DNA from: Pontibacterium granulatum
GTDB taxonomy: Bacteria > Pseudomonadota > Gammaproteobacteria > Pseudomonadales > Balneatricaceae
Assembly: GCF_029961155.1 (NCBI RefSeq)
Contig: NZ_JASBRH010000012.1
Span: forward strand, 1 to 64,000
Reading direction: 5' to 3'
DNA length: 64,000 nucleotides
In this document: piece by piece, positions 1-64,000 of the stretch
How positions within the stretch are numbered: the first letter of the stretch is position 1
How the letters are laid out: each line of letters opens with the position of its first letter
Translations under genes and position numbers: made by a program
The notes under the pieces: generated by a model
Seen by the model: the letters and a program-made list of their open reading frames with translations, nothing else
Told to the model about the DNA's origin: nothing
Databases searched by the model: none

Positions 1-97
1 GATCAACCCAATCGCGATGGAAGAAGGTCTGCGCTTCGCTATCCGTGAAGGTGGTCGTACCGTAGGTGCAGGTGTTGTATCTAAGATCATCGAGTAA
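1..97 (+). CDS. tuf: Elongation factor Tu, C-terminal fragment (cut by window edge)
   Basis: The first bases encode the last 31 residues of EF-Tu ([20 protein letters not shown], then [11 protein letters not shown] and stop), the conserved end of beta-barrel domain 3. EF-Tu carries aminoacyl-tRNA to the ribosome as a GTP complex. Its position just before rpsJ matches the usual rpsL-rpsG-fusA-tuf order, so a canonical fusA probably lies just outside the window. A strong terminator follows, so rpsJ is not simply co-transcribed with it. Identification is secure although most of the gene is missing. Confidence 0.95.
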
Positions 98-111
98 TTC
101 TCTCTGATCTG

Positions 112-143
112 AAAAAAGGCTCCCATACGGGAGCCTTTTTTTT
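112..143 (+). terminator. Rho-independent terminator after tuf
   Basis: A GGCTCCC / GGGAGCC stem with an ATAC loop is flanked by an A-run and followed by eight T residues. This is a textbook intrinsic terminator 15 bases after the tuf stop. Confidence 0.93.
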
Positions 144-158
144 GGTTAAAAAATAGAC

Positions 159-187
159 TTGACCGTATATGCATATGCAAGTAGTAT
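159..187 (+). promoter_or_regulatory. Likely sigma-70 promoter of the S10 operon
   Basis: TTGACC (159-164) and TAGTAT (182-187) are separated by 17 bases, close to the sigma-70 consensus. It lies right after the tuf terminator and about 70 bases before rpsJ, where the S10 operon promoter is expected. Confidence 0.7.
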
Positions 188-193
188 TTGCGT

Positions 194-210
194 CCCCTAC
201 ACCGTAGGGG
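194..210 (+). promoter_or_regulatory. Short hairpin at the start of the S10 leader
   Basis: CCCCTAC / GTAGGGG form a perfect 7-bp stem with a 3-base loop, starting at about the expected +1 of the S10 transcript. In E. coli the S10 leader carries L4-dependent control, but this leader is much shorter (about 60 nt) and its fold is different. A regulatory role is only a guess. Confidence 0.4.
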
Positions 211-256
211 TGGTCGGCATATGCCGTAATATAATTCGTTAGGAATTGTGATCGAA

Positions 257-568
257 ATGCAGAATCAGAAAATTCGTATTCGTCTGAAAGCCTTTGATCA
301 TCGCCTGATTGACTCCTCTGCGCAGGAAATCGTAGATACTGCGAAGCGCACAGGTGCTCAGGTGCGTGGCCCGATCCCACTTCCAACCCGTAAAGAGCGC
401 TACACAGTGCTGGTTTCTCCTCACGTGAACAAAGATGCACGTGACCAGTATGAAATCCGTACTCACAAGCGTGTTCTGGACATCGTTGAGCCAACTGAGA
501 AAACAGTTGACGCACTGATGAAGCTGGATCTTGCAGCGGGTGTAGAAGTGCAGATCAGCCTCGGCTAA
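257..568 (+). CDS. rpsJ: 30S ribosomal protein S10 (NusE)
   Basis: S10 is a 30S head protein and, as NusE, part of the antitermination complex. The product is 103 residues, the family length, starting [19 protein letters not shown] and ending VEVQISLG. An in-frame GTG at 248 would add three residues, but it sits only two bases from the AGGAA ribosome-binding site. The ATG at 257 matches the conserved start and is better spaced. It is the first gene of the S10 operon; 123 bases separate it from rplC. Confidence 0.97.
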
Positions 569-691
569 TCAAAAAAGGCACTGCGCAGATTTAATTTATT
601 AATGAAGCGCTTTTTTAGTGTGGAATGCTCTGGAAAGGGCAGCCGTAGTGGGTAACAGCCCCGTACACAACTGGCAAGAGGTTTTAAGAAA

Positions 692-1330
692 ATGTCTGTA
701 GGTCTTATCGGACGTAAAGCGGGTATGACACGCATCTTCACTGAAGATGGTCAGTCCGTGCCAGTCACCGTCATCGAAGTGGAACCGAACCGTATCACTG
801 CTGTGAAAGCAGAAGATACCGACGGCTACGCAGCGATTCAGGTTACTACTGGCTCTAAGAAGGCGAACCGCCTGTCTAAGCCAGAAGCGGGTAACTTCGC
901 AAAAGCTGGTGTAGAAGCAGGTCGTGGTTTGTGGGAGTTCCGCCTGTCAGGTGGCGAAGAAGTCAACGTTGGCGATGAGCTGACTGTTGCGCGCTTCGAA
1001 GCAGGTCAGAAAGTAGACGTTACTGGTCAGTCTAAAGGTAAAGGTTTCCAGGGTGGTGTTAAGCGCTGGAACTTCTCTACCCAGGACGCGACTCACGGTA
1101 ACTCTCTGTCTCACCGTGCTCCGGGTTCTATTGGTCAGTGTCAGACTCCTGGCCGCGTGTGGAAAGGCAAGAAGATGGCAGGTCACATGGGTGCTGCACA
1201 GGTAACTGTTCAGACTCTGGAAGTCGTTCGCGTTGACGCAGAACGTAACCTGCTGTTGATCAAAGGTGCTGTTCCGGGCGCAACCGGCGGTGACGTAATC
1301 GTTAAACCGGCTGTTAAAGTCGGCGCCTAA
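692..1330 (+). CDS. rplC: 50S ribosomal protein L3
   Basis: L3 binds 23S rRNA early in assembly and reaches the peptidyl transferase centre. The 212-residue product opens [20 protein letters not shown] and has the central [15 protein letters not shown] and THGNSLSHR stretches. The IGQCQTPG loop holds the glutamine that PrmB methylates in E. coli. Second gene of the S10 operon, 11 bases before rplD. Confidence 0.98.
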
Positions 1331-1341
1331 GGGGGTTTGAA

Positions 1342-1947
1342 ATGAATCTGAATTTGGCTGGAGCTAACGGTTCGGTAGAAGTTTCCGACCTGGCTTTTGG
1401 TAAAGAATTCAACGAAGCGCTGGTGCACCAGGTTGTGACTGCATACCTGGCTGGCGCTCGTCAGGGTACTAAAGCCCAGAAAAACCGCTCTGCGGTATCT
1501 GGTGGTGGTGCAAAGCCTTGGCGTCAGAAGGGCACTGGTCGTGCTCGTGCGGGTACTTCCCGTTCTCCAATCTGGCGTTCTGGTGGCGTAACTTTCGCTG
1601 CACAGCCACGTGACCACGCTCAGAAAGTAAACAAGAAAATGTACCGCGCTGCTATGCGTTGCATCTTCTCTGAGCTGGTTCGTCAGGACCGCCTGGTGGT
1701 AGTAGAAGATTTCGCTCTGGAATCTCCTAAAACTAAACAGTTTGTAGCTAAGCTGAACGAGCTTGAGCTGTCTAACGTACTGCTGATCACTGAAGACGTA
1801 GAACAGAATCTGTACCTGGCTGCGCGCAACGTACCTCACGTTGATGTGCGCGACGCTGCAGGTGTAGACCCAGTAAGCCTGGTCGGTTTCGACAAGGTGC
1901 TGGTAACTGTTGCTGCACTGAAGAAGGTTGAGGAGGTGCTCGCATGA
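1342..1947 (+). CDS. rplD: 50S ribosomal protein L4
   Basis: L4 lines the peptide exit tunnel; in E. coli, free L4 also represses the S10 operon. The product is 201 residues, the same as E. coli, with the extended tunnel loop recognisable as [19 protein letters not shown]. The stop overlaps the rplW start (ATGA), so the two are probably translationally coupled. Confidence 0.98.
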
Positions 1948-2240
1948 ACCAGGAACGCATCTTTAAAGTGCTGTTGGGTCCGCACATCTCTGAGAAGGCG
2001 ACCATCGTAGCTGAAGGTTCTCAGCAGGTGGTGTTCCGCGTTACTAAAGACGCTACCAAACCAGAAATCAAGAAAGCTGTTGAAGAGCTGTTTGACGTTA
2101 AAGTTTCCGGCGTCAACATCGTCAACGTTAAGGGCAAAACCAAGCGTACAGCGCGTGGTTTCGGCAAGCGCAACGACGTACGCAAAGCATACGTTTGCCT
2201 GGCTGACGGCTCTGAGATTGATTTCATCGGTGGCGAGTGA
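1944..2240 (+). CDS. rplW: 50S ribosomal protein L23
   Basis: L23 sits at the tunnel exit and docks SRP and trigger factor. The 98-residue product has the family start [20 protein letters not shown] and the basic loop [15 protein letters not shown]. Its ATG lies inside the rplD stop codon. Confidence 0.98.
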
Positions 2241-2255
2241 TTGGGGGTTTAGAAA

Positions 2256-3083
2256 ATGGCAGTGATTAAAACTAAGCCGACCTCTGCTGGACGTCGTCAC
2301 GTTGTTAAAGTAGTTGGTGCTGACCTGCACAAGGGTAAGCCACACGCTGCGCTGGTTGAGAAGAAATCCAAAACCGGCGGTCGTAACCACTACGGTCGTA
2401 TCACTACCCGTCACGTTGGTGGTGGTCACAAACAGCAGTACCGTGTTATCGACTTCCGTCGTAACAAGGACGATATCCCTGCAGTTGTTGAGCGTCTGGA
2501 ATACGATCCAAACCGTTCCGCACACATCGCTCTGCTGAAATATGCTGACGGTGAGCGTCGTTACATCATCGCACCTAAAGGTGTGGTGGCTGGTGCCAAG
2601 ATTTCTTCCGGTCAGGATACTGAAATCAAGCCAGGTAACTGCATGCCACTGCGCAACATCCCAGTAGGTTCTGTTGTGCACTGTATCGAGCTGAAACCTG
2701 GTAAGGGTGCTCAGATGGCTCGTTCCGCGGGTACTTCTGCTCAGCTGGTTGCGCGTGAAGGTGCATACGCGACTCTGCGTCTGCGTTCCGGCGAAATGCG
2801 CAAGGTACTGGTTGAATGTCGTGCGACTCTGGGTGAAGTAAGCAACTCTGAACACTCCCTGCGTCAGCTGGGTAAAGCTGGTGCTAAGCGCTGGCGTGGT
2901 GTTCGTCCAACCGTTCGCGGTGTTGCTATGAACCCGGTAGACCACCCACACGGTGGTGGTGAAGGTCGTACTTCCGGTGGTCGTCACCCAGTGACACCAT
3001 GGGGTGTGCCTACTAAGGGTCACAAGACTCGTAAGAACAAGCGTACCGATAAGCTGATCGTACGCCGTCGTCAAGCCAAATAA
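2256..3083 (+). CDS. rplB: 50S ribosomal protein L2
   Basis: L2 is needed for subunit joining and peptidyl transferase activity. The 275-residue product (E. coli 273) has the conserved C-terminal [20 protein letters not shown] motif with its key histidine, followed by the basic tail [16 protein letters not shown]. Confidence 0.98.
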
Positions 3084-3102
3084 TTAGGTTGAGGATACAG
3101 TT

Positions 3103-3378
3103 GTGCCACGTTCACTGAAGAAAGGTCCATTTATCGACCTTCACCTGCTGAAAAAGGTAGAGGCTGCAATTGAGAGCAACGACCGTCGTCCGATTAAGAC
3201 TTGGTCTCGTCGCTCTACCGTCTTCCCGAACTTTGTCGGTTTGACGATTGCAGTACACAACGGTCGCCAGCACGTTCCAGTGTACATCACTGAGGACATG
3301 GTCGGTCATAAACTGGGCGAGTTCGCTGCTACACGTACTTACCGTGGCCACGCAGCGGATAAGAAAGCCAAGCGATAA
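3103..3378 (+). CDS. rpsS: 30S ribosomal protein S19
   Basis: S19 binds 16S rRNA in the head near the decoding site together with S13. The product is 91 residues starting [19 protein letters not shown] after a GTG initiator at 3103, preceded by TTGAGGA. The [13 protein letters not shown] tail is typical. The GTG start is the only one that preserves the conserved N-terminus. Confidence 0.97.
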
Positions 3379-3388
3379 GAGGAGTTAG

Positions 3389-3721
3389 ATGATGGAAGTT
3401 GCCGCTAAATTAAAAGGCGCCCGCATCTCCGCTCAGAAAGCCCGTCTGGTAGCAGACCAGATCCGTGGCAAGTCTGTCGGTGAAGCTCTGGACATCCTGG
3501 CGTACAGCCCGAAAAAAGGTGCGGCGCTTGTCAAGAAAGTACTGGAGTCTGCGATTGCAAACGCAGAACACAACGAAGGTGCTGACATCGACGAGCTGCG
3601 CGTTTCTACTATCTTCGTTGACGAAGGTATGACTATGAAACGCATCAAGCCGCGTGCAAAGGGTCGCGCAGATCGTATTCTGAAGCGTTCCTGCCACATC
3701 ACCGTAAAAGTGGCTGACTAA
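3389..3721 (+). CDS. rplV: 50S ribosomal protein L22
   Basis: L22 lines the exit tunnel constriction with L4. The 110-residue product starts (M)[20 protein letters not shown] and contains the tunnel-hairpin region [20 protein letters not shown]. Two adjacent ATGs (3389 and 3392) follow the GAGGAG ribosome-binding site; either could be used. Confidence 0.97.
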
Positions 3722-3743
3722 GCGACTGCTAGGAGAGTTTGTT

Positions 3744-4424
3744 ATGGGTCAGAAAGTACATCCGACCGGTATCCGACTTGGTGTCGTGAAAGACCACACT
3801 TCTGTGTGGTACGCGGACAAGTCAGAATACGCAAGCAAGCTGCTGAATGACCTCGAGGTACGTGCGTACCTGGAGAAGCAGCTGGAAAAAGCATCTGTAA
3901 GTCGCATCGAAATCGAGCGTCCTGCACAGAATGCTAAGATCACCATTCACACCGCTCGTCCGGGCATCGTGATTGGTAAGAAAGGTGAAGATGTGGAGAA
4001 GCTGCGTAACGCTGTTTCTCAGATGATGGGCGTGCCTGTTCACATCAACATCGAAGAAGTTCGCAAACCTGAACTGGACGGCAAACTGGTAGCGCAGAGC
4101 GTTGCTAGCCAGCTGGAACGTCGTGTTATGTTCCGTCGCGCTATGAAGCGTGCGGTACAGAACGCTATGCGTCTGGGTGCTAAAGGCATCAAGATCCAGG
4201 TTAGCGGTCGTCTGGGTGGCGCTGAGATCGCGCGTACTGAGTGGTATCGTGAAGGCCGTGTGCCGCTGCACACTCTGCGTGCTGACATCGATTACGCTAC
4301 TTACGAAGCGCACACCACATACGGTGTGATCGGCGTTAAAGTCTGGATCTTCAAGGGTGAGGTTCTCGGTGGTATCGAACAGGTACGCGCTGAGAAGAAA
4401 GCACCTAAGAAGAAAGGTAAGTGA
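3744..4424 (+). CDS. rpsC: 30S ribosomal protein S3
   Basis: S3 forms the mRNA entry channel and contributes helicase activity. The 226-residue product (E. coli 233) starts [20 protein letters not shown] and carries the KH-domain signature [16 protein letters not shown] near residues 73-88. It ends in a lysine-rich tail. Confidence 0.98.
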
Positions 4425-4435
4425 GGTAGACGTCG

Positions 4436-4849
4436 ATGCTGCAACCTAAACGACTGAAATACCGTAAGGTAATGAAGGGCCGCAACCGCGGTCTGGCTCA
4501 GCGCGGTAGCAAAGTAAGCTTTGGCGAATTTGGTCTGAAAGCTACTAGCCGTGGTCGCATCACTTCCCGTCAGATCGAGGCGGCTCGTCGTACCATGACA
4601 CGTCACGTGAAACGTGGTGGTAAGATCTGGATCCGCGTATTCCCTGACAAGCCAATTACCGGCAAGCCTCTTGAGGTTCGTATGGGTAAAGGTAAGGGTA
4701 GCGTTGAGTACTGGGTAGCTCCAATTCAGCCAGGTCGTATCCTGTTTGAAATGAGCGGTGTACCTGAAGAGCTGGCATCCGAGGCATTTGGCCTGGCTGC
4801 TGCTAAGCTGCCTGTTTCTACAACTGTTGTTAAGCGTACGGTGATGTGA
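4436..4849 (+). CDS. rplP: 50S ribosomal protein L16
   Basis: L16 contacts tRNA at the A site and is a late assembly protein. The product is 137 residues starting [20 protein letters not shown], with the conserved GRAxF-type region [20 protein letters not shown]. The TGA overlaps the rpmC ATG (TGATG). Confidence 0.98.
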
Positions 4850-5040
4850 TGAAAGCGAACGAACTACGTGAGAAGTCCGTTGATGAGCTTCAGCAGGAAC
4901 TGTTGGGTCTTCTGAAAGAGCAGTTTAACCTGCGCATGCAGAAAACCACCGGTCAGCTGGCACAGAATCACCTGTTGGGCCAGGTTCGTCGCGACATCGC
5001 TCGCGTGAAAACTGTACTCAACGAAAAGGCAGGTAACTAA
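4849..5040 (+). CDS. rpmC: 50S ribosomal protein L29
   Basis: L29 sits beside L23 at the tunnel exit. The 63-residue product [20 protein letters not shown] matches the E. coli length exactly. A GTG three bases upstream is in frame, but the ATG at 4849, overlapping the rplP stop, gives the conserved N-terminus and a coupled start. Confidence 0.96.
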
Positions 5041-5042
5041 GA

Positions 5043-5306
5043 ATGAGCGCAGAAAAACGTACTCGTACTGTTACTGGCCGTGTTGTCAGTGACAAGATGG
5101 ATAAAACCATCACAGTTCTGGTTGAGCGTAAAGAGAAGCATCCGATTTACGGAAAATTCATGAAACGCTCCACCAAACTGCACGCTCACGATGAGAAGAA
5201 TGAGTGTCAGCAGGGCGATCTGGTAACCATCGCGGAAACCCGTCCTCACTCCAAGTCTAAAACTTGGGCACTGGTTCGTATTGAAGAGCGCGCAGCGAAG
5301 GTGTAA
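5043..5306 (+). CDS. rpsQ: 30S ribosomal protein S17
   Basis: S17 is a primary 16S rRNA-binding OB-fold protein. The 87-residue product contains [20 protein letters not shown] and the [18 protein letters not shown] motif. It is the last gene of the S10 operon by the usual order; a hairpin and 74-base gap follow before rplN. Confidence 0.97.
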
Positions 5307-5332
5307 TATACGCACCCTCGCTCCAATTGTCG

Positions 5333-5354
5333 GCCCGTCGTTTTGACGGCGGGC
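5333..5354 (+). promoter_or_regulatory. Hairpin between rpsQ (S10 operon) and rplN (spc operon)
   Basis: GCCCGTCGT / ACGGCGGGC pair over 9 bp (one wobble) with a TTTG loop. No T-run follows, so it is not a classic terminator. It marks the S10/spc boundary and could be a processing or pausing site. Confidence 0.45.
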
Positions 5355-5380
5355 TCAACACAGAGTTTGTGGAGTAGACC

Positions 5381-5749
5381 ATGATTCAGACTGAATCTAT
5401 GCTTGACGTCGCTGATAACAGCGGTGCTAAGCGTGTACAGTGCATTAAGGTCCTGGGCGGTTCTCACCGTCGTTACGCAAGCGTCGGTGACATCATTAAA
5501 GTTACCGTCAAGGAAGCAATTCCGCGTGGCAAAGTGAAAAAAGGTCAGGTCCTGAAGGCTGTTGTGGTACGTACCCGTAAGGGTGTTCGTCGTCCAGATG
5601 GCTCAGTAATCCGCTTTGATACTAACTCAGCGGTTCTGCTGAACGCTAACGACGCACCAATCGGTACTCGTATCTTTGGCCCAGTAACGCGTGAGCTTCG
5701 TTCCGAGAAGTTCATGAAAATCGTTTCCCTGGCGCCTGAAGTGCTGTAA
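5381..5749 (+). CDS. rplN: 50S ribosomal protein L14
   Basis: L14 lies on the intersubunit face and binds the silencing factor RsfS. The 122-residue product starts [20 protein letters not shown], a highly conserved N-terminus, and ends [17 protein letters not shown]-like site precedes the ATG. First gene of the spc operon. Confidence 0.98.
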
Positions 5750-5751
5750 AG

Positions 5752-5773
5752 ATCAAACTCCGAGAAGTTTGAT
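5752..5773 (+). promoter_or_regulatory. Hairpin downstream of rplN
   Basis: ATCAAACT and AGTTTGAT form a perfect 8-bp stem with a 6-base loop immediately after the rplN stop. It is the first of two tandem hairpins in this gap. Confidence 0.4.
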
Positions 5774-5779
5774 TTATGT

Positions 5780-5815
5780 AAAAACGCTAACGCCGTAAGG
5801 CGTTGGCGTTTTTGA
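5780..5815 (+). terminator. Terminator-like attenuator inside the spc operon
   Basis: A 15-bp stem (one G-T wobble) with a GTAA loop, AAAAACGCTAACGCC against GGCGTTGGCGTTTTT, ends in a T-run. It has full intrinsic-terminator shape, yet it lies between two genes normally co-transcribed, so partial readthrough or attenuation is the likely role. Confidence 0.65.
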
Positions 5816-5845
5816 GCATGAGAAGGACGTAGGAAAGAGGTAATT

Positions 5846-6160
5846 ATGCGTAAAATTCGACGCGACGATGAAGTCATCGTTATCGCAGGTAAAGACAAGG
5901 GCAAGCGTGGCAAAGTCATGCGTGTCCTGGATAACGACAAAGTTGTCGTTTCCGGCATCAACATGGTGAAAAAGCACACCAAGCCTAACCCGATGCTGGG
6001 TAAAGCAGGTGGCATCGTAGAGAAAGAAGCTGCTCTGGCTGTATCCAACGTTGCTATCTTCAACCCACAGTCCGGCAAGGGCGACCGTGTTGGCTTCAAG
6101 CTTCTTGAAGACGGCTCTAAGGTTCGCATCTTCAAGTCCACCGGCGAAGTGATCAGCTAA
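5846..6160 (+). CDS. rplX: 50S ribosomal protein L24
   Basis: L24 is one of the two assembly initiators of the 50S subunit. The 104-residue product has the KOW motif region [20 protein letters not shown] near its N-terminus. A GGAAAGAGG ribosome-binding region precedes the start. It follows the attenuator-like hairpin in the rplN-rplX gap. Confidence 0.97.
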
Positions 6161-6172
6161 GGGGTTGATGAT

Positions 6173-6712
6173 ATGTCTCGATTGAAAGCGCTTTATAAAG
6201 AATCTGTTCAGCAGCAGCTGAAAGATGACCTGAACAGCCCTAACATCATGGCTGTGCCTCGTCTCACCAAAATCACTCTGAACATGGGTGTGGGTGAAGC
6301 ACTGGGCGACAAAAAACTGCTGGAAAACGCAGTTGCAGACATGACTAAGATCGCTGGTCAGAAGCCAGTTGTAACTCTGGCACGTAAATCCATCGCGGGC
6401 TTCAAAGTTCGTGAAGGTTGGCCGATCGGTTGTAAAGTTACCCTGCGTGGCGACCGTATGTGGGAATTCCTGGATCGTCTGGTAGACATCTCCATCCCGC
6501 GTATCCGTGACTTCCGTGGTCTGAACCCTAAGTCATTCGACGGCCGCGGTAACTACAGCATGGGTGTTAAAGAGCAGATCATCTTCCCTGAGATCGATTA
6601 CGACAAGGTAGATAAACTGCGTGGTATGGATATTACCGTTACCACCACTGCTCAGAACAATGACGAGGGTCGTGCCCTGCTGGCTGCCCTGGGCTTCCCA
6701 TTCAAGAAGTGA
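6173..6712 (+). CDS. rplE: 50S ribosomal protein L5
   Basis: L5 binds 5S rRNA and contacts P-site tRNA. The product is 179 residues, as in E. coli, with the conserved [20 protein letters not shown] and [18 protein letters not shown] segments. In E. coli the S8 repressor site overlaps the start of this gene; I did not identify it with confidence here. Confidence 0.98.
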
Positions 6713-6724
6713 TAGGGGTTTATC

Positions 6725-7030
6725 ATGGCTAAAGAATCTATGAAGGCACGCGAAGTTAAGCGTGCAAAAGCAGTTGCTAAGTACGCTGAAAAGCGTGCTG
6801 CACTGAAAGCAATTATCCTGAGCGCGTCTGCATCTGAAGATGAGCGCTGGGATGCACAGGTTGCGTTGCAGAAATTGCCACGTGACGCTAGCCCGGTTCG
6901 CCGTCAGCGCCGCTGTCAGGTTACAGGTCGTCCACACGCGGTTTACCGCAAGTTTGGCCTGTGCCGTAACCAGCTGCGTGAAGCCGCTATGCGCGGTGAC
7001 GTACCGGGTCTGAAGAAGGCTTCCTGGTAG
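6725..7030 (+). CDS. rpsN: 30S ribosomal protein S14 (zinc-free form)
   Basis: S14 is a head protein that binds late. The 101-residue product is the long form: it lacks the CxxC...CxxC zinc ribbon of the short paralogue and ends [20 protein letters not shown]. It starts [17 protein letters not shown]. Confidence 0.97.
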
Positions 7031-7051
7031 TCCCCAGGTAGTCCCATGGTA

Positions 7052-7089
7052 AGCGCGACGGACTGGGCCTGAGGCTACCGCGTCGCGCT
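7052..7089 (+). promoter_or_regulatory. Hairpin in the rpsN-rpsH gap
   Basis: AGCGCGACG (7052-7060) and CGTCGCGCT (7081-7089) form a perfect 9-bp stem with a 20-base loop, just before the rpsH ribosome-binding site. Its role is unknown; a translational or processing element is possible. Confidence 0.4.
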
Positions 7090-7111
7090 GCACAACGAGG
7101 AAGTAAAAAGC

Positions 7112-7504
7112 ATGAGCATGCAAGATACACTGGCGGATATGTTCACCCGTATCCGTAACGGTCACATGGCTGAAAAGCAGGCCGTATCCATGCCGTCTTC
7201 CAAAATGAAGGTTTCTGTCGCTAAGGTTCTGGAATCTGAAGGTTACATCTCCGGCTACTCCGTAGAAGAAGGTGTAAAACCAGTTCTGACCATCGACCTG
7301 AAATACTTCGAAGGTAAGGCGGTTATCGAAGAGATCAAACGTGTAAGCCGTCCAGGTCTGCGTATCTACAAAGGCGCTGGTGAGCTGCCTAAAGTAGCAG
7401 GCGGTCTGGGTGTTGCGATCATCTCTACGAGCAAAGGTGTCATGACTGATCGCGCAGCACGTTCTGCGGGTGTCGGTGGCGAAGTAGTCTGCACGGTATT
7501 CTAA
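7112..7504 (+). CDS. rpsH: 30S ribosomal protein S8
   Basis: S8 binds helix 21 of 16S rRNA and is the known spc-operon repressor in E. coli. The 130-residue product has [20 protein letters not shown] at the start and the C-terminal signature [20 protein letters not shown]. Confidence 0.98.
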
Positions 7505-7515
7505 GAGGTTATCCA

Positions 7516-8049
7516 ATGTCTCGTATTGCGAAGAACCCTATTGCTGTACCGGCAGGTGTTGAGCTGAAAATCGACGGCCAGTCAGTTAATGTAAAAGGTA
7601 AAAACGGTCAGCTGAGCTTTGATGTTCACCCGTCCGTAGAGATCCAGCAGGGCGAAGCAGGCCTGACGTTTGCGGGCCGTGACGGCTCCAAGCAGGCGAC
7701 TGCTCTGGCAGGTACCAGCCGCGCACTGATCAACAACATGGTTGTTGGTGTAAGCGAAGGCTTCAAGAAAACTCTGCTGCTGCAGGGTGTTGGTTACCGT
7801 GCTGCTGTTAAAGGCAATGCACTGAACCTATCTCTGGGTTTCTCTCACCCAATCGATTATGAGCTGCCTGAAGGTGTCACAGCTGAAGTTCAGGGCCAGA
7901 CAACTGTAGTTATCAGTGGTAACGACAAGCAGGTTGTAGGTCAGGTTGCAGCTGAGGTGCGTGGCTTCCGTCCACCAGAGCCTTACAAAGGTAAAGGTGT
8001 TCGCTACGCTGATGAATATGTTCGCCGTAAAGAAGCGAAGAAAAAGTAA
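7516..8049 (+). CDS. rplF: 50S ribosomal protein L6
   Basis: L6 lies near the sarcin-ricin loop. The 177-residue product (E. coli 177) starts [20 protein letters not shown] and ends with the L6 signature [20 protein letters not shown]. Confidence 0.98.
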
Positions 8050-8062
8050 GTAGGGCAGTATC

Positions 8063-8413
8063 ATGAACGCTAAGAAACAAGCTCGTATTCGTCGTGCGCG
8101 CCGTTCTCGCCTGAAAATGCGTGAGCTGGGTGCTGCGCGTCTGTGCGTTAACCGCACACCGCGTCACATCTACGCGCAGGTGATCTCTGCTGATGGTGGT
8201 ACCGTTGTTGCGGCTGCTTCCACCGTAGAAAAAGATCTGCGTGAATCCACTACCGGTAACGTTTCCGCTGCTCAGAAAGTGGGCGAGCTGATCGCTTCTC
8301 GTGCGAAAGAAGCCGGTGTTACTAAAGTTGCTTTTGACCGCTCTGGTTTCAAATACCATGGTCGTGTAAAAGCACTCGCTGACGCAGCCCGTGAAGGCGG
8401 CCTGGAATTCTAA
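8063..8413 (+). CDS. rplR: 50S ribosomal protein L18
   Basis: L18 binds 5S rRNA with L5. The 116-residue product has a basic N-terminal tail ([20 protein letters not shown]) and the C-terminal [20 protein letters not shown] signature. Confidence 0.98.
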
Positions 8414-8424
8414 AGGGGTCGAAA

Positions 8425-8925
8425 ATGGCAAATCACGAACAGAAAGACGGTGACCTGCAGGAAAAGCTGGTTCAGGTTAACCGTGTCGCTAAAGTGGTTA
8501 AGGGTGGCCGTATCTTCGGTTTCACCGCTCTGACTGTAGTTGGCGATGGTAACGGCCGCGTAGGTTTCGGTCGTGGTAAAGCGCGCGAAGTACCTGTTGC
8601 TATTCAGAAGGCAATGGATCAGGCGCGTCGTAACATGGTTCAGGTTGAACTGAACGGTGACACTCTGCAGTACCCTGTGAAAGCCCGTCACGGTGCTTCC
8701 AAGGTATACATGCAGCCTGCTTCCCAGGGTACTGGTGTAATCGCAGGTGGTGCAATGCGTTCCGTACTGGAACTGGCAGGTGTACACAACGTACTGGCGA
8801 AGTGCTACGGCTCTACTAACCCTGTAAACGTTGTTCGCGCGACCATTAAAGGTCTGGCGGAGATGCGTTCTCCAGAAGATGTAGCTGCTAAACGTGGCAA
8901 GTCTGTAGACGAAATCCTGGGGTAA
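8425..8925 (+). CDS. rpsE: 30S ribosomal protein S5
   Basis: S5 contributes to decoding fidelity and the mRNA entry channel. The 166-residue product has the dsRBD-like [20 protein letters not shown] signature and the [20 protein letters not shown] region. Confidence 0.98.
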
Positions 8926-8931
8926 TCGATA

Positions 8932-9114
8932 ATGGCTAAAACTGTAAAAGTTACTCTGGTACGTAGCCCTATCGGTATCCTGCCTAAGCACAAACTGTGC
9001 GTTAAGGGTCTGGGTCTGCGCCGTATTGGTCACACAGTGGAGCTGGAAGATACTCCGTCCGTGCGTGGCATGATCAACAAAGTCAACTACATGCTGAATG
9101 TAGAAGGCGAGTAA
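8932..9114 (+). CDS. rpmD: 50S ribosomal protein L30
   Basis: The 60-residue product [20 protein letters not shown] has the L30 core ([20 protein letters not shown]) and family length. It lies tightly between rpsE and rplO. Confidence 0.97.
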
Positions 9115-9128
9115 GGGGAGTTCGTCAC

Positions 9129-9563
9129 ATGCGTCTGAACACTCTGAGCCCGGGTGAAGGTTCCAAACACGCACCAAAACGCGTTGGTCGTGGTATTGGT
9201 TCCGGTCTGGGTAAGACTTGTGGCCGTGGTCACAAAGGTCAGAAATCCCGCTCCGGCGGTTCTGTAAAACCAGGTTTTGAAGGCGGTCAGATGCCGTTGC
9301 AGCGTCGTCTGCCAAAATTCGGTTTTATTTCCCGTAAAGCACGTTACGCTGCTGAGATTCGTCTGAACGAACTGGCATCTGTAAATGCTGACGTAATTGA
9401 TCTGGCTGCGCTGAAAGAAGCAGATATCATCAAGCAGGAAATCAAAGTTGCTAAGGTGATTCTGTCTGGCGAGATCAACAAAGCTGTCACCATCAAAGGT
9501 CTGAAAGTGACTAAAGGTGCACAGGCTGCAATCGAAGCTGCGGGCGGCAAAGTCGAGGCGTAA
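9129..9563 (+). CDS. rplO: 50S ribosomal protein L15
   Basis: L15 is a late assembly protein. The 144-residue product has the glycine- and basic-rich start [20 protein letters not shown] and [15 protein letters not shown]. Its TAA is directly followed by the secY ATG (TAAATG), suggesting coupling. Confidence 0.98.
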
Positions 9564-10892
9564 ATGGCTAAGCAAGGACCAGTACCAGCAGGCGTACAGA
9601 GCGGACTCGGCGAGTTGAAATCTCGTTTGCTGTTCGTGCTACTGGCGATCGTTGTATACCGTATCGGTGCTCACATTCCGGTACCCGGTATCAACCCTGA
9701 TCGTCTGGCTGCGCTGTTTGACCAGAATCAGGGCACGATCCTGAGTCTCTTTAACATGTTTTCCGGTGGTGCGTTGGAACGAATGAGTATCCTCGCGCTG
9801 GGCATCATGCCGTACATCTCTGCATCTATCATTATGCAGCTCATGACGGTCGTCAGCCCAACCCTGGAAGCGCTGAAAAAAGAAGGCGAGGCAGGCCGTC
9901 GTAAGATCAACCAGTACACCCGTTACGGTACCGTACTGCTTGCGACTGTTCAGTCTTTCGGTATGGCTGTTGGCCTGGCAAACCAGGGTGTGGCGTTCAG
10001 CGCCGATGTCAGCTTCTACTTTGTAGCAGTTGTGACATTGGTAGCCGGCGCGGTATTCCTGATGTGGCTGGGTGAGCAGGTGACCGAGCGAGGTATCGGT
10101 AACGGTATTTCGGTTCTGATCTTTGCGGGTATTGTGGCTGGATTGCCTGGTGCAATCGGCCAGTCCTTTGAATCAGCACGTCAGGGTGATCTGAATATCC
10201 TGGCGCTGCTGGCCATCGCTGTATTGGCGGTAGCCACTGTTGGTTTTGTAGTGTTTATGGAGCGCGGTCAACGCCGTATCACCATTAACTATGCAAAGCG
10301 TCAGCAGGGGCGTCGCGTTTACGCGGCACAGACCAGCCACCTTCCTCTGAAGGTAAACATGGCTGGTGTTATTCCGCCGATCTTTGCATCCAGCATCTTG
10401 CTGTTCCCGGCTTCTGTTGGTCAGTGGTTTGGCCAGTCTGAAGGTATGGAATGGCTGCAGGATGTCGCGCTGGCGCTTGGACCAGGTCAGCCGCTGTATA
10501 TCCTGTTGTTTGCGATTTCTATCATTTTCTTCTGCTATTTCTACACGGCAATTGTTTTCAATCCGCGTGATGTGGCAGATAACCTGAAGAAATCAGGTGC
10601 CTTTATTCCCGGGATTCGTCCAGGGGAGCAGTCAGCGCGTTACATCGATACCGTGCTGAGCCGACTGACGTTGTTCGGTGCCCTGTACATCACTGCTGTG
10701 TCTCTTATGCCGCAGGCTCTGGTGGTTGCATGGAATATTCCGTTCTATTTCGGTGGTACCTCCCTGCTGATCGTCGTGGTAGTCGTGATGGACTTCATGG
10801 CTCAGGTGCAGTCGCACCTCATGTCGCATCAGTATGAGTCCCTGATGAAGAAATCTAATCTCAAAGGTGGCGGCGCAGGAATGATGCGCTAA
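9564..10892 (+). CDS. secY: Preprotein translocase channel subunit SecY
   Basis: SecY forms the inner-membrane protein-conducting channel with SecE and SecG. The 442-residue product (E. coli 443) has ten predicted transmembrane helices. Signatures include [15 protein letters not shown] in the first helix region, the plug region around [14 protein letters not shown], and the cytoplasmic loop [20 protein letters not shown] that contacts SecA and the ribosome. It starts directly after rplO in the spc operon. Confidence 0.98.
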
Positions 10893-10912
10893 GCACACCA
10901 TAGGAGTAGATC

Positions 10913-11029
10913 ATGAAAGTACGTGCGTCTGTTAAGAAGATCTGCCGTAACTGCAAAATCGTTCGTCGTAACGGTTCTGTGCGTGTGATCTGTAAAGTAG
11001 AGCCGCGTCACAAGCAGCGTCAGGGTTGA
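10913..11029 (+). CDS. rpmJ: 50S ribosomal protein L36 (zinc-ribbon form)
   Basis: A 38-residue reading frame after TAGGAG encodes [20 protein letters not shown] and ends RHKQRQG. Cys11, Cys14, a third Cys and a His form the zinc ribbon of the canonical L36. It sits between secY and rpsM as in most gammaproteobacteria. Confidence 0.96.
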
Positions 11030-11048
11030 TTCAACCCTGATAACAGAA

Positions 11049-11108
11049 GTGGAGTGCGCGCATCCTTGATTTATTTTTGATCAGGGTGTATTATTGCGCG
11101 CCTTCCAC
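11049..11108 (+). promoter_or_regulatory. Promoter of the alpha operon inside an inverted repeat
   Basis: TTGATT (11066-11071) and TATTAT (11089-11094) are separated by 17 bases. The GC-rich GCGCGCC follows the -10 box, the type of discriminator linked to stringent (ppGpp/DksA) control of ribosomal promoters. GTGGAGTGCGCGC (11049-11061) and GCGCGCCTTCCAC (11096-11108) form a 13-bp inverted repeat with two mismatches around the promoter. Confidence 0.7.
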
Positions 11109-11182
11109 GAACTAACGAGTTTTCGGTCCCTAACCTCAACAACTAAACAGAAGGTGACAGGACCCCAATTGGAGTAAATAGA
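11109..11182 (+). promoter_or_regulatory. Structured alpha-operon leader, possible S4 repression site
   Basis: The leader before rpsM contains GGTCC (11125-11129) pairing with GGACC (11160-11164) and an inner ACCT/AGGT pair, close to the initiation region. In E. coli, S4 represses this operon through a pseudoknot that includes the rpsM start. The analogy is based on position and pairing only. Confidence 0.4.
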
Positions 11183-11539
11183 ATGGCCCGTATAGCTGGA
11201 GTCAATATCCCTGACAATAAGCATGCGGTAATTTCTCTGACTTACATTTACGGGATTGGCCGTACGACCGCTCAGAGCATCTGCGACGCTTGTGGCATTG
11301 CCCCAAGCACCAAGATCGCCGACCTGTCTGAAGAACAGCTGGATAATGTTCGTGGTGAAATTTCCAAGCTGACAGTAGAAGGTGATCTGCGTCGTGAGGT
11401 GTCTATGAACATCAAGCGTCTGATGGACCTTGGTTGTTTCCGCGGTCTTCGTCACCGTCGTAATCTCCCGGTACGTGGGCAGCGTAGCAAAACCAATGCA
11501 CGCACTCGAAAAGGCCCTCGTAAGCCGATCCGTAAGTAA
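11183..11539 (+). CDS. rpsM: 30S ribosomal protein S13
   Basis: S13 forms head-to-50S bridges and contacts P-site tRNA. The 118-residue product starts [20 protein letters not shown] and has [20 protein letters not shown], with a basic tail. First gene of the alpha operon. Confidence 0.98.
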
Positions 11540-11564
11540 GTGGTAAGCGATAGGAATTCCCAAT

Positions 11565-11954
11565 ATGGCTAAGCCAGGTAATCGCACACGCAAAAAGGTT
11601 AAAAAGCAGGTAGCGGACGGGTTCGCCCACATCCACGCCTCTTTTAACAACACGATCATCACTATTACTGATCGTCAGGGTAACGCTCTGTCTTGGGCAA
11701 CTGCAGGTGGCTCCGGCTTCCGTGGTTCCCGTAAGAGCACCCCATTCGCCGCTCAGGTAGCTGCTGAGCGTGCTGGTCAGGCTGCACTAGAGTATGGCCT
11801 GAAAAACCTCGACGTATTCGTTAAGGGACCTGGTCCCGGTCGCGAATCTGCAGTTCGTGCGCTGAACGCGTGCGGCTACAAGATCGCTAACATCACCGAC
11901 GTGACGCCAATCCCTCACAATGGTTGTCGTCCGCCGAAGAAACGTCGCGTTTAA
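11565..11954 (+). CDS. rpsK: 30S ribosomal protein S11
   Basis: S11 is a platform protein near the mRNA exit. The 129-residue product has [20 protein letters not shown] and the C-terminal signature [20 protein letters not shown]. Confidence 0.98.
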
Positions 11955-11972
11955 TCTGGAGACAGTAATAAT

Positions 11973-12593
11973 ATGGCTCGTTATTTAGGACCTAAGTGCA
12001 AGCTGTCTCGCCGTGAAGGTACGGACCTGTTCTTGAAGAGCGGTGTTCGTGCACTGGATAGCAAGTGTAAAGCTGAAGCTGCTCCAGGTATGCACGGTGC
12101 GCGTCGTGGTCGTTTGTCCGACTACGGCCTGCAGCTGCGCGAAAAGCAAAAAGTTCGTCGTATGTACGGCGTACTGGAACGTCAGTTCCGTGGGTATTAC
12201 AAAGAAGCGGCTCGTCGCAAAGGTGCAACCGGTGAAAACCTGCTGCAGCTTCTGGAAGGCCGTCTGGACAACGTTGTATACCGTATGGGCTTTGGTGCAA
12301 CCCGCGCTGAAGCACGTCAGGTAGTATCACACCGCTCCATCACTGTTAACGGTCAGGTAGTCAATGTTGCTTCCTACCAGGTACAGGCTGGCGATGTGGT
12401 AGCAGTTCGTGAAAAAGCTAAGGCTCAGCTGCGTATCAAAAACGCGCTGGATCTGGCTGCTCAGCGTGCACCAGTTGAGTGGGTAGAAGTTGACGCTACT
12501 AAGATGGAAGGTACTTTCAAAGCACTTCCAGAGCGTAGTGATCTGTCTGCTGACATCAACGAGCAGCTGATCGTCGAGTTGTACTCCAAGTAA
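11973..12593 (+). CDS. rpsD: 30S ribosomal protein S4
   Basis: S4 nucleates 30S assembly and is the alpha-operon autorepressor in E. coli. The 206-residue product (E. coli 206) starts [20 protein letters not shown] and has the S4 RNA-binding domain [20 protein letters not shown]. Confidence 0.98.
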
Positions 12594-12619
12594 TTGTTGA
12601 ACTCTTTATTGGTGGAACT

Positions 12620-13624
12620 ATGCAGCGTTCGGTAAACGAGTTTCTAAGCCCACGTCACATTGACGTACAGGAAATCAGCAAAACTCGCGCGAAAGTGACT
12701 CTTGAGCCACTGGAGCGTGGTTTTGGCCACACGCTGGGAAATGCACTGCGTCGTATTCTTCTCTCTTCTATGCCGGGTTGTGCCGTAACAGAAGTTGAGA
12801 TCGAAGGCGTACTGCATGAGTACAGCACTGTAGAAGGGGTCCAGGAAGATGTAATTGAGATCCTCCTGAACCTCAAAGGTGTTGCGATCTTGCTGCACAA
12901 CGGCGACGACGTAACACTGACTCTGAGCAAGAGCGAAGCGGGTCCTGTGACTGCAGGCGACATCCAGCTGAACCAGGATGTTGAGATCGCAAATCCGGAT
13001 CACGTTATTGCTCACCTCAGCGAAGGTGCAAGCATCAACATGCAGCTGCGTGTTGAACGCGGTCGTGGCTACGTGCCAGCTGACGCTCGCACTTCTGAGG
13101 AAGACGAAACTCGCGCCATCGGTCGTTTGCAGTTGGATGCAACCTACAGCCCGGTACGCCGTGTTTCCTACGTGGTAGAAAGCGCCCGTGTGGAACAGCG
13201 TACCGACCTGGACAAACTGGTTATCGATATTGAGTCTAACGGCACAATCGATCCAGAAGAGTGCATCCGTCGTGCAGCGACAATCCTTCAGCAGCAGCTT
13301 GCTGTATTTGTTGACTTGGAGGATGGAGCTGATCAGGCGAAGGAAGAGCCGGAAGAGCCAGAGATCGATCCGATCCTGCTGCGTCCGGTAGACGACCTGG
13401 AACTGACTGTACGTTCTGCCAACTGCTTGAAAGCAGAGCAGATCTACTACATCGGTGACCTGATTCAGCGCACCGAGGTTGAGCTGCTGAAGACCCCGAA
13501 CTTGGGTAAGAAGTCGCTGACTGAGATCAAGGACGTGCTGGCCTCTAAAGGTCTGTCCCTTGGTATGCGTCTAGAGAACTGGCCACCGGCTAGTTTGAAA
13601 AACGACGACAGAGTCGCGTCTTGA
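12620..13624 (+). CDS. rpoA: DNA-directed RNA polymerase alpha subunit
   Basis: Alpha dimerises to start RNA polymerase assembly. The 334-residue product has the N-terminal domain with [19 protein letters not shown], an acidic linker around residues 235-250 ([11 protein letters not shown]), and the C-terminal UP-element/activator-binding domain with [20 protein letters not shown] and [10 protein letters not shown]. It lies between rpsD and rplQ. Confidence 0.98.
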
Positions 13625-13664
13625 TACAGCGATTCGAACTGACTAGTTTGGTAAGGATTTAATC

Positions 13665-14060
13665 ATGCGTCATCGTAAATCTGGTCGTAAATTTAGCCGT
13701 ACCAGTGCGCACCGCAAAGCGATGTTCAAGAACATGGCAGTGTCCCTGTTTGAGCATGAGTTGATTAGAACAACTCTGCCCAAAGCTAAGGAACTGCGTC
13801 GCCACGCTGAGCCGCTGATCACTCTGGCTAAAAACGATACCGTTGCAAACCGCCGTCTGGCATTTGCACGTACTGGCAGCAAAGTAGCTGTTGGTAAACT
13901 GTTCAACGAACTGGGCCCGCGCTACGCGCAGCGTCCAGGTGGCTACATTCGCATCTTGAAATGTGGCTTCCGCCCTGGCGATAACGCGCCAATGGCATAC
14001 GTAGAACTGGTTGACCGTCCGGTAGCATCTGCAGCAGTAGAAGATACTTCTGAAGATTAA
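13665..14060 (+). CDS. rplQ: 50S ribosomal protein L17
   Basis: The 131-residue product starts [20 protein letters not shown] and contains [20 protein letters not shown]; the C-terminal tail is variable and acidic. Last gene of the alpha operon, followed by a strong terminator. Confidence 0.98.
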
Positions 14061-14075
14061 TACCTGATCGGTTAC

Positions 14076-14105
14076 AAAAAACCCGGCCTTAGCGCCGGGT
14101 TTTTT
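14076..14105 (+). terminator. Terminator of the alpha operon
   Basis: AAAAAACCCGGC pairs with GCCGGGTTTTTT around a short loop, 15 bases after rplQ. Confidence 0.93.
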
Positions 14106-14201
14106 ATTGCCTGAATTTTCGATTCACTTCCGGGGTCAGCCGGCGCAGTGGATAACTCCATACGATTGGGCAGGTTACGGCATTTGTTGAGACACGGGCA
14201 C

Positions 14202-14231
14202 AAAAAAGGAGAGCCATTGCTCTCCTTTTTA
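14202..14231 (-). terminator. Terminator of uvrA
   Basis: AAAAAGGAGAGC and GCTCTCCTTTTT form a perfect 12-bp stem with a CATT loop. It ends about 16 bases beyond the uvrA stop and is symmetric enough to act in both directions. Confidence 0.9.
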
Positions 14232-14246
14232 GGTTGTGGATAACCG

Positions 14247-17069
14247 TTATCTCAGCAGCGGCTTTAGGAAACGGCCGGTGTGGGAATGGCTGCAGGCAGC
14301 GACCTCTTCTGGTGTTCCAGTGGCGATGATCTCGCCGCCGTTGATACCGCCTTCAGGACCCAGGTCGACGATCCAGTCGGCGGTTTTGATCACATCCAGG
14401 TTATGTTCGATCACTACGATGGTATTGCCGTGGTCGCGCAGGCGATTGAGAACGGTCAGTAGCTGCTGGATATCGTAGAAGTGGAGGCCGGTGGTTGGCT
14501 CATCCAGGATGTAAAGTGTTTTACCGGTGTCACGTTTGGACAGCTCTTTAGCCAGCTTCACACGCTGTGCTTCACCGCCGGACAGGGTGGTTGCAGCCTG
14601 ACCTAAACGGATATAGCTGAGGCCCACGTCCATCAGGGTTTGCAGGCGACGTGCCAGAGCCGGAATCGCATCAAAGAACTCACGTCCTTCCTCGATGGTC
14701 ATGTCCAGCACCTCGTCGATGCTCTTGCCCTTATATTTGATCTCCAGCGTTTCACGGTTGTAGCGTTTGCCCTTACACACATCACAGGGGACGTATACGT
14801 CCGGCAGGAAGTGCATCTCCACCTTGATCACCCCGTCACCCTGACAGGCCTCACAGCGGCCACCCTTAACGTTGAAACTGAAGCGGCCCGGTTTGTAACC
14901 GCGGGAACGCGCTTCCTGGGTGCCGGCAAAGAGCTCACGCACTGGCGTGAAGATACCGGTGTAGGTGGCCGGGTTGGAGCGCGGTGTACGACCGATAGGG
15001 CTCTGGTCGATATCAATCACCTTGTCGAAGTGCTTCAGGCCTTCAACTTTGTCGTGGGGTGACGCATCCAGTGTGGTGGCGTGATTCAGCTCAGTAGCTG
15101 CCACCGGGTACAGGGTGGTGTTGATCAGCGTGGATTTACCGGAACCGGATACACCGGTGATACAGGTAAACAGGCCGACAGGCACCTCAAGGGTCACATT
15201 CTTTAGGTTGTTACCGGTCGCGCCCTTTAGCCTCAGCATCTTGTCGCGGTTAATCGGGTGCCGTTCTTCTGGCACTGCTATCTGGCGGGCACCGGAGAGG
15301 TACTGACCGGTGAGAGACTCCTCACACTCCATCACATCCTTGGCGGTACCGTGGGCAACGATCTGACCGCCGTGTACGCCGGCACCCGGGCCGATATCTA
15401 CCAGGTAGTCCGCCATGCGAATCGCATCTTCGTCGTGCTCAACGACGATTACGGTGTTCCCCAGGTCTCGCAGGTGTTCCAGGGTGCCCAACAGGCGTTC
15501 GTTGTCACGCTGGTGCAGGCCGATGGAGGGCTCGTCGAGGATGTACATGACACCTACCAGACCTGCACCGATCTGGCTGGCGAGACGGATACGCTGTGCT
15601 TCACCCCCGGACAGGGTTTCGGCGTTACGCTCCAGGGACAGGTAATCCAGCCCCACATTTACCAAGAAGCTCAGGCGTTGACGGATCTCTTTCAGGATCT
15701 TTTCGGCGATCTCGCCCTGCTTACCTTCAAGCTTCAATTGCTCAAAGTACTGGTAGCATTCACCGATCGGCAGTTTAACGATCTTCGGCAGGGTGATCCC
15801 GTCGATAAACACATGGCGTGCATCCCGGCGCAGGCGGCTGCCTTCACAGGATGGACACGGCTGGATGTTCAGGTACTTGGCGAGGTCCTCGCGCACCATC
15901 TCGGATTCGGTTTCGCGGTAGCGACGATCCAGGTTGTTCAGCACCCCCTCGAACGGGTGGGACTTGCTGATCATGTCGCCGCGGTCGTTCAGGTACTTAA
16001 ACGGCACCGGCTCTGTTCCGCTGCCCTGCAGGATGATCTGCTGGTGTTTCTTGGACAGGTCACGGAACGGTGTATCCAGGTCAAAGCCAAAGTGTGCGGC
16101 GACGGCTTTCAGTTGCTGGAAGTAATACAGGCTGCGACGGTCCCAGCCACGGATTGCACCTTCTGACAGGGTCAGGCTGTTGTCGTGCACCACCTTGTTG
16201 GGATCAAAAAACTGCTTCACCCCCAGGCCGTCACAGGCCGAACAGGCACCGTGCGGGTTGTTGAAGGAGAACATGCGCGGTTCCAGTTCCTGGATGCTAT
16301 GACCACAGTGGGGGCAGGCAAAACGCGCAGAGAAGATCAGGTCTTCATCTTCGCCGTCCATCCAGGCGATCTTGGCGATACCGTCGGTCAGGTTGAGGGC
16401 GGTCTCGAAGGACTCCGCCAAGCGGATCTGCAGGTCGTCGCGCACCTTGAAGCGGTCAACCACTGCCTCGATGTTGTGCTTCTTGTTCTTGTCCAGTTCC
16501 GGCGCGCTGTCCAGATCAACCACAATGCCATTGATGCGGGCACGGACAAAACCGTTGGAGCGCAGTTCGTTGATGGTGTGCAGGTGCTCGCCTTTGCGAC
16601 CCTGCACCACCGGTGCGAGCAGCATCAGCTTGCTGCCTTCCGGCAGTTCCAGGACCTGGTCCACCATCTGGCTGACGGTCTGTGCGGCCAGGGGCAGGTC
16701 ATGATCCGGGCAGCGGGGTTCGCCAGCACGGGCGAACAGCAGACGCAGGTAGTCGTAAATCTCGGTGATGGTACCCACGGTGGAGCGTGGGTTGTGGGAG
16801 GTGGACTTCTGCTCAATCGAGATCGCCGGTGACAGCCCCTCGATATGGTCCACATCCGGCTTCTCCATCATGGACAGGAACTGGCGCGCGTAGGTGGAGA
16901 GTGATTCCACGTAACGGCGCTGACCTTCCGCATAGAGGGTGTCGAACGCCAGTGATGACTTGCCCGAACCGGACAGGCCGGTGATCACAATCAGCTGATC
17001 GCGTGGGATCTCCAGGTCGATATTTTTCAGGTTGTGGGTACGAGCACCGCGAACCAGTATCTTATCCAT
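14247..17069 (-). CDS. uvrA: Excinuclease ABC subunit A
   Basis: UvrA finds bulky DNA lesions with UvrB in nucleotide excision repair. The 940-residue product equals the E. coli length. It shows the first Walker [10 protein letters not shown] at residues 31-39, zinc-finger cysteines in ACPHCGHSI and GACSACDG, the ABC signature [17 protein letters not shown], a second Walker [10 protein letters not shown], the second zinc module CEACQGDG...CDVCKGKR, and a second [15 protein letters not shown]. The chosen ATG (17069) follows a GGAGAG site and gives the conserved [17 protein letters not shown]. It is divergent from ssb, a common arrangement. Confidence 0.98.
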
Positions 17070-17303
17070 GTTCTCTCCGGCCGGAACAAACAAAAGGGCA
17101 AATTATAAAGAGTTCGCTCGGTCTAATAAATGTACATTGTGTTGTGGTTACGACACTAAGGTTGAGCTGGATGAATATTTCTGTGGCGGGTTAATGGATG
17201 GCTGCAAGCAGAGTGCACAGGTGTTATTCTTACCCCCATTATTCGCCTCTGCGCGAGGCAGTCAGGGACGACGTTAAGCAACGAATTTTAACCGGAGATT
17301 TTC

Positions 17304-17864
17304 ATGGCTCGTGGAGTTAACAAAGTAATCCTTGTTGGTAACCTGGGTGGCGATCCTGAGGTTCGTTACATGCCCTCTGGCGGCGCAGTGACTAACGTTA
17401 CAATTGCGACCAGCGAGAGCTGGAAAGACAAGCAGAGCGGTCAGCAGCAGGAACGTACTGAGTGGCACCGCGTTGTTTTCTTCAACCGTCTGGCGGAAAT
17501 TGCCGGTGAGTACCTGCGTAAGGGTTCTCAGATCTACATCGAAGGCTCCCTGCGTACCCGTAAGTGGCAGGACAACAGCGGCCAGGACCGTTACACCACT
17601 GAGATTGTAGCCAGCGAAATGCAGATGCTGGGCGGCCGTGGCGGTGACAGCGGTGGTTACCAGCAACAGGGCGGTGGTTATCAGCAACAGCCGCCTCAGC
17701 AGCAGGGTGGTTACCAGCAGCAGGCTCCGCAGCAGAACTACCAGCAACAGCCGCAGCAGCAGTCTTACCAGCAGCAAGCGCCGCAACAGGCACCTCAGTC
17801 TCAGCCTGCGCCACAGCCGCCTGCTCAGGGTTTCGACGATTTCGACGACGATATCCCGTTCTGA
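17304..17864 (+). CDS. ssb: Single-stranded DNA-binding protein SSB
   Basis: SSB coats single-stranded DNA in replication and repair. The 186-residue product has the OB fold in residues 1-110 ([20 protein letters not shown]), then a very glutamine-rich linker made of irregular QQQ-GGY and QQQAPQQ units (residues about 118-172). It ends with the acidic tip DDDIPF that binds partner proteins. The linker is typical in position but strikingly repetitive. I found no clear LexA box between it and uvrA. Confidence 0.97.
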
Positions 17865-17881
17865 GTCCAGGTACAGATATT

Positions 17882-17909
17882 AAAAAACCCGCATTGGCGG
17901 GTTTTTTTG
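17882..17909. terminator. Terminator between convergent ssb and the MarR gene
   Basis: AAAAAACCCGC / GCGGGTTTTTTT with an ATTG loop; A- and T-runs on both sides allow it to serve both converging genes. Confidence 0.9.
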
Positions 17910-17920
17910 TGTCCAAGTGA

Positions 17921-18367
17921 TCACTGATCACATAGATGTACACGTAGCTTATCGCACAGGGCTTTCAGCTGCGCCGATTCCTCGTCCGTGAGCGGGGCTT
18001 TGCAGGCCATCGCTTTTGGTACCTCCAGCGCACGCTCTTTCAGTGCCAGACCTTCATCGGTCAGCTGCAGCAGGCAGGAACGTTCATCCTGTTTGCAGCG
18101 TACCCGTTGCAACAAACCTTTGGCTTCCAGCCGCTTCAGCAGCGGGGTGGTGGTGCCGGAGTCCATGTGCAGTCGCTCGCCCATCCGTTTCACGCTGAGG
18201 CCGTCTTCCGACCAGAGCACCATCATCGCCAGGTACTGGGGGTAGGTCAGATCCAGCTCCAGCAGGGCAGAACGGTAAGAGCGCACCATCGCATTGGCGG
18301 CGCTGTAGAGGGAGAAACAGCTCTGCTTTTCCAGGCAGAGGGCATCGTCATTATTCATTTGGCTCAT
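17921..18367 (-). CDS. MarR-family regulator of the OhrR (organic peroxide sensor) type
   Basis: The 148-residue protein has the winged-helix MarR fold, with TYPQYLAMMVLW, the recognition region MDSGTTTPLLKRLEAKGLL and the wing RCKQDERS. It matches OhrR: Cys17 in QSCFSLYSAA corresponds to the reactive peroxide-sensing cysteine, with Tyr31 and Tyr42 in the positions that hold it. Cys122 could be the partner of a two-Cys type. OhrR proteins normally repress an adjacent ohr peroxidase, but no ohr is nearby; the divergent neighbours are two tiny exported proteins. The start follows AGGATAAGCTT. Confidence 0.85.
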   Translation of the reverse strand: MSQMNNDDALCLEKQSCFSLYSAANAMVRSYRSALLELDLTYPQYLAMMVLWSEDGLSVKRMGERLHMDSGTTTPLLKRLEAKGLLQRVRCKQDERSCLLQLTDEGLALKERALEVPKAMACKAPLTDEESAQLKALCDKLRVHLCDQ

Positions 18368-18414
18368 AAGCTTATCCTAAATTGTTACTTAAATAGCGGT
18401 CAAGTAGCTTGCGC

Positions 18415-18432
18415 GCAACTAAGTTGCTAGTT
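18415..18432. promoter_or_regulatory. Candidate OhrR/MarR operator
   Basis: Two overlapping inverted repeats lie in the divergent region: GCAAC-TAA-GTTGC (18415-18427) and AACTA-N6-TAGTT (18417-18432). Palindromes of this size between a MarR gene and its target are typical operators. A direct repeat CGCAAGAT occurs at 18442-18449 and 18457-18464. Confidence 0.5.
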
Positions 18433-18530
18433 ATTATTGATCGCAAGATGGCTGTGCGCAAGATAATAGCGAGCCACAATTAAAATTCTATCAGGATGAT
18501 GGTTAATCTCAACAGCAACACGGGTTAGTC

Positions 18531-18731
18531 ATGGTAAGTAACGCAGGCTTTTTCAAATTTGCAGTAATCGGTGCGGTTTTAATGGCACTGGTGGCAGGGG
18601 GAGCCGCACTCGAGCCACGTACTCAACTGGCCAGACAGGTGAATGACAGTGGGCTGATGAGAATGATCAACCATCCGGATCCAAACGAACAGAACGAAAT
18701 CGACAGCTTTATATTGAGGATACACACATGA
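18531..18731 (+). CDS. Small hydrophobic-leader protein of unknown function
   Basis: A 66-residue frame encodes MVSNAGFFKFAVIGAVLMAL and then a polar, charged tail. The N-terminal 27 residues look like a signal anchor or uncleaved signal. No known family was recognised. No strong ribosome-binding site precedes the ATG, which lowers confidence. Its stop overlaps the next start (ATGA), so the pair is probably translated together. It lies divergent to the OhrR-type regulator. Confidence 0.55.
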   Translation: MVSNAGFFKFAVIGAVLMALVAGGAALEPRTQLARQVNDSGLMRMINHPDPNEQNEIDSFILRIHT

Positions 18732-18955
18732 AAAACATCGCAACTGTAATCGCCCTGACTTCCGCTATCTTTGCCGGTACTGCATCTGCAGCGGTAGAAT
18801 CCAGCCAGATCAGCCACTTCGGCACCGGTGTTGAGTTTGCAAGCACCTCTCACTACAGCGGTCTGGAGCAGGTGGTGGTAGACAACAGCAACCTGAAAGG
18901 TGGTAATGCGCTGGAGCCGGTATACGGCGCGGACCTGTACTTCGGTTCTAACTAA
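18728..18955 (+). CDS. Small secreted protein of unknown function
   Basis: The 75-residue product begins MKNIATVIALTSAIFAGTAS, a clear Sec signal peptide with likely cleavage after ASA. The mature part is about 53 residues, cysteine-free and rich in Ser, Gly and Asn. TTGAGGA precedes the ATG inside the upstream frame. No domain was recognised. Overlap with the upstream small gene and divergence from the OhrR-like regulator suggest a shared, possibly stress-responsive, unit. Confidence 0.75.
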   Translation: MKNIATVIALTSAIFAGTASAAVESSQISHFGTGVEFASTSHYSGLEQVVVDNSNLKGGNALEPVYGADLYFGSN

Positions 18956-18988
18956 ATCCCTCTTTTCACTGCTCGAGATGCCCATGTT

Positions 18989-19017
18989 AAGCGATCCCTA
19001 TCCGGATCGCTTTTTTA
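18989..19017. terminator. Terminator between the small secreted protein and the LysR gene
   Basis: AAGCGATCC / GGATCGCTT with a 6-base loop and a T-run on the plus strand. It overlaps the last codons of the convergent LysR gene. Confidence 0.85.
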
Positions 19018-19903
19018 TATCTGGCCTCTGGTTAGCGCAGTCTTGAATCCAGCGGATAAAAGCCTGCGTTTTATTGTCCTTTATGCGACTCTCCGGATAG
19101 ACCAGATAGTATGCGTAGTCCGGTAGGGACTGCTCAAATAACCGTACCAGCTCGCCACTTGCCAACTCGTTTTGCAGTAGGCGTGGACACCCCAGCATCA
19201 CGCCCTGGCCATTAATAATGGCTTGTACACGCACATTGGTATCGTCAAAGATCTGACCCCGTGCGGCATCGGTTGGCGGCAGACCGGCCAGTCGAAACCA
19301 GGCCTGCCAGGCGCTGTGATCGCTGTCATGTATGAGATTCAAACCGGAAAGTTGCTGAGGAGTCGTGGGCATACCTTCAGTGACTATCAGCTCGCGGCTA
19401 CAAATGGGGGTGAGGTTGCCGGGAATCAGCATATCCGCTTGCATGCCCGGCCAATGCCCCTTACCCCAGAGAATAGCGACATCGATATTCTCTGAACTAA
19501 AGTCCGGCAATGTACTGCGGTGGATCAGGTCAATCTGAATATCCGGATGTTGCGCCCAGAAGCTTTGTAAACGAGGGGCGAGCCAGGATATGGAGAAAAA
19601 GGGTCGTAACACAATGTATAGATTCTTCGATTTCCGCCCGTTCATCGTTTCTCGCACAGCCTCGGCAATTGATTTGAACGGTCCCTCCAGGTCGCCATAG
19701 AGTTGGTAACCGGCATCGGTGAGAATCATTGTCCGACTGGTACGACTGAACAGTTTTAAACCTAGGTAGTCCTCCAGAATACGTATTTGATGACTGACCG
19801 CAGAAGGGGATACCAACAATTCATCCGCTGCCTTCGTGAAGTTCAGGTATTTTGCCGCAACGACAAAGGTCTTGAGGGCGTTCATAAGGGGGATGTATGC
19901 CAT
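18998..19903 (-). CDS. LysR-type regulator 1 (left edge of the catabolic island)
   Basis: The 301-residue protein has the LTTR helix-turn-helix at residues 9-65 (FTKAADELLVSPSAVSHQIR) followed by a GcvA-like effector domain. An AGGTGG site precedes the ATG. It is the last gene in the leftward cluster after the amidase. It is strikingly similar to the second LysR gene at 31048-31938: by hand count, 48 of the first 58 aligned N-terminal residues are identical, so both may read the same DNA site. The effector is unknown. Confidence 0.92.
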   Translation of the reverse strand: MAYIPLMNALKTFVVAAKYLNFTKAADELLVSPSAVSHQIRILEDYLGLKLFSRTSRTMILTDAGYQLYGDLEGPFKSIAEAVRETMNGRKSKNLYIVLRPFFSISWLAPRLQSFWAQHPDIQIDLIHRSTLPDFSSENIDVAILWGKGHWPGMQADMLIPGNLTPICSRELIVTEGMPTTPQQLSGLNLIHDSDHSAWQAWFRLAGLPPTDAARGQIFDDTNVRVQAIINGQGVMLGCPRLLQNELASGELVRLFEQSLPDYAYYLVYPESRIKDNKTQAFIRWIQDCANQRPDIKKRSG

Positions 19904-19931
19904 TGGTTTCCACCTGTGCGGTCAGTGCAAC

Positions 19932-21215
19932 TCAGTTATGGTGAAAGTGCTCGATCCAGGCGGCGACCGCCAGTAACCGTTCATCATCGTGTGGCCGTCC
20001 AACAAGTTGCAGACCCAACGGCAAACCTTCACTATCCCTGGCGCCGGGCAGATTAATAACCGGTAGCCCCAACGCCTGCCACGGACGACTCATATGGGGT
20101 AGACCGGTGCGCTCGGTACCGAGAGGCGCAACGCCGGGAGCGGAGGGCGCAAGAATCAGATCGGCTTCGGCATGCTGTTTCCACAGCCATACACCGATCT
20201 TGCGGATTGACGCCAGTGCATCAAGGTACTCGGCATAGGAGATCTGATCACCGTGCACCATTAGCTCCCTGAATGGCTCGCTGAGCTGTTCTGGATGAGC
20301 AGCCTCGTAGGCAAGGTTACGACGTGCTTCGAACGCCAGTATTTGATGATGCAGTGCCACCAGTCGTTTGAGCAAATCGCAGCTATGCAGTTGCTGGATT
20401 TCAATACCCTGCACGCGCAGTTCTCGGCTCAATGCAATCAGCGCCTCGGTCATGGCCGGGTCAGTCTCGCCGATGGCGCTACCCAAACAGAGCAAAACCG
20501 ATTTGGGCTTGACCGGCGCAATCGCTGCCGCCGACTGTCCCAGCAACAGGGTCCGCACCAAACTGGCGTCTTGGGCCGAACGGCTCAGAATACCCAACGC
20601 ATCCAGTGACTGAGCCAGGGGCTGGACACCCCGTAATGACAACTCGCCGCGAGTGCAGACGTAGCCGCTGATACCGCAGAAAGCAGCCGGGCGGATTACC
20701 GAGGCAGCTGTTTGCGAACCCAGTGCTAGCGGAACCATTCCGGCGGCCACCGCAGCGGCAGAGCCGCTGGAGGAGCCTCCCGGCGTACGGCGGGGATCGT
20801 GAGGGTTGACCGTATCACCGGGTTTGAAATAGGCAAACTCGGTCGTGACTGTTTTGCCCATGATGATTGCACCTGCCTGTTTCAGACGAACCACGCAGGT
20901 TGCATCATCGTGCGGCCGACGCCCCCGATGGATTGGCGATCCGAGTTCAGTCGGCATCTCGGCCGTATCGATGATGTCCTTGATACCGACCGGCAGCCCT
21001 TTCAGCGGGCTGCGATCGTAGAACGTGCGGTTATCGCGGTATGTTTGTAGAACCTGCTGGCGGCTACGTAGAAACTGCCATGCGTTCAATTCCGCTTCAC
21101 GCTGATCCACCGCGTCAAAGCAAGCGTTGATCAAGGTTTCGGTATCCTGCTCACCCTGCTTGATGGCGGCCAGCATGGCAGACAGACTCCATTGGCTCGG
21201 ATCGGTACTCAGCAT
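19932..21215 (-). CDS. Amidase-signature hydrolase
   Basis: The 427-residue enzyme belongs to the amidase signature family. Lys79 (VGIKD), the cis-serine within GGSSSGS (148-150) and the nucleophile Ser172 in QTAASVIRPAAF make up the Ser-cisSer-Lys triad. The family hydrolyses amide or urea-type bonds; the substrate is not deducible. It is not GatA by context, because gatB and gatC are absent. Its ATG overlaps the stop of the DUF1116 gene by 7 bases, implying coupled translation. Confidence 0.88.
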   Translation of the reverse strand: MLSTDPSQWSLSAMLAAIKQGEQDTETLINACFDAVDQREAELNAWQFLRSRQQVLQTYRDNRTFYDRSPLKGLPVGIKDIIDTAEMPTELGSPIHRGRRPHDDATCVVRLKQAGAIIMGKTVTTEFAYFKPGDTVNPHDPRRTPGGSSSGSAAAVAAGMVPLALGSQTAASVIRPAAFCGISGYVCTRGELSLRGVQPLAQSLDALGILSRSAQDASLVRTLLLGQSAAAIAPVKPKSVLLCLGSAIGETDPAMTEALIALSRELRVQGIEIQQLHSCDLLKRLVALHHQILAFEARRNLAYEAAHPEQLSEPFRELMVHGDQISYAEYLDALASIRKIGVWLWKQHAEADLILAPSAPGVAPLGTERTGLPHMSRPWQALGLPVINLPGARDSEGLPLGLQLVGRPHDDERLLAVAAWIEHFHHN

Positions 21216-22396
21216 AAGCCTGCCTCAGACAAAACGTGTTGGAAGAAGGTTGCCGGAACGTCCACGACACCCCCTCCAATGCGTCCGGCGGTACCGGTCT
21301 GTTCGATCATCCCCAACAGTATCAGTGGCCCTGCAGCCTGGTTCACCACCTGGCGGGCACCTGTTATTACGAGGCGCTCCGGTAGGCGTGCTAGCGCTGC
21401 AGTCAACGCCTTCTTCGGACGGGACAGGGCATCGTCAGGTAAATATGAGCACAAGGCTTCACGGGACGCCGTCGCTGTATTCAGTACCTGGCCACCCAAA
21501 CCCAAAAAGTCCACCACGGCACTGTCACCGATTGCGCCCAGTGCGCGATACCCAGCGAACGCATCGTCGACTGCACCTTTTACTTCCGGTGCAGGCATAC
21601 ATATCCATTGGCCTGGCCGCGCTGCGACCTGTACGCCGAAGCTGACACCGTTGCCGCCGGCGCGGGTAATCAGCGAGCTATTTTCACTGCCTTCGGCCGC
21701 GCTCAACAGTAGGCTGCTGGCGGCCATCCACACGTTCAGAGCAAAGGCGGGTGAGCTGTGCAGAAAGTCACGGATTGCCGCAGGCGCGGCGCTAGCCTGC
21801 ACACCAAGTAGGGTCTCCGCCAATAGTTCAGAACCCACCAGAGTGCGGCCGTGACAGTCGTCGCCGGCTTCAAGTGCTGCGCTGATCATCGGCAGCAGTG
21901 CGATTGGTGCCAACAGCTGATAGCCGAGCCATTCGGCCAATTCACCATTCAGCCAGCGCAGGTGGTCAGGCAAGTCTGGGTCGAGTTTACCCAGCCGTGT
22001 GCAGTGCACCATTCCCTCGTTGATAACGGCATATTTCCGGTGTGTGGGTTGATTGGCGTTGGTCACCACCATCAGCGCCATTGAGGGTGAAGCCACCCCG
22101 GCCAGAGGTACCACGATATCGTGATCCTGAGCCGGCGCAACAGCGATCTCACCGGCCAGGATCGCGTCCCGTGCTTGAGCGTAGTCTTCGGCCCAGCCTT
22201 CATAAATGGCACCGATACAAAGTGAGTTCATCACCGGTGGTGGAATCTGCTCGGCACTGGTAAAGGGTGGTCCGGCATGCAGCAGGAGTTGGTCAGCATG
22301 CAGCAGGACATCGCGTACCCGGCACATACCGCTCCAGCGCGGATCGCAGCGCTTTACTTGCTCAAAAGCTTTCAGATCATCAGTCAGGTTCAGCAT
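21209..22396 (-). CDS. DUF1116 family protein (YlbE/AllG-like), divergent
   Basis: About 395 residues with DUF1116 landmarks: LLLHAGPPF, GAIYEGWAEDYAQA, AGVASPSMALMVV, GDDCHGRTL, and a glycine-rich C-terminal region RIGGGVVDVPATFF. In E. coli the family member YlbE (AllG) works with FdrA and YlbF in oxamate carbamoyltransferase; neither partner is present here. Canonical members, as I recall them, carry RMCGP after the LLHAGPP motif and a PCHHHDAVGP motif. Here these read EQIPPP and PAQDHDIVVP, so the active site may differ. The ATG at 22396 follows AAAGGAGGG; an in-frame ATG at 22432 lacks such a site. Confidence 0.75.
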   Translation of the reverse strand: MLNLTDDLKAFEQVKRCDPRWSGMCRVRDVLLHADQLLLHAGPPFTSAEQIPPPVMNSLCIGAIYEGWAEDYAQARDAILAGEIAVAPAQDHDIVVPLAGVASPSMALMVVTNANQPTHRKYAVINEGMVHCTRLGKLDPDLPDHLRWLNGELAEWLGYQLLAPIALLPMISAALEAGDDCHGRTLVGSELLAETLLGVQASAAPAAIRDFLHSSPAFALNVWMAASSLLLSAAEGSENSSLITRAGGNGVSFGVQVAARPGQWICMPAPEVKGAVDDAFAGYRALGAIGDSAVVDFLGLGGQVLNTATASREALCSYLPDDALSRPKKALTAALARLPERLVITGARQVVNQAAGPLILLGMIEQTGTAGRIGGGVVDVPATFFQHVLSEAGLC

Positions 22397-22447
22397 TGGG
22401 GGCGTTCCCTCCTTTAAATAGAACATCTGCACCAGTCACAGGCGACT

Positions 22448-23059
22448 TCAGTCGGCGCGCACCCAACTTTCACTGTTGGCGAGGGCTGCGGATTGGGCGA
22501 TTCGGTCGAGAAAGTCCCGCTCTACGGTCTGGCCGGTGATTGCCTGACCGTTGATCTCGACACAGGCGCTGCTGGCGGGTTGGAACACACAGAACATTTC
22601 ATGTTCGCCGGTTTGGGTTTCTGCCGGTGGCAGGGCTACCGCGAAGGTGTCCTGAAGGTCTTTCCAAATCATGTCGATCTGAAGGTTATGGCTGTCAGAG
22701 GTGGCGCGCTCGGTAACATGGGCTGGATAGTCGGCCAGAGTTTCGAAGCGGGCGTCCGCCACGTATTCCAGCGTATCCAGTGCCACGGCTGGGCGGAACA
22801 GACCGAAGCGGCGTACGAACTGATCCACCAGATAACGGGCCAGTTCCAGGTTATCGGTCAGGCACAGGCGCACCGCGTTGGTGTCCTCCTTCTGGTAGGG
22901 ATTCTCCAGCACCAATATTGCCTGGCCGCGACCGTAGTCGGAGGCGGCAATGCGGAAATACAGGGAGAGGGACGACCAGTCGCCCTTTGGGTCGGTTTTC
23001 AGATAGATAAACGGGTTATCACCGGTCCAGTCAACTTTGCCAGTACGGATGGAATTCAT
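22448..23059 (-). CDS. Conserved-looking protein of unknown function in the Rieske cluster
   Basis: About 203 residues, MNSIRTGKVDWTGDNPFIYL onward; soluble, no signal peptide or membrane segment. It contains a mixed alpha/beta-looking region with two cysteines in the C-terminal part (MFCVFQPASSACVEI). I do not recognise the family. The ATG at 23059 is preceded by GAGAGATAACCCA; an in-frame GTG at 23074 is also possible. It lies between the SDR and DUF1116 genes in one tight leftward operon, which implies a role in the same pathway. Confidence 0.7.
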   Translation of the reverse strand: MNSIRTGKVDWTGDNPFIYLKTDPKGDWSSLSLYFRIAASDYGRGQAILVLENPYQKEDTNAVRLCLTDNLELARYLVDQFVRRFGLFRPAVALDTLEYVADARFETLADYPAHVTERATSDSHNLQIDMIWKDLQDTFAVALPPAETQTGEHEMFCVFQPASSACVEINGQAITGQTVERDFLDRIAQSAALANSESWVRAD

Positions 23060-23101
23060 TGGGTTATCTCTCACTTAGCGATTTTGTTTTTGTTATGGTG
23101 A

Positions 23102-23977
23102 TCAGCGGTGCGCCTTGGACTTGGCCAGGGCCCGCAGTTGCTCGAAGTTGGACGTCGGTTGCCAGCCCAGCAGTTCTTTCGCTTTGGCACTGCTGAAGAT
23201 CGAGGCACGTGGGTTCTGCTGATATTTGCGCGGATTCTCGATCGGAGGCAGTTCGCCAATGACTTGCCGGTACCAGTCCAGGGTTGGTTGCGGATGCGAT
23301 GTGTCGTCGGCACTGAGGAAGAAAGCGCCGTATTTCAGTCCCTGAAGTTTTACTGCCGCATGGAATGCGGTGGCTACATCTTCGGCGGTTACGTAGTAGA
23401 ACAGCCAGTGACGTTCCGGTGCGTCAACAAAGTCGATGTATTGCTGCAGGGTTTCCTCCAGTACCACGGCCAGCGGACGCAGGCAGATCACCTCCATATC
23501 GAAACCGTCAGCGAAACTTTGCGCCATCTGTTCCATCACGATCTTACTGACGCTGTAGGCCTGGACTGGTTTGTTGGTATGGGTTTCATCCACAGGCAAG
23601 CTCTGTGGTGTCCAGTCCGGTCGCATTTCGGACAGGCCGCAGGCAGAGATGCTGGAACAGAGTACAACTTTCTTGATACCCAGTTCGGAGGCGGCCTGCA
23701 GCACGTGCCAGGTACCGCGGACGTTGACGTCGATGTATTTTTCCGGCTCGCAGGCCCAGTCATAATCCAGTGCCGCCAGATGCACGACGGCATCGGCGCC
23801 CTGCATCGCCTGCCGCAACTGATCCAGCGCCATGACATTGGTTTCCACAAAGTGAGCGTCTGCATCACCGGCAACCAAGTCGGCGATAACCACCTCGTAT
23901 TCGGTTAGTAACTGGCGTACTACATAACGACCCACACGACCGGAACCTCCGGTCACTACTACCCGTTGCTTAGACAT
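23102..23977 (-). CDS. NAD(P)-dependent epimerase/dehydratase (extended SDR)
   Basis: The 291-residue protein has a Rossmann start VVVTGGSGRVGRYVVRQLL and the conserved SDR pieces VVHLAALDYDW, CSSISACG and catalytic Y-x3-K in AYSVSKIVMEQ. Extended SDRs oxidise, reduce or epimerise sugars and related hydroxy compounds. In this operon it probably handles an intermediate alcohol or aldehyde; the substrate is unknown. Confidence 0.85.
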   Translation of the reverse strand: MSKQRVVVTGGSGRVGRYVVRQLLTEYEVVIADLVAGDADAHFVETNVMALDQLRQAMQGADAVVHLAALDYDWACEPEKYIDVNVRGTWHVLQAASELGIKKVVLCSSISACGLSEMRPDWTPQSLPVDETHTNKPVQAYSVSKIVMEQMAQSFADGFDMEVICLRPLAVVLEETLQQYIDFVDAPERHWLFYYVTAEDVATAFHAAVKLQGLKYGAFFLSADDTSHPQPTLDWYRQVIGELPPIENPRKYQQNPRASIFSSAKAKELLGWQPTSNFEQLRALAKSKAHR

Positions 23978-24019
23978 ATAGAACTACCTTAAATAACTGT
24001 TGGAAAAGGGTGGTTGTGC

Positions 24020-25003
24020 TCATAGATCCAGGACTAACTCATCGCTCAGGGCACGCGATACGCAGAGCATCATATAGTCGTTGTCGGCCTTCTCTTCAGG
24101 CGAGAGAACCGCATCGCGATGATCCGGTGTACCGGCCAGAACGCCGGTTTCACAGGAACCGCACACACCGTCACCGCATGAGCTGGGAATTTTGAAACCG
24201 TTTTCACGCAGTACGCTGAGTACAGAACGGCCTTCGGGGATATGCAGGCGCTGTCCGGTGCTGTTAATCACGACATCGAACGCGTTACCGCGAGTATCCA
24301 CATCACCGCCACTGAAGCGCTCGATATGCAGGCTCCATTGATCCTGTGTCGCAGCCATGCCCTCCAGTGCATCAAGCAGCCCTTTTGGGCCGCAGGAGTA
24401 TACGGAGGTATCGGCATCGCATTCGGTCAACAGGGCTGTGAGATCAAGCGGTCCATCTTCGGCATCACCATTGAGACGGATACGGTTACTGTCGTATGCA
24501 GTGAGCCGGTCCAACAGCGACATCCGACTCCGGTCTCGGGCCAGATAGACCAAACGCCAGTCGATCCCTTCTGCATCGGCCTGCTGGATCATCGGCAACA
24601 TCGGCGTGATACCGATACCACCGGCGATGAACAGGACCTTCTTGCGGGGCGCAAACGGGAAAAGGTTACGCGGCTGGGAGACCTGTAGAGTGTCGCCCTC
24701 GCGCAGACCTTTGTGGATGAATCGTGATCCACCACGGCCGCTATCTTCGCGTAATACGGCGACCTGCCACTGTGTCTGATCCCGGTAGTCGCTGCACAGG
24801 GAATACTGGCGCAGCAAAACATCATCGCTAGACGCAGGTGCAGCACCGTTACGGTAAAGAGAGAGGGCCAGCTCAATATGAGAACCCGGTGTCCAGTGGG
24901 GTAAGGGCTGACCGTCTTGGGAGACCAGAGTTAATCCGATCACATCATCGGTTAGTTTCTCCTTACGGGCGACACGCAGCATCAGTCTGTCATCGTTGGA
25001 CAT
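24020..25003 (-). CDS. PDR/VanB-type reductase component of the Rieske oxygenase
   Basis: The 327-residue protein has an FMN-binding domain (RQYSLCSDY), a NAD-binding domain (FIAGGIGITPMLPMI) and a C-terminal plant-type [2Fe-2S] ferredoxin with cysteines in SSCGDGVCGSCETG and a later LCVSRA. This is the domain order of VanB, phthalate dioxygenase reductase and CntB. It passes electrons from NAD(P)H to the oxygenase encoded 119 bases upstream. Confidence 0.92.
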   Translation of the reverse strand: MSNDDRLMLRVARKEKLTDDVIGLTLVSQDGQPLPHWTPGSHIELALSLYRNGAAPASSDDVLLRQYSLCSDYRDQTQWQVAVLREDSGRGGSRFIHKGLREGDTLQVSQPRNLFPFAPRKKVLFIAGGIGITPMLPMIQQADAEGIDWRLVYLARDRSRMSLLDRLTAYDSNRIRLNGDAEDGPLDLTALLTECDADTSVYSCGPKGLLDALEGMAATQDQWSLHIERFSGGDVDTRGNAFDVVINSTGQRLHIPEGRSVLSVLRENGFKIPSSCGDGVCGSCETGVLAGTPDHRDAVLSPEEKADNDYMMLCVSRALSDELVLDL

Positions 25004-25122
25004 AAGACCACCCTTTTAAAATAAGTACGGATATAACGATCCGCATTGTTCTTGTTATAACGGGGCCAACGGCACCTCAGAGGGATAGAAACCCGCTGTG
25101 CCCCGGTGGAGCGGATTCGTGA

Positions 25123-26316
25123 TCAGGCGCCGTCAGCGGCACTGTCTTCAGCGCGATACTTATCGATCAGCCAGTTTTGCAGACGCTGAATCACTTTTTC
25201 GTCGGAGGTCAGACGACCACGGGTTGCATGTTGGGACTGAAAACCCACCTGACAGGAGCGCCAGGCGAAAACATCCTCTTCCATCACCGGCCAGAGGTCG
25301 TCGTGTTCTTTCTGGAAGTTGTCCTGGAAGTCGTCCCGCTGCAGAGTGGATTCTGGATACATCCAGGAAACGCCGTACAACGATGTCTTCGCGCCGGTCG
25401 GCAACCACATGAAGTACTTCACCTTATCCGGCATGGCGACGATCAGCAGGTTGGGTGCAACCGTGACATAGGACAGCTGGGACCGCTCTGCGTCGGTGAG
25501 ACCTTCCATCGCTGGCTGCAGAATGGACCCGGTATGGGTTGGTGCAGCGTCCTTATGGGGGCTGATCAGGTTGTAGGACACCAGTCCCCGGCCTACATCG
25601 TTGAATTTAACTTCCTCGTCAACATTGCTCTGTGGTAGGGGAAACATGTCACCCCAGGATGAGCCGTGCAGGAAAGAACAGTGGTAGCACTCGTCGTTGA
25701 AGATCTTCCAGTTCCAGTCGAACGGTTCCATCTCCAGCGGCTCAGGTGCACGTAACTCGGACATCTTGTAGTTGCGAAGTTGTTCACCCAGATTGCCCAG
25801 GCGGTCGCTCAGTGGTGGCAAGCTTTCATCTTGAGTACAGAAGATAAAACCTTCCCATATCTCCGTACGCAGCTTCGGCAGGCACACATCCTTAACATTG
25901 AACTCCTCGTCGTCCTTGTCGGTCAGGCCCGGTGCGGAGGTTAACTCACCCTGGGTGTTGTAGACCCAGGCGTGTAGCGGACAACGCAAACGGCGGGTAT
26001 TGCCACGCCCCTCGACAATCAGCATGCCGCGGTGCTGGCAGACATTAGACACCACATTGATGGAGCCGCTGCGATCACGGATCACCACCAATGGATCGTC
26101 ACCGACGGTGATGGTGTAGTAGTCACCTGTATCCGGAATATCATTGGCACGACCGACACAGAACCATTCGTGGCTCCATACGGCGTTCATCTCAAACTGA
26201 TAAAAGTCTTCCGAAGTAAAACACTCCGGTGGCAGAGAATATACCGCACCGCCGTCACTGTAACTGGAATCGAATTCAGCAATAGGGATTGGGCTTTTTA
26301 TTGTTTTTTTAGTCAT
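25123..26316 (-). CDS. Rieske non-heme iron oxygenase, large subunit (quaternary-amine type motif)
   Basis: The 397-residue protein binds a Rieske [2Fe-2S] centre through C93-x-H95 and C112-x2-H115 (CQHRG and CPLHAW). The mononuclear iron site is in NDECYHCSFLHG: His212 and His217 with a preceding Glu209. The ECYHC string and Glu at the electron-bridge position resemble GbcA (glycine betaine) and CntA (carnitine) rather than naphthalene-type dioxygenases, where this residue is Asp. Likely chemistry is oxidative C-N cleavage or hydroxylation of an N-alkyl substrate, but the substrate is unknown. An AGGAG site precedes the ATG. First gene of the leftward operon. Confidence 0.9.
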   Translation of the reverse strand: MTKKTIKSPIPIAEFDSSYSDGGAVYSLPPECFTSEDFYQFEMNAVWSHEWFCVGRANDIPDTGDYYTITVGDDPLVVIRDRSGSINVVSNVCQHRGMLIVEGRGNTRRLRCPLHAWVYNTQGELTSAPGLTDKDDEEFNVKDVCLPKLRTEIWEGFIFCTQDESLPPLSDRLGNLGEQLRNYKMSELRAPEPLEMEPFDWNWKIFNDECYHCSFLHGSSWGDMFPLPQSNVDEEVKFNDVGRGLVSYNLISPHKDAAPTHTGSILQPAMEGLTDAERSQLSYVTVAPNLLIVAMPDKVKYFMWLPTGAKTSLYGVSWMYPESTLQRDDFQDNFQKEHDDLWPVMEEDVFAWRSCQVGFQSQHATRGRLTSDEKVIQRLQNWLIDKYRAEDSAADGA

Positions 26317-26650
26317 ACCGCTAAAGCTCCTGCGAAATGTGTTAATAAGTTAATTTGTTTTGATACTGTTTTTTTTGGTTGGCTTTTCAAGGTTGGCTTT
26401 TTAAGCCTCGTTAAAAATGTTCTCAAAAATTTGTGAGTATAAGAACAAAGCAAACTTCAATGTGATGTGAATATTTCTCAAACCTGTATGTACAACAAAG
26501 GCTGGTGGATAACTGTGAATTTATATTCACGTTGAATCTCAGTGAAGCAAGTAAAGCTCAACCAGCTTTGAGGAAAACTAAACATTGTTGATGGCGGGTT
26601 TTTGTACAATAAGATTGCTTAATAGTGTTTGAGATAAAGAGAATAAAAAT
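26317..26650. promoter_or_regulatory. Divergent promoter region between the Rieske operon and the glyoxalase-like gene
   Basis: This AT-rich 334-base gap holds no gene. It contains a perfect palindrome GTGAAT-TTAT-ATTCAC (26515-26530), preceded by AACT. A related AACTGTGA...ATTCAC string occurs at 30811-30829 before the TRAP genes. CTCA-N8-TGAG (CTCAAAAATTTGTGAG) lies farther left. These are candidate LysR operator sites; no clear sigma-70 boxes were assigned. Confidence 0.5.
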
Positions 26651-27061
26651 ATGTCTGAAAATATTAAATTTCGTCTGGATCACACCATGATTCGGGTTGC
26701 CGATCTTGATAAGTCAATCGATTTTTATACCCGGATTATGGGGATGAAAGTGCTGCGTAAAAATGAATATCCAGGTGGACGATTTACCAATGTGTTTGTA
26801 GGGTTCGGGCCGGAAAACGAAACTACAACGTTGGAGCTCACCAATAACTGGGATATTACCGAACCGTATGACAAAGGTGACGCATACGGCCATCTGGCAT
26901 TTAATGTGGATAACGTAGTAGAGGCGATGGCTTACCTGGAAGCAGAAGGTGTCCGCATTAAAAGCCCCGCCAAAGCTATGAATCACGGTACCCGCATGTT
27001 GGGATTTATCTTTGATCCCGATGGTTACGTCATTGAGCTGAACGAACCGCTCAACGGTTAG
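26651..27061 (+). CDS. gloA: Glyoxalase I-like VOC metalloenzyme
   Basis: The 136-residue protein resembles lactoylglutathione lyase (E. coli GloA, 135 residues). The four metal ligands are visible: His in LDHTMIRV, Glu in TLELTNNW, His in AYGHLAFNV and Glu in YVIELNEP. GloA converts the methylglyoxal-glutathione adduct to S-lactoylglutathione. It is the only plus-strand gene in the island and diverges from the Rieske operon. It may be a housekeeping enzyme or may handle a reactive carbonyl from the pathway. Confidence 0.82.
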   Translation: MSENIKFRLDHTMIRVADLDKSIDFYTRIMGMKVLRKNEYPGGRFTNVFVGFGPENETTTLELTNNWDITEPYDKGDAYGHLAFNVDNVVEAMAYLEAEGVRIKSPAKAMNHGTRMLGFIFDPDGYVIELNEPLNG

Positions 27062-27066
27062 TAAAG

Positions 27067-27097
27067 AAAAAGCCAGCCCATCAAGGCTGGCTTTTTT
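27067..27097. terminator. Terminator between the glyoxalase and UspA genes
   Basis: AAAAAGCCAGCC / GGCTGGCTTTTTT with a CATCAA loop, lying between two convergent stops; usable in both directions. Confidence 0.92.
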
Positions 27098-27116
27098 ATA
27101 CCCGGATCCACAGAGA

Positions 27117-27614
27117 CTACTGCGGATAGTCCTTGCCGGTTGGCACGACATAGACCGGAACACGACTGCGCTTGATCACTTTTTGCGTGGTATGACTCTG
27201 GCTGTGCAGACCCAGTTTATGTTCGGTCCCCATTACAATCAGGTCTACCTCCTGCTCCCTGGCAACCCGCAGGATCGCTTCATCGTGTTCGCCTTCCACC
27301 ACCATCGGTGTTACCTGAACGGCGTTGTCCGTACCCAGGTCATACAGCTCCTCATCGAAGAAAAGCTGGACACGGGCGCGCATCTGCTCGGTGATCTTAT
27401 TGATGCCTTCGTTCTGCACCTGCTTGACCAGTGCGGCTGGCAGATACTGACGAATCAACGCTTCGCCCAGCTCGCCTACAGGACTCATGACATGCAGCAT
27501 GATCAGCTCGGCGCTGTTCTGCTGTGCCATCTGAATCGCGTGACGGTACACCGCGCGGGTATAAGGGCCCAGCGAAGTTGTATAAAGAATCTTGTTTATA
27601 TCTGGAAGACTCAT
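27117..27614 (-). CDS. Universal stress protein of the TRAP operon (TeaD-like)
   Basis: The 165-residue product is a single UspA domain: start INKILYTTSLGPYTRAVYRH, nucleotide-binding region VDLIVMGTEHKLGLHSQSHT and end RSRVPVYVVPTG. It is the last gene of the TRAP operon. In Halomonas, TeaD occupies the same place in teaABCD and binds ATP to tune ectoine import. The ATG at 27614 gives a normal Usp start; upstream in-frame codons fall in intergenic-looking sequence. Confidence 0.88.
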   Translation of the reverse strand: MSLPDINKILYTTSLGPYTRAVYRHAIQMAQQNSAELIMLHVMSPVGELGEALIRQYLPAALVKQVQNEGINKITEQMRARVQLFFDEELYDLGTDNAVQVTPMVVEGEHDEAILRVAREQEVDLIVMGTEHKLGLHSQSHTTQKVIKRSRVPVYVVPTGKDYPQ

Positions 27615-27640
27615 AGCAATACCTGTTATCCGGTTGTGGT

Positions 27641-28945
27641 TTACATCATGTTTGGCAGCACGAGTACAACCTGCGGGAACAGGCTGATGATTACGACGGC
27701 GATACACATCAGGATAAAGAACGGAAACGCCGCCTGGACCACCCGTCCGATTGATTGCCCGGTCAGTCCCTGCAGGATAAACAGGTTGAAACCTACCGGC
27801 GGTGTCATCTGTGCCAGCTCAACCATCAGTACCAGAAATACGCCGTACCAGATTGGATCGAATCCGGCTTGCAGAATCAGTGGTAGCGTTATCGGCAGGC
27901 TCATCACGATGATGGAGATACCATCCAGGAAGAAACCGAGCAGGATATAAAAAGCGGCCAGAATCAGCAGCAGTCCATATGGAGACAACGCCATGCTTTC
28001 GATCAGTGTCACCAGCTGTACCGGAATATGCAGATAGCCGATGGCGGTGGATAAAAAGGCTGCCGACACCAGTATTGAGCACACCATACAGGAGGTTTTT
28101 ACCGCGCCCATCGCCGCTTCAATGACGATATCCCATGAGAAGCTTCCCATCAGAATGATTAGCACGAAAGTGGCCATTACCCCTACGGCTGCAGCTTCCG
28201 ATGGTGTGGCGATACCGCTGTAAATTCCCCCCAGCACAAGCACGATGAGGGTGACAATCGGCAGCAAATCTTTCAGCCCGGACAGGCATTGCTGCAGGCT
28301 GATACGTTCATCGGACGCCGGTGCCAGCTGAGGGCTCATTACGCAACGAACGATGATGTAAGAGGAGTACAAAAAAGCAACCAGCAAGCCCGGCATGATG
28401 CCGGCGGCAAACAGTTTGGAGATCGAAACCTCTGCCAGAACACCGTAGATGATCATGACGATGGACGGAGGGATCAACAGGCCAAGGCTACCGGCACCTG
28501 CGAGAGAGCCCACGGACAGGGCATTGTTATAACTGCGCTCAGCCAGGGCTGTTGTGGTGATCTTGCCAACGGTTGCTGTGGTGGCCGAAGTGGATCCGCT
28601 GACGGCGGCAAACAGGGTGCAGCCGAGCACGTTAGTATGCAGCAGGCGCCCCGGCATCCATTGCACCAACGGTGACAGTCCGCGGAACAGACGGTCTGAG
28701 ATATCGGTACGGAAGATGATCTCTCCCATCCAGATAAACAGCGGAATGGCGGACAGCTCCCAGGCGCTGGCACTGCGCCAGACAACCGAACGGGCGATAA
28801 AACCGATTCGATCGATGGAGAAGTCCGCGATAAAAAACAGGCTGCTAATCGCAACAAGAAACAGGCCGACAAACACCCAGGTTCCCAGTCCGAGAAACAG
28901 TATGATCAGGGCCAGCATAAGGCCCATATGCATTAAAACATCCAT
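27641..28945 (-). CDS. TRAP transporter large permease (DctM type)
   Basis: The 434-residue protein is strongly hydrophobic with about 12 membrane segments. It has DctM family pieces such as LFAAVSGSTSATTATVGKIT, AGSLGLLIPPSIVMIIYGVL and PSEAAAVGVMATFV. It forms the ion-coupled channel for substrate delivered by the periplasmic DctP. Ten bases separate it from the upstream DctQ gene. Confidence 0.95.
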   Translation of the reverse strand: MDVLMHMGLMLALIILFLGLGTWVFVGLFLVAISSLFFIADFSIDRIGFIARSVVWRSASAWELSAIPLFIWMGEIIFRTDISDRLFRGLSPLVQWMPGRLLHTNVLGCTLFAAVSGSTSATTATVGKITTTALAERSYNNALSVGSLAGAGSLGLLIPPSIVMIIYGVLAEVSISKLFAAGIMPGLLVAFLYSSYIIVRCVMSPQLAPASDERISLQQCLSGLKDLLPIVTLIVLVLGGIYSGIATPSEAAAVGVMATFVLIILMGSFSWDIVIEAAMGAVKTSCMVCSILVSAAFLSTAIGYLHIPVQLVTLIESMALSPYGLLLILAAFYILLGFFLDGISIIVMSLPITLPLILQAGFDPIWYGVFLVLMVELAQMTPPVGFNLFILQGLTGQSIGRVVQAAFPFFILMCIAVVIISLFPQVVLVLPNMM

Positions 28946-28955
28946 AACTCACCCA

Positions 28956-29504
28956 TTACTCTTCTGCGGTTTCGGCATTTAAACTGTAACCCGCCATAAT
29001 CTTGACGATGTAGGACAGCATCTGAATGATGAAAATTGCCAGACCCAGCAAGACAAACGCTTCCGGAATCCATAACGGCACGGCAGCAATGGTTTCGCTG
29101 GTGGACCCCCGCTCCCAATTACGAAGCACGGTGCGCCAGAAATAGTTGGCCAGATAACAGGTCAGGCCAAAGGCCGCGAGCACGCACAGCATCTCAACGA
29201 AACGGCGCATCAGTTGCGTCCGGATCTTGGCCAACAGAATATTTACCCGGATCAACGCACTGGTTTCGAAGGCGTATCCGAGCGACAGGAAGGTCATGGC
29301 GGCAACGCCGTAACCGACAAATTCATCCAGAACAAAGGTTGAAGTACTGAAAAAAGCGCGCAAGCTGATTTCCAGCATCACGTGCAAAGTCATTGCGGCC
29401 ATGATCAATGCCGCCAGCACCGCACCCGAACGTGACAACCAGGAGGCGAGACAGATAAAGCCATCGACCATCCTGCGAAGCAAAGATGGAGTACTCTCGT
29501 TCAT
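28956..29504 (-). CDS. TRAP transporter small permease (DctQ type)
   Basis: The 182-residue protein has four hydrophobic segments and the DctQ pattern (VMLEISLRAFFSTSTFVLDE, then VLLGLAIFIIQMLSYIVK). It pairs with the DctM subunit in the inner membrane. A stable hairpin lies between it and the binding-protein gene upstream. Confidence 0.92.
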   Translation of the reverse strand: MNESTPSLLRRMVDGFICLASWLSRSGAVLAALIMAAMTLHVMLEISLRAFFSTSTFVLDEFVGYGVAAMTFLSLGYAFETSALIRVNILLAKIRTQLMRRFVEMLCVLAAFGLTCYLANYFWRTVLRNWERGSTSETIAAVPLWIPEAFVLLGLAIFIIQMLSYIVKIMAGYSLNAETAEE

Positions 29505-29608
29505 AAGCTACACCGGAATTATCGTTATTGTTGTTTCTGTGGCTGAGATATCAGCAGAGCGCCGCTATATCCGCTCACCAGCATAGTGATCATTGCTGAT
29601 CGGTAGGT

Positions 29609-29632
29609 GGACCGGGCTAAAACGCCCGGTCC
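29609..29632 (-). promoter_or_regulatory. Intercistronic hairpin between DctP and DctQ genes
   Basis: GGACCGGGC and GCCCGGTCC form a perfect 9-bp stem with a 6-base loop and no T-run. Such structures commonly stabilise the upstream binding-protein message, giving more DctP than permease. Confidence 0.65.
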
Positions 29633-29685
29633 TGCAGTCACTTCAGGCAGTACCTGAAACATCGGACTGCACTTTGAGGTTGTGG

Positions 29686-30690
29686 TTAATGGGATTTCGC
29701 CAATGCGGCACGATACTGCTCGAGCAGTTCTTCGCCTTGAGGCCCCATTTTTTCCATCCATTCAGCCACGACAGCACTTGCCGCTTGTTTGAGTTCGGAT
29801 CTGAAGTTGGCGGGTACATCTTCCACCACTGTCATGCCCCGTTGACGGGCCAGGGCATAGTTCTCCTGCACGACATTGCTGGTGTTGCTCCAGACATGTT
29901 TCTCCGCTTCCTGGGCTGCTTCTGAAACGGCCTGCTGCATCTCTGGAGACAAACCGTTCCAAACATCCAGGTTCATAGTGACCAGGTTGATGGTGCTGTC
30001 GTAGTTCAGCGCAGTGAAGTGGGAAACGTAATCGTTAAAACTGGCGCTCAGACCGGCTTCGATAGACGTCAGTACGCCATCAATACCCCCGGTGGAGAGC
30101 TGCGGCACGATGTCGGCCCAGCTGAGCTGGATCGGCGCAGAGCCTGCGCTTTTGAATACCTTGGTGCCGTTGGCATCGTAGGTACGCATCTTCAGGTTGT
30201 TGATAGCGCCATTGTCTGTCAGTGCGCGTTTACCCCAAAGGCCGCTCGAAGGCCACGGAGAGGAATACAGCAGTTTCTGGTTATATTTGGCCAGCACCTT
30301 CTCGTAGTAAGGTTTGGCGACTACGTATAAGGTATGCGCTTCTTCGGTGTTGGAGCTTAGGAACGGCAGAGAGGAGAGCAGGAAAATCGGGTCAACACCA
30401 CCCAGAGGAGGAATAAAGGTATTGGCCAGTACGACTGCCCCATCACCTACCGCATCCAGTTGGTCCTTGGACTTCAGGCCCAACGCCCCGCCAAAGTGGT
30501 GAGCGATCTCAATTTCACCCTTGGATTTTTCTTTCAGCAACCCTGCAAAATATTTATCACCTTCTCCCTGAACTGAAGTTGCCGGATATTCATTCGGCAT
30601 ATCCCATACGGTTGCAGCGTTGGCTGGCAGTGTGTGGGCCGCAGTTAGCAGGGCGGTGAGACCCAACGTCATACTTATTTTTTTAATCAT
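29686..30690 (-). CDS. TRAP transporter periplasmic binding protein (DctP type)
   Basis: The 334-residue protein begins with a signal peptide (MIKKISMTLGLTALLTAAHT, cleavage near ANA-ATV). It contains the DctP hallmark region NLKMRTYDANG ... SWADIVPQLSTGGIDGVLTS, where the arginine usually clamps a substrate carboxylate. The substrate is therefore probably a carboxylate. Its gene is first in the leftward TRAP operon. Confidence 0.93.
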   Translation of the reverse strand: MIKKISMTLGLTALLTAAHTLPANAATVWDMPNEYPATSVQGEGDKYFAGLLKEKSKGEIEIAHHFGGALGLKSKDQLDAVGDGAVVLANTFIPPLGGVDPIFLLSSLPFLSSNTEEAHTLYVVAKPYYEKVLAKYNQKLLYSSPWPSSGLWGKRALTDNGAINNLKMRTYDANGTKVFKSAGSAPIQLSWADIVPQLSTGGIDGVLTSIEAGLSASFNDYVSHFTALNYDSTINLVTMNLDVWNGLSPEMQQAVSEAAQEAEKHVWSNTSNVVQENYALARQRGMTVVEDVPANFRSELKQAASAVVAEWMEKMGPQGEELLEQYRAALAKSH

Positions 30691-31047
30691 TGTCTTATCC
30701 CAGGTTGTAATCTGATTATTGTTATTGCGTTTGCAACAAAGGATTGTTTGTTTAGATCCAGATCAATCATGTCACAATTTATTTTGCTGACCATGAAGCG
30801 CTTCTCAAGGAACTGTGAGCTGGATTCACAAACTCTCTGGGATGGTGGGTTTTATGAAATATTTAAGAACTTCTGAGAAGGTATTCTGAGTTCGAATAGT
30901 TATTGCAAATGCATTGAAAAATAAGAGATTAATGGGTTTGTTATCGATTAACCCGAATAGGACACTCTGATTTAAGTGTCGGTTTTAAAAGCAGGCGGTT
31001 TATGTCACCCGCTGAGGTGACAATTAAAACTTGATATCGGACAAGGA
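30691..31047. promoter_or_regulatory. Upstream region of the TRAP operon
   Basis: This 357-base AT-rich gap holds no gene. It contains AACTGTGA-N5-ATTCAC (30811-30829), similar to the palindrome before the Rieske operon. Two hairpins lie near the LysR2 end: GACACT/AGTGTC (30961-30980) and TGTCACC-CGCTGA-GGTGACA (31003-31022). The left part probably carries the dctP promoter; the hairpins may end the upstream LysR transcript. Confidence 0.5.
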
Positions 31048-31938
31048 TTATTCATAACGCTCGGACTCGGATGTTTGCTTGATCCACTGTACGAAGGTGG
31101 CGATGCGCTGAGTATCCTTATGGCTTTTGGGATACGCCAGGTGATAAGAGTATGTATCCAGACAGGTATCAAAAAGCTGTATCAGGCGACCGCTACTGAA
31201 TTCATTTTTTAATAAGGCGGGACAACCCAGCATGACGCCCTGACCGTTCAGCACGGCCTGCAGGCGTACGTTTGTGTCGTCAATGATCAGGCTGGTTGGT
31301 GTGTTGAGCTGCGTCACTCCCGCTTTGCGCAGCCAGTCGTCCCAGGCGGAATGGTCCTCATCATGGATCAGGGTGAATTTCTGCAGGTCTTGCGGTGATT
31401 CAACAGGTCCGACCCGGTGCAGCAGGTCGGTGCTGCAGACAGGTGTCAGGTTGCCCGGGATCAGTAGTTCGCTCTCCAGATCCGGCCAGTTGCCTTTGCC
31501 CCAGATGATAGCCAGATCGATGTTGTCTGCCAGGAAGTCGGGGACTTTGATGGTATGCATCAGATCGATCTGGATATCCGGATGCTGTCCCCAGAAGCTG
31601 CTCAGACGCTGAGCCAGCCAGGCACTGGAAAAGAATGGACGCAGCGCAATATTCAGTGAGTCTCTGCCGCGGTGTTGCACCACATCCTGAATCGCACGCG
31701 CGATCTGGTCAAAGGGGCCTTCAAGTGCTGAGTGCAGGTGTTTGCCCTCTGGCGTGAGGATTAAGGTGCGTTTCTGGCGCAAAAACAGCTTTAAGCCCAG
31801 ATAATCTTCGAGCACACGGATTTGATGGCTTACGGCGGATGGCGATACCAACAACTCTTCCGCCGCTTTGGTGAAGTTCAGGTAATGGCCCGCTACAACA
31901 AATGTTTTTAAAGCATTCAGCAAAGGCAGATGTAGCAT
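31048..31938 (-). CDS. LysR-type regulator 2 (right edge of the catabolic island)
   Basis: The 296-residue protein has an LTTR helix-turn-helix (FTKAAEELLVSPSAVSHQIR) and a GcvA-like effector domain with DDTNVRLQAVLNGQGVMLGC. It is a close paralogue of the regulator at 18998-19903 throughout its length. It precedes the TRAP operon on the same strand and probably controls transport or the whole island. Confidence 0.92.
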   Translation of the reverse strand: MLHLPLLNALKTFVVAGHYLNFTKAAEELLVSPSAVSHQIRVLEDYLGLKLFLRQKRTLILTPEGKHLHSALEGPFDQIARAIQDVVQHRGRDSLNIALRPFFSSAWLAQRLSSFWGQHPDIQIDLMHTIKVPDFLADNIDLAIIWGKGNWPDLESELLIPGNLTPVCSTDLLHRVGPVESPQDLQKFTLIHDEDHSAWDDWLRKAGVTQLNTPTSLIIDDTNVRLQAVLNGQGVMLGCPALLKNEFSSGRLIQLFDTCLDTYSYHLAYPKSHKDTQRIATFVQWIKQTSESERYE

Positions 31939-32045
31939 ATGTCACTCTGATTTATTTATTATTTTTGTTTATCCGATTGAGATATAAGGCAGTTCCCGAC
32001 GCAGGTCAACTGTACTGATACAGCTACACAACGATTCACGCTGCT

Positions 32046-33119
32046 CTAAATCGTGTTTGTCTTTGACAGCAAGTCATCCAGTGCGACGATTTCACCACAG
32101 CACTCCGGGCTGTAGCCCGGTAACTGCATCACCGCCTGCTGGAAAGCCGGGCTGCGGATATTCTGCAGCAGTTGTTCCACGGCGGCCTGCTCGAGACTGC
32201 GGTGGTGACAGACCAGCAGGTAGTACTCCTCCTCCAGCGGGATAAAGCCGAGACCAAACTGGCGCGCGGCCGCTTCCACACCCATCCCCGCATCCGCCAT
32301 ACCGGAGGCTACATAGGCCGCTACAGCGGAGTGGGTAAACTCCTCGTTTTCGAAGCCCTCGATCTGGCGACTGTTGATCTGCCGTTGCTTCAACATCTCA
32401 TCCAGCAGTACGCGGGTGCCGGACTCTTTCTGGCGGTTGATAAAACGCACGCCTGCTTTGGTCAGGTCTTCCAGACCGGTGATCCCATGGGGATTATCCG
32501 ACTTCACCATCAAGCCCTGGCGACGGGTGATAAAGCGGATCACCTTGTGCACCCGTGGTTTCAGGTAGCGGCTGTAGCTCTCGATCAGTTTCGGGCTGAC
32601 CACGCTGGTGGGCAGGTGAAAACCGGCGATATCGCAGGTGCCACGGCCCAGTGAGGCCAATGCATCTTCGGCGCTTTTGTACTGCAGGTCCAGCTGGATC
32701 CCTTCGGCAAAATCCGGCAGCAGGGCGACCGCATAGCCGTGGCTGGCGTTAATGCGCAGCAGCGGGCTAACCCCCTCCAGAGCGCGGTGGATCTCCATGT
32801 TCAGATCCGAGGCCAGGCTTTCCAGCTGGGGTTTCAGACGGGCGACAACCCTTTGCTCGGCCCAGATCAGTTTTTCACCCAGGGCGGTCAGCTGGGCGCC
32901 GCGGCCTTTTTGCAGCTCAACCAGCGGTACGCCAAAAAACGCCGCCCAGGTGTTGAGCAGGTTCCAACCGTGACGGTAGGAGATGCCCGCTTTTTTTGTT
33001 GCCGCCGTCAACTTGCCCTCTTCGTGTATTGCACGCAGCAGGGAAAATAATTGCGGATTCAACTGGTTACCACTGCCGTCACGAAACGACCAGGTGGGTA
33101 CAACTTGTATTCTCTTCAT
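32046..33119 (-). CDS. ModE-like regulator with C-terminal substrate-binding domain
   Basis: The 357-residue protein has an N-terminal ModE/LysR-like winged helix (LLRAIHEEGKLTAATKKAGI, SYRHGWNLLNTW) and a C-terminal periplasmic-binding-protein-like domain (GIQLDLQYKSAEDALASLGR, GTRVLLDEMLKQ, VASGMADAGMGVEAAARQFG). Domains of this second kind bind small oxyanions or molybdenum-related ligands. It is divergent from the formate dehydrogenase operon and is the likely regulator of it; ligand unproven. Confidence 0.82.
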   Translation of the reverse strand: MKRIQVVPTWSFRDGSGNQLNPQLFSLLRAIHEEGKLTAATKKAGISYRHGWNLLNTWAAFFGVPLVELQKGRGAQLTALGEKLIWAEQRVVARLKPQLESLASDLNMEIHRALEGVSPLLRINASHGYAVALLPDFAEGIQLDLQYKSAEDALASLGRGTCDIAGFHLPTSVVSPKLIESYSRYLKPRVHKVIRFITRRQGLMVKSDNPHGITGLEDLTKAGVRFINRQKESGTRVLLDEMLKQRQINSRQIEGFENEEFTHSAVAAYVASGMADAGMGVEAAARQFGLGFIPLEEEYYLLVCHHRSLEQAAVEQLLQNIRSPAFQQAVMQLPGYSPECCGEIVALDDLLSKTNTI

Positions 33120-33136
33120 ATGAACAACATTTCATA
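33119..33136. promoter_or_regulatory. Inverted repeat at the regulator start
   Basis: TATGAA-CAACAT-TTCATA spans the region just upstream of the regulator's ATG. It could be an autoregulatory operator. Confidence 0.35.
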
Positions 33137-33180
33137 TTTTTAATGATTGGCACGAGTGCTACTTTAAGAACATAAAACAG

Positions 33181-33203
33181 ACATTATCACGTTTAGATAA
33201 TGT
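33181..33203. promoter_or_regulatory. Candidate operator of the fds operon
   Basis: ACATTATC and GATAATGT form a perfect 8-bp inverted repeat with a 7-base spacer, 54 bases before fdsG and between the divergent genes. Its position suits binding of the ModE-like regulator. Confidence 0.5.
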
Positions 33204-33256
33204 TCAAATATGTAATTTAATGCATATATAAAAACAAGAGCCGAGTAACAGAACAG

Positions 33257-33754
33257 ATGACTACACACGCTTTCGATGAGCAGCGCGAGCAACGTGTGGT
33301 CGGTATCATCGCCGAGCTGAAAGACAAGCCCGGTGCACTGCTGCCGATCCTGCACGGAATTCAGGACAGTGAGGGTTACATTCCTGAAAGCTCAGTCGCT
33401 ATGATCGCCGCTGAACTGAACCTGTCACGGGCCGAGGTACACGGTGTAATCAGCTTCTACCACCACTTCCGTACTACCCCACCAGGCCGTCATGTGATGC
33501 AGGTTTGCGTTGCCGAGGCATGCCAGGCGCGTGGCTCCCGCGAGCTGGAGAGTTACGCCCAGGAAAAGCTGGGTGTGGGTTTCCACCAAACCACGTCTGA
33601 CCGCGAAATCACCCTGGAGAAGGTGTACTGCCTGGGCAACTGTGCCTGCGGACCTTCCGTGCGTGTGGATGACGACATCGTTGGTCGTGTCAGCAATGCG
33701 CGTTTCGACGAACTGGTTGAAGAGCTCACCACCCAGACCGTGGAGTTGAAGTGA
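33257..33754 (+). CDS. fdsG: NAD-dependent formate dehydrogenase gamma subunit
   Basis: The 165-residue product is NuoE-like (thioredoxin-fold [2Fe-2S] protein). Cluster cysteines are CVAEAC and [10 protein letters not shown]. It works with FdsB to pass electrons to NAD+. Its TGA overlaps the fdsB ATG (TGATG). Confidence 0.95.
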
Positions 33755-35331
33755 TGGTTAAAGTATTTATTCCGCGTGATACCACATCGCTGGCGCTGGG
33801 TGCCGATAAGGTGGCCCGTGAATTTGCGGTGGCTGCTGAGCAGCGTGGTGACAGTGTAGAGATCGTGCGTAACGGTTCCCGTGGTCTGTTCTGGCTCGAG
33901 CCGATGCTGGAGGTGGAAACCCCGGCCGGTCGCGTGGCGTACGGTCCGGTGACTCATGCCGATATCGACAGCCTGCTGGAGCAGGGGGTGTTGCAGGGCG
34001 AACAGGGTCACCCGCTAAGCCTGGGGCTGACCGAAGAGATCCCGTACCTGAAAAAACAGCAGCGCCTGACCTTTGCCCGTGCCGGTATTACCGATCCGGT
34101 ATCGCTGGACGACTATCAGGCACACGACGGCTTTAAAGGCCTGCGCAATGCACTGCAGATGGATGCCCAGGCGATTGTGGATGCGGTGAAAGCCTCCGGC
34201 CTGCGTGGTCGTGGTGGTGCGGCATTCCCTACCGGCATCAAATGGCAGACCGTACTGGATGCAGTGCCAACCGATGCTGTTAACGGTGAGAGTGGCCAGA
34301 AATACATCGTCTGTAACGCCGACGAGGGTGACTCCGGGACCTTTGCCGACCGTATGGTGATGGAAGCCGATCCGTACATGTTGATCGAAGGCATGACCAT
34401 CGCCGGTCTCGCCGTGGGTGCGACTCAGGGTTACATCTACCTGCGCTCCGAATACCCGGTGGCACACCAGATCCTGAACGAAGCGATCGCCAAAGCAGAA
34501 GCGGCCGGTTTCCTGGGTAACGATATCCTCGGTAGCGGCCGACGCTTTGACCTGGAAGTTCGTCTGGGGGCTGAAGCGTACATCTGTGGCGAAGAGACCT
34601 CCCTGCTGGAGAGCCTGGAAGGTAAGCGGGGTCTGGTGCGCGCCAAGCCGCCGCTGCCAGCTATTGTGGGTCTGTTTGGTCAGCCAACCGTCGTGAACAA
34701 CGTGCTGTCTCTGGCGGCGATCCCGTACATTCTGGACAAAGGCCCGCAGGCTTATGCCGACTACGGTATGGGGCGCTCTCTGGGGACCCTGCCGTTCCAG
34801 CTGGCGGGCAACATCAAGCAGGGTGGTTTGATTGAACTGGCGTTTGGTCTGACCCTGCGTGAACTGATGGAAGATTTTGGTGCCGGTACCTTCTCCGGAC
34901 GCCCGGCGCGTGCGGTACAGGTGGGTGGCCCGTTGGGTGCCTACCTGCCGGAAAGCCAGTGGGATACGCCGCTGGACTACGAGGCCTTTTCTGCCATGGG
35001 GGCGGTATTGGGTCACGGTGGTGTGGTGGTGTTTGATGACACTGTGGATATGTCTGCGCAGGCGCGTTTCTCCATGGAGTTTTGCGTGGCGGAGTCCTGC
35101 GGTAAATGTACCCCGTGCCGTATCGGTTCCACCCGTGGCGTGGAGGTGATCGACCGCATCCGCAACAACGAAAACCGCGAAGCCAACCTGGAGTTGCTGA
35201 CCGATCTGTGTGACACCATGATCGACGGCTCCCTCTGTGCGATGGGCGGCATGACCCCGTTCCCGGTGATGAGTGCCGTGAAGCACTTCCCGGAAGATTT
35301 TGAACCTCAGACTGCTGAAGGAGGTGCCTGA
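33754..35331 (+). CDS. fdsB: NAD-dependent formate dehydrogenase beta subunit
   Basis: The 525-residue product is NuoF-like with a thioredoxin-like N-terminal extension. FMN/NAD-binding segments are GLRGRGGAAFPTGIKW and NADEGDSGTFADR. The [4Fe-4S] site is CGKCTPCRIGSTRG with a later Cys in DGSLCAMGG. It transfers electrons to NAD+ in the cytoplasm. The ATG at 33754 is used; a GTG one codon upstream is also in frame. Overlaps fdsA by one base. Confidence 0.95.
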   Translation: MVKVFIPRDTTSLALGADKVAREFAVAAEQRGDSVEIVRNGSRGLFWLEPMLEVETPAGRVAYGPVTHADIDSLLEQGVLQGEQGHPLSLGLTEEIPYLKKQQRLTFARAGITDPVSLDDYQAHDGFKGLRNALQMDAQAIVDAVKASGLRGRGGAAFPTGIKWQTVLDAVPTDAVNGESGQKYIVCNADEGDSGTFADRMVMEADPYMLIEGMTIAGLAVGATQGYIYLRSEYPVAHQILNEAIAKAEAAGFLGNDILGSGRRFDLEVRLGAEAYICGEETSLLESLEGKRGLVRAKPPLPAIVGLFGQPTVVNNVLSLAAIPYILDKGPQAYADYGMGRSLGTLPFQLAGNIKQGGLIELAFGLTLRELMEDFGAGTFSGRPARAVQVGGPLGAYLPESQWDTPLDYEAFSAMGAVLGHGGVVVFDDTVDMSAQARFSMEFCVAESCGKCTPCRIGSTRGVEVIDRIRNNENREANLELLTDLCDTMIDGSLCAMGGMTPFPVMSAVKHFPEDFEPQTAEGGA

Positions 35332-38213
35332 TGACTTTGCAGTATTTTGATCCGAACAAGGACTACGGTACCCCGGCACGTCTGTCGGAAAAGATGGTGA
35401 CCCTGCAGATTGACGGTGTGGAAGTGACCGTACCGGAAGGCACCTCAGTGCTGCGCGCTGCGGCGGAAGCGGATATCAATATCCCGAAACTCTGTGCCTC
35501 CGACAACCTGGAAGCGTTTGGGTCCTGCCGTATCTGTGCGGTAGAGATCGAAGGTCGCCGTGGTACCCCGGCATCCTGTACCACCCCGGTGGAAGCGGGC
35601 ATGCAGGTGAACACCCAGACCGACAAGCTGGCCCGTCTGCGCCGCAATATCATGGAACTGTACATCTCCGACCACCCGCTGGACTGTCTGACCTGTCCGA
35701 GCAACGGTGACTGCGAGCTGCAGGACATGGCCGGTGCCGTAGGCCTGCGTGAGGTGCGTTACGGTTTTGCCGGCAACAATCACCTGGATGCCGAGAAAGA
35801 CGAATCCAACCCGTATTTCACCTTCGATCCGAGCAAATGTATCGTTTGCTCCCGCTGTGTGCGTGCCTGTGAAGAGGTGCAGGGTACCTTTGCGCTGACT
35901 ATCGATGGTCGTGGCTTCGAGTCCAAGGTTGCAGCGGGTCAGGATCAGCCGTTCCTGGAATCTGATTGTGTATCCTGTGGTGCCTGTGTCCAGGCGTGTC
36001 CTACCTCCACCCTGATGGAAAAATCGGTCATCGACCGCGGCCAGCCGGAACACAGTGTAGTGACCACCTGTGCGTACTGTGGTGTGGGCTGTCAGTTCAA
36101 GGCGGAGATGAAGGGTTCGGAAGTGATCCGCATGGTGCCATACAAAGACGGTCAGGCGAACCACGGTCACTCCTGTGTGAAAGGGCGCTTCGCGTTTGGT
36201 TATGCCACCCACGAAGACCGTATCACCCAACCGATGATCCGTGACTCCATCGACCAGCCTTGGCAGGAAGTATCCTGGGATGAAGCGCTGAGTTTTGCCG
36301 CCAACAAACTGCGCGGTATTCAGGAGACATACGGCCGTGAAAGTATCGGTGGTATCACGTCCTCCCGTTGTACCAACGAAGAAACCTACCTGGTGCAGAA
36401 ACTGATCCGTGCCGGTTTCGGTAACAACAACACCGATACCTGTGCCCGTGTCTGTCACTCACCAACCGGTTACGGTCTGAAAACCACCCTGGGTGAGTCT
36501 GCCGGTACCCAGACCTTCGATTCCGTAATGCACGCCGATGCCGTGATGGTGATCGGCGCGAACCCAACGGATGCGCACCCGGTATTTGGTTCCCTGCTGA
36601 AGAAACGCCTGCGTCAGGGCGCCAAACTGATCGTGGCCGACCCGCGTCGTATCGATCTGGTGAAGAGCCCTCACGTAGAGACCCAGCATCATTTGAAACT
36701 GCGTCCGGGCAGCAACGTGGCGTTTATCAACGCCATGGCACACGTGGTGATCACCGAAGGCCTGGAAGATACCGCATTTATCGCCGAGCGTTGTGAGGAC
36801 AGCGCCTACCAGGCGTGGCGCAGCTTTATCAGCGAAGAACGTCACTCTCCGGAGAACACCGAGTCGATTACCGGTATCCCGGCAGGCGAACTGCGCGGTG
36901 CGGCACGTATCTACGCCGAGGCGAAAAACGCTGCAATCTACTACGGTCTGGGCGTAACCGAGCACAGCCAGGGGTCCAGCATGGTCATGGGTATTGCCAA
37001 CCTGGCGCTGGCGACCGGCAACATCGGCCGTGAAGGTGTGGGTGTGAACCCTCTGCGTGGTCAGAATAACGTACAGGGTTCCTGCGATATGGGCTCCTTC
37101 CCGCACGAGCTGCCGGGCTACCAGCACGTTGCCGATGACACAGTTCGTGCCCGCTTCGAGGCGGCCTGGGGTGTGACCTTGGACAACGAGCCGGGCCTGC
37201 GTATTCCGAACATGTTTGATGCTGCGCTGGATGGGACCTACAAGGGTATGTACTGCCAGGGCGAAGATATCGCCCAGTCTGACCCGAACACCAACCATGT
37301 TGAGGCGGCGCTGCGTTCCCTGGAATGTCTGGTGGTGCAGGATATCTTCCTCAACGAAACGGCGAAGTTTGCCCACGTCTTCTTGCCGGGTGCGTCCTTC
37401 CTGGAGAAAGACGGTACCTTCACCAACGCCGAGCGTCGTATCAACCGCGTCCGCAAGGTGATGCCACCGCTGGCTGGTAAGCAGGACTGGGAAGTGACCC
37501 AGGCGTTGTCCAACGCGCTGGGCTATGAGATGAACTACGCGCATCCGTCCGAAATCATGGACGAGATTGCCAGCCTGACCCCAACCTTCACCGGCGTCAG
37601 CTACGATCGCCTGGAAGAACTGGGCAGTATCCAGTGGCCATGCAACGATGAGGCGCCGGAAGGTACACCGATCATGCATCTGGAGAGTTTCCCGATCGGT
37701 AAAGGTCACTTTGCGATTACCGAGTACGTGGCAACCGAAGAGCGCTCAAGCCGTAAGTATCCGCTGTTGCTGACCACCGGTCGTATCCTGTCGCAGTACA
37801 ACGTGGGTGCACAGACCCGCCGTACCGACAACCAGGCATGGCACGACGAAGATGTGCTGGAACTGCATCCACAGGACGCTGAAGATCGCGGCATTGTGGA
37901 CGGTGACTGGGTGGGGATTGCCAGCCGCGCTGGCGAAACCGTGATGCGTGCCAAGGTTTCCGACCGTATGCAGCCGGGTGTGATCTACACCACTTTCCAC
38001 CATCCGGGCAGCGGTGCCAACGTGGTAACCACCGACAACTCCGACTGGGCAACCAACTGTCCGGAGTACAAGGTGACCGCGGTACAGGTTGTGAAGGTAA
38101 ACCAGCCATCCGAATGGCAGCAACGCTACCGCGACTTTAACGAGCAGCAGAAAGCGGCGCTGGCACAGGCCCGGGCCGAAGGCCGTGACCGTAAATCCCG
38201 GAGCCGGGTGTAA
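35331..38213 (+). CDS. fdsA: NAD-dependent formate dehydrogenase alpha (molybdenum) subunit
   Basis: The 960-residue catalytic subunit oxidises formate to CO2. In order it shows a NuoG-like [2Fe-2S] domain (CASDNLEAFGSCRICAVE), a His-Cys [4Fe-4S] site (HPLDCLTCPSNGDC), two [4Fe-4S] ferredoxin motifs (CIVCSRCVRAC, CVSCGACVQAC), a further cluster CAYCGVGCQFK, and the bis-MGD domain with the catalytic-type Cys in CARVCHSPTGYG. It is therefore a Cys, not selenocysteine, enzyme. Confidence 0.96.
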   Translation: MTLQYFDPNKDYGTPARLSEKMVTLQIDGVEVTVPEGTSVLRAAAEADINIPKLCASDNLEAFGSCRICAVEIEGRRGTPASCTTPVEAGMQVNTQTDKLARLRRNIMELYISDHPLDCLTCPSNGDCELQDMAGAVGLREVRYGFAGNNHLDAEKDESNPYFTFDPSKCIVCSRCVRACEEVQGTFALTIDGRGFESKVAAGQDQPFLESDCVSCGACVQACPTSTLMEKSVIDRGQPEHSVVTTCAYCGVGCQFKAEMKGSEVIRMVPYKDGQANHGHSCVKGRFAFGYATHEDRITQPMIRDSIDQPWQEVSWDEALSFAANKLRGIQETYGRESIGGITSSRCTNEETYLVQKLIRAGFGNNNTDTCARVCHSPTGYGLKTTLGESAGTQTFDSVMHADAVMVIGANPTDAHPVFGSLLKKRLRQGAKLIVADPRRIDLVKSPHVETQHHLKLRPGSNVAFINAMAHVVITEGLEDTAFIAERCEDSAYQAWRSFISEERHSPENTESITGIPAGELRGAARIYAEAKNAAIYYGLGVTEHSQGSSMVMGIANLALATGNIGREGVGVNPLRGQNNVQGSCDMGSFPHELPGYQHVADDTVRARFEAAWGVTLDNEPGLRIPNMFDAALDGTYKGMYCQGEDIAQSDPNTNHVEAALRSLECLVVQDIFLNETAKFAHVFLPGASFLEKDGTFTNAERRINRVRKVMPPLAGKQDWEVTQALSNALGYEMNYAHPSEIMDEIASLTPTFTGVSYDRLEELGSIQWPCNDEAPEGTPIMHLESFPIGKGHFAITEYVATEERSSRKYPLLLTTGRILSQYNVGAQTRRTDNQAWHDEDVLELHPQDAEDRGIVDGDWVGIASRAGETVMRAKVSDRMQPGVIYTTFHHPGSGANVVTTDNSDWATNCPEYKVTAVQVVKVNQPSEWQQRYRDFNEQQKAALAQARAEGRDRKSRSRV

Positions 38214-38216
38214 GTC

Positions 38217-39068
38217 ATGGCTGCCCGACCAGAACCGCATATGACTGACAGCAAGCATCCTTGCCGTGAAGACAGTGTCTGTGCCGTACCGGTGCAGCGT
38301 TGCCGCCCCGGCGAGGATGAGCTGGCGGAAGACCTGATCGCCCAGGAAGTGCCGGTAGCATTGGTCTACAACGGTATCTCCCACGTGGTGATGATGGCCT
38401 CGCCGCTGGATCTGGAAGACTTTGCGGTGGGGTTCAGCCTGAGTGAAGGGATCGTCGAGCAGATCGGCGAGATCTACGATATCAGCCTCGACTATGACCC
38501 TGCGAATCTGGTGCTGGGGGTGGCGGTCAACCTGACCATCGCCGCCCAGCGCCAGATGGAGCTGAAGCGTCGCCGTCGCAACCTGACCGGCCGTACCGGC
38601 TGTGGTTTATGCGGCACTGAATCCCTGCAGGACGCGGTGCGACCGGTCTCGCCGGTTACACCGCAACCCTTGGTGGGTGGCGAGGCCGTCGAACAGGCGG
38701 TCGCCACTCTGGTGGAGAACCAGCCGCTGCAGGCAATGACCGGTGCCTTCCACGGCGCTGCCTGGTGTGACCTGCAGGGCAATATCCTGCAGTTGCGCGA
38801 AGATGTCGGGCGGCATAACGCGCTGGATAAACTGCTGGGGCACCTGCGCCGCAGTCACGTGGATCTGGCGCAGGGCTTTGTGCTGGTATCCAGCCGGGCC
38901 AGCTACGAAATGGTTTATAAAAGCAGCCGGTGTGGGGCAGCAACGCTGGTGGCCGTATCGGCACCCACTGCACTGGCACTAAAACAAGCGCGGGAAGCGG
39001 GGTTAAACTTAATTGGCTTCGCCCGTCCCGGCCGTCACGTGGTGTATCACCGCGCGATCGAAGAATAA
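38217..39068 (+). CDS. fdhD: Formate dehydrogenase sulfurtransferase/chaperone FdhD (FdsC)
   Basis: The 283-residue protein contains the FdhD signature GRTGCGLCGTESL (CGxCG) and the C-terminal region CGAATLVAVSAPTALALK. FdhD transfers sulfur to the molybdenum cofactor of formate dehydrogenase. ATG at 38217 lies 4 bases after fdsA; a second in-frame ATG at 38241 is possible. Confidence 0.93.
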   Translation: MAARPEPHMTDSKHPCREDSVCAVPVQRCRPGEDELAEDLIAQEVPVALVYNGISHVVMMASPLDLEDFAVGFSLSEGIVEQIGEIYDISLDYDPANLVLGVAVNLTIAAQRQMELKRRRRNLTGRTGCGLCGTESLQDAVRPVSPVTPQPLVGGEAVEQAVATLVENQPLQAMTGAFHGAAWCDLQGNILQLREDVGRHNALDKLLGHLRRSHVDLAQGFVLVSSRASYEMVYKSSRCGAATLVAVSAPTALALKQAREAGLNLIGFARPGRHVVYHRAIEE

Positions 39069-39090
39069 GATTTTGGAGGAATACCGGACT

Positions 39091-39306
39091 ATGGGCAGCC
39101 ATCAGTTAGCCAGCCTGATCCGAATGGCCAATCAGATTGCGGACAACAACCGCCATGTGGGCGACGATACTGCAGTTGCGCAGGTTGTCAGCAGCCACCT
39201 GAGCCGCTTTTGGGCGCGCTCGATGAAAGAGCAGATTCGCGAGTATCTGCAGGCCGGTGGTGAAGAACTGCACCCTGTGGTGAAACAGGCGGTACAGCAA
39301 CTTTAA
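39091..39306 (+). CDS. fdsD: Formate dehydrogenase delta subunit
   Basis: A 71-residue product, MGSHQLASLIRMANQIADNN with NPF-type FdsD features and a C-terminal EELHPVVKQAVQQL. An in-frame start at 39013 lies inside fdhD; the ATG at 39091 has a strong TTGGAGGA site. FdsD supports assembly or stability of the Fds complex. Confidence 0.9.
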   Translation: MGSHQLASLIRMANQIADNNRHVGDDTAVAQVVSSHLSRFWARSMKEQIREYLQAGGEELHPVVKQAVQQL

Positions 39307-39309
39307 GTA

Positions 39310-39363
39310 AGGAAGGAGCAAATAAGTCCTTTAGGCACTCACGGGACTTATGCGCTCCTTCCT
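39310..39363 (+). promoter_or_regulatory. Large hairpin after the fds operon
   Basis: AGGAAGGAGC pairs with GCTCCTTCCT, and after a two-base mismatch ATAAGTCC pairs with GGACTTAT, giving an 18-bp stem in two segments. No T-run follows, so it may stabilise the fds message or pause transcription rather than terminate it. Confidence 0.6.
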
Positions 39364-39403
39364 AAGTCAAGGATATCAATTTTCGCCAGTGCGAAACGCT
39401 TTT

Positions 39404-39478
39404 GCTTTACAGCAAAAGATAAAACTCTATTATCGAAAGAACGTGAGTTCTGAATTAACGCAGAGGTGCTATTCAGAA
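39404..39478 (+). promoter_or_regulatory. Further hairpins upstream of the RmlD-like gene
   Basis: CTTTTGC / GCAAAAG around 39400-39420 and TTCTGAAT (39448-39455) / ATTCAGAA (39471-39478) are perfect short stems in the 236-base gap after fdsD. Their role is unknown; a structured leader or small RNA is possible. Confidence 0.35.
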
Positions 39479-39542
39479 TCCGCTGTGTGGTGGGTGGCCA
39501 CAACTCTCGTTGACGTTATGAAGGATGGGTTTTTCGCCTGGT

Positions 39543-40472
39543 ATGACATTCGAAGATTACACAAAACCGGTAAAGATCCTGGTGACCGGTGCAACCGGCC
39601 AGGTGGGTTCCTCCATTGTGCAGAGGAGCGAAGACGATAGTTTTTTTTCCGTGGTGGGGCTGGGCCCAAAGGAGCTGGATATCACCTCGGAGGAGCAGAT
39701 TCACGAAAAGCTGGATCTCTATCTACCGGACTACGTAATCAACTGTGCTGGCTACAACGGTGTGGATGCCGCGCAACACGAACATGAGCGCTGTTATGCG
39801 GTGAATACAGCCGGTGTGGATAAACTGGCCCGCGCCTGTGGTGATCTGTCGATCCCGATGGTGCATATTTCCAGCGACTTTGTGTTTGATGGCCACTACG
39901 AAAGTGGTTATCGCGAGGATGATGAAGTCTCGCCGCTGGGCGTCTACGGCGACAGCAAATGGTTGGGCGAAGAGGCGCTGCGCCAAGTGCTGCCACAACA
40001 CATTATTCTGCGCGTCAGTTGGGTGTTCAGCGAAACCGGCAACAACTTTGTGACCCGGACCTTGGAGCGGGCACGGAGCCAACTGGAGATCCGTGCGGTC
40101 AGCGATCGCATCGGATGCCCAACCGCCGCGTCCGATGTGGCACGGGTGGTGCTGGCGATGCTGAAGCAGATCCATAATGGCGCAGAAGCCTGGGGAACCT
40201 ACCACTACTGTGGTGGCGAGGTGAGTAACCGTTACAGCTTCTGTAAAGAGATTATCTCGCTGGCAATGGGGTACGAAGAGCTGGCGATGGAAAAGCTGAC
40301 GGCGGTCAGCGCCAGTCAGTACGCGAAAGAGGTGCAGCGTCCCGGTTCATCGGTTCTGGAGTGCAAGAAGCTGTTGAATACCTTTGGTATCCATCAGCGT
40401 CCGTGGCGCAGTGACCTGTCTGAAGTAATCCGCTTTCACTACAACCTGCGCAAGCAGGCGGTGGAAAGCTAA
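39543..40472 (+). CDS. RmlD-like NAD(P)-dependent sugar-nucleotide reductase
   Basis: About 309 residues of the RmlD substrate-binding/SDR family: ILVTGATGQVGSSIVQR, YVINCAGYNGVDAAQHE, VNTAGVDKLARAC, HISSDFVFDG, and Y-x3-K in VYGDSKWLGEE. RmlD reduces dTDP-4-dehydrorhamnose, but no rhamnose genes are nearby, so the substrate is open. The ATG at 39543 puts the Rossmann motif at the usual distance; an in-frame ATG at 39525 is an alternative. Confidence 0.8.
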   Translation: MTFEDYTKPVKILVTGATGQVGSSIVQRSEDDSFFSVVGLGPKELDITSEEQIHEKLDLYLPDYVINCAGYNGVDAAQHEHERCYAVNTAGVDKLARACGDLSIPMVHISSDFVFDGHYESGYREDDEVSPLGVYGDSKWLGEEALRQVLPQHIILRVSWVFSETGNNFVTRTLERARSQLEIRAVSDRIGCPTAASDVARVVLAMLKQIHNGAEAWGTYHYCGGEVSNRYSFCKEIISLAMGYEELAMEKLTAVSASQYAKEVQRPGSSVLECKKLLNTFGIHQRPWRSDLSEVIRFHYNLRKQAVES

Positions 40473-40479
40473 TATTTAG

Positions 40480-40869
40480 TTACAGCCACACCGTCCAGGG
40501 TTGTGGATGGTGTGTAATGGCAACCGCGACGATATAAGCGGCGGCCAGCATTGCCCCGGTAAGGGCAACAATACGAATGGCCCGGGTGCGTCCCCGGCGC
40601 AGGGCGACACTGCCCAGGACGATATATAACAGCAGGCCGAGAACTTTTGCCGTCAGCCAGCTGTCCACAAAAGGATACTGCTGCAGCTTATATGCCAGCA
40701 GACCGGCACTCACCAGCAGTACGGTGTCGATGCTATCCGGACCAATGCGCATCCAGCGTTTGTTGAGCAGACGCGGTTTCTGCAGCATGCACCAGCCACG
40801 GAACAGGAAGAAGGTCAGGCTCAGGACTACAGCCGTGACATGGATATGTTTAATCGCCAAGTAGCTCAT
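40480..40869 (-). CDS. SirB2-family membrane protein
   Basis: The 129-residue protein has four hydrophobic segments and the SirB pattern: YLAIKHIHVTAVVLSLTFFL, KRWMRIGPDSIDTVLLVSAG and LTAKVLGLLLYIVLG. SirB proteins are small inner-membrane proteins of uncertain function. The gene converges on the RmlD-like gene and diverges from moaA. Confidence 0.82.
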   Translation of the reverse strand: MSYLAIKHIHVTAVVLSLTFFLFRGWCMLQKPRLLNKRWMRIGPDSIDTVLLVSAGLLAYKLQQYPFVDSWLTAKVLGLLLYIVLGSVALRRGRTRAIRIVALTGAMLAAAYIVAVAITHHPQPWTVWL

Positions 40870-40938
40870 TTTGGAATATCTAAACGGTATAAGGTTGTAT
40901 CTGAATCTGCTGTACTAGGATGAGCGAATAAAGTTTAC

Positions 40939-40973
40939 ACAGGTTTTTATCGTAAAGTTGGATAAAAACCTGT
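40939..40973. promoter_or_regulatory. 13-bp perfect inverted repeat upstream of moaA
   Basis: ACAGGTTTTTATC and GATAAAAACCTGT form a perfect 13-bp stem with a 9-base loop, ending 19 bases before the moaA ATG and between divergent genes. It could be an operator or a leader hairpin affecting translation. It does not resemble the known Moco RNA motif. Confidence 0.55.
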
Positions 40974-40992
40974 TCATTGATATTGGTTAGTT

Positions 40993-42003
40993 ATGAGTAC
41001 TCAGTCCGAACAACAAAAACAAGCGCTGATTGATGACTTTGGCCGCCGGGTTGATTACGTGCGGTTGTCGGTGACCGACCGGTGTGATTTCCGCTGCGTA
41101 TACTGCATGAGTGAAAACATGCAGTTTCTGCCCAAGCAGCAGGTGCTGACCCTGGAGGAGATCTACAACGTCGCCGAGTCGTTTGTCGAACTGGGTGTGA
41201 AAAAGATCCGTCTTACCGGCGGTGAGCCACTGGTGCGTCGCGGTGTGATGGATCTGATCCGTGCGATTGGTAAGTTGCCGGTGGAGTTGGTAATCACCAC
41301 CAATGGCTCCCAGCTGGGTCATATGGCGGGTGACCTGCGCGATGCCGGTGTCTCGCGCCTGAATATCAGCCTCGACAGTCTGCGTCGGGATCGCTTCCAG
41401 CGAATGACCCGTAGTGATCGTCTGGATCAGGTATTGGCCGGTATTGATGCTGCCCGTGAAGCGGGCTTTGAGAAGATCAAGCTGAACGCCGTGGTGATGA
41501 AGGGCCGTAACGATGACGAAGTACTGGACCTGGTCGATTACGCACGTAATAAACAGCTGGATGTAAGCTTTATTGAAGAGATGCCGCTTGGTGGTATCAC
41601 TGAGCATGACCGGGCCGAAGCCTACTGCTCCAGCGATGAAGTGCAGCAGATTATCGAACAACGTTATCCGTTGATGGCCACCACCGAACGCACTGCCGGT
41701 CCATCCCGTTACTTCCGTATGGCTGACAGTGAGAGCCGTATCGGTTTTATCTCGCCCCACAGCCATAACTTCTGCAGTGAATGTAACCGCGTACGTGTCA
41801 CCGTGGAAGGGCGTTTGCTGCTCTGCCTGGGCAACGAGCATTCGGTGGACCTGCGCAAGATCATGCGCGCCAATCCGGGTGATCAGGAGCTGCTGCGCCA
41901 GACCATCATCGATTCCATGGGCCTGAAGCCGGAGCGTCACTGGTTTGATCTGGAAGAAGATGAGCCACAGATCCTGCGCTTTATGAACATGACCGGGGGC
42001 TGA
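40993..42003 (+). CDS. moaA: GTP 3',8-cyclase MoaA
   Basis: This radical SAM enzyme converts GTP to 3',8-cyclo-GTP, the first step of molybdenum cofactor synthesis. The 336-residue product has the SAM-cluster motif [19 protein letters not shown], the C-terminal substrate-cluster cysteines CSECNRVRV...LLLCLG, and the functional C-terminal Gly-Gly. Confidence 0.97.
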
Positions 42004-42120
42004 CCAGCATCAGCCTTCGTCCTCACCACTGTTGTGATACAGTGGTGCCATTCTCAGATTCGCACGCCCTGATAAGCCGGGCGCGCCAGCCAATGTGTAA
42101 CAGATTCAGGAGTTTCAACC

Positions 42121-42660
42121 ATGGGCCATGCATCCGCACAGGCAGAGTTTATCCCGCTTAATATCGCCGTTCTGACGGTATCCGATACCCGCGATGAGGC
42201 CACCGACAAATCCGGTCTGGCGTTGGTGGAGTGTCTGCAGACGGCAGGGCATACCCTGGTTGAGAAAATCATCGTTAAGGACGATGTATACCAGATGCGC
42301 GCCGTAACCTCCCAGTGGATCGCCGACCCCAAGGTGCAGGTGATCATCTCCACCGGTGGTACCGGTTTTGCCAACCGCGATTCTACGCCGGAAGCGATGC
42401 AGCCGCTGTTTGATAAAGAGATTGAGGGATTTGGTGAGCTGTTCCGCCAGATCTCCTTCGAAGAGATCGGCACCTCTACCATCCAGTCCCGTGCGATGGG
42501 TGGTCTGGCTAACGGTACCGTGATCTTCTGTCTGCCGGGTTCCACCGGTGCGTGTCGCACTGGATGGGAGAAGGTGATCAAGGATCAGTTGGATAACCGT
42601 TTCCGTCCGTGCAATTTCGTCGAAATGATCCTGAAGCATAGCGCAAACAGCGCCGTTTAA
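42121..42660 (+). CDS. moaB: Molybdopterin adenylyltransferase MoaB
   Basis: The 179-residue product has the MoaB/MogA fold with IAVLTVSDTRDEATDKSG, IISTGGTGFANRDSTPEA and the CLPGSTGACRTGW loop. It adenylates molybdopterin before metal insertion. It follows moaA and is 36 bases before moeA. Confidence 0.94.
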   Translation: MGHASAQAEFIPLNIAVLTVSDTRDEATDKSGLALVECLQTAGHTLVEKIIVKDDVYQMRAVTSQWIADPKVQVIISTGGTGFANRDSTPEAMQPLFDKEIEGFGELFRQISFEEIGTSTIQSRAMGGLANGTVIFCLPGSTGACRTGWEKVIKDQLDNRFRPCNFVEMILKHSANSAV

Positions 42661-42696
42661 GACCCCAGCTTGCCCGAGGGAAGAAGGAGAGTAGCG

Positions 42697-43914
42697 ATGA
42701 GCAGTTGTGATAATCCGGGGTTGATGCCTATCGACGAGGCGTTGGCGCGCCTGCTGGACAACACCGCAGTAACGGCCGGTGTGGAAACGGTGCCGGTGCA
42801 ATCCGCAATCGGACGTGTGTTGGCCGAATCGCCGATTGCGGCAGTGGATGTGCCGCCGGCGGACAACAGCAGTATGGACGGTTACGCGGTGTGTATTGCG
42901 GATCTGGATGCCGAACAGGAAACCGCCTTGCCGGTCAGCGCCCGTATCCCTGCAGGGCAAGCACCGGGAACGCTGCAGCCGGGTACTTGTGCCCGCATCT
43001 TTACCGGTGCCGAGATACCGGCGGGGGCGGATGCGGTGGTGATGCAAGAGCAGACCCGCGTTGAAGGCGACCAGGTCGTGTTTCCGGCTGGCGTAAAAGA
43101 CCAGCAGAACATCCGTCCTAAAGGGCAGGATATAGAGCAGGGCGCCGCAACGCTGGCCCGGGGCACCCGTTTGCAACCGGCAGACTTGGGTGTGCTGGCT
43201 TCGACGGGCCTGGCTGAAGTCAACGTCTATAAACCGTTGCGCGTGGCGTTGCTTTGCACCGGTGATGAACTGGTCGAGCCGGGTGAGCCGCTGGCGGCGG
43301 GTCAGATCTACAACTCCAACCGCTTCCTGCTGGCGGGTCTGCTGGCGAAGCTGGGTATGGAGTTAGTGAACCTGGGACGGGTGCAGGACACTGCCGAAGA
43401 TACCGAGCGCGCCCTGCGCACAGCGGCGGCTCAGGCGGATGTGATCGTCAGCACCGGTGGCGTCTCTGTGGGTGAAGAGGATCACGTCAAAGCCGTTGTT
43501 GAGAAACTGGGCCGTCTCGATCTGTGGCGTATCAGGATCAAACCGGGCAAACCGCTGGCCTACGGTCAGGTGCAGGGGGTGCCGTTCTTTGGCTTGCCGG
43601 GTAACCCGGCTTCCAGCCTGATCACCTTCTGTCTACTGGCCCGCCCATGCCTGCTCAAGCAGCAGGGTGCAAATGTGGAAGCGCCGATGATGTTGCAGGC
43701 GCCGGCCGGATTTACCCGTTCCCGTGCCATCGTGCGTCAGGAATACCTGCGTGCGCGATTTGACAATGGCCGTGTCGAGCCGTTCGGCAACCAGAGTTCC
43801 GGCATGCTTTCGTCTGCCAGCTGGGCCAATGGTCTGGCGGTGATTGCGCCGAATACCCAGGTGGTGGAAGGCGATCTTGTGGGCTTTATCCCGTTTTCAG
43901 AACTCCTTTCTTAA
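42697..43914 (+). CDS. moeA: Molybdopterin molybdenumtransferase MoeA
   Basis: The 405-residue enzyme inserts molybdate into adenylated molybdopterin. It shows [47 protein letters not shown] and [14 protein letters not shown]. The ATG at 42697 follows AAGGAGAG and gives a normal N-terminus; the in-frame ATG at 42670 lacks such a site. Confidence 0.96.
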
Positions 43915-44217
43915 ACTCTTTCGCGATGCGAGGATATTGATCCGTGTCGCGGATTAAGGAACCAGCGAACAGGTCCGAAACGCCTCTGAATACCCCGAAG
44001 GGAGGGCGCTAAAACAGCTTTCTGCTTTGTCAGGCCGCTTGGAAAGGACCAGTCATTCCGCTGCACTGCCTTTCGCGCATAAAGCCGTTTTATCGACCGC
44101 AGAGAAAGTATCGGACTTATTCGCAGGTTCCTTGATCTTTCCACGCTGTAAGTTGCCGCTTAAAACGGTAAAATAGGCGCCTTTTTTCAACATATGGCAA
44201 TTTAAACAGAGGGGCTA
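43915..44217. other. 303-base gap after moeA, mostly one near-palindrome
   Basis: No convincing gene is present; a 77-residue frame on the minus strand lies wholly inside the inverted repeat and has no ribosome-binding site. The last 80 bases are AT-richer and probably carry the promoter of the acyltransferase gene. Confidence 0.6.
43952..44137. repeat. 186-bp imperfect palindrome (MITE-like or structured RNA)
   Basis: The outer arms 43952-43979 and 44110-44137 match as an inverted repeat at 23 of 28 positions, starting GATTAAGGAACC on the left and ending GGTTCCTTGATC on the right. A second pair, 44010-44025 and 44077-44092, matches at 14 of 16 (TAAAACAGCTTT against AAAGCCGTTTTA). I saw no clear target-site duplication or open reading frame of a transposase. 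A miniature inverted-repeat element or a folded RNA would both fit. Confidence 0.6.
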
Positions 44218-45336
44218 ATGGCAGATCAGCAGGATCCGTTTCGCGAGATTCGTCCATATAGGGATCAGGAAGTAGCGGAGGTGCTCAACCGGCTGCTGTA
44301 CAACGACGAGCTGATCAGCGCGATTACCGGCTACCAGTTTCCTAATGCCTCCAAGTTCTTCGGTTGGGCGCTAAAGCCGATGGTACGTATTGCCTTGGCA
44401 CGTGAAGTGGGTGAGGTGAACAGCATCGCCGAGTTCCAGATGCTGGTGGCCAAGTACATGGAGAAGATGATCGCCCGTACCACCACCAAGCTGACGGTGT
44501 CTGGTATCGACGAGCTTGATCCTGAGGAGTCCTACCTCTTTATCTCCAATCACCGTGATATTGCCATGGACCCGGCGTTTGTAAACTGGGTCCGTCACCA
44601 GTTTGGTATGGACACAGTGCGCATCGCCATCGGTGATAACCTGCTGCGCAAGCCGTACATCTCGGACCTGATGCGCCTCAACAAAAGCTTTATCGTAAAC
44701 CGCTCGGCCACGGCGCCGCGTGAGGTGATGAAGGCGCTGACCCAGCTGTCTCAGTATATCGACCACAGCATCGTACAGGATGGCCAGTCAATCTGGATCG
44801 CCCAGCGTGAAGGACGCGCCAAAGACGGCAACGACCGGACTGATCCGGCGATCCTGAAGATGTTCTACATGTCCCACCGCAAGGCGAAGCGCAGTTTCAG
44901 CGAAGCGATGGAGCGGTTGAACATTGTGCCGGTTTCCATCTCTTACGAATATGATCCGTGTGACGCGCTGAAGGCGAACGAGCTGAATGCACTGGCACAG
45001 GACGGCGCCTATGAGAAAGGCCAATTTGAAGATATCGAAAGTATTGTAAAAGGGATCACTGGCAACAAAGGCCGGGTCCATGTTGCCTTTGGTGAGGTAA
45101 TACGCGGCGAATTTGAAACGCCGGAAGCGATGGCGGAAGAGATTGACCGTCAGATCCTGAAAAACTACCACCTGCACAGCTCCAACCTGATCGCTGCCGG
45201 TCGTGGCGACGACACCAGTGCGGAAGAGCAGGCTGAATTTAATGCCCGGTTGGAATCGGTGGAGGGCGGCGCGCGCGATATTCTGCGTGCCATGTACGCC
45301 AACCCGGTCACTAACCAGGACAAGGTGAAGGGCTAA
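44218..45336 (+). CDS. Acyltransferase of the LPLAT (PlsB/PlsC-like) family
   Basis: The 372-residue protein has the acyltransferase H-x4-D motif in FISNHRDIAMDPAF, followed by FIVNRSATAPREVM and WIAQREGRAKDG. It likely transfers fatty acyl groups to a glycerol-phosphate-type acceptor at the inner membrane; the exact acceptor is unknown. An AGAGGGG site precedes the ATG. It sits between molybdenum cofactor genes without an evident functional link. Confidence 0.82.
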   Translation: MADQQDPFREIRPYRDQEVAEVLNRLLYNDELISAITGYQFPNASKFFGWALKPMVRIALAREVGEVNSIAEFQMLVAKYMEKMIARTTTKLTVSGIDELDPEESYLFISNHRDIAMDPAFVNWVRHQFGMDTVRIAIGDNLLRKPYISDLMRLNKSFIVNRSATAPREVMKALTQLSQYIDHSIVQDGQSIWIAQREGRAKDGNDRTDPAILKMFYMSHRKAKRSFSEAMERLNIVPVSISYEYDPCDALKANELNALAQDGAYEKGQFEDIESIVKGITGNKGRVHVAFGEVIRGEFETPEAMAEEIDRQILKNYHLHSSNLIAAGRGDDTSAEEQAEFNARLESVEGGARDILRAMYANPVTNQDKVKG

Positions 45337-45351
45337 CGCCCGGGAGACCCC

Positions 45352-45834
45352 ATGAGCCGTTTGACGCACTTGGATGAACAGGGCAACGCCAACATGGTGG
45401 ATGTGTCCGAAAAAGCGGTAACCAGCCGTGAAGCGACTGCCTGTGCCGAGGTCCTGATGACCCCGGAAACCCTGCAACTGATCACCGAAGGTGGTCACAA
45501 GAAAGGGGATGTGCTGGCGGTGGCGCGTATTGCCGGTATCCAGGCCGCAAAACGCACCAGCGACCTGATTCCGCTCTGTCATCCATTGATGCTGAGTAAA
45601 GTAACCGTTGATCTGCAGCCAAATGCCGAGCGCAACAGCGTTCAGATCACTGCCACCTGCAAGCTGGCAGGCCAGACCGGTGTGGAGATGGAAGCGCTGA
45701 CCGCTGCATCCGTGGCGGCACTGACTATCTATGACATGTGCAAAGCAGTGGATAAAGGCATGGTGATCAGCGAAGTGAAGCTGCTGGAGAAAAAAGGCGG
45801 TAAGAGCGGCCACTGGCAGGCAGGAGACGAATAA
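45352..45834 (+). CDS. moaC: Cyclic pyranopterin monophosphate synthase MoaC
   Basis: The 160-residue enzyme turns the MoaA product into cyclic pyranopterin. Signatures: [32 protein letters not shown] and [20 protein letters not shown]. It overlaps nothing but is one base from moaD. Confidence 0.97.
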
Positions 45835-45835
45835 G

Positions 45836-46090
45836 ATGATTACTCTGGTCTATTTCGCCAGCTTTCGTGAGAAGCTCGGTCAGGATCGCGAGCAGGTGAC
45901 GCTGCCGGAAACCGTAAGCAATGTCAGTGAGCTGACCGCTCACCTGGTGGCGGATCGTGACGCGGTGTGGGCAGATACCCTGCAGGCGGCAAATGTGCTG
46001 GTGGCGGTTAATCAGGAGATGGTGGAAGCCGATCACCCGGTGGTTGACGGTGACGAGGTGGCGTTTTTCCCACCTGTAACTGGAGGTTAA
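45836..46090 (+). CDS. moaD: Molybdopterin synthase small subunit MoaD
   Basis: The 84-residue ubiquitin-like sulfur carrier ends in the required Gly-Gly (FFPPVTGG), and has YFASFREKLG at the start. Its partner MoaE normally follows, but here the next gene is plsC, three bases later. Confidence 0.95.
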   Translation: MITLVYFASFREKLGQDREQVTLPETVSNVSELTAHLVADRDAVWADTLQAANVLVAVNQEMVEADHPVVDGDEVAFFPPVTGG

Positions 46091-46093
46091 TGG

Positions 46094-46831
46094 ATGTCAC
46101 AGCAAGCTTCTCCGCTGTTGTATGTGCGGGCGACCCTCTATTACATCGGCTTTTACCTGGTGACGATCGTATATTCCAGCATGTGTTTGCTGATCGCGCC
46201 GTTCCTGCCGTTCCGCGCCCGTTTTAAGCTGATCACCGGTATCAACTTCTTCTATATCTTCTGGCTGCGGCTTTGTTGTGGCGTGAAGGTCAAGGTGGAA
46301 GGTGCCGAGAAGCTGCCAAAAGACGGCGGTTACGTCGTGGTCTCCAACCACTCCAGCGAATGGGAAACGCTCTATTTCCAGACCCTGGTGCGTCCTCAGA
46401 GCTGCGTGCTCAAACAGGAACTGCTGAAGATCCCGTTCTTCGGGTGGGCGCTGGGCCTGCTGAAGCCGATTGCTCTGGACCGCAGCAAGCGTCGCGGTGC
46501 GTTGAAACAGTTGCTGCAGCAGGGAAAAGAGCGCCTGGCAGAGAAGATTCCGGTACTGATCTTCCCGCAGGGCACCCGCGTGCCTGTCGGCAAAACCGGT
46601 AAGTTCAACAAAGGTGGCGCCATGCTGGCGGCCAGTGCTGGCGTGCCGATCATTCCGATTGTGCACGACGCCGGTATCTACTGGCCGGGTAAAAGCTATG
46701 TGAAGTATCCGGGTACCGTAACCGTCAAGGTTGGGCCTGTGGTAGATACCCACGAACGCAGTGTTGATGACGTCCACGAAGACTCTGCCGGCTGGTTGCT
46801 GGAAGAGATGAAAAAGATGAACGTGGCATAA
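46094..46831 (+). CDS. plsC: 1-acyl-sn-glycerol-3-phosphate acyltransferase
   Basis: The 245-residue protein makes phosphatidate from lysophosphatidate. It has an N-terminal membrane segment (YIGFYLVTIVYSSMCLLIAP), the H-x4-D-like motif SNHSSEWETL with Glu in the acidic position, and the FPQGTRVPVG motif. It occupies the place where moaE would be expected. Confidence 0.9.
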   Translation: MSQQASPLLYVRATLYYIGFYLVTIVYSSMCLLIAPFLPFRARFKLITGINFFYIFWLRLCCGVKVKVEGAEKLPKDGGYVVVSNHSSEWETLYFQTLVRPQSCVLKQELLKIPFFGWALGLLKPIALDRSKRRGALKQLLQQGKERLAEKIPVLIFPQGTRVPVGKTGKFNKGGAMLAASAGVPIIPIVHDAGIYWPGKSYVKYPGTVTVKVGPVVDTHERSVDDVHEDSAGWLLEEMKKMNVA

Positions 46832-46849
46832 TCCCTGTTGCTGAACGGT

Positions 46850-46884
46850 AAAAAGGGGCTGACCAAATGGTTGGCCCTTTTTTG
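46850..46884 (+). terminator. Terminator after plsC
   Basis: AAAAAGGGGC...GCCCTTTTTT with an inner ACCA/TGGT pair; a good intrinsic terminator about 20 bases after the stop. Confidence 0.85.
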
Positions 46885-46964
46885 TTGTTTATTTGAACTA
46901 CCCTATAGAGTCAGATAGTGGCGTTAAGCCGAACGATCTATTGACATAAACAGATGTTATTAGG

Positions 46965-46986
46965 GGCAAAGCCTGATAGGCTTGCC
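46965..46986 (+). promoter_or_regulatory. Hairpin upstream of the purine permease gene
   Basis: GGCAAAGCCT and AGGCTTGCC pair with one bulged A and a GAT loop, 42 bases before the ATG. TTGACA at 46941-46946 is a possible -35 box, but no good -10 follows at 16-18 bases. Not enough to call a riboswitch. Confidence 0.35.
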
Positions 46987-47027
46987 GCCTTCAAAATCCA
47001 TGCAGACCAAAACACGGTACTGACTGA

Positions 47028-48326
47028 ATGAATGCGCTGAATACTTACTTTAAGATTTCAGAACGCGGTAGTGATATCCAGACCGAGATCCGGGCGGGTT
47101 TCACCACGTTCCTGACCATGTCCTACATCCTGTTCGTAAACCCGCAGATCCTGGCTCTGGCCGGAATGCCGGCGAACGATGTAGCGATTGCGACCGCTCT
47201 GGCAGCGGCGATTGCCACCCTGATCATGGGTGTTTTCGCTAACTTCCCGTTCGCGCTGGCGCCGGGTATGGGCCTGAATGCCTACTTCACCTTCGGGGTC
47301 GTAAAAGGCATGGGCGTCGACTGGCAGGTTGCGCTGGTGGCGGTGTTCATTGAGGGCCTGATCTTTATGGCATTGGCGATGACCGGTGTGCGTACCAAGC
47401 TGATCAACGCCATTCCGCATTGCATTAAGATCGCCACGATGACCGGTATCGGTCTGTTCCTGGCGATTATCGGTTTCCAAGGGGCAAACCTGACCGTGGA
47501 TCACCCGGCGACACTGGTGACCCTGGGTGACCTGCATGATCCGGCAGTGCTGCTGGCGCTGGCTGGTATCGTACTGACCGCATCACTGGTGGTTAAGCAG
47601 GTTAAAGGTGCGATCCTGATCGGTATCGTCAGCTTGACTCTGATCGCCTGGTTCACCGGCCTGTCGCCGATGCCGGAAAGTATCGTGTCGATGCCAAGTC
47701 TGCCGAAAGAGACCTTCATGGCGCTGGATTTCAGTCAGATCTTTAACGCGACCCTGATCACTGTTGTGATTGCGTTCCTGTTCGTGGACATCTTTGATAC
47801 CGCCGGTACCCTGATGGGTGTGGGCCGTCTGGGTGGTTTCCTGAACAGTAAGGGTGAGCTGCCAGGCGCGGATCGTGCCTTTATGGCAGACGCGACCGGC
47901 ACCACTGCGGGTTCCCTGCTGGGTACCAGTACCGTGACTACCTACATCGAATCCGCTACCGGCATCGAAGAGGGTGGTCGCACCGGTCTGACCGCTGTTG
48001 TGGTGGCTGCTCTGTTCCTACTGGCGCTGTTCTTCACGCCGTTGTTCACTGCCGTTCCTGCACTGGCCACTGCGCCGGCGCTGATTGTGGTGGGCGCGAT
48101 GATGATGTCTGCGGCCCGTGAAATGGACTGGAGCAAACTGGAAGATGGCGTACCGGCATTCCTTACTATCATTGCGATGCCGTTCACCTACTCCATTGCG
48201 CACGGTATTACCCTGGGTGTGATCTCCTATGTGCTGATCCACACCTTCACTGGTAAAGCTAAGGATATCCATCCGCTGATGGTTGTGCTGGCTGTTGCGC
48301 TGATTGCATACCACGCATTTATCTAA
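47028..48326 (+). CDS. NCS2-family purine permease (AzgA/GhxP type)
   Basis: The 432-residue protein has about 12-14 membrane segments and AzgA-subfamily motifs: IRAGFTTFLTMSYILFVNPQ, LAPGMGLNAYF, and VDIFDTAGTLMGVGR with TSTVTTYIESATGIEEGGRT. It imports hypoxanthine, guanine or adenine by proton symport; which one cannot be told. It stands alone between terminator-like structures. Confidence 0.92.
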   Translation: MNALNTYFKISERGSDIQTEIRAGFTTFLTMSYILFVNPQILALAGMPANDVAIATALAAAIATLIMGVFANFPFALAPGMGLNAYFTFGVVKGMGVDWQVALVAVFIEGLIFMALAMTGVRTKLINAIPHCIKIATMTGIGLFLAIIGFQGANLTVDHPATLVTLGDLHDPAVLLALAGIVLTASLVVKQVKGAILIGIVSLTLIAWFTGLSPMPESIVSMPSLPKETFMALDFSQIFNATLITVVIAFLFVDIFDTAGTLMGVGRLGGFLNSKGELPGADRAFMADATGTTAGSLLGTSTVTTYIESATGIEEGGRTGLTAVVVAALFLLALFFTPLFTAVPALATAPALIVVGAMMMSAAREMDWSKLEDGVPAFLTIIAMPFTYSIAHGITLGVISYVLIHTFTGKAKDIHPLMVVLAVALIAYHAFI

Positions 48327-48412
48327 ATTAGCAGTCCTGGCGGGGGAGTGTGGCTCCCTCCCGGGCTGAAGTGACTACGGCGGCGCGAAAAGGGCATTGG
48401 ATCGTGCAGGAT

Positions 48413-48493
48413 ATAAGTTCTTAGATGACAAGAACTTATTCGAAGTGTACGAAAAATGCTCGTTTTTCATACTGAATGACTCCACTTATGGAG
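48413..48493 (+). promoter_or_regulatory. Three tandem hairpins upstream of the stand-alone fusA
   Basis: ATAAGTTCTT/AAGAACTTAT (48413-48439, perfect 10 bp), GAAAAA/TTTTTC (48451-48468) and CTCCA/TGGAG (48480-48493) lie in order 50-130 bases before the fusA start. They may form a structured leader or overlap the promoter; function unknown. Confidence 0.5.
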
Positions 48494-48546
48494 CAAATTC
48501 CTGTATCCTTTCGCGCAAAATACGCCCCCAAATATCGAGAGATGAA

Positions 48547-50637
<2,091 letters not shown>

Positions 50638-50663
50638 TCTGGCTTAAGCTGACGCATCTTAAG

Positions 50664-50693
50664 AAACCCCGGTGACGAACGTCATCGGGGTTT
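50664..50693 (+). terminator. Terminator of fusA
   Basis: AACCCCGGTGAC pairs with GTCATCGGGGTT (one wobble) around a GAAC loop and is followed by TTATTTTG. Confidence 0.9.
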
Positions 50694-50722
50694 TATTTTG
50701 TCTGTAAAAAGGCAATGAAAAA

Positions 50723-50756
50723 TGTAGGTTGGCCATTACGAAGTAATGCCCAACAT
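50723..50756. repeat. REP-like palindromic intergenic hairpin
   Basis: GTTGGCCATTAC and GTAATGCCCAAC pair with one mismatch around a GAA loop (50728-50754), in a TGTAGGTTGG...CCAACA context. This resembles the widespread bacterial repeats that begin GTAGGTTGGG. Only one clear copy is present in the window. Confidence 0.5.
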
Positions 50757-50792
50757 AATGAATTGTTGTCATGGCAGGTCATGGTGTGTAGC

Positions 50793-50873
50793 GGCGGGCT
50801 TTAAGGTGTGCGGCCAAGATAATGCCTCATATTCTGAAAATGTCGCCCTCAGAGCGGGCTGCTACAGCTGATA
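50793..50873. repeat. Second imperfect inverted repeat in the fusA-fabB gap
   Basis: TGTAGCGGCGGGC at the left and GCGGGCTGCTACA at the right end match as an inverted repeat with two mismatches over 13 bases, enclosing about 55 bases. It may be another genome-wide repeat type. Confidence 0.45.
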
Positions 50874-50887
50874 CTGAATCGCAGGCA

Positions 50888-50917
50888 CAAAAAAACCGCC
50901 CGAAGGCGGTTTTTTAT
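50888..50917. terminator. Terminator of the fabA-fabB operon
   Basis: AAAAAAACCGCC / GGCGGTTTTTT around a short loop, 25 bases beyond the fabB stop; bidirectional shape. Confidence 0.92.
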
Positions 50918-50941
50918 CGCTTCCTGAAGTCAGGCAGTTGA

Positions 50942-52159
50942 TTAGTCGTGGTACTTCTGGAATACCAGGGTGGAGTTGGTGCCGCCGAAGCCGAAGCTGT
51001 TGGACATCACGCGCTCCAGGTTTACACCGTCGCGACGCTCGGTCACAACTGGCAGGCCTTCCGCTTCCGGATCCAGTTCTTCTACGTTTGCAGATGCGCA
51101 GATGAAGTCGTTCTGCTGCATCAGCAGGCAGTATACGGCTTCCTGTACGCCTGCAGCACCCAGGGAGTGACCGGACAGAGACTTGGTGGAGCTTACTGGT
51201 GGCATCTTGTTACCGAAGGTCTCTTTCATCGCCTTCAGTTCCTGCATGTCGCCCGCAGGGGTGGAGGTGCCGTGTGCGTTGATGTAGTCGATAGGGCCGT
51301 CCACGGTTGCCATCGCCTGCTTCATGCAGCGAACAGCGCCTTCGCCGGAAGGAGCAACCATGTCGTAGCCGTCGGAGGTTGCGCCGTAGCCAACCAGTTC
51401 CGCATAGATCTTCGCGCCGCGTGCTTTCGCGTGTTCCAGCTCTTCGATAACCAGAACGCCGGCGCCGCCTGCGATCACGAAACCGTCACGGTTTGCGTCG
51501 TATGCGCGGGATGCTTTCTCTGGAGTATCGTTGTACTTGCTGGACAGTGCGCCCATCGCGTCAAACATTGCAGTCTGAGCCCAGTGCAGTTCTTCACCAC
51601 CACCGGCGAATACTACGTCCTGTTTGCCCAGCTGGATCTGCTCCATTGCGTTACCGATACAGTGTGCGCTGGTCGCACATGCGGACGTGATGGAGTAGTT
51701 AACGCCCTTGATCTTGAAAGGGGTTGCCAGACAAGCGGAAACGGTAGAACCCATGGTGCGGGTTACGCGGTAAGGGCCTACGCGCTTAACGCCTTTCTCG
51801 CGAGTGATGTCTGCGCTTTCAACGATGTTGGCTGCAGATGCGCCGCCAGAGCCTACGATCAGGCCGGTGCGCTCGTTGGAAACCTGGTCTTCTTCCAGGC
51901 CTGAATCTGCAATCGCTTCGTTCATAGCGATGTAAGTGTATGCCGCGGCATCACCCATGAAGCGCAACAGCTTGCGGTCGATCTTTTCAGCAAAATCGAT
52001 GTCGATGCTGCCTGCTACGTGGCTGCGGAAACCGCGTTCTTTGTAATCTTCCTGGAATTTGATGCCGGAGCGCCCCTGCTGCAGTGACTCCAGGACAGAC
52101 TCCTTATCTGTGCCCAGGCAGGACACGATCCCCATACCGGTAACAACTACCCGTCGCAT
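50942..52159 (-). CDS. fabB: 3-oxoacyl-ACP synthase I (KAS I)
   Basis: The 405-residue enzyme elongates unsaturated and saturated acyl-ACP. The catalytic Cys is in [15 protein letters not shown], with His in [13 protein letters not shown] and [15 protein letters not shown], and the glycine-rich [15 protein letters not shown] near the end. Lying after fabA, it forms the classic unsaturated fatty acid pair. Confidence 0.96.
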
Positions 52160-52275
52160 GTGATGCCTCTCTTATTCCACTCGGTTGTATTTATACAGCA
52201 AATGACCCGCTATTTTCCGATAATCTGCGCCGCTTGGCTACTCGTCGAGGATGAGGATTATCGAAGTAGAGGGTA

Positions 52276-52303
52276 TCAGCGGTCTTGTAAGTAAGACCGC
52301 TGA
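52276..52303 (-). promoter_or_regulatory. Perfect hairpin between fabA and fabB
   Basis: TCAGCGGTCTT and AAGACCGCTGA form an 11-bp perfect stem with a 6-base loop just after the fabA stop. No T-run follows in the direction of transcription, so mRNA processing or fine-tuning of the fabA:fabB ratio is likelier than termination. Confidence 0.6.
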
Positions 52304-52308
52304 AATGA

Positions 52309-52824
52309 TCAGAAGTCGTCAGTCGAAGTGAACAGACCGACACGCAGATCTTTTGCGGTGTAGATTTCACGGCCGTCAACAGACATGGAAGCGTCTGCGA
52401 TGCCCATTACCAGCTTGCGCTCGATAACACGCTTCAGCTGAATGTGGTAGGTAACTTTTTTGGCGGTTGGCAGTACCTGGCCGAAGAATTTTACTTCACC
52501 GGCACCCAGGGCACGACCGCGGCCTTTGTTTCCGCGCCAGCCCAGGTAGAAACCTACCAGCTGCCACATGGCGTCCAGGCCCAGGCAGCCTGGCATAACA
52601 GGATCTTCCTCAAAGTGACATGCGAAGAACCACAGGTCAGGGTTGATATCCAGCTCGGCAATGATTTCGCCTTTGCCAAATTCGCCACCGTCTTCAGTGA
52701 TCTCCAGGATGCGATCCATCATCAGCATGTTGCCGATTGGCAGGCGGGCGTTGCCCGGGCCAAACATTTCGCCGTGGCCGCAAGAGAGCAGCTCATCGCG
52801 ATTAAAAGAGGAAGGTCTTGTCAT
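52309..52824 (-). CDS. fabA: 3-hydroxydecanoyl-ACP dehydratase/isomerase
   Basis: The 171-residue enzyme (E. coli 172) introduces the double bond for unsaturated fatty acids. The catalytic His is in [20 protein letters not shown], with the Asp following. The ATG at 52824 gives [20 protein letters not shown], the family start; an in-frame upstream start is spurious. TATAAT (minus strand, 52865-52870) lies 41 bases upstream and is a plausible -10 box. Confidence 0.96.
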
Positions 52825-52949
52825 TGGAAACTGTTTACCCAAATTTTTCTTAAAATATCGCGTGATTATACCGATTTGGGCCCTGCGTGGCACGGTCTAG
52901 GTCAGTTAAAATCCGCAAAAAGTTTAAAACTTAGGGCTTAGGGGTCGTT

Positions 52950-53576
52950 ATGGAGCACGCTTTTTGGCATGCGCGTTGGGAAGAGGGGCGCATTGGCTTT
53001 CATCAGCGGGAGTTCAACCGGCAACTGCAGAGGTACTGGTCGGCACTGAATGTGGAGGCAGATACTCAGGTGCTGGTGCCGCTTTGTGGTAAAAGCCGCG
53101 ATATGCTTTGGTTGCGGGAGCAAGGGCACTCAGTCGTGGGTGTGGAGCTGAATCGGGGCGCTTGTGAGGCGTTCTTTGCAGAAAATGGTGCCGAAGTCGA
53201 AGTTGCCGAAAGTGGGTTGTATAAGGCGTTTCGTTGCGACGGAATCGAATTGTTGTGTGGGGATGTGTTTGCATTGGAGGTGGCGCGCTTCGATACGATC
53301 GGGGCTGTCTATGATCGTGCCGCATTGGTGGCCTTGCCGCAGGAGATGCGAAAAGCGTATGCGCAGATGCTGTGCCAAAAGTTGCCGGTGGGGGTGTCGA
53401 TGCTGTTGATTACCATGGAGTTTGCTGGTGAACAGGGGCCGCCATTTGCAATTGGTGAATCGGAGGTGCGTGAGTTGTACGGCGAGCGTTTTGAGATCCG
53501 TCGTCTGGGTGAAACCGAAGACGGGCCAAAGGGGAACGATGTGGCTTACCTGTTGCTGGACAGGTCGGGGGAATAG
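52950..53576 (+). CDS. tpm: Thiopurine S-methyltransferase
   Basis: The 208-residue SAM-dependent methyltransferase has TPMT features: FWHARWEEGRIGFHQ, VLVPLCGKSRDMLWLREQGH (SAM site), VGVELNRGACEAFF and AVYDRAALVALP. Bacterial TPMTs also methylate selenium and tellurium species. Divergent from fabA. Confidence 0.93.
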   Translation: MEHAFWHARWEEGRIGFHQREFNRQLQRYWSALNVEADTQVLVPLCGKSRDMLWLREQGHSVVGVELNRGACEAFFAENGAEVEVAESGLYKAFRCDGIELLCGDVFALEVARFDTIGAVYDRAALVALPQEMRKAYAQMLCQKLPVGVSMLLITMEFAGEQGPPFAIGESEVRELYGERFEIRRLGETEDGPKGNDVAYLLLDRSGE

Positions 53577-53626
53577 AGCGGGGAGATTGCACCGGGCCGG
53601 TCGACCCGGTGCATGAATGCTCGGGT

Positions 53627-54595
53627 TTAAGCTTTGCGCTTCACGGCGATGTCGGCCAGTTGTTTCAGGGTATCCTTGAAGGAGCTGTCGGTCAGAACGT
53701 TCAGGGCTGCGATCGCTTTGTCCGCTTCATCCTGGGCGCGCTGCTGGGTGTAGGTGATCGCGCCGGTCTTGCGTACGATCTCCATGATCGGTTCCAGATC
53801 GTCCAGGCCGCCCTTGCGAATCGCCTGGCGGATCAGCTGGCGCTCTTCGTCGTTGCCTTCGCGCATGGCGTGGATCAGAGGCAGGGTCGGTTTGCCCTCG
53901 GCCAGATCGTCGCCTACGTTTTTACCCATCTCTTCCGCGGTGGAGAGGTAATCCATCACGTCATCGATCAGCTGGAAGGCAATGCCCAGATGACGGCCGT
54001 AGAGGCGCAGCGCTTCGCGTTCCTCTGCGGTGCAATCGGTCAGGATGGCGCCGGATTCGGTAGCGGCTTCAAACAGCATGGCGGTCTTACCCAGGATGAC
54101 CTGCATGTAGGCATCCTCGGTGGTGTCCGGGTTCTTCGCGTTCAGCAGCTGCAGTACTTCACCTTCGGCGATGACGTTGGTGGCGTTGGAGATCACCTGC
54201 ATGATGTCCATGCTGCCGATCTCCACCATCACCTGGAAGGCGCGGGAGTAGAGGAAGTCACCGACCAGTACGCTGGGTGCGTTGCCCCATTTTGCGTTGG
54301 CGGTGTCTTTGCCGCGGCGCAGCTCGGAGTTGTCCACAACGTCGTCGTGGAGCAGGGTCGCGGTGTGGATGAACTCGATGATCGCCGCCAGTGGAACGTG
54401 TTTGTCGCCGTTGTAACCACAGGCGTTTGCACTGAGCAGGACCAGCAGTGGGCGCAGGCGCTTACCGCCACTCTCGACGATGTAGTGGCCGATTTTTTCC
54501 ACCAATGGCACGTTAGAGCCCAGGTGGTTGATGATGTAGTCGTTGACGGCTTCGAACTGCGGTTCGATTTGCGGATTTAGCTGATGTGGCTGCAT
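53627..54595 (-). CDS. ispB: Octaprenyl (polyprenyl) diphosphate synthase
   Basis: The 322-residue enzyme makes the ubiquinone side chain. The two aspartate-rich motifs are LLHDDVVDNSELRRG and FQLIDDVMDYLS, with GGKRLRPLLVLL near the start. The ATG at 54595 gives the usual length. Divergent from rplU, a common gammaproteobacterial layout. Confidence 0.94.
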   Translation of the reverse strand: MQPHQLNPQIEPQFEAVNDYIINHLGSNVPLVEKIGHYIVESGGKRLRPLLVLLSANACGYNGDKHVPLAAIIEFIHTATLLHDDVVDNSELRRGKDTANAKWGNAPSVLVGDFLYSRAFQVMVEIGSMDIMQVISNATNVIAEGEVLQLLNAKNPDTTEDAYMQVILGKTAMLFEAATESGAILTDCTAEEREALRLYGRHLGIAFQLIDDVMDYLSTAEEMGKNVGDDLAEGKPTLPLIHAMREGNDEERQLIRQAIRKGGLDDLEPIMEIVRKTGAITYTQQRAQDEADKAIAALNVLTDSSFKDTLKQLADIAVKRKA

Positions 54596-54674
54596 GGCGG
54601 ATATATATACATATATAGAGTATGGGCGCATGCTAGGGACAGTCAGGGTGACTGTCAAGGAAACCGGTCAAGAG

Positions 54675-54703
54675 TTGCTCAATTGCACAAACTCCTATAT
54701 AAT
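54675..54703 (+). promoter_or_regulatory. Promoter of rplU-rpmA with GC-rich discriminator
   Basis: TTGCTC (54675-54680), 17-base spacer and a perfect TATAAT (54698-54703) followed by CGCGCGCC. The same GCGCGCC follows the alpha-operon -10 box, which fits shared growth-rate control. Confidence 0.7.
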
Positions 54704-54807
54704 CGCGCGCCCTAGTTCATCCAAATTAAGCTCCCTACCATATGGGTTGGCCATTAGAAGTAGGTCGTTTTCCAGTAGCCGGATGGGCTAAATATACGGA
54801 GAAAATC

Positions 54808-55119
54808 ATGTACGCAGTAATCGTAAGCGGCGGCAAGCAGTACCGAGTTCAGGAAGGTCAAACCCTGAAACTGGAAAAGCTGGCAGCTGAGCAGGGCGCG
54901 AACGTTGAGTTCGATCGCGTATTGCTGGTTGGCAACGGTGACGACATCAAAGTCGGCGCACCAGTTGTTGAAGGTGCTAAGGTAACAGCTGAGGTTGTTG
55001 AGCACGGTCGCGGTAAGAAAGTTCAGATTCTGAAGTTCAAGCGCCGTAAGCACCACATGAAACGTCAGGGCCACCGTCAGTGGTACACTGAAGTTAAAAT
55101 TACTGGCATCAACGCCTAA
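54808..55119 (+). CDS. rplU: 50S ribosomal protein L21
   Basis: The 103-residue product (E. coli 103) starts [20 protein letters not shown] and ends [23 protein letters not shown]. The ATG at 54808 follows ACGGAG; in-frame codons upstream are not conserved. Confidence 0.97.
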
Positions 55120-55141
55120 TCAATCGAACGGAGATTAGAGA

Positions 55142-55399
55142 ATGGCTCATAAGAAGGCCGCGGGTTCTACTCGCAACGGTCGCGACTCCGAATCGAAACG
55201 CCTTGGTGTCAAGCGTTTCGGTGGTCAGGTTGTGACCGCAGGCAACATCCTGGTTCGTCAGCGCGGTACTAAGTTCCACGCTGGTCCAAACGTAGGTTGC
55301 GGTAAAGATCACACTCTGTTTGCAACTGCAGACGGTGTAGTGAAGTTTGAAGTAAAAGGCCCTCAGAAGCGTAAGTACATCACTGTTGTACCTGCCTAA
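55142..55399 (+). CDS. rpmA: 50S ribosomal protein L27
   Basis: The 85-residue product starts [20 protein letters not shown]; its N-terminus reaches the peptidyl transferase centre. It includes [20 protein letters not shown]. Followed by a terminator. Confidence 0.98.
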
Positions 55400-55415
55400 T
55401 AAGGTCTTTTCCTTG

Positions 55416-55447
55416 CAAAAAGCTCCGCACAGGCGGAGCTTTTTTGT
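55416..55447 (+). terminator. Terminator after rpmA
   Basis: AAAAAGCTCCGC and GCGGAGCTTTTTT with an ACAG-type loop; obgE likely needs readthrough or its own promoter. Confidence 0.92.
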
Positions 55448-55511
55448 TTGTGCATTTTAAATCGCTCTGTTGTCTTAAGCAGGCAGGGGCAAAACCTTTC
55501 GGGGGAAATAG

Positions 55512-56711
<1,200 letters not shown>

Positions 56712-56726
56712 GATTGAGGTAATTTC

Positions 56727-57869
56727 GTGACATCTGAACGCCAACAGTTAGTCAAAGGAAAGCGCTGGGTCGTTAAGATCGGGAGTGCCTTGCTGACCAA
56801 TGATGGTCAGGGGCTGGATCATGCGGCGATCGCTCACTGGGTGGAGCAGCTGGCTGCTCTGCGTGCGCAGGGTATGGAAATCGTACTGGTATCTTCAGGT
56901 TCTATTGCTGAGGGTATGACGCGTCTTGGCTGGACTGAGCGACCCCATGAGGTGTTCAAGTTGCAGGCAGCGGCTGCCGTGGGTCAGATGGGGCTGGTGC
57001 AGGCTTATGAGACCAACTTTCAGCGTCATGGTACGCATACGGCGCAGATTCTGTTGACCCACGAAGATCACTCCGACCGTAAGCGTTATCTGAATGCGCG
57101 TGCGACCCTGCGTAGCTTGCTGGAGTTGGGGGTGGTGCCGGTGGTTAACGAGAACGACACTGTGGTCACCAATGAGATCCGCTTTGGTGATAACGATACT
57201 CTGGGGGCGCTGGTTGCGAACCTGGTGGAGGCGGATGGTCTGGTGATCCTCACCGACCAGCGTGGTCTCTACAAGGAGGACCCGCGTAAGAATCCGGATG
57301 CTGAGTTTGTTTCTGAAGGGCGTGCGGGTGATCCGGTGCTGGATGCGATGGCTGGCGGCGGCGGTAAGCTGGGTCGGGGTGGTATGGCAACCAAAGTGCG
57401 CGCAGCTAAGCTGGCGGCCCGCTCTGGTGCTGTAACCGTGATTGCCAGTGGGCGTGAAGACAATGTGCTGACCCGTCTACGTACCGGTGAAAGTATCGGT
57501 ACCTTGTTGGTGCCTGATCAGCAGCCGGAAGCTGCGCGTAAACAGTGGATTGCCGGTCACCTGCAGGCGAAAGGTACCCTGGTGCTGGATGCGGGGGCGG
57601 TGAAAGCGCTGACTACCGGTGGTAAGAGTTTGCTGCCGGCCGGTGTGAAGAGCGTAAAGGGTAACTTCTCTCGTGGTGAGATGGTGCTGATGGTCGATGA
57701 AAACGACTACATCGTGGCACGCGGTCTGGTGAACTACGGTATCGAAGCAGCGCGTAAAATCATCGGCAAGCCAAGTTCGCAGATTGAGTCCATTCTGGGC
57801 TTTGTGGGTGAGGCGGAGTTGGTGCATCGCGACAATCTGGCACTGAGCAGTCGGGCGGCGCCTGTCTGA
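56727..57869 (+). CDS. proB: Glutamate 5-kinase
   Basis: The 380-residue enzyme phosphorylates glutamate, first step of proline synthesis. It has the amino acid kinase domain ([51 protein letters not shown]) and a C-terminal PUA domain. The initiator is GTG at 56727 after TTGAGGT. Confidence 0.96.
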
Positions 57870-57891
57870 ATCGGTCTTTAAAGTGATTCTC

Positions 57892-57921
57892 AAAAGGCTG
57901 GCAGTGATGTCGGCCTTTTTT
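57892..57921 (+). terminator. Terminator of proB
   Basis: AAAAGGCTG pairs with CGGCCTTTT around GCAGTGATGT, followed by TTTTTTG. Confidence 0.85.
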
Positions 57922-57952
57922 GTTTGTGCTTGCTATGGATAAAAACAGGCAC

Positions 57953-57980
57953 AAAAAAACCGGCAGAAGCCGGTTTTTCT
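57953..57980 (-). terminator. Terminator of rpsT
   Basis: AAAAACCGGC / GCCGGTTTTT with an AGAA loop, just beyond the rpsT stop on the minus strand. Confidence 0.9.
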
Positions 57981-57998
57981 AAGAAAGCAGTGAGGCGA

Positions 57999-58262
57999 TT
58001 AAGCCAGTGCTTTGATGCGCGCGTTCAGGCGGCTCTTAGTGCGAGCGATCTTAGCTTTGCTGAAGATGCCTTTGTTCACAGAGCTGTCCATGATTGGGCG
58101 AGCAGTTTTCAGTGCTTCGTTAGCAGCTGCCTGGTCGCCTGCATCGATAGCAGCAACAACTTTCTTGATGTAGGTACGCACCATGGAGCGCAGGCTAGCG
58201 TTGTGCTGGCGACGCTTTTCCGCCTGGCGAGCGCGTTTACGAGATCCTGCGGAATTTGCCAC
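57999..58262 (-). CDS. rpsT: 30S ribosomal protein S20
   Basis: The 87-residue product ANSAGSRKRARQAEKRRQHN is S20, a primary 16S rRNA binder. The initiator is GTG at 58262 after AAGGAGT. E. coli rpsT uses TTG, and S20 there represses its own translation, so a weak start codon seems a kept feature. No ATG alternative fits. Confidence 0.96.
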   Translation of the reverse strand: MANSAGSRKRARQAEKRRQHNASLRSMVRTYIKKVVAAIDAGDQAAANEALKTARPIMDSSVNKGIFSKAKIARTKSRLNARIKALA

Positions 58263-58303
58263 AGTCCGACTCCTTAAACGTTATCTGGTTAAAAATACAA
58301 CTC

Positions 58304-58323
58304 GACACCCATGTGCAGGTGTC
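58304..58323 (-). promoter_or_regulatory. Hairpin in the rpsT leader
   Basis: GACACC and GGTGTC pair in the 5' leader of rpsT, about 42 bases before the start codon. It may take part in S20 autoregulation; unproven. Confidence 0.35.
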
Positions 58324-58340
58324 AAAAATTGAGAGGCGAG

Positions 58341-58369
58341 ATTATTCACATTTGTAAGGGCAGTGTCAA
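58341..58369 (-). promoter_or_regulatory. Promoter of rpsT
   Basis: On the minus strand a perfect TTGACA (58364-58369) and AATAAT (58341-58346) are 17 bases apart, about 80 bases before the GTG. Confidence 0.65.
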
Positions 58370-58438
58370 TAAAAGGATGAGCATTTTTCAGGGGGCGGGG
58401 GTATTATTGCCGCAGTTAAGCCCGCTGAGGATAGATAC

Positions 58439-60028
58439 TTGGACGAACAGAAGGAAAAGCCGGCGTCTGCAGATGCAAACAAGGTGAAGTCATCCAGCTT
58501 GCTGCGCTCCAGTGGTGTGGTGGGCATCATGACGATGCTGTCCCGAATTCTCGGGCTGGTACGCGATGTGGTGGTGGCCAATTACTTTGGTGCCTCCGGC
58601 AGTGCCGATGCTTTTTTTGTGGCCTTCAAAATACCGAACTTTCTGCGCCGTCTGTTTGCTGAAGGGGCTTTTTCGCAGGCGTTTGTGCCGGTGTTGTCCG
58701 AATATCGCAGTCAGCGGGATTATGCGGCAGTTAAAGCGCTGATAGACCGTGTGGCCGGTACCCTGGGGGCCACCCTGATTACTGTAACGGTTATCGCCAT
58801 GCTGGGTGCGCCGCTTTTGACCGCGCTGTTTGCGCCCGGATTCTATATGGCCGGCGGTGAGAAGTTTGATCTGGCCGCCGAGATGTTGCGCATTACCTTT
58901 CCGTATCTGCTGCTGATCTCGCTGACCGCCTTTGCCGGGGCGATCCTCAACAGCTACGAGCGATTCGCGGTGCCGGCGTTTACCCCGGTGTTGCTCAACG
59001 TCACCCTGATCAGCTCGGCGGTCTTTCTGTCACCGCTGTTTGATCCGCCGATCCTGGCGCTGGCCTGGGGGGTAATGATCGCGGGTGTGGTGCAGTTGGT
59101 TTTCCAGCTGCCGTTCCTGATGCGCTTGCGCCTGTTGCCCTGTCCTGTGGTGGATCGTACCGATGAGGGGGTGCGTCGGATTCTGAAGCTGATGCTGCCG
59201 GCGTTGTTTGGTGTATCGGTTACCCAGATCAACCTGTTGCTGGATACGGTGCTGGCGTCATTCCTGAAGACCGGCAGTGTGTCCTGGTTGTACTACTCCG
59301 ACCGTCTGGCTGAATTGCCGCTGGGTGTGTTTGGTATCGCCATAGCTACGGTGATTCTGCCGAGTTTGTCCCGCAAGCATGCGGAAAAGTCGGCGGAGCA
59401 CTTCTCCCATACACTCGACTGGGCGATCCGCATGGTATTGCTGATCGGTCTGCCGGCCGCGGTGGCGCTGTTTATTCTGGCCGGGCCGATGATCGTGACC
59501 CTGTTCCACTACGGCGCGCTGACCGACCGTGACGTGACGATGGCGTCGATGAGCTTGCAGGCCTATGCCTGCGGTGTGCTGGCGTTCATGCTGATCAAAG
59601 TGCTGGCGACCGGTTACTTCTCGCGCCAGGACACCAAAACACCGGTGAAAATCGGTATCCAGGCGGCGGTGGCCAATATGGTGTTCAACCTGATGTTGAT
59701 CTACCCGCTGCAGCACGTGGGTCTGGCGGCTGCGACCTCGCTGTCGGCGTTCCTGAATGCGGGGCTGTTGCTGCGTGGTTTGCTGCAGGCAGGTGTGTTC
59801 CAGTGGCAACCGGGCTGGAATATCATGCTGTTCCGTTTGCTGATGGCCAATGCGGCGATGGCTGCGTTGCTGATCTGGCTGGCGGGCGATCTGCAGCAGT
59901 GGCTGCAATGGGGTGTGCTGGACCGTGCCTGGCACATGGCGGTTCTGGTGTTTGGTGGTGCTGGCGTGTACCTGTTGACACTGGTCTTGATGGGGATGCG
60001 TCCCGCGCATCTGAAAAATGTCGGTTGA
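58439..60028 (+). CDS. murJ: Lipid II flippase MurJ
   Basis: The 529-residue membrane protein has about 14 transmembrane helices and MurJ motifs: MLSRILGLVRDVVVANYFGA, FFVAFKIPNFLRRLFAEGAF, FVPVLSEYR, TVLASFLKTGSVSWLYYSDR and LPLGVFGIAIATVILP. It flips lipid II for peptidoglycan. The start is TTG at 58439, 8 bases after GAGG; no upstream ATG exists in frame and the first downstream ATGs would cut into the first helix. Confidence 0.94.
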   Translation: MDEQKEKPASADANKVKSSSLLRSSGVVGIMTMLSRILGLVRDVVVANYFGASGSADAFFVAFKIPNFLRRLFAEGAFSQAFVPVLSEYRSQRDYAAVKALIDRVAGTLGATLITVTVIAMLGAPLLTALFAPGFYMAGGEKFDLAAEMLRITFPYLLLISLTAFAGAILNSYERFAVPAFTPVLLNVTLISSAVFLSPLFDPPILALAWGVMIAGVVQLVFQLPFLMRLRLLPCPVVDRTDEGVRRILKLMLPALFGVSVTQINLLLDTVLASFLKTGSVSWLYYSDRLAELPLGVFGIAIATVILPSLSRKHAEKSAEHFSHTLDWAIRMVLLIGLPAAVALFILAGPMIVTLFHYGALTDRDVTMASMSLQAYACGVLAFMLIKVLATGYFSRQDTKTPVKIGIQAAVANMVFNLMLIYPLQHVGLAAATSLSAFLNAGLLLRGLLQAGVFQWQPGWNIMLFRLLMANAAMAALLIWLAGDLQQWLQWGVLDRAWHMAVLVFGGAGVYLLTLVLMGMRPAHLKNVG

Positions 60029-60130
60029 TCTCTCTGTAGCGCTTGTAATTCCTTGGTCTGATAGGTACTCGCAGGCGCACAATTAGGCTATAATTTGCCG
60101 TTTGTTTTTTGGGGCTTGGCTGTTGTAGTG

Positions 60131-61063
60131 ATGGAACTCATTCGAGGATTACACAATCTGCGTGATAAACACCGGGGCTGCGTGGCCACCATCGGTAATT
60201 TCGATGGTGTTCATCTGGGGCATCGCCGGGTGTTGGAGCAGGTTAAAGCCAAGGCTGCGGAACTGGGCCTGCCCTCGGTCGCGATCACCTTCGAGCCTCA
60301 GCCGCGTGAGTTTTTTGCCGGCGACAAAGCGCCACCACGCCTCACCCGCTTTGATGAGAAAGTACGCCTGCTGAAGGCGGAAAACATCGATCGGGTACTT
60401 TGTCTGACCTTCAATAAGCGTCTGCAATCGATGTCGGCGGAAGAGTTTATTGATGAGCTGCTGCTGAAAGGGCTGGCGGTACAGCACTTTGTGGTGGGTG
60501 ACGATTTCCGTTTCGGTTGTGACCGGGCCGGTGACTACAACATGCTGTGTGAGAGTGGTGCCCGTCACGGTTTCTCCGTGGTGAATACTGCCACTTTCCT
60601 GATGGACGGGGACCGGGTGTCCAGTACCCGTATCCGTGCAGCGTTGGAACAGAACGATTTTACCCTGGCCGAACGCCTGCTGGGCCGTCGCTACACTGTG
60701 ACGGGGCGGGTGCTGCATGGCCAGAAACTGGGACGGCAGCTGGGTGTGCCAACGGCCAATATCCGTATGCACCGTTTCCCATGCCCGATGCGGGGTGTAT
60801 ATGCCGTACGCGTCGCGATGCCCGACGGCAGTTTTGAAAACGCGGTATGCAACGTGGGTATGCGACCGACCGTCAACGGCGTACAGCCGGTGCTTGAAGC
60901 TCATTTGCTGGACTTCAAAGGACACCTGTACGGCCAGTTGCTGAGCGTGGAATTTTTAGAATTTATCCGTCCCGAACAGAAGTTCGATGGACTGGAGCAG
61001 CTTAAAGAGCAGATCTTTGCAGATATCGATCAGGTGCGCGCTTACTTCGCGCAGAACACCTGA
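60131..61063 (+). CDS. ribF: Bifunctional riboflavin kinase/FAD synthetase
   Basis: The 310-residue protein makes FMN and FAD. The N-terminal adenylyltransferase has [17 protein letters not shown] and the C-terminal flavokinase has [27 protein letters not shown] at 60089-60094 may be the -10 box. The ATG at 60131 gives [12 protein letters not shown], the family start; the ribosome-binding site is weak. Confidence 0.95.
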
Positions 61064-61086
61064 ACATCAATCCGGAAGCGACAATC

Positions 61087-63903
61087 ATGACCGATTATAA
61101 AGCGACACTGAACCTGCCGGAGACGGCATTCCCGATGCGAGGCAACCTGGCCCAGCGCGAACCAAAGATGTTGGAGCGTTGGCAGAAAATGGGCCTGTAT
61201 CAGAAAATTCGTGAAGTAAGCAAAGGTCGCAAGAGCTTCATTCTGCACGACGGCCCTCCATACGCAAACGGCAACATCCACATCGGTCACGCGGTGAACA
61301 AGATCATCAAAGATATGATCGTAAAATCCCGCACCCTGTCCGGCTTCGACGCGCCTTACATCCCTGGTTGGGACTGTCACGGCCTGCCGATCGAGCATCA
61401 GGTAGAGAAAAAGCACGGCAAAGCGGGCGTAAAAGTTCCGTACGCGGATTTCCGTAAGAAGTGCCGTGAGTACGCTGCCAAGCAGGTAGAAGGTCAGAAG
61501 GCTGATTTCATCCGTCTGGGCGTGCAGGGCGACTGGGATAATCCATACCTGACCATGAGCTACCAGATGGAAGCGGACATCATCCGCTCTCTGGGTAAGA
61601 TCGTGGACAACGGCCACCTGCGCAAAGGGTTCAAGCCGGTTCACTGGTGTCTGGACTGTGGTTCTGCACTGGCAGAAGCGGAAGTGGAATACCAGGACAA
61701 AACCTCTCCGGCGATCGATGTGCGCTTCCCTGCGGCCAACGCGGCAGAGATGGCGGCGGAGTTTGGGCTGGTCGATAACAGCCTGCCGGTATCCGTTGTG
61801 ATCTGGACCACCACGCCATGGACCCTGCCGGCGAACCTGGCGGTGTCTCTGCACCCGGAGCTGGAATACGCGCTGGTGAAGCTGGACAACGGTCAGGGCG
61901 ACGAGCTGGTTGTACTGGCTGACGCGCTGGTGAACGCTGCGATGCAGCGCTACGGCGTGGAAAACTTCGAGATCGTGGGCCGCACCGTGGGCAGCAACCT
62001 GGAACACCAGCAGTTGCAGCACTGTTTCTACAGCCGTCAGGTGCCGGTGATCCTGGGCGATCACGTGACCACTGACGCCGGTACCGGTAACGTACACACC
62101 GCACCGGGCCATGGTCAGGAAGACTTCCAGGTTGGTCAGAAATACAACTTGGGTGTGCTGAACCCGGTTGCTGACAACGGTGTTTTCGTGGAAGGCACCG
62201 AGCTGTTTGAAGGCCAGCACGTGATGAAGGCCAACGACAACGTGATCGAGGTGCTGCAGGAACGCGGTACCCTGATGCATCACGACAAGCTGCACCACAG
62301 CTACCCGCACTGCTGGCGTCACAAAACGCCGCTGATCTTCCGTGCGACGCCACAGTGGTTCGTGGCGATGGACGACAACGGCCTGCGTCAGCAGACCCTG
62401 GACGCCGTGAAAGGCGTGCGCTGGGTACCAGAGTGGGGTCAGAACCGTATCGAAGCGATGTTGGAGCAGAGCCCGGACTGGTGTATCTCTCGTCAGCGTA
62501 CCTGGGGTGTGCCGATCGCACTGTTTGTACACAGTGAAACCCAGGAGCTGCACCCACGTACTGCCGAGCTGATCGAGCAGGTGGCGCTGAAAGTGGAAGA
62601 GCAGGGCATCGAAGCCTGGTTCGAGCTGGAAGCGGACGAGCTGCTCGGTGACGAAGCGGAGCTGTACAGCAAGGTGACCGACACCCTGGACGTATGGTTC
62701 GACTCCGGTGTAACCCACCAGGGCGTGCTGGGTCGCCGCGAAGGTCACCGCTACCCTGCAGATCTGTATCTGGAAGGGTCCGACCAGCACCGAGGCTGGT
62801 TCCAGTCCTCCCTGAAAACAGGTCTGGCGATCACCGGTCAGGCGCCTTACAAACAGGTGCTGACCCACGGCTTCACCGTAGACGGTCAGGGCCGCAAGAT
62901 GTCCAAGTCGATCGGTAACGTCGTTGCGCCACAGGAAGTGATGAACAAGTACGGTGCAGATATCCTGCGTCTGTGGGTGGCGTCTACTGACTACCGCAAC
63001 GAGATGACCTGCTCCGACGACATCCTGAAGCGTGCAGCGGACGCCTACCGTCGTATCCGTAACACTGCTCGTTTCCTGCTGGCGAACCTGAACGGTTTTG
63101 ATCCGGCGAAGGACCTGGTGGCACCAGAAAACATGGTGGCGCTGGATCGCTGGGCGGTTGATCGTGCGGCGAAGCTGCAGAAAGAGCTGCTGAGCCACTA
63201 CGAGAACTATGAGTTCCTGAACGTGTACCAGAAAGTGTCTATCTTCTGTTCCCAGGAGATGGGTGGTTTCTACCTGGATATCATCAAGGACCGTCAGTAC
63301 ACCGCTGCCACTGACGGTGTGGCACGTCGCTCTTGTCAGACTGCGCTGTACCACATCGTGGAAGCACTGACCCGCTGGGTTGCGCCGATCCTCAGCTTCA
63401 CCGCTGACGAGATCCTGGAGCAGATTCCGGGCGAGCACGACGAATCCGTGCTGCTGGGTACCTGGTACGAAAACCTGGCGGAACTGCCGGAAGGCGAGGC
63501 ACTGGATGTCGAATTCTGGAATCAGGTGATGGCGGTTAAAACCGCAGTGAACAAGGAATTGGAGGCGCGCCGTAACGAAGGCCTGATCGGTTCCAGCCTG
63601 GAAGCGGAAGTGACCCTGTACTGCGACGACGCGTTGAAAGCACAGCTGGACAAGCTGGGTGACGAGCTGCGCTTTGTTCTGATTACCTCCAAGGCGGCCG
63701 TGGCTGCAGCAGCGGACGCATCCGATGCTCAGGCGACTGACGTGAATGGTCTGCAGGTGAGCGTAGCGAAAACCGAATACGCCAAGTGTGGTCGTTGCTG
63801 GCACCACCGTGAAGACGTGGGTGCAAACGCCGAGCACGAAGAGCTGTGTGGTCGCTGTGTAGACAACGTAGCAGGTGAAGGTGAAAGCCGCAGCTTCGCG
63901 TAA
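61087..63903 (+). CDS. ileS: Isoleucyl-tRNA synthetase
   Basis: The 938-residue class I synthetase equals the E. coli length. It has the HIGH-type motif [16 protein letters not shown], the editing-domain region [15 protein letters not shown], the KMSKS loop [10 protein letters not shown], and a C-terminal zinc finger [12 protein letters not shown]...CGRCVDNV. Codon use is that of a highly expressed gene. Confidence 0.98.
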
Positions 63904-63915
63904 GGATCGTTGCTG

Positions 63916-64000
63916 ATGTTGTCCTCGTCCCGCACAGGTTCACTGGTCTGGTTATGGCTAAGCGCCGTCGTGGTGGCAGTGGATCTGTGGTCCAAGTTTG
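63916..64000 (+). CDS. lspA: Lipoprotein signal peptidase, N-terminal fragment (cut by window edge)
   Basis: The last 85 bases encode MLSSSRTGSLVWLWLSAVVV then AVDLWSKF, matching the first membrane helix and D-x2-SK region of LspA. The ileS-lspA order supports the call. The rest is outside the window. Confidence 0.88.
   Translation, partial: MLSSSRTGSLVWLWLSAVVVAVDLWSKF

Follow-up and report, generated by a model that had tools for sequence, protein, structure and literature searches.

Which compound is broken down by the genes that lie between two paralogous LysR regulators in Pontibacterium granulatum? The window, i.e. the whole stretch of 64,000 nucleotides analysed here, carries a catabolic block whose genes, strands and order, including a TRAP P-Q-M-Usp operon, had been named in an initial annotation; all are borne out by the open reading frames and profile matches.

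Gene content of the block

18998–19903, minus strand: LysR_A, GcvA-type regulator (NF008352 GcvA, 294 bits, cut-off 288)
19932–21215, minus strand: amidase-signature enzyme, malonamidase-E2-like (PF01425; top PDB match 1ock)
21209–22432, minus strand: AllG-like protein, DUF1116 (PF06545; 3clq, 131 bits)
22448–23059, minus strand: U208, 203 amino acids (no match in Pfam or NCBIfam profile searches)
23102–23977, minus strand: extended SDR, NAD-dependent epimerase/dehydratase type (PF01370, 100.7 bits)
24020–25003, minus strand: PDR/VanB-type reductase with a C-terminal 2Fe-2S ferredoxin domain (PF00111)
25123–26316, minus strand: Rieske non-heme iron oxygenase, alpha subunit (PF00355, PF00848)
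26651–27061, plus strand: glyoxalase I (lactoylglutathione lyase), divergent (TIGR00068, 129.7 bits, cut-off 120)
27117–27611, minus strand: universal stress protein, Usp (PF00582; conserved after DctM)
27641–28945, minus strand: TRAP large permease DctM (PF06808; TIGR00786 above cut-off)
28956–29504, minus strand: TRAP small permease DctQ (PF04290)
29686–30690, minus strand: TRAP solute-binding protein DctP (PF03480; 125.5 bits to 2pfy)
31048–31938, minus strand: LysR_B, paralogue of LysR_A (PF00126, PF03466)
33257–38213, plus strand: NAD-type formate dehydrogenase genes (33257–33754, 33751–35331 and 35331–38213; PF01257, PF01512 and PF10589 for the first two)

Six enzyme genes are read leftward in the order Rieske oxygenase, PDR reductase, SDR, U208, AllG-like protein and amidase. 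The flanking LysR_A and LysR_B share 57% identity over 291 residues; they are the paralogous pair first noted. LysR_A begins 28 bases past the end of the amidase gene and is read in its direction, and is thus probably the last member of the operon. The AllG-like gene likely starts near 22396, and its end shares 7 bases with the beginning of the amidase gene. U208, originally listed as an unknown 203-residue protein, indeed has that length from its conserved start (208 residues in the raw frame); Usp counts 164 residues from the start used here, and 196 in the raw frame. The gene described as glyoxalase-like scores above a curated cut-off and can be called a lactoylglutathione lyase, while the family described as DUF1116 now bears the Pfam name AllG (182.7 bits, cut-off 27). 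A homologue of the reductase in Paracoccus aminovorans is annotated as PDR/VanB.

The six-gene order is conserved

The neighbourhood was examined across genomes at 24 loci found through U208 alone. At 16 of them, spread over three proteobacterial classes, the six enzymes co-occur with their order unchanged, which argues for a gene grouping beyond chance. The remaining eight comprise three loci broken by contig ends, one whose amidase gene has moved to the opposite strand and four variants; at one of the 16 (L020), a glyoxalase-family gene sits between AllG and the amidase. Plasmid IV of P. aminovorans also carries the six-gene order, and carriers include Alcaligenaceae. The full block with TRAP, Usp and glyoxalase genes is found again in L007 and L009 (two relatives, one other genus). 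Within the window's own family the distribution is patchy: U208 occurs in 4 of 143 other relatives, and in none of the four same-genus genomes listed. A related AllG cluster is present in an actinobacterium, Rhodococcus ruber (L036).

Transport and regulation

The TRAP-Usp genes adjoin the operon in eight of nine gammaproteobacterial loci of type A, the operon type of the window, with the glyoxalase gene between the two in 8/8. Several carriers have another transporter instead of TRAP: MFS genes in the Alcaligenaceae loci (scanned through a single protein for each of two kinds) and an ABC system at the P. aminovorans locus. The lead given by DctP is therefore limited to the gammaproteobacterial loci and L019. 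These replacements would suit a mixed block, in which the Rieske and TRAP operons serve different substrates and became neighbours by chance of acquisition. So would the lack of a shared operator in front of the Rieske and DctP genes: in 9/9 genomes, 6–10 simple shuffles always included one whose top 17-base match was at least as good as the real one. The steady association of TRAP-Usp and glyoxalase genes with the operon speaks against such a mixture, which we consider quite improbable.

The nearest solved relatives of DctP are 2pfy, first by E-value, 6wgm, and 2pfz, third. We take 2pfy and 2pfz to be DctP7 and DctP6, Bordetella receptors of the ring-amide carboxylate 5-oxoproline; the match to them is distant, and it agrees with the ring-amide carboxylate proposed at the outset. 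PMC13274462 describes B. pertussis DctP6 and DctP7 solved with 5-oxoproline, with a KD of 0.3 uM for DctP7.

The oxygenase and the amidase keep their active-site residues

The oxygenase has the CxH..CxxH cluster (C93-x-H95 and C112-xx-H115) and the 2-His-1-carboxylate site (D208..H212..H217) of Rieske non-heme iron oxygenases, invariant in 19 aligned sequences (L013 left out); D348 is presumably the carboxylate iron ligand. No beta-subunit gene was found beside the alpha gene in the operon. With GbcA (glycine betaine) and CntA (carnitine), Rieske monooxygenases that act on quaternary ammonium acids, it shares the ligands of cluster and iron, a reductase encoded apart and the absence of a beta-subunit gene. 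GbcA is the top curated model, yet at 123.5 bits against a cut-off of 670 (NF058607). CntA is the top PDB match when the family profile is used, a match that covers only the N-terminal half; when the query is the single sequence, a benzene dioxygenase comes first. PDB matches of the SDR are mostly GalE-like, with one uronate dehydrogenase. A profile scan of the operon genes detected no known ring-cleaving enzyme.

The amidase matches 1ock best (223 bits, residues 21–422). Compared with malonamidase E2, of which it is a distant homologue, the match is nearly full-length and the catalytic lysine, the serines and the SVIRP arginine are kept. Residues K79, S148/S149, S172 and R175, the arginine of SVIRP, are invariant in the 21 amidases aligned out of 26 (L015, L018, L023, L032 and L039 left out); in the amidase of L039, the motif differs from SVIRP. 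The equivalent R158 of malonamidase E2 presumably binds the carboxylate, and the window's enzyme is most likely a carboxylate-recognising amidase of this kind. A carboxylated substrate had been deduced from an arginine of DctP; this arginine, R169, is invariant in nine aligned DctP (L013, L007 and L009 left out), and together with that of the amidase it strengthens the deduction.

The AllG-like protein stands apart from oxamic transcarbamylase

The likeness to E. coli AllFGH, the oxamic transcarbamylase (OXTCase) of the allantoin pathway, lies in AllG homology, with 27.9% identity to YlbE. In the window, by contrast, AllF, AllH and AllK do not adjoin the AllG-like gene. AllH is absent from all 22 carrier genomes (own 0/1, others 0/21); AllF matches appear in 21 of the 22, all at 34.5 bits or less and over less than one third of the query. 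None of the three genes stands next to any of 32 loci of the AllG-like clade. At four OXTCase-type loci from three genomes, AllF and AllK are present in every case and AllH in two. In trees, E. coli YlbE falls in the other clade, with split support of 100/100 in a first tree and 100/99 in a second, which combines part of the rows of the first with new ones. The separating branch amounts to about two changes per column in the first tree and about one in the second, where the AllG of L162 falls between both sides of the split. Since AllH is missing, AllF is weak and partial and the clade is separate, we rejected membership of an oxamate carbamoyltransferase; on these sequence comparisons, the database label 'AllG, oxamate carbamoyltransferase subunit' does not fit the window's protein.

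Members of this clade are tied to Rieske or molybdenum-hydroxylase clusters, and gene context tracks the second tree: its 8 groups need 8 changes, against a theoretical minimum of 7. Operons of types A, B and C (the latter two with other Rieske enzymes) form one supported group each, type D (molybdenum hydroxylase) forms two, and the R. ruber pair nests inside type A. In loci of types A–D, a ring oxidase occurs together with an amide hydrolase, save for contig cuts, the R. ruber pair, with no amidase annotated, and L161, with a RutB-like hydrolase only. No recognised ring oxidase was found at two alphaproteobacterial AllG loci, L153 and L162.

Could the AllG-like protein still act on an oxamate-type amide? 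With the amidase, it would split an N-oxalyl amide left by oxidative ring cleavage, and oxalate would then yield formate. The E. coli enzyme of which AllG is part acts on oxalurate and oxamate, according to PMC11326118, and HpxZ accompanies an amidase in three type D loci (L039, where the annotation reads 'oxalurate catabolism protein', L119 and L157). Set against this are the long branch to OXTCase AllG in both trees and the lack of any oxalate enzyme among the neighbour proteins scanned; we deem an N-oxalyl route unlikely.

U208 belongs to a wider family

The predicted structure of U208 is confident (AlphaFold pLDDT 93.8), and its fold matches in Foldseek are weak: the best is a 25-phosphosteroid lyase with an E-value of 5.8e-3 and a TM-score of 0.38. 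A role as Rieske beta subunit was considered and finds no support, given the weakness of the matches and the position of U208 downstream of a different Rieske type in L031–L034. Homologues occur in 32 of 399 Burkholderiales genomes, the Alcaligenes centre among them. AllG was not found beside them in the 20 loci read, so the U208 family extends beyond the operon.

We put forward, tentatively, that the AllG-like proteins could be a new stand-alone enzyme family cleaving amides or imides from ring oxidation, present in at least four kinds of operon, which include Rieske oxygenases of two or more types and, in one kind, a molybdenum hydroxylase. The window's operon, with U208 as an unannotated barrel protein, might then encode an undescribed oxidative ring-opening pathway for N-heterocycles.

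Candidate substrates

Several carrier genera are marine, and carriers inhabit marine, wastewater and manure environments. This habitat first drew attention to homarine (N-methylpicolinate) and its close relatives among the N-methyl pyridine betaines: after Rieske oxygenation, C6 would be lost as formate by N-formyl hydrolysis, leaving N-methylglutamate. PMC13390433 reports the involvement of N-methylglutamate dehydrogenase in homarine catabolism and calls homarine a ubiquitous marine metabolite. A sarcosine-oxidase-like heterotetramer lies close to the type C cluster of Ruegeria conchae, and full-length SoxA-family proteins, sarcosine oxidase and true Mgd taken together, occur in 12 of 22 carriers, including the window's genome. 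However, no such full-length protein is found in the other ten, two Marinobacter having no match at all. The operon is also rare in Rhodobacterales (U208 in 5 of 390 genomes, AllG in 10 of 292), where the hom operon is reportedly common, and Alcaligenaceae carry it as well. Weakened by the missing SoxA and by this rarity, homarine is an unlikely substrate. More generally, the N-alkyl substrate of the initial annotation, if it were to yield an N-methyl amino acid for an enzyme like sarcosine oxidase or N-methylglutamate dehydrogenase, finds no support as a general rule when 10 of 22 carriers show no full-length SoxA-family protein.

An imidazole-type acid such as imidazoleacetate could instead be converted to an imidazolone and opened, with hydrolysis of an N-formyl or N-formimino amino acid to give formate or formamide. 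Ruegeria type C clusters join an HisC-like aminotransferase, a two-part decarboxylase, an aldehyde dehydrogenase and a DoeB/aspartoacylase-like deacylase to the Rieske, AllG and amidase genes, and in L152, also of type C, a formamidase gene points away from the operon in divergent orientation. But the type C Rieske differs from that of the window, the HisC-like and DoeB-like proteins stay below their cut-offs (241 against 276.6 bits and 208 against 402.7), and none of 20 window proteins scanned is HutF- or HutG-like. Open-licence PMC literature on histamine and imidazoleacetate yielded nothing bearing on the operon, and we judge an imidazole acid distinctly improbable.

In the window, in L029 and in L164 (next to L007), formate dehydrogenase genes stand beside the operon, and orthologues lie inside the R. 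ruber cluster; they were not found in the flanking stretches examined for L165 and L166, nor in those of most other loci. In L094 (type C), the genes for RidA and the amidase share 4 bases. An oxygenase, an amide hydrolase, a RidA-like step and a dehydrogenase make up a logic common to the pyrimidine Rut pathway. There the first enzyme is a flavin oxygenase and the others come from different families, none of which is matched by the scanned genes of the window's operon.

Proposed pathway

On balance, we favour a conserved operon for catabolism that brings its own transporter and is controlled by LysR regulators. Its substrate is most likely an N-heterocyclic carboxylate of small size, either a lactam or a heteroaromatic acid no larger than about 5-oxoproline, which would be taken up, oxidised and hydrolysed at an amide with release of formate. 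The TRAP system would import the ring acid, and the Rieske oxygenase with its reductase would introduce oxygen at a position adjacent to the ring nitrogen. The resulting alcohol or hemiaminal may then be oxidised by the SDR. The ring would be opened, U208 and the AllG-like protein working on an intermediate that is oxygenated or an amide, and the amidase, with its likely preference for carboxylates, would hydrolyse the remaining amide. A formyl-level one-carbon unit could leave as formate, to be oxidised by formate dehydrogenase, and glyoxalase I may remove or use an alpha-oxoaldehyde by-product. What stands of the initial interpretation is a unit of uptake and catabolism with oxidative, then amide-hydrolytic chemistry and a carboxylated substrate; N-alkyl substrates are not supported as a general rule.

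As two proteins of the operon have no known role, the route may be undescribed. The claim that no known pathway has this gene set is upheld within the open-licence PMC literature, where none was found to pair DUF1116 with a Rieske oxygenase and no title on DUF1116 or PF06545 concerned such a pathway. The operon is a well-bounded target: six genes in three proteobacterial classes and an actinobacterium, with U208 lacking a family name and an 'oxamate carbamoyltransferase subunit' lacking partner subunits. Naming the substrate would correct the AllG label for the whole clade and give U208 a function. It would also add a route by which marine, wastewater and manure bacteria recycle the nitrogen of ring compounds.

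Organization and conservation of the operon

The window of Pontibacterium granulatum DNA holds a series of catabolic genes bounded by two LysR paralogues, whose proteins share 57% identity. The features, following the leftward direction of transcription, are:

33257-38213: formate dehydrogenase genes, beyond LysR_B
31048-31938, leftward: regulator LysR_B
After LysR_B, leftward: DctP, DctQ, DctM and Usp
26651-27061, rightward: glyoxalase I gene, between Usp and the Rieske gene
Then, leftward and in this order: Rieske oxygenase, PDR reductase, SDR, U208 (203 residues), AllG-like protein (DUF1116), amidase and regulator LysR_A

The AllG reading frame shares 7 bases with that of the amidase, and LysR_A lies 28 bases past the amidase; judging from this spacing, LysR_A is probably cotranscribed with the enzyme genes. 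A 120-residue frame with no Pfam match (18623-18985) is found between a MarR gene and LysR_A.

Searching with a U208 alignment gave 24 loci in named genomes. All six enzymes are kept in identical order in 16 of them (L011, L012, L014-L020, L022-L024, L026-L029), with a glyoxalase-family gene inserted between AllG and amidase in L020. Contig ends interrupt the operon in L013, L021 and L025, and L031-L034 carry a variant with a different Rieske type. The Mycobacterium locus, L030, has five enzymes in order, preceded by a DJ-1/PfpI gene, and its amidase lies a few kb away on the opposite strand. The first twenty loci belong to Amphritea, Oceanimonas, Marinobacter, Denitrificimonas, Paracoccus, Pseudogemmobacter, Alcaligenes, Paenalcaligenes, Advenella, a Burkholderiales bacterium and Mycobacterium.

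Gammaproteobacterial loci of the window type have the divergent glyoxalase in nine of nine cases and the TRAP-Usp genes in eight of nine. The transporter genes are of MFS type in Alcaligenaceae; in Paracoccus aminovorans, where the operon is plasmid-borne, the system is ABC. A glyoxalase-family gene is also nearby in L019, L020, L022-L024, L026 and L028, and none was found near the operon in L027. Marinobacter L017 and Denitrificimonas L029 share an extra gene past the amidase, whose protein in L029 is PrpB/PEP-mutase-like.

Properties of the encoded proteins

The Rieske protein keeps its cluster and iron ligands, and no beta-subunit gene adjoins it. It is closest to the GbcA/CntA group, yet scores far under the GbcA cut-off. 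A relative (53%) on a Mesorhizobium sp. AR02 plasmid (L038:9986-11812) is annotated as two frames, with a short reductase gene, and adjoins a Tn3 transposase.

Residues 21-422 of the amidase match malonamidase E2 with 223 bits; K79, S148/S149, S172 and R175 are invariant in 21 aligned amidases, of 26 at hand. The best DctP matches are 2pfy, 6wgm and 2pfz, and R169 is invariant in nine of nine aligned sequences. The Bordetella receptors DctP6 and DctP7 are described as binding 5-oxoproline (PMC5812351, PMC13274462).

U208 matches no Pfam family. Its structure model is confident (pLDDT 93.8, pTM 0.90), and the fold search returned nothing at E 0.001 or better: the best match was 25-phosphosteroid lyase (E 5.8e-3, TM 0.38), with AttH and Fsa2 lower in the list. 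These matches hint at a barrel related to the three enzymes, and at nothing beyond that. Distant homologues occur in Burkholderiales (L074-L093), with no AllG adjoining.

Relation to oxamic transcarbamylase

The present Pfam name of DUF1116 comes from AllG of E. coli, which is one of the oxamic transcarbamylase subunits. In E. coli, that activity is reported to require allF, allG and allH together, pairs restoring 7-16% (PMC11326118). An AllG homologue is common to both systems. AllH was found neither in the window's own genome nor in any of 21 other carriers of the operon. AllF matches in 21 of the 22 carrier genomes reach at most 34.5 bits, with 20-30% identity over less than one third of the query, and are presumably succinyl-CoA synthetase. 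As a positive control, E. coli-like AllG loci of three Rhodobacterales genomes were adjoined by AllF and AllK in four of four cases, and by AllH also in two. Beside AllG of the other clade, AllF, AllH and AllK were seen at none of 32 loci, some on short contigs, and at none of 14 further loci. Two AllG trees separate the oxidase-linked proteins from the E. coli type.

Cluster types of the AllG-like clade

Within this clade, gene context tracks the tree.

Gene contexts of AllG-like proteins
Type A: the window type
Type B: VanA-like Rieske and Liv-type ABC transporter (Azoarcus, Paraburkholderia, Variovorax, Marinobacterium)
Type C: aldehyde dehydrogenase-Rieske-(U208)-AllG-amidase (Ruegeria and others)
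Type D: molybdenum hydroxylase, mostly with amidohydrolase; HpxZ with amidase in three loci

Types B and C each form one group, and D is split in two. Of 367 alphaproteobacterial genomes drawn evenly, 33 yielded an AllG match. Twelve loci, picked among the better scores, were examined: ten have a Rieske or molybdenum hydroxylase of types A-D, and L153 and L162 have no recognised oxidase.

Ruegeria-type clusters (L037:4285-20792, L094-L097) contain a DoeB-like deacylase, aldehyde dehydrogenase, VanA-like Rieske, two tandem U208 copies, AllG and amidase. A HisC-like aminotransferase is divergent, a two-part decarboxylase is annotated in L037, and RidA and sarcosine-oxidase-like genes lie downstream, the latter not seen in L094. 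In L109, L110, L039, L119 and L154-L161, AllG-like genes accompany hydroxylases of the xanthine dehydrogenase type, and in most cases also amidohydrolase, HpxZ or PhyH; we leave this further catabolic cluster type unassigned. The amidase of the type D locus L039 departs from the motif SVIRP.

Products and proposed pathway

In three loci formate dehydrogenase genes adjoin the operon: the window, L164 (a stretch next to L007, whose genome shares its genus code with two Amphritea contigs), where they are arranged as in the window, and L029, where they lie on the opposite side. They also sit within a cluster on a Rhodococcus ruber MSA14 plasmid (L036:2282-17559), where two AllG-like genes, both placed inside the A clade, flank the formate dehydrogenase operon, together with Rieske, reductase, aldo/keto reductase and malate synthase G genes. 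This association suggests that formate is a pathway product, although the L165 and L166 stretches examined yielded no formate dehydrogenase, which counts against it.

Divergent to the type C operon are frames in two alphaproteobacterial genomes (L151:5992-7329, L152:2941-4266); that of L152, beside the operon, is a formamidase gene by its Acetamidase/Formamidase match. The RidA and amidase genes of L094 share 4 bases, an overlap suggesting that an enamine or imine is formed in type C.

Neighbours in the other cluster types give rise to two rival ideas, homarine (N-methylpicolinate) or an imidazole-type compound as substrate. Full-length SoxA-family proteins, which bear on the homarine idea, were found in 12 of 22 carrier genomes, the window's own among them, and not in the other 10. 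A third idea, a route through an N-oxalyl amide, draws on AllG and HpxZ each being tied to oxalurate. A homarine pathway is the subject of a 2026 paper, as cited in PMC13390433, and may overlap with ours, most likely at type C. In open-licence PMC, we found no article treating DUF1116 and Rieske together, and six on DUF1116 or PF06545, none of which, judged by title, concerns such a pathway.

We lean slightly towards a small N-heterocyclic carboxylate as the substrate class; any single named compound is much less probable. The carboxylate would first be oxidised, amide hydrolysis would follow, and formate would be set free, with the AllG-like protein and U208 presumably catalysing reactions whose exact nature we can only infer.
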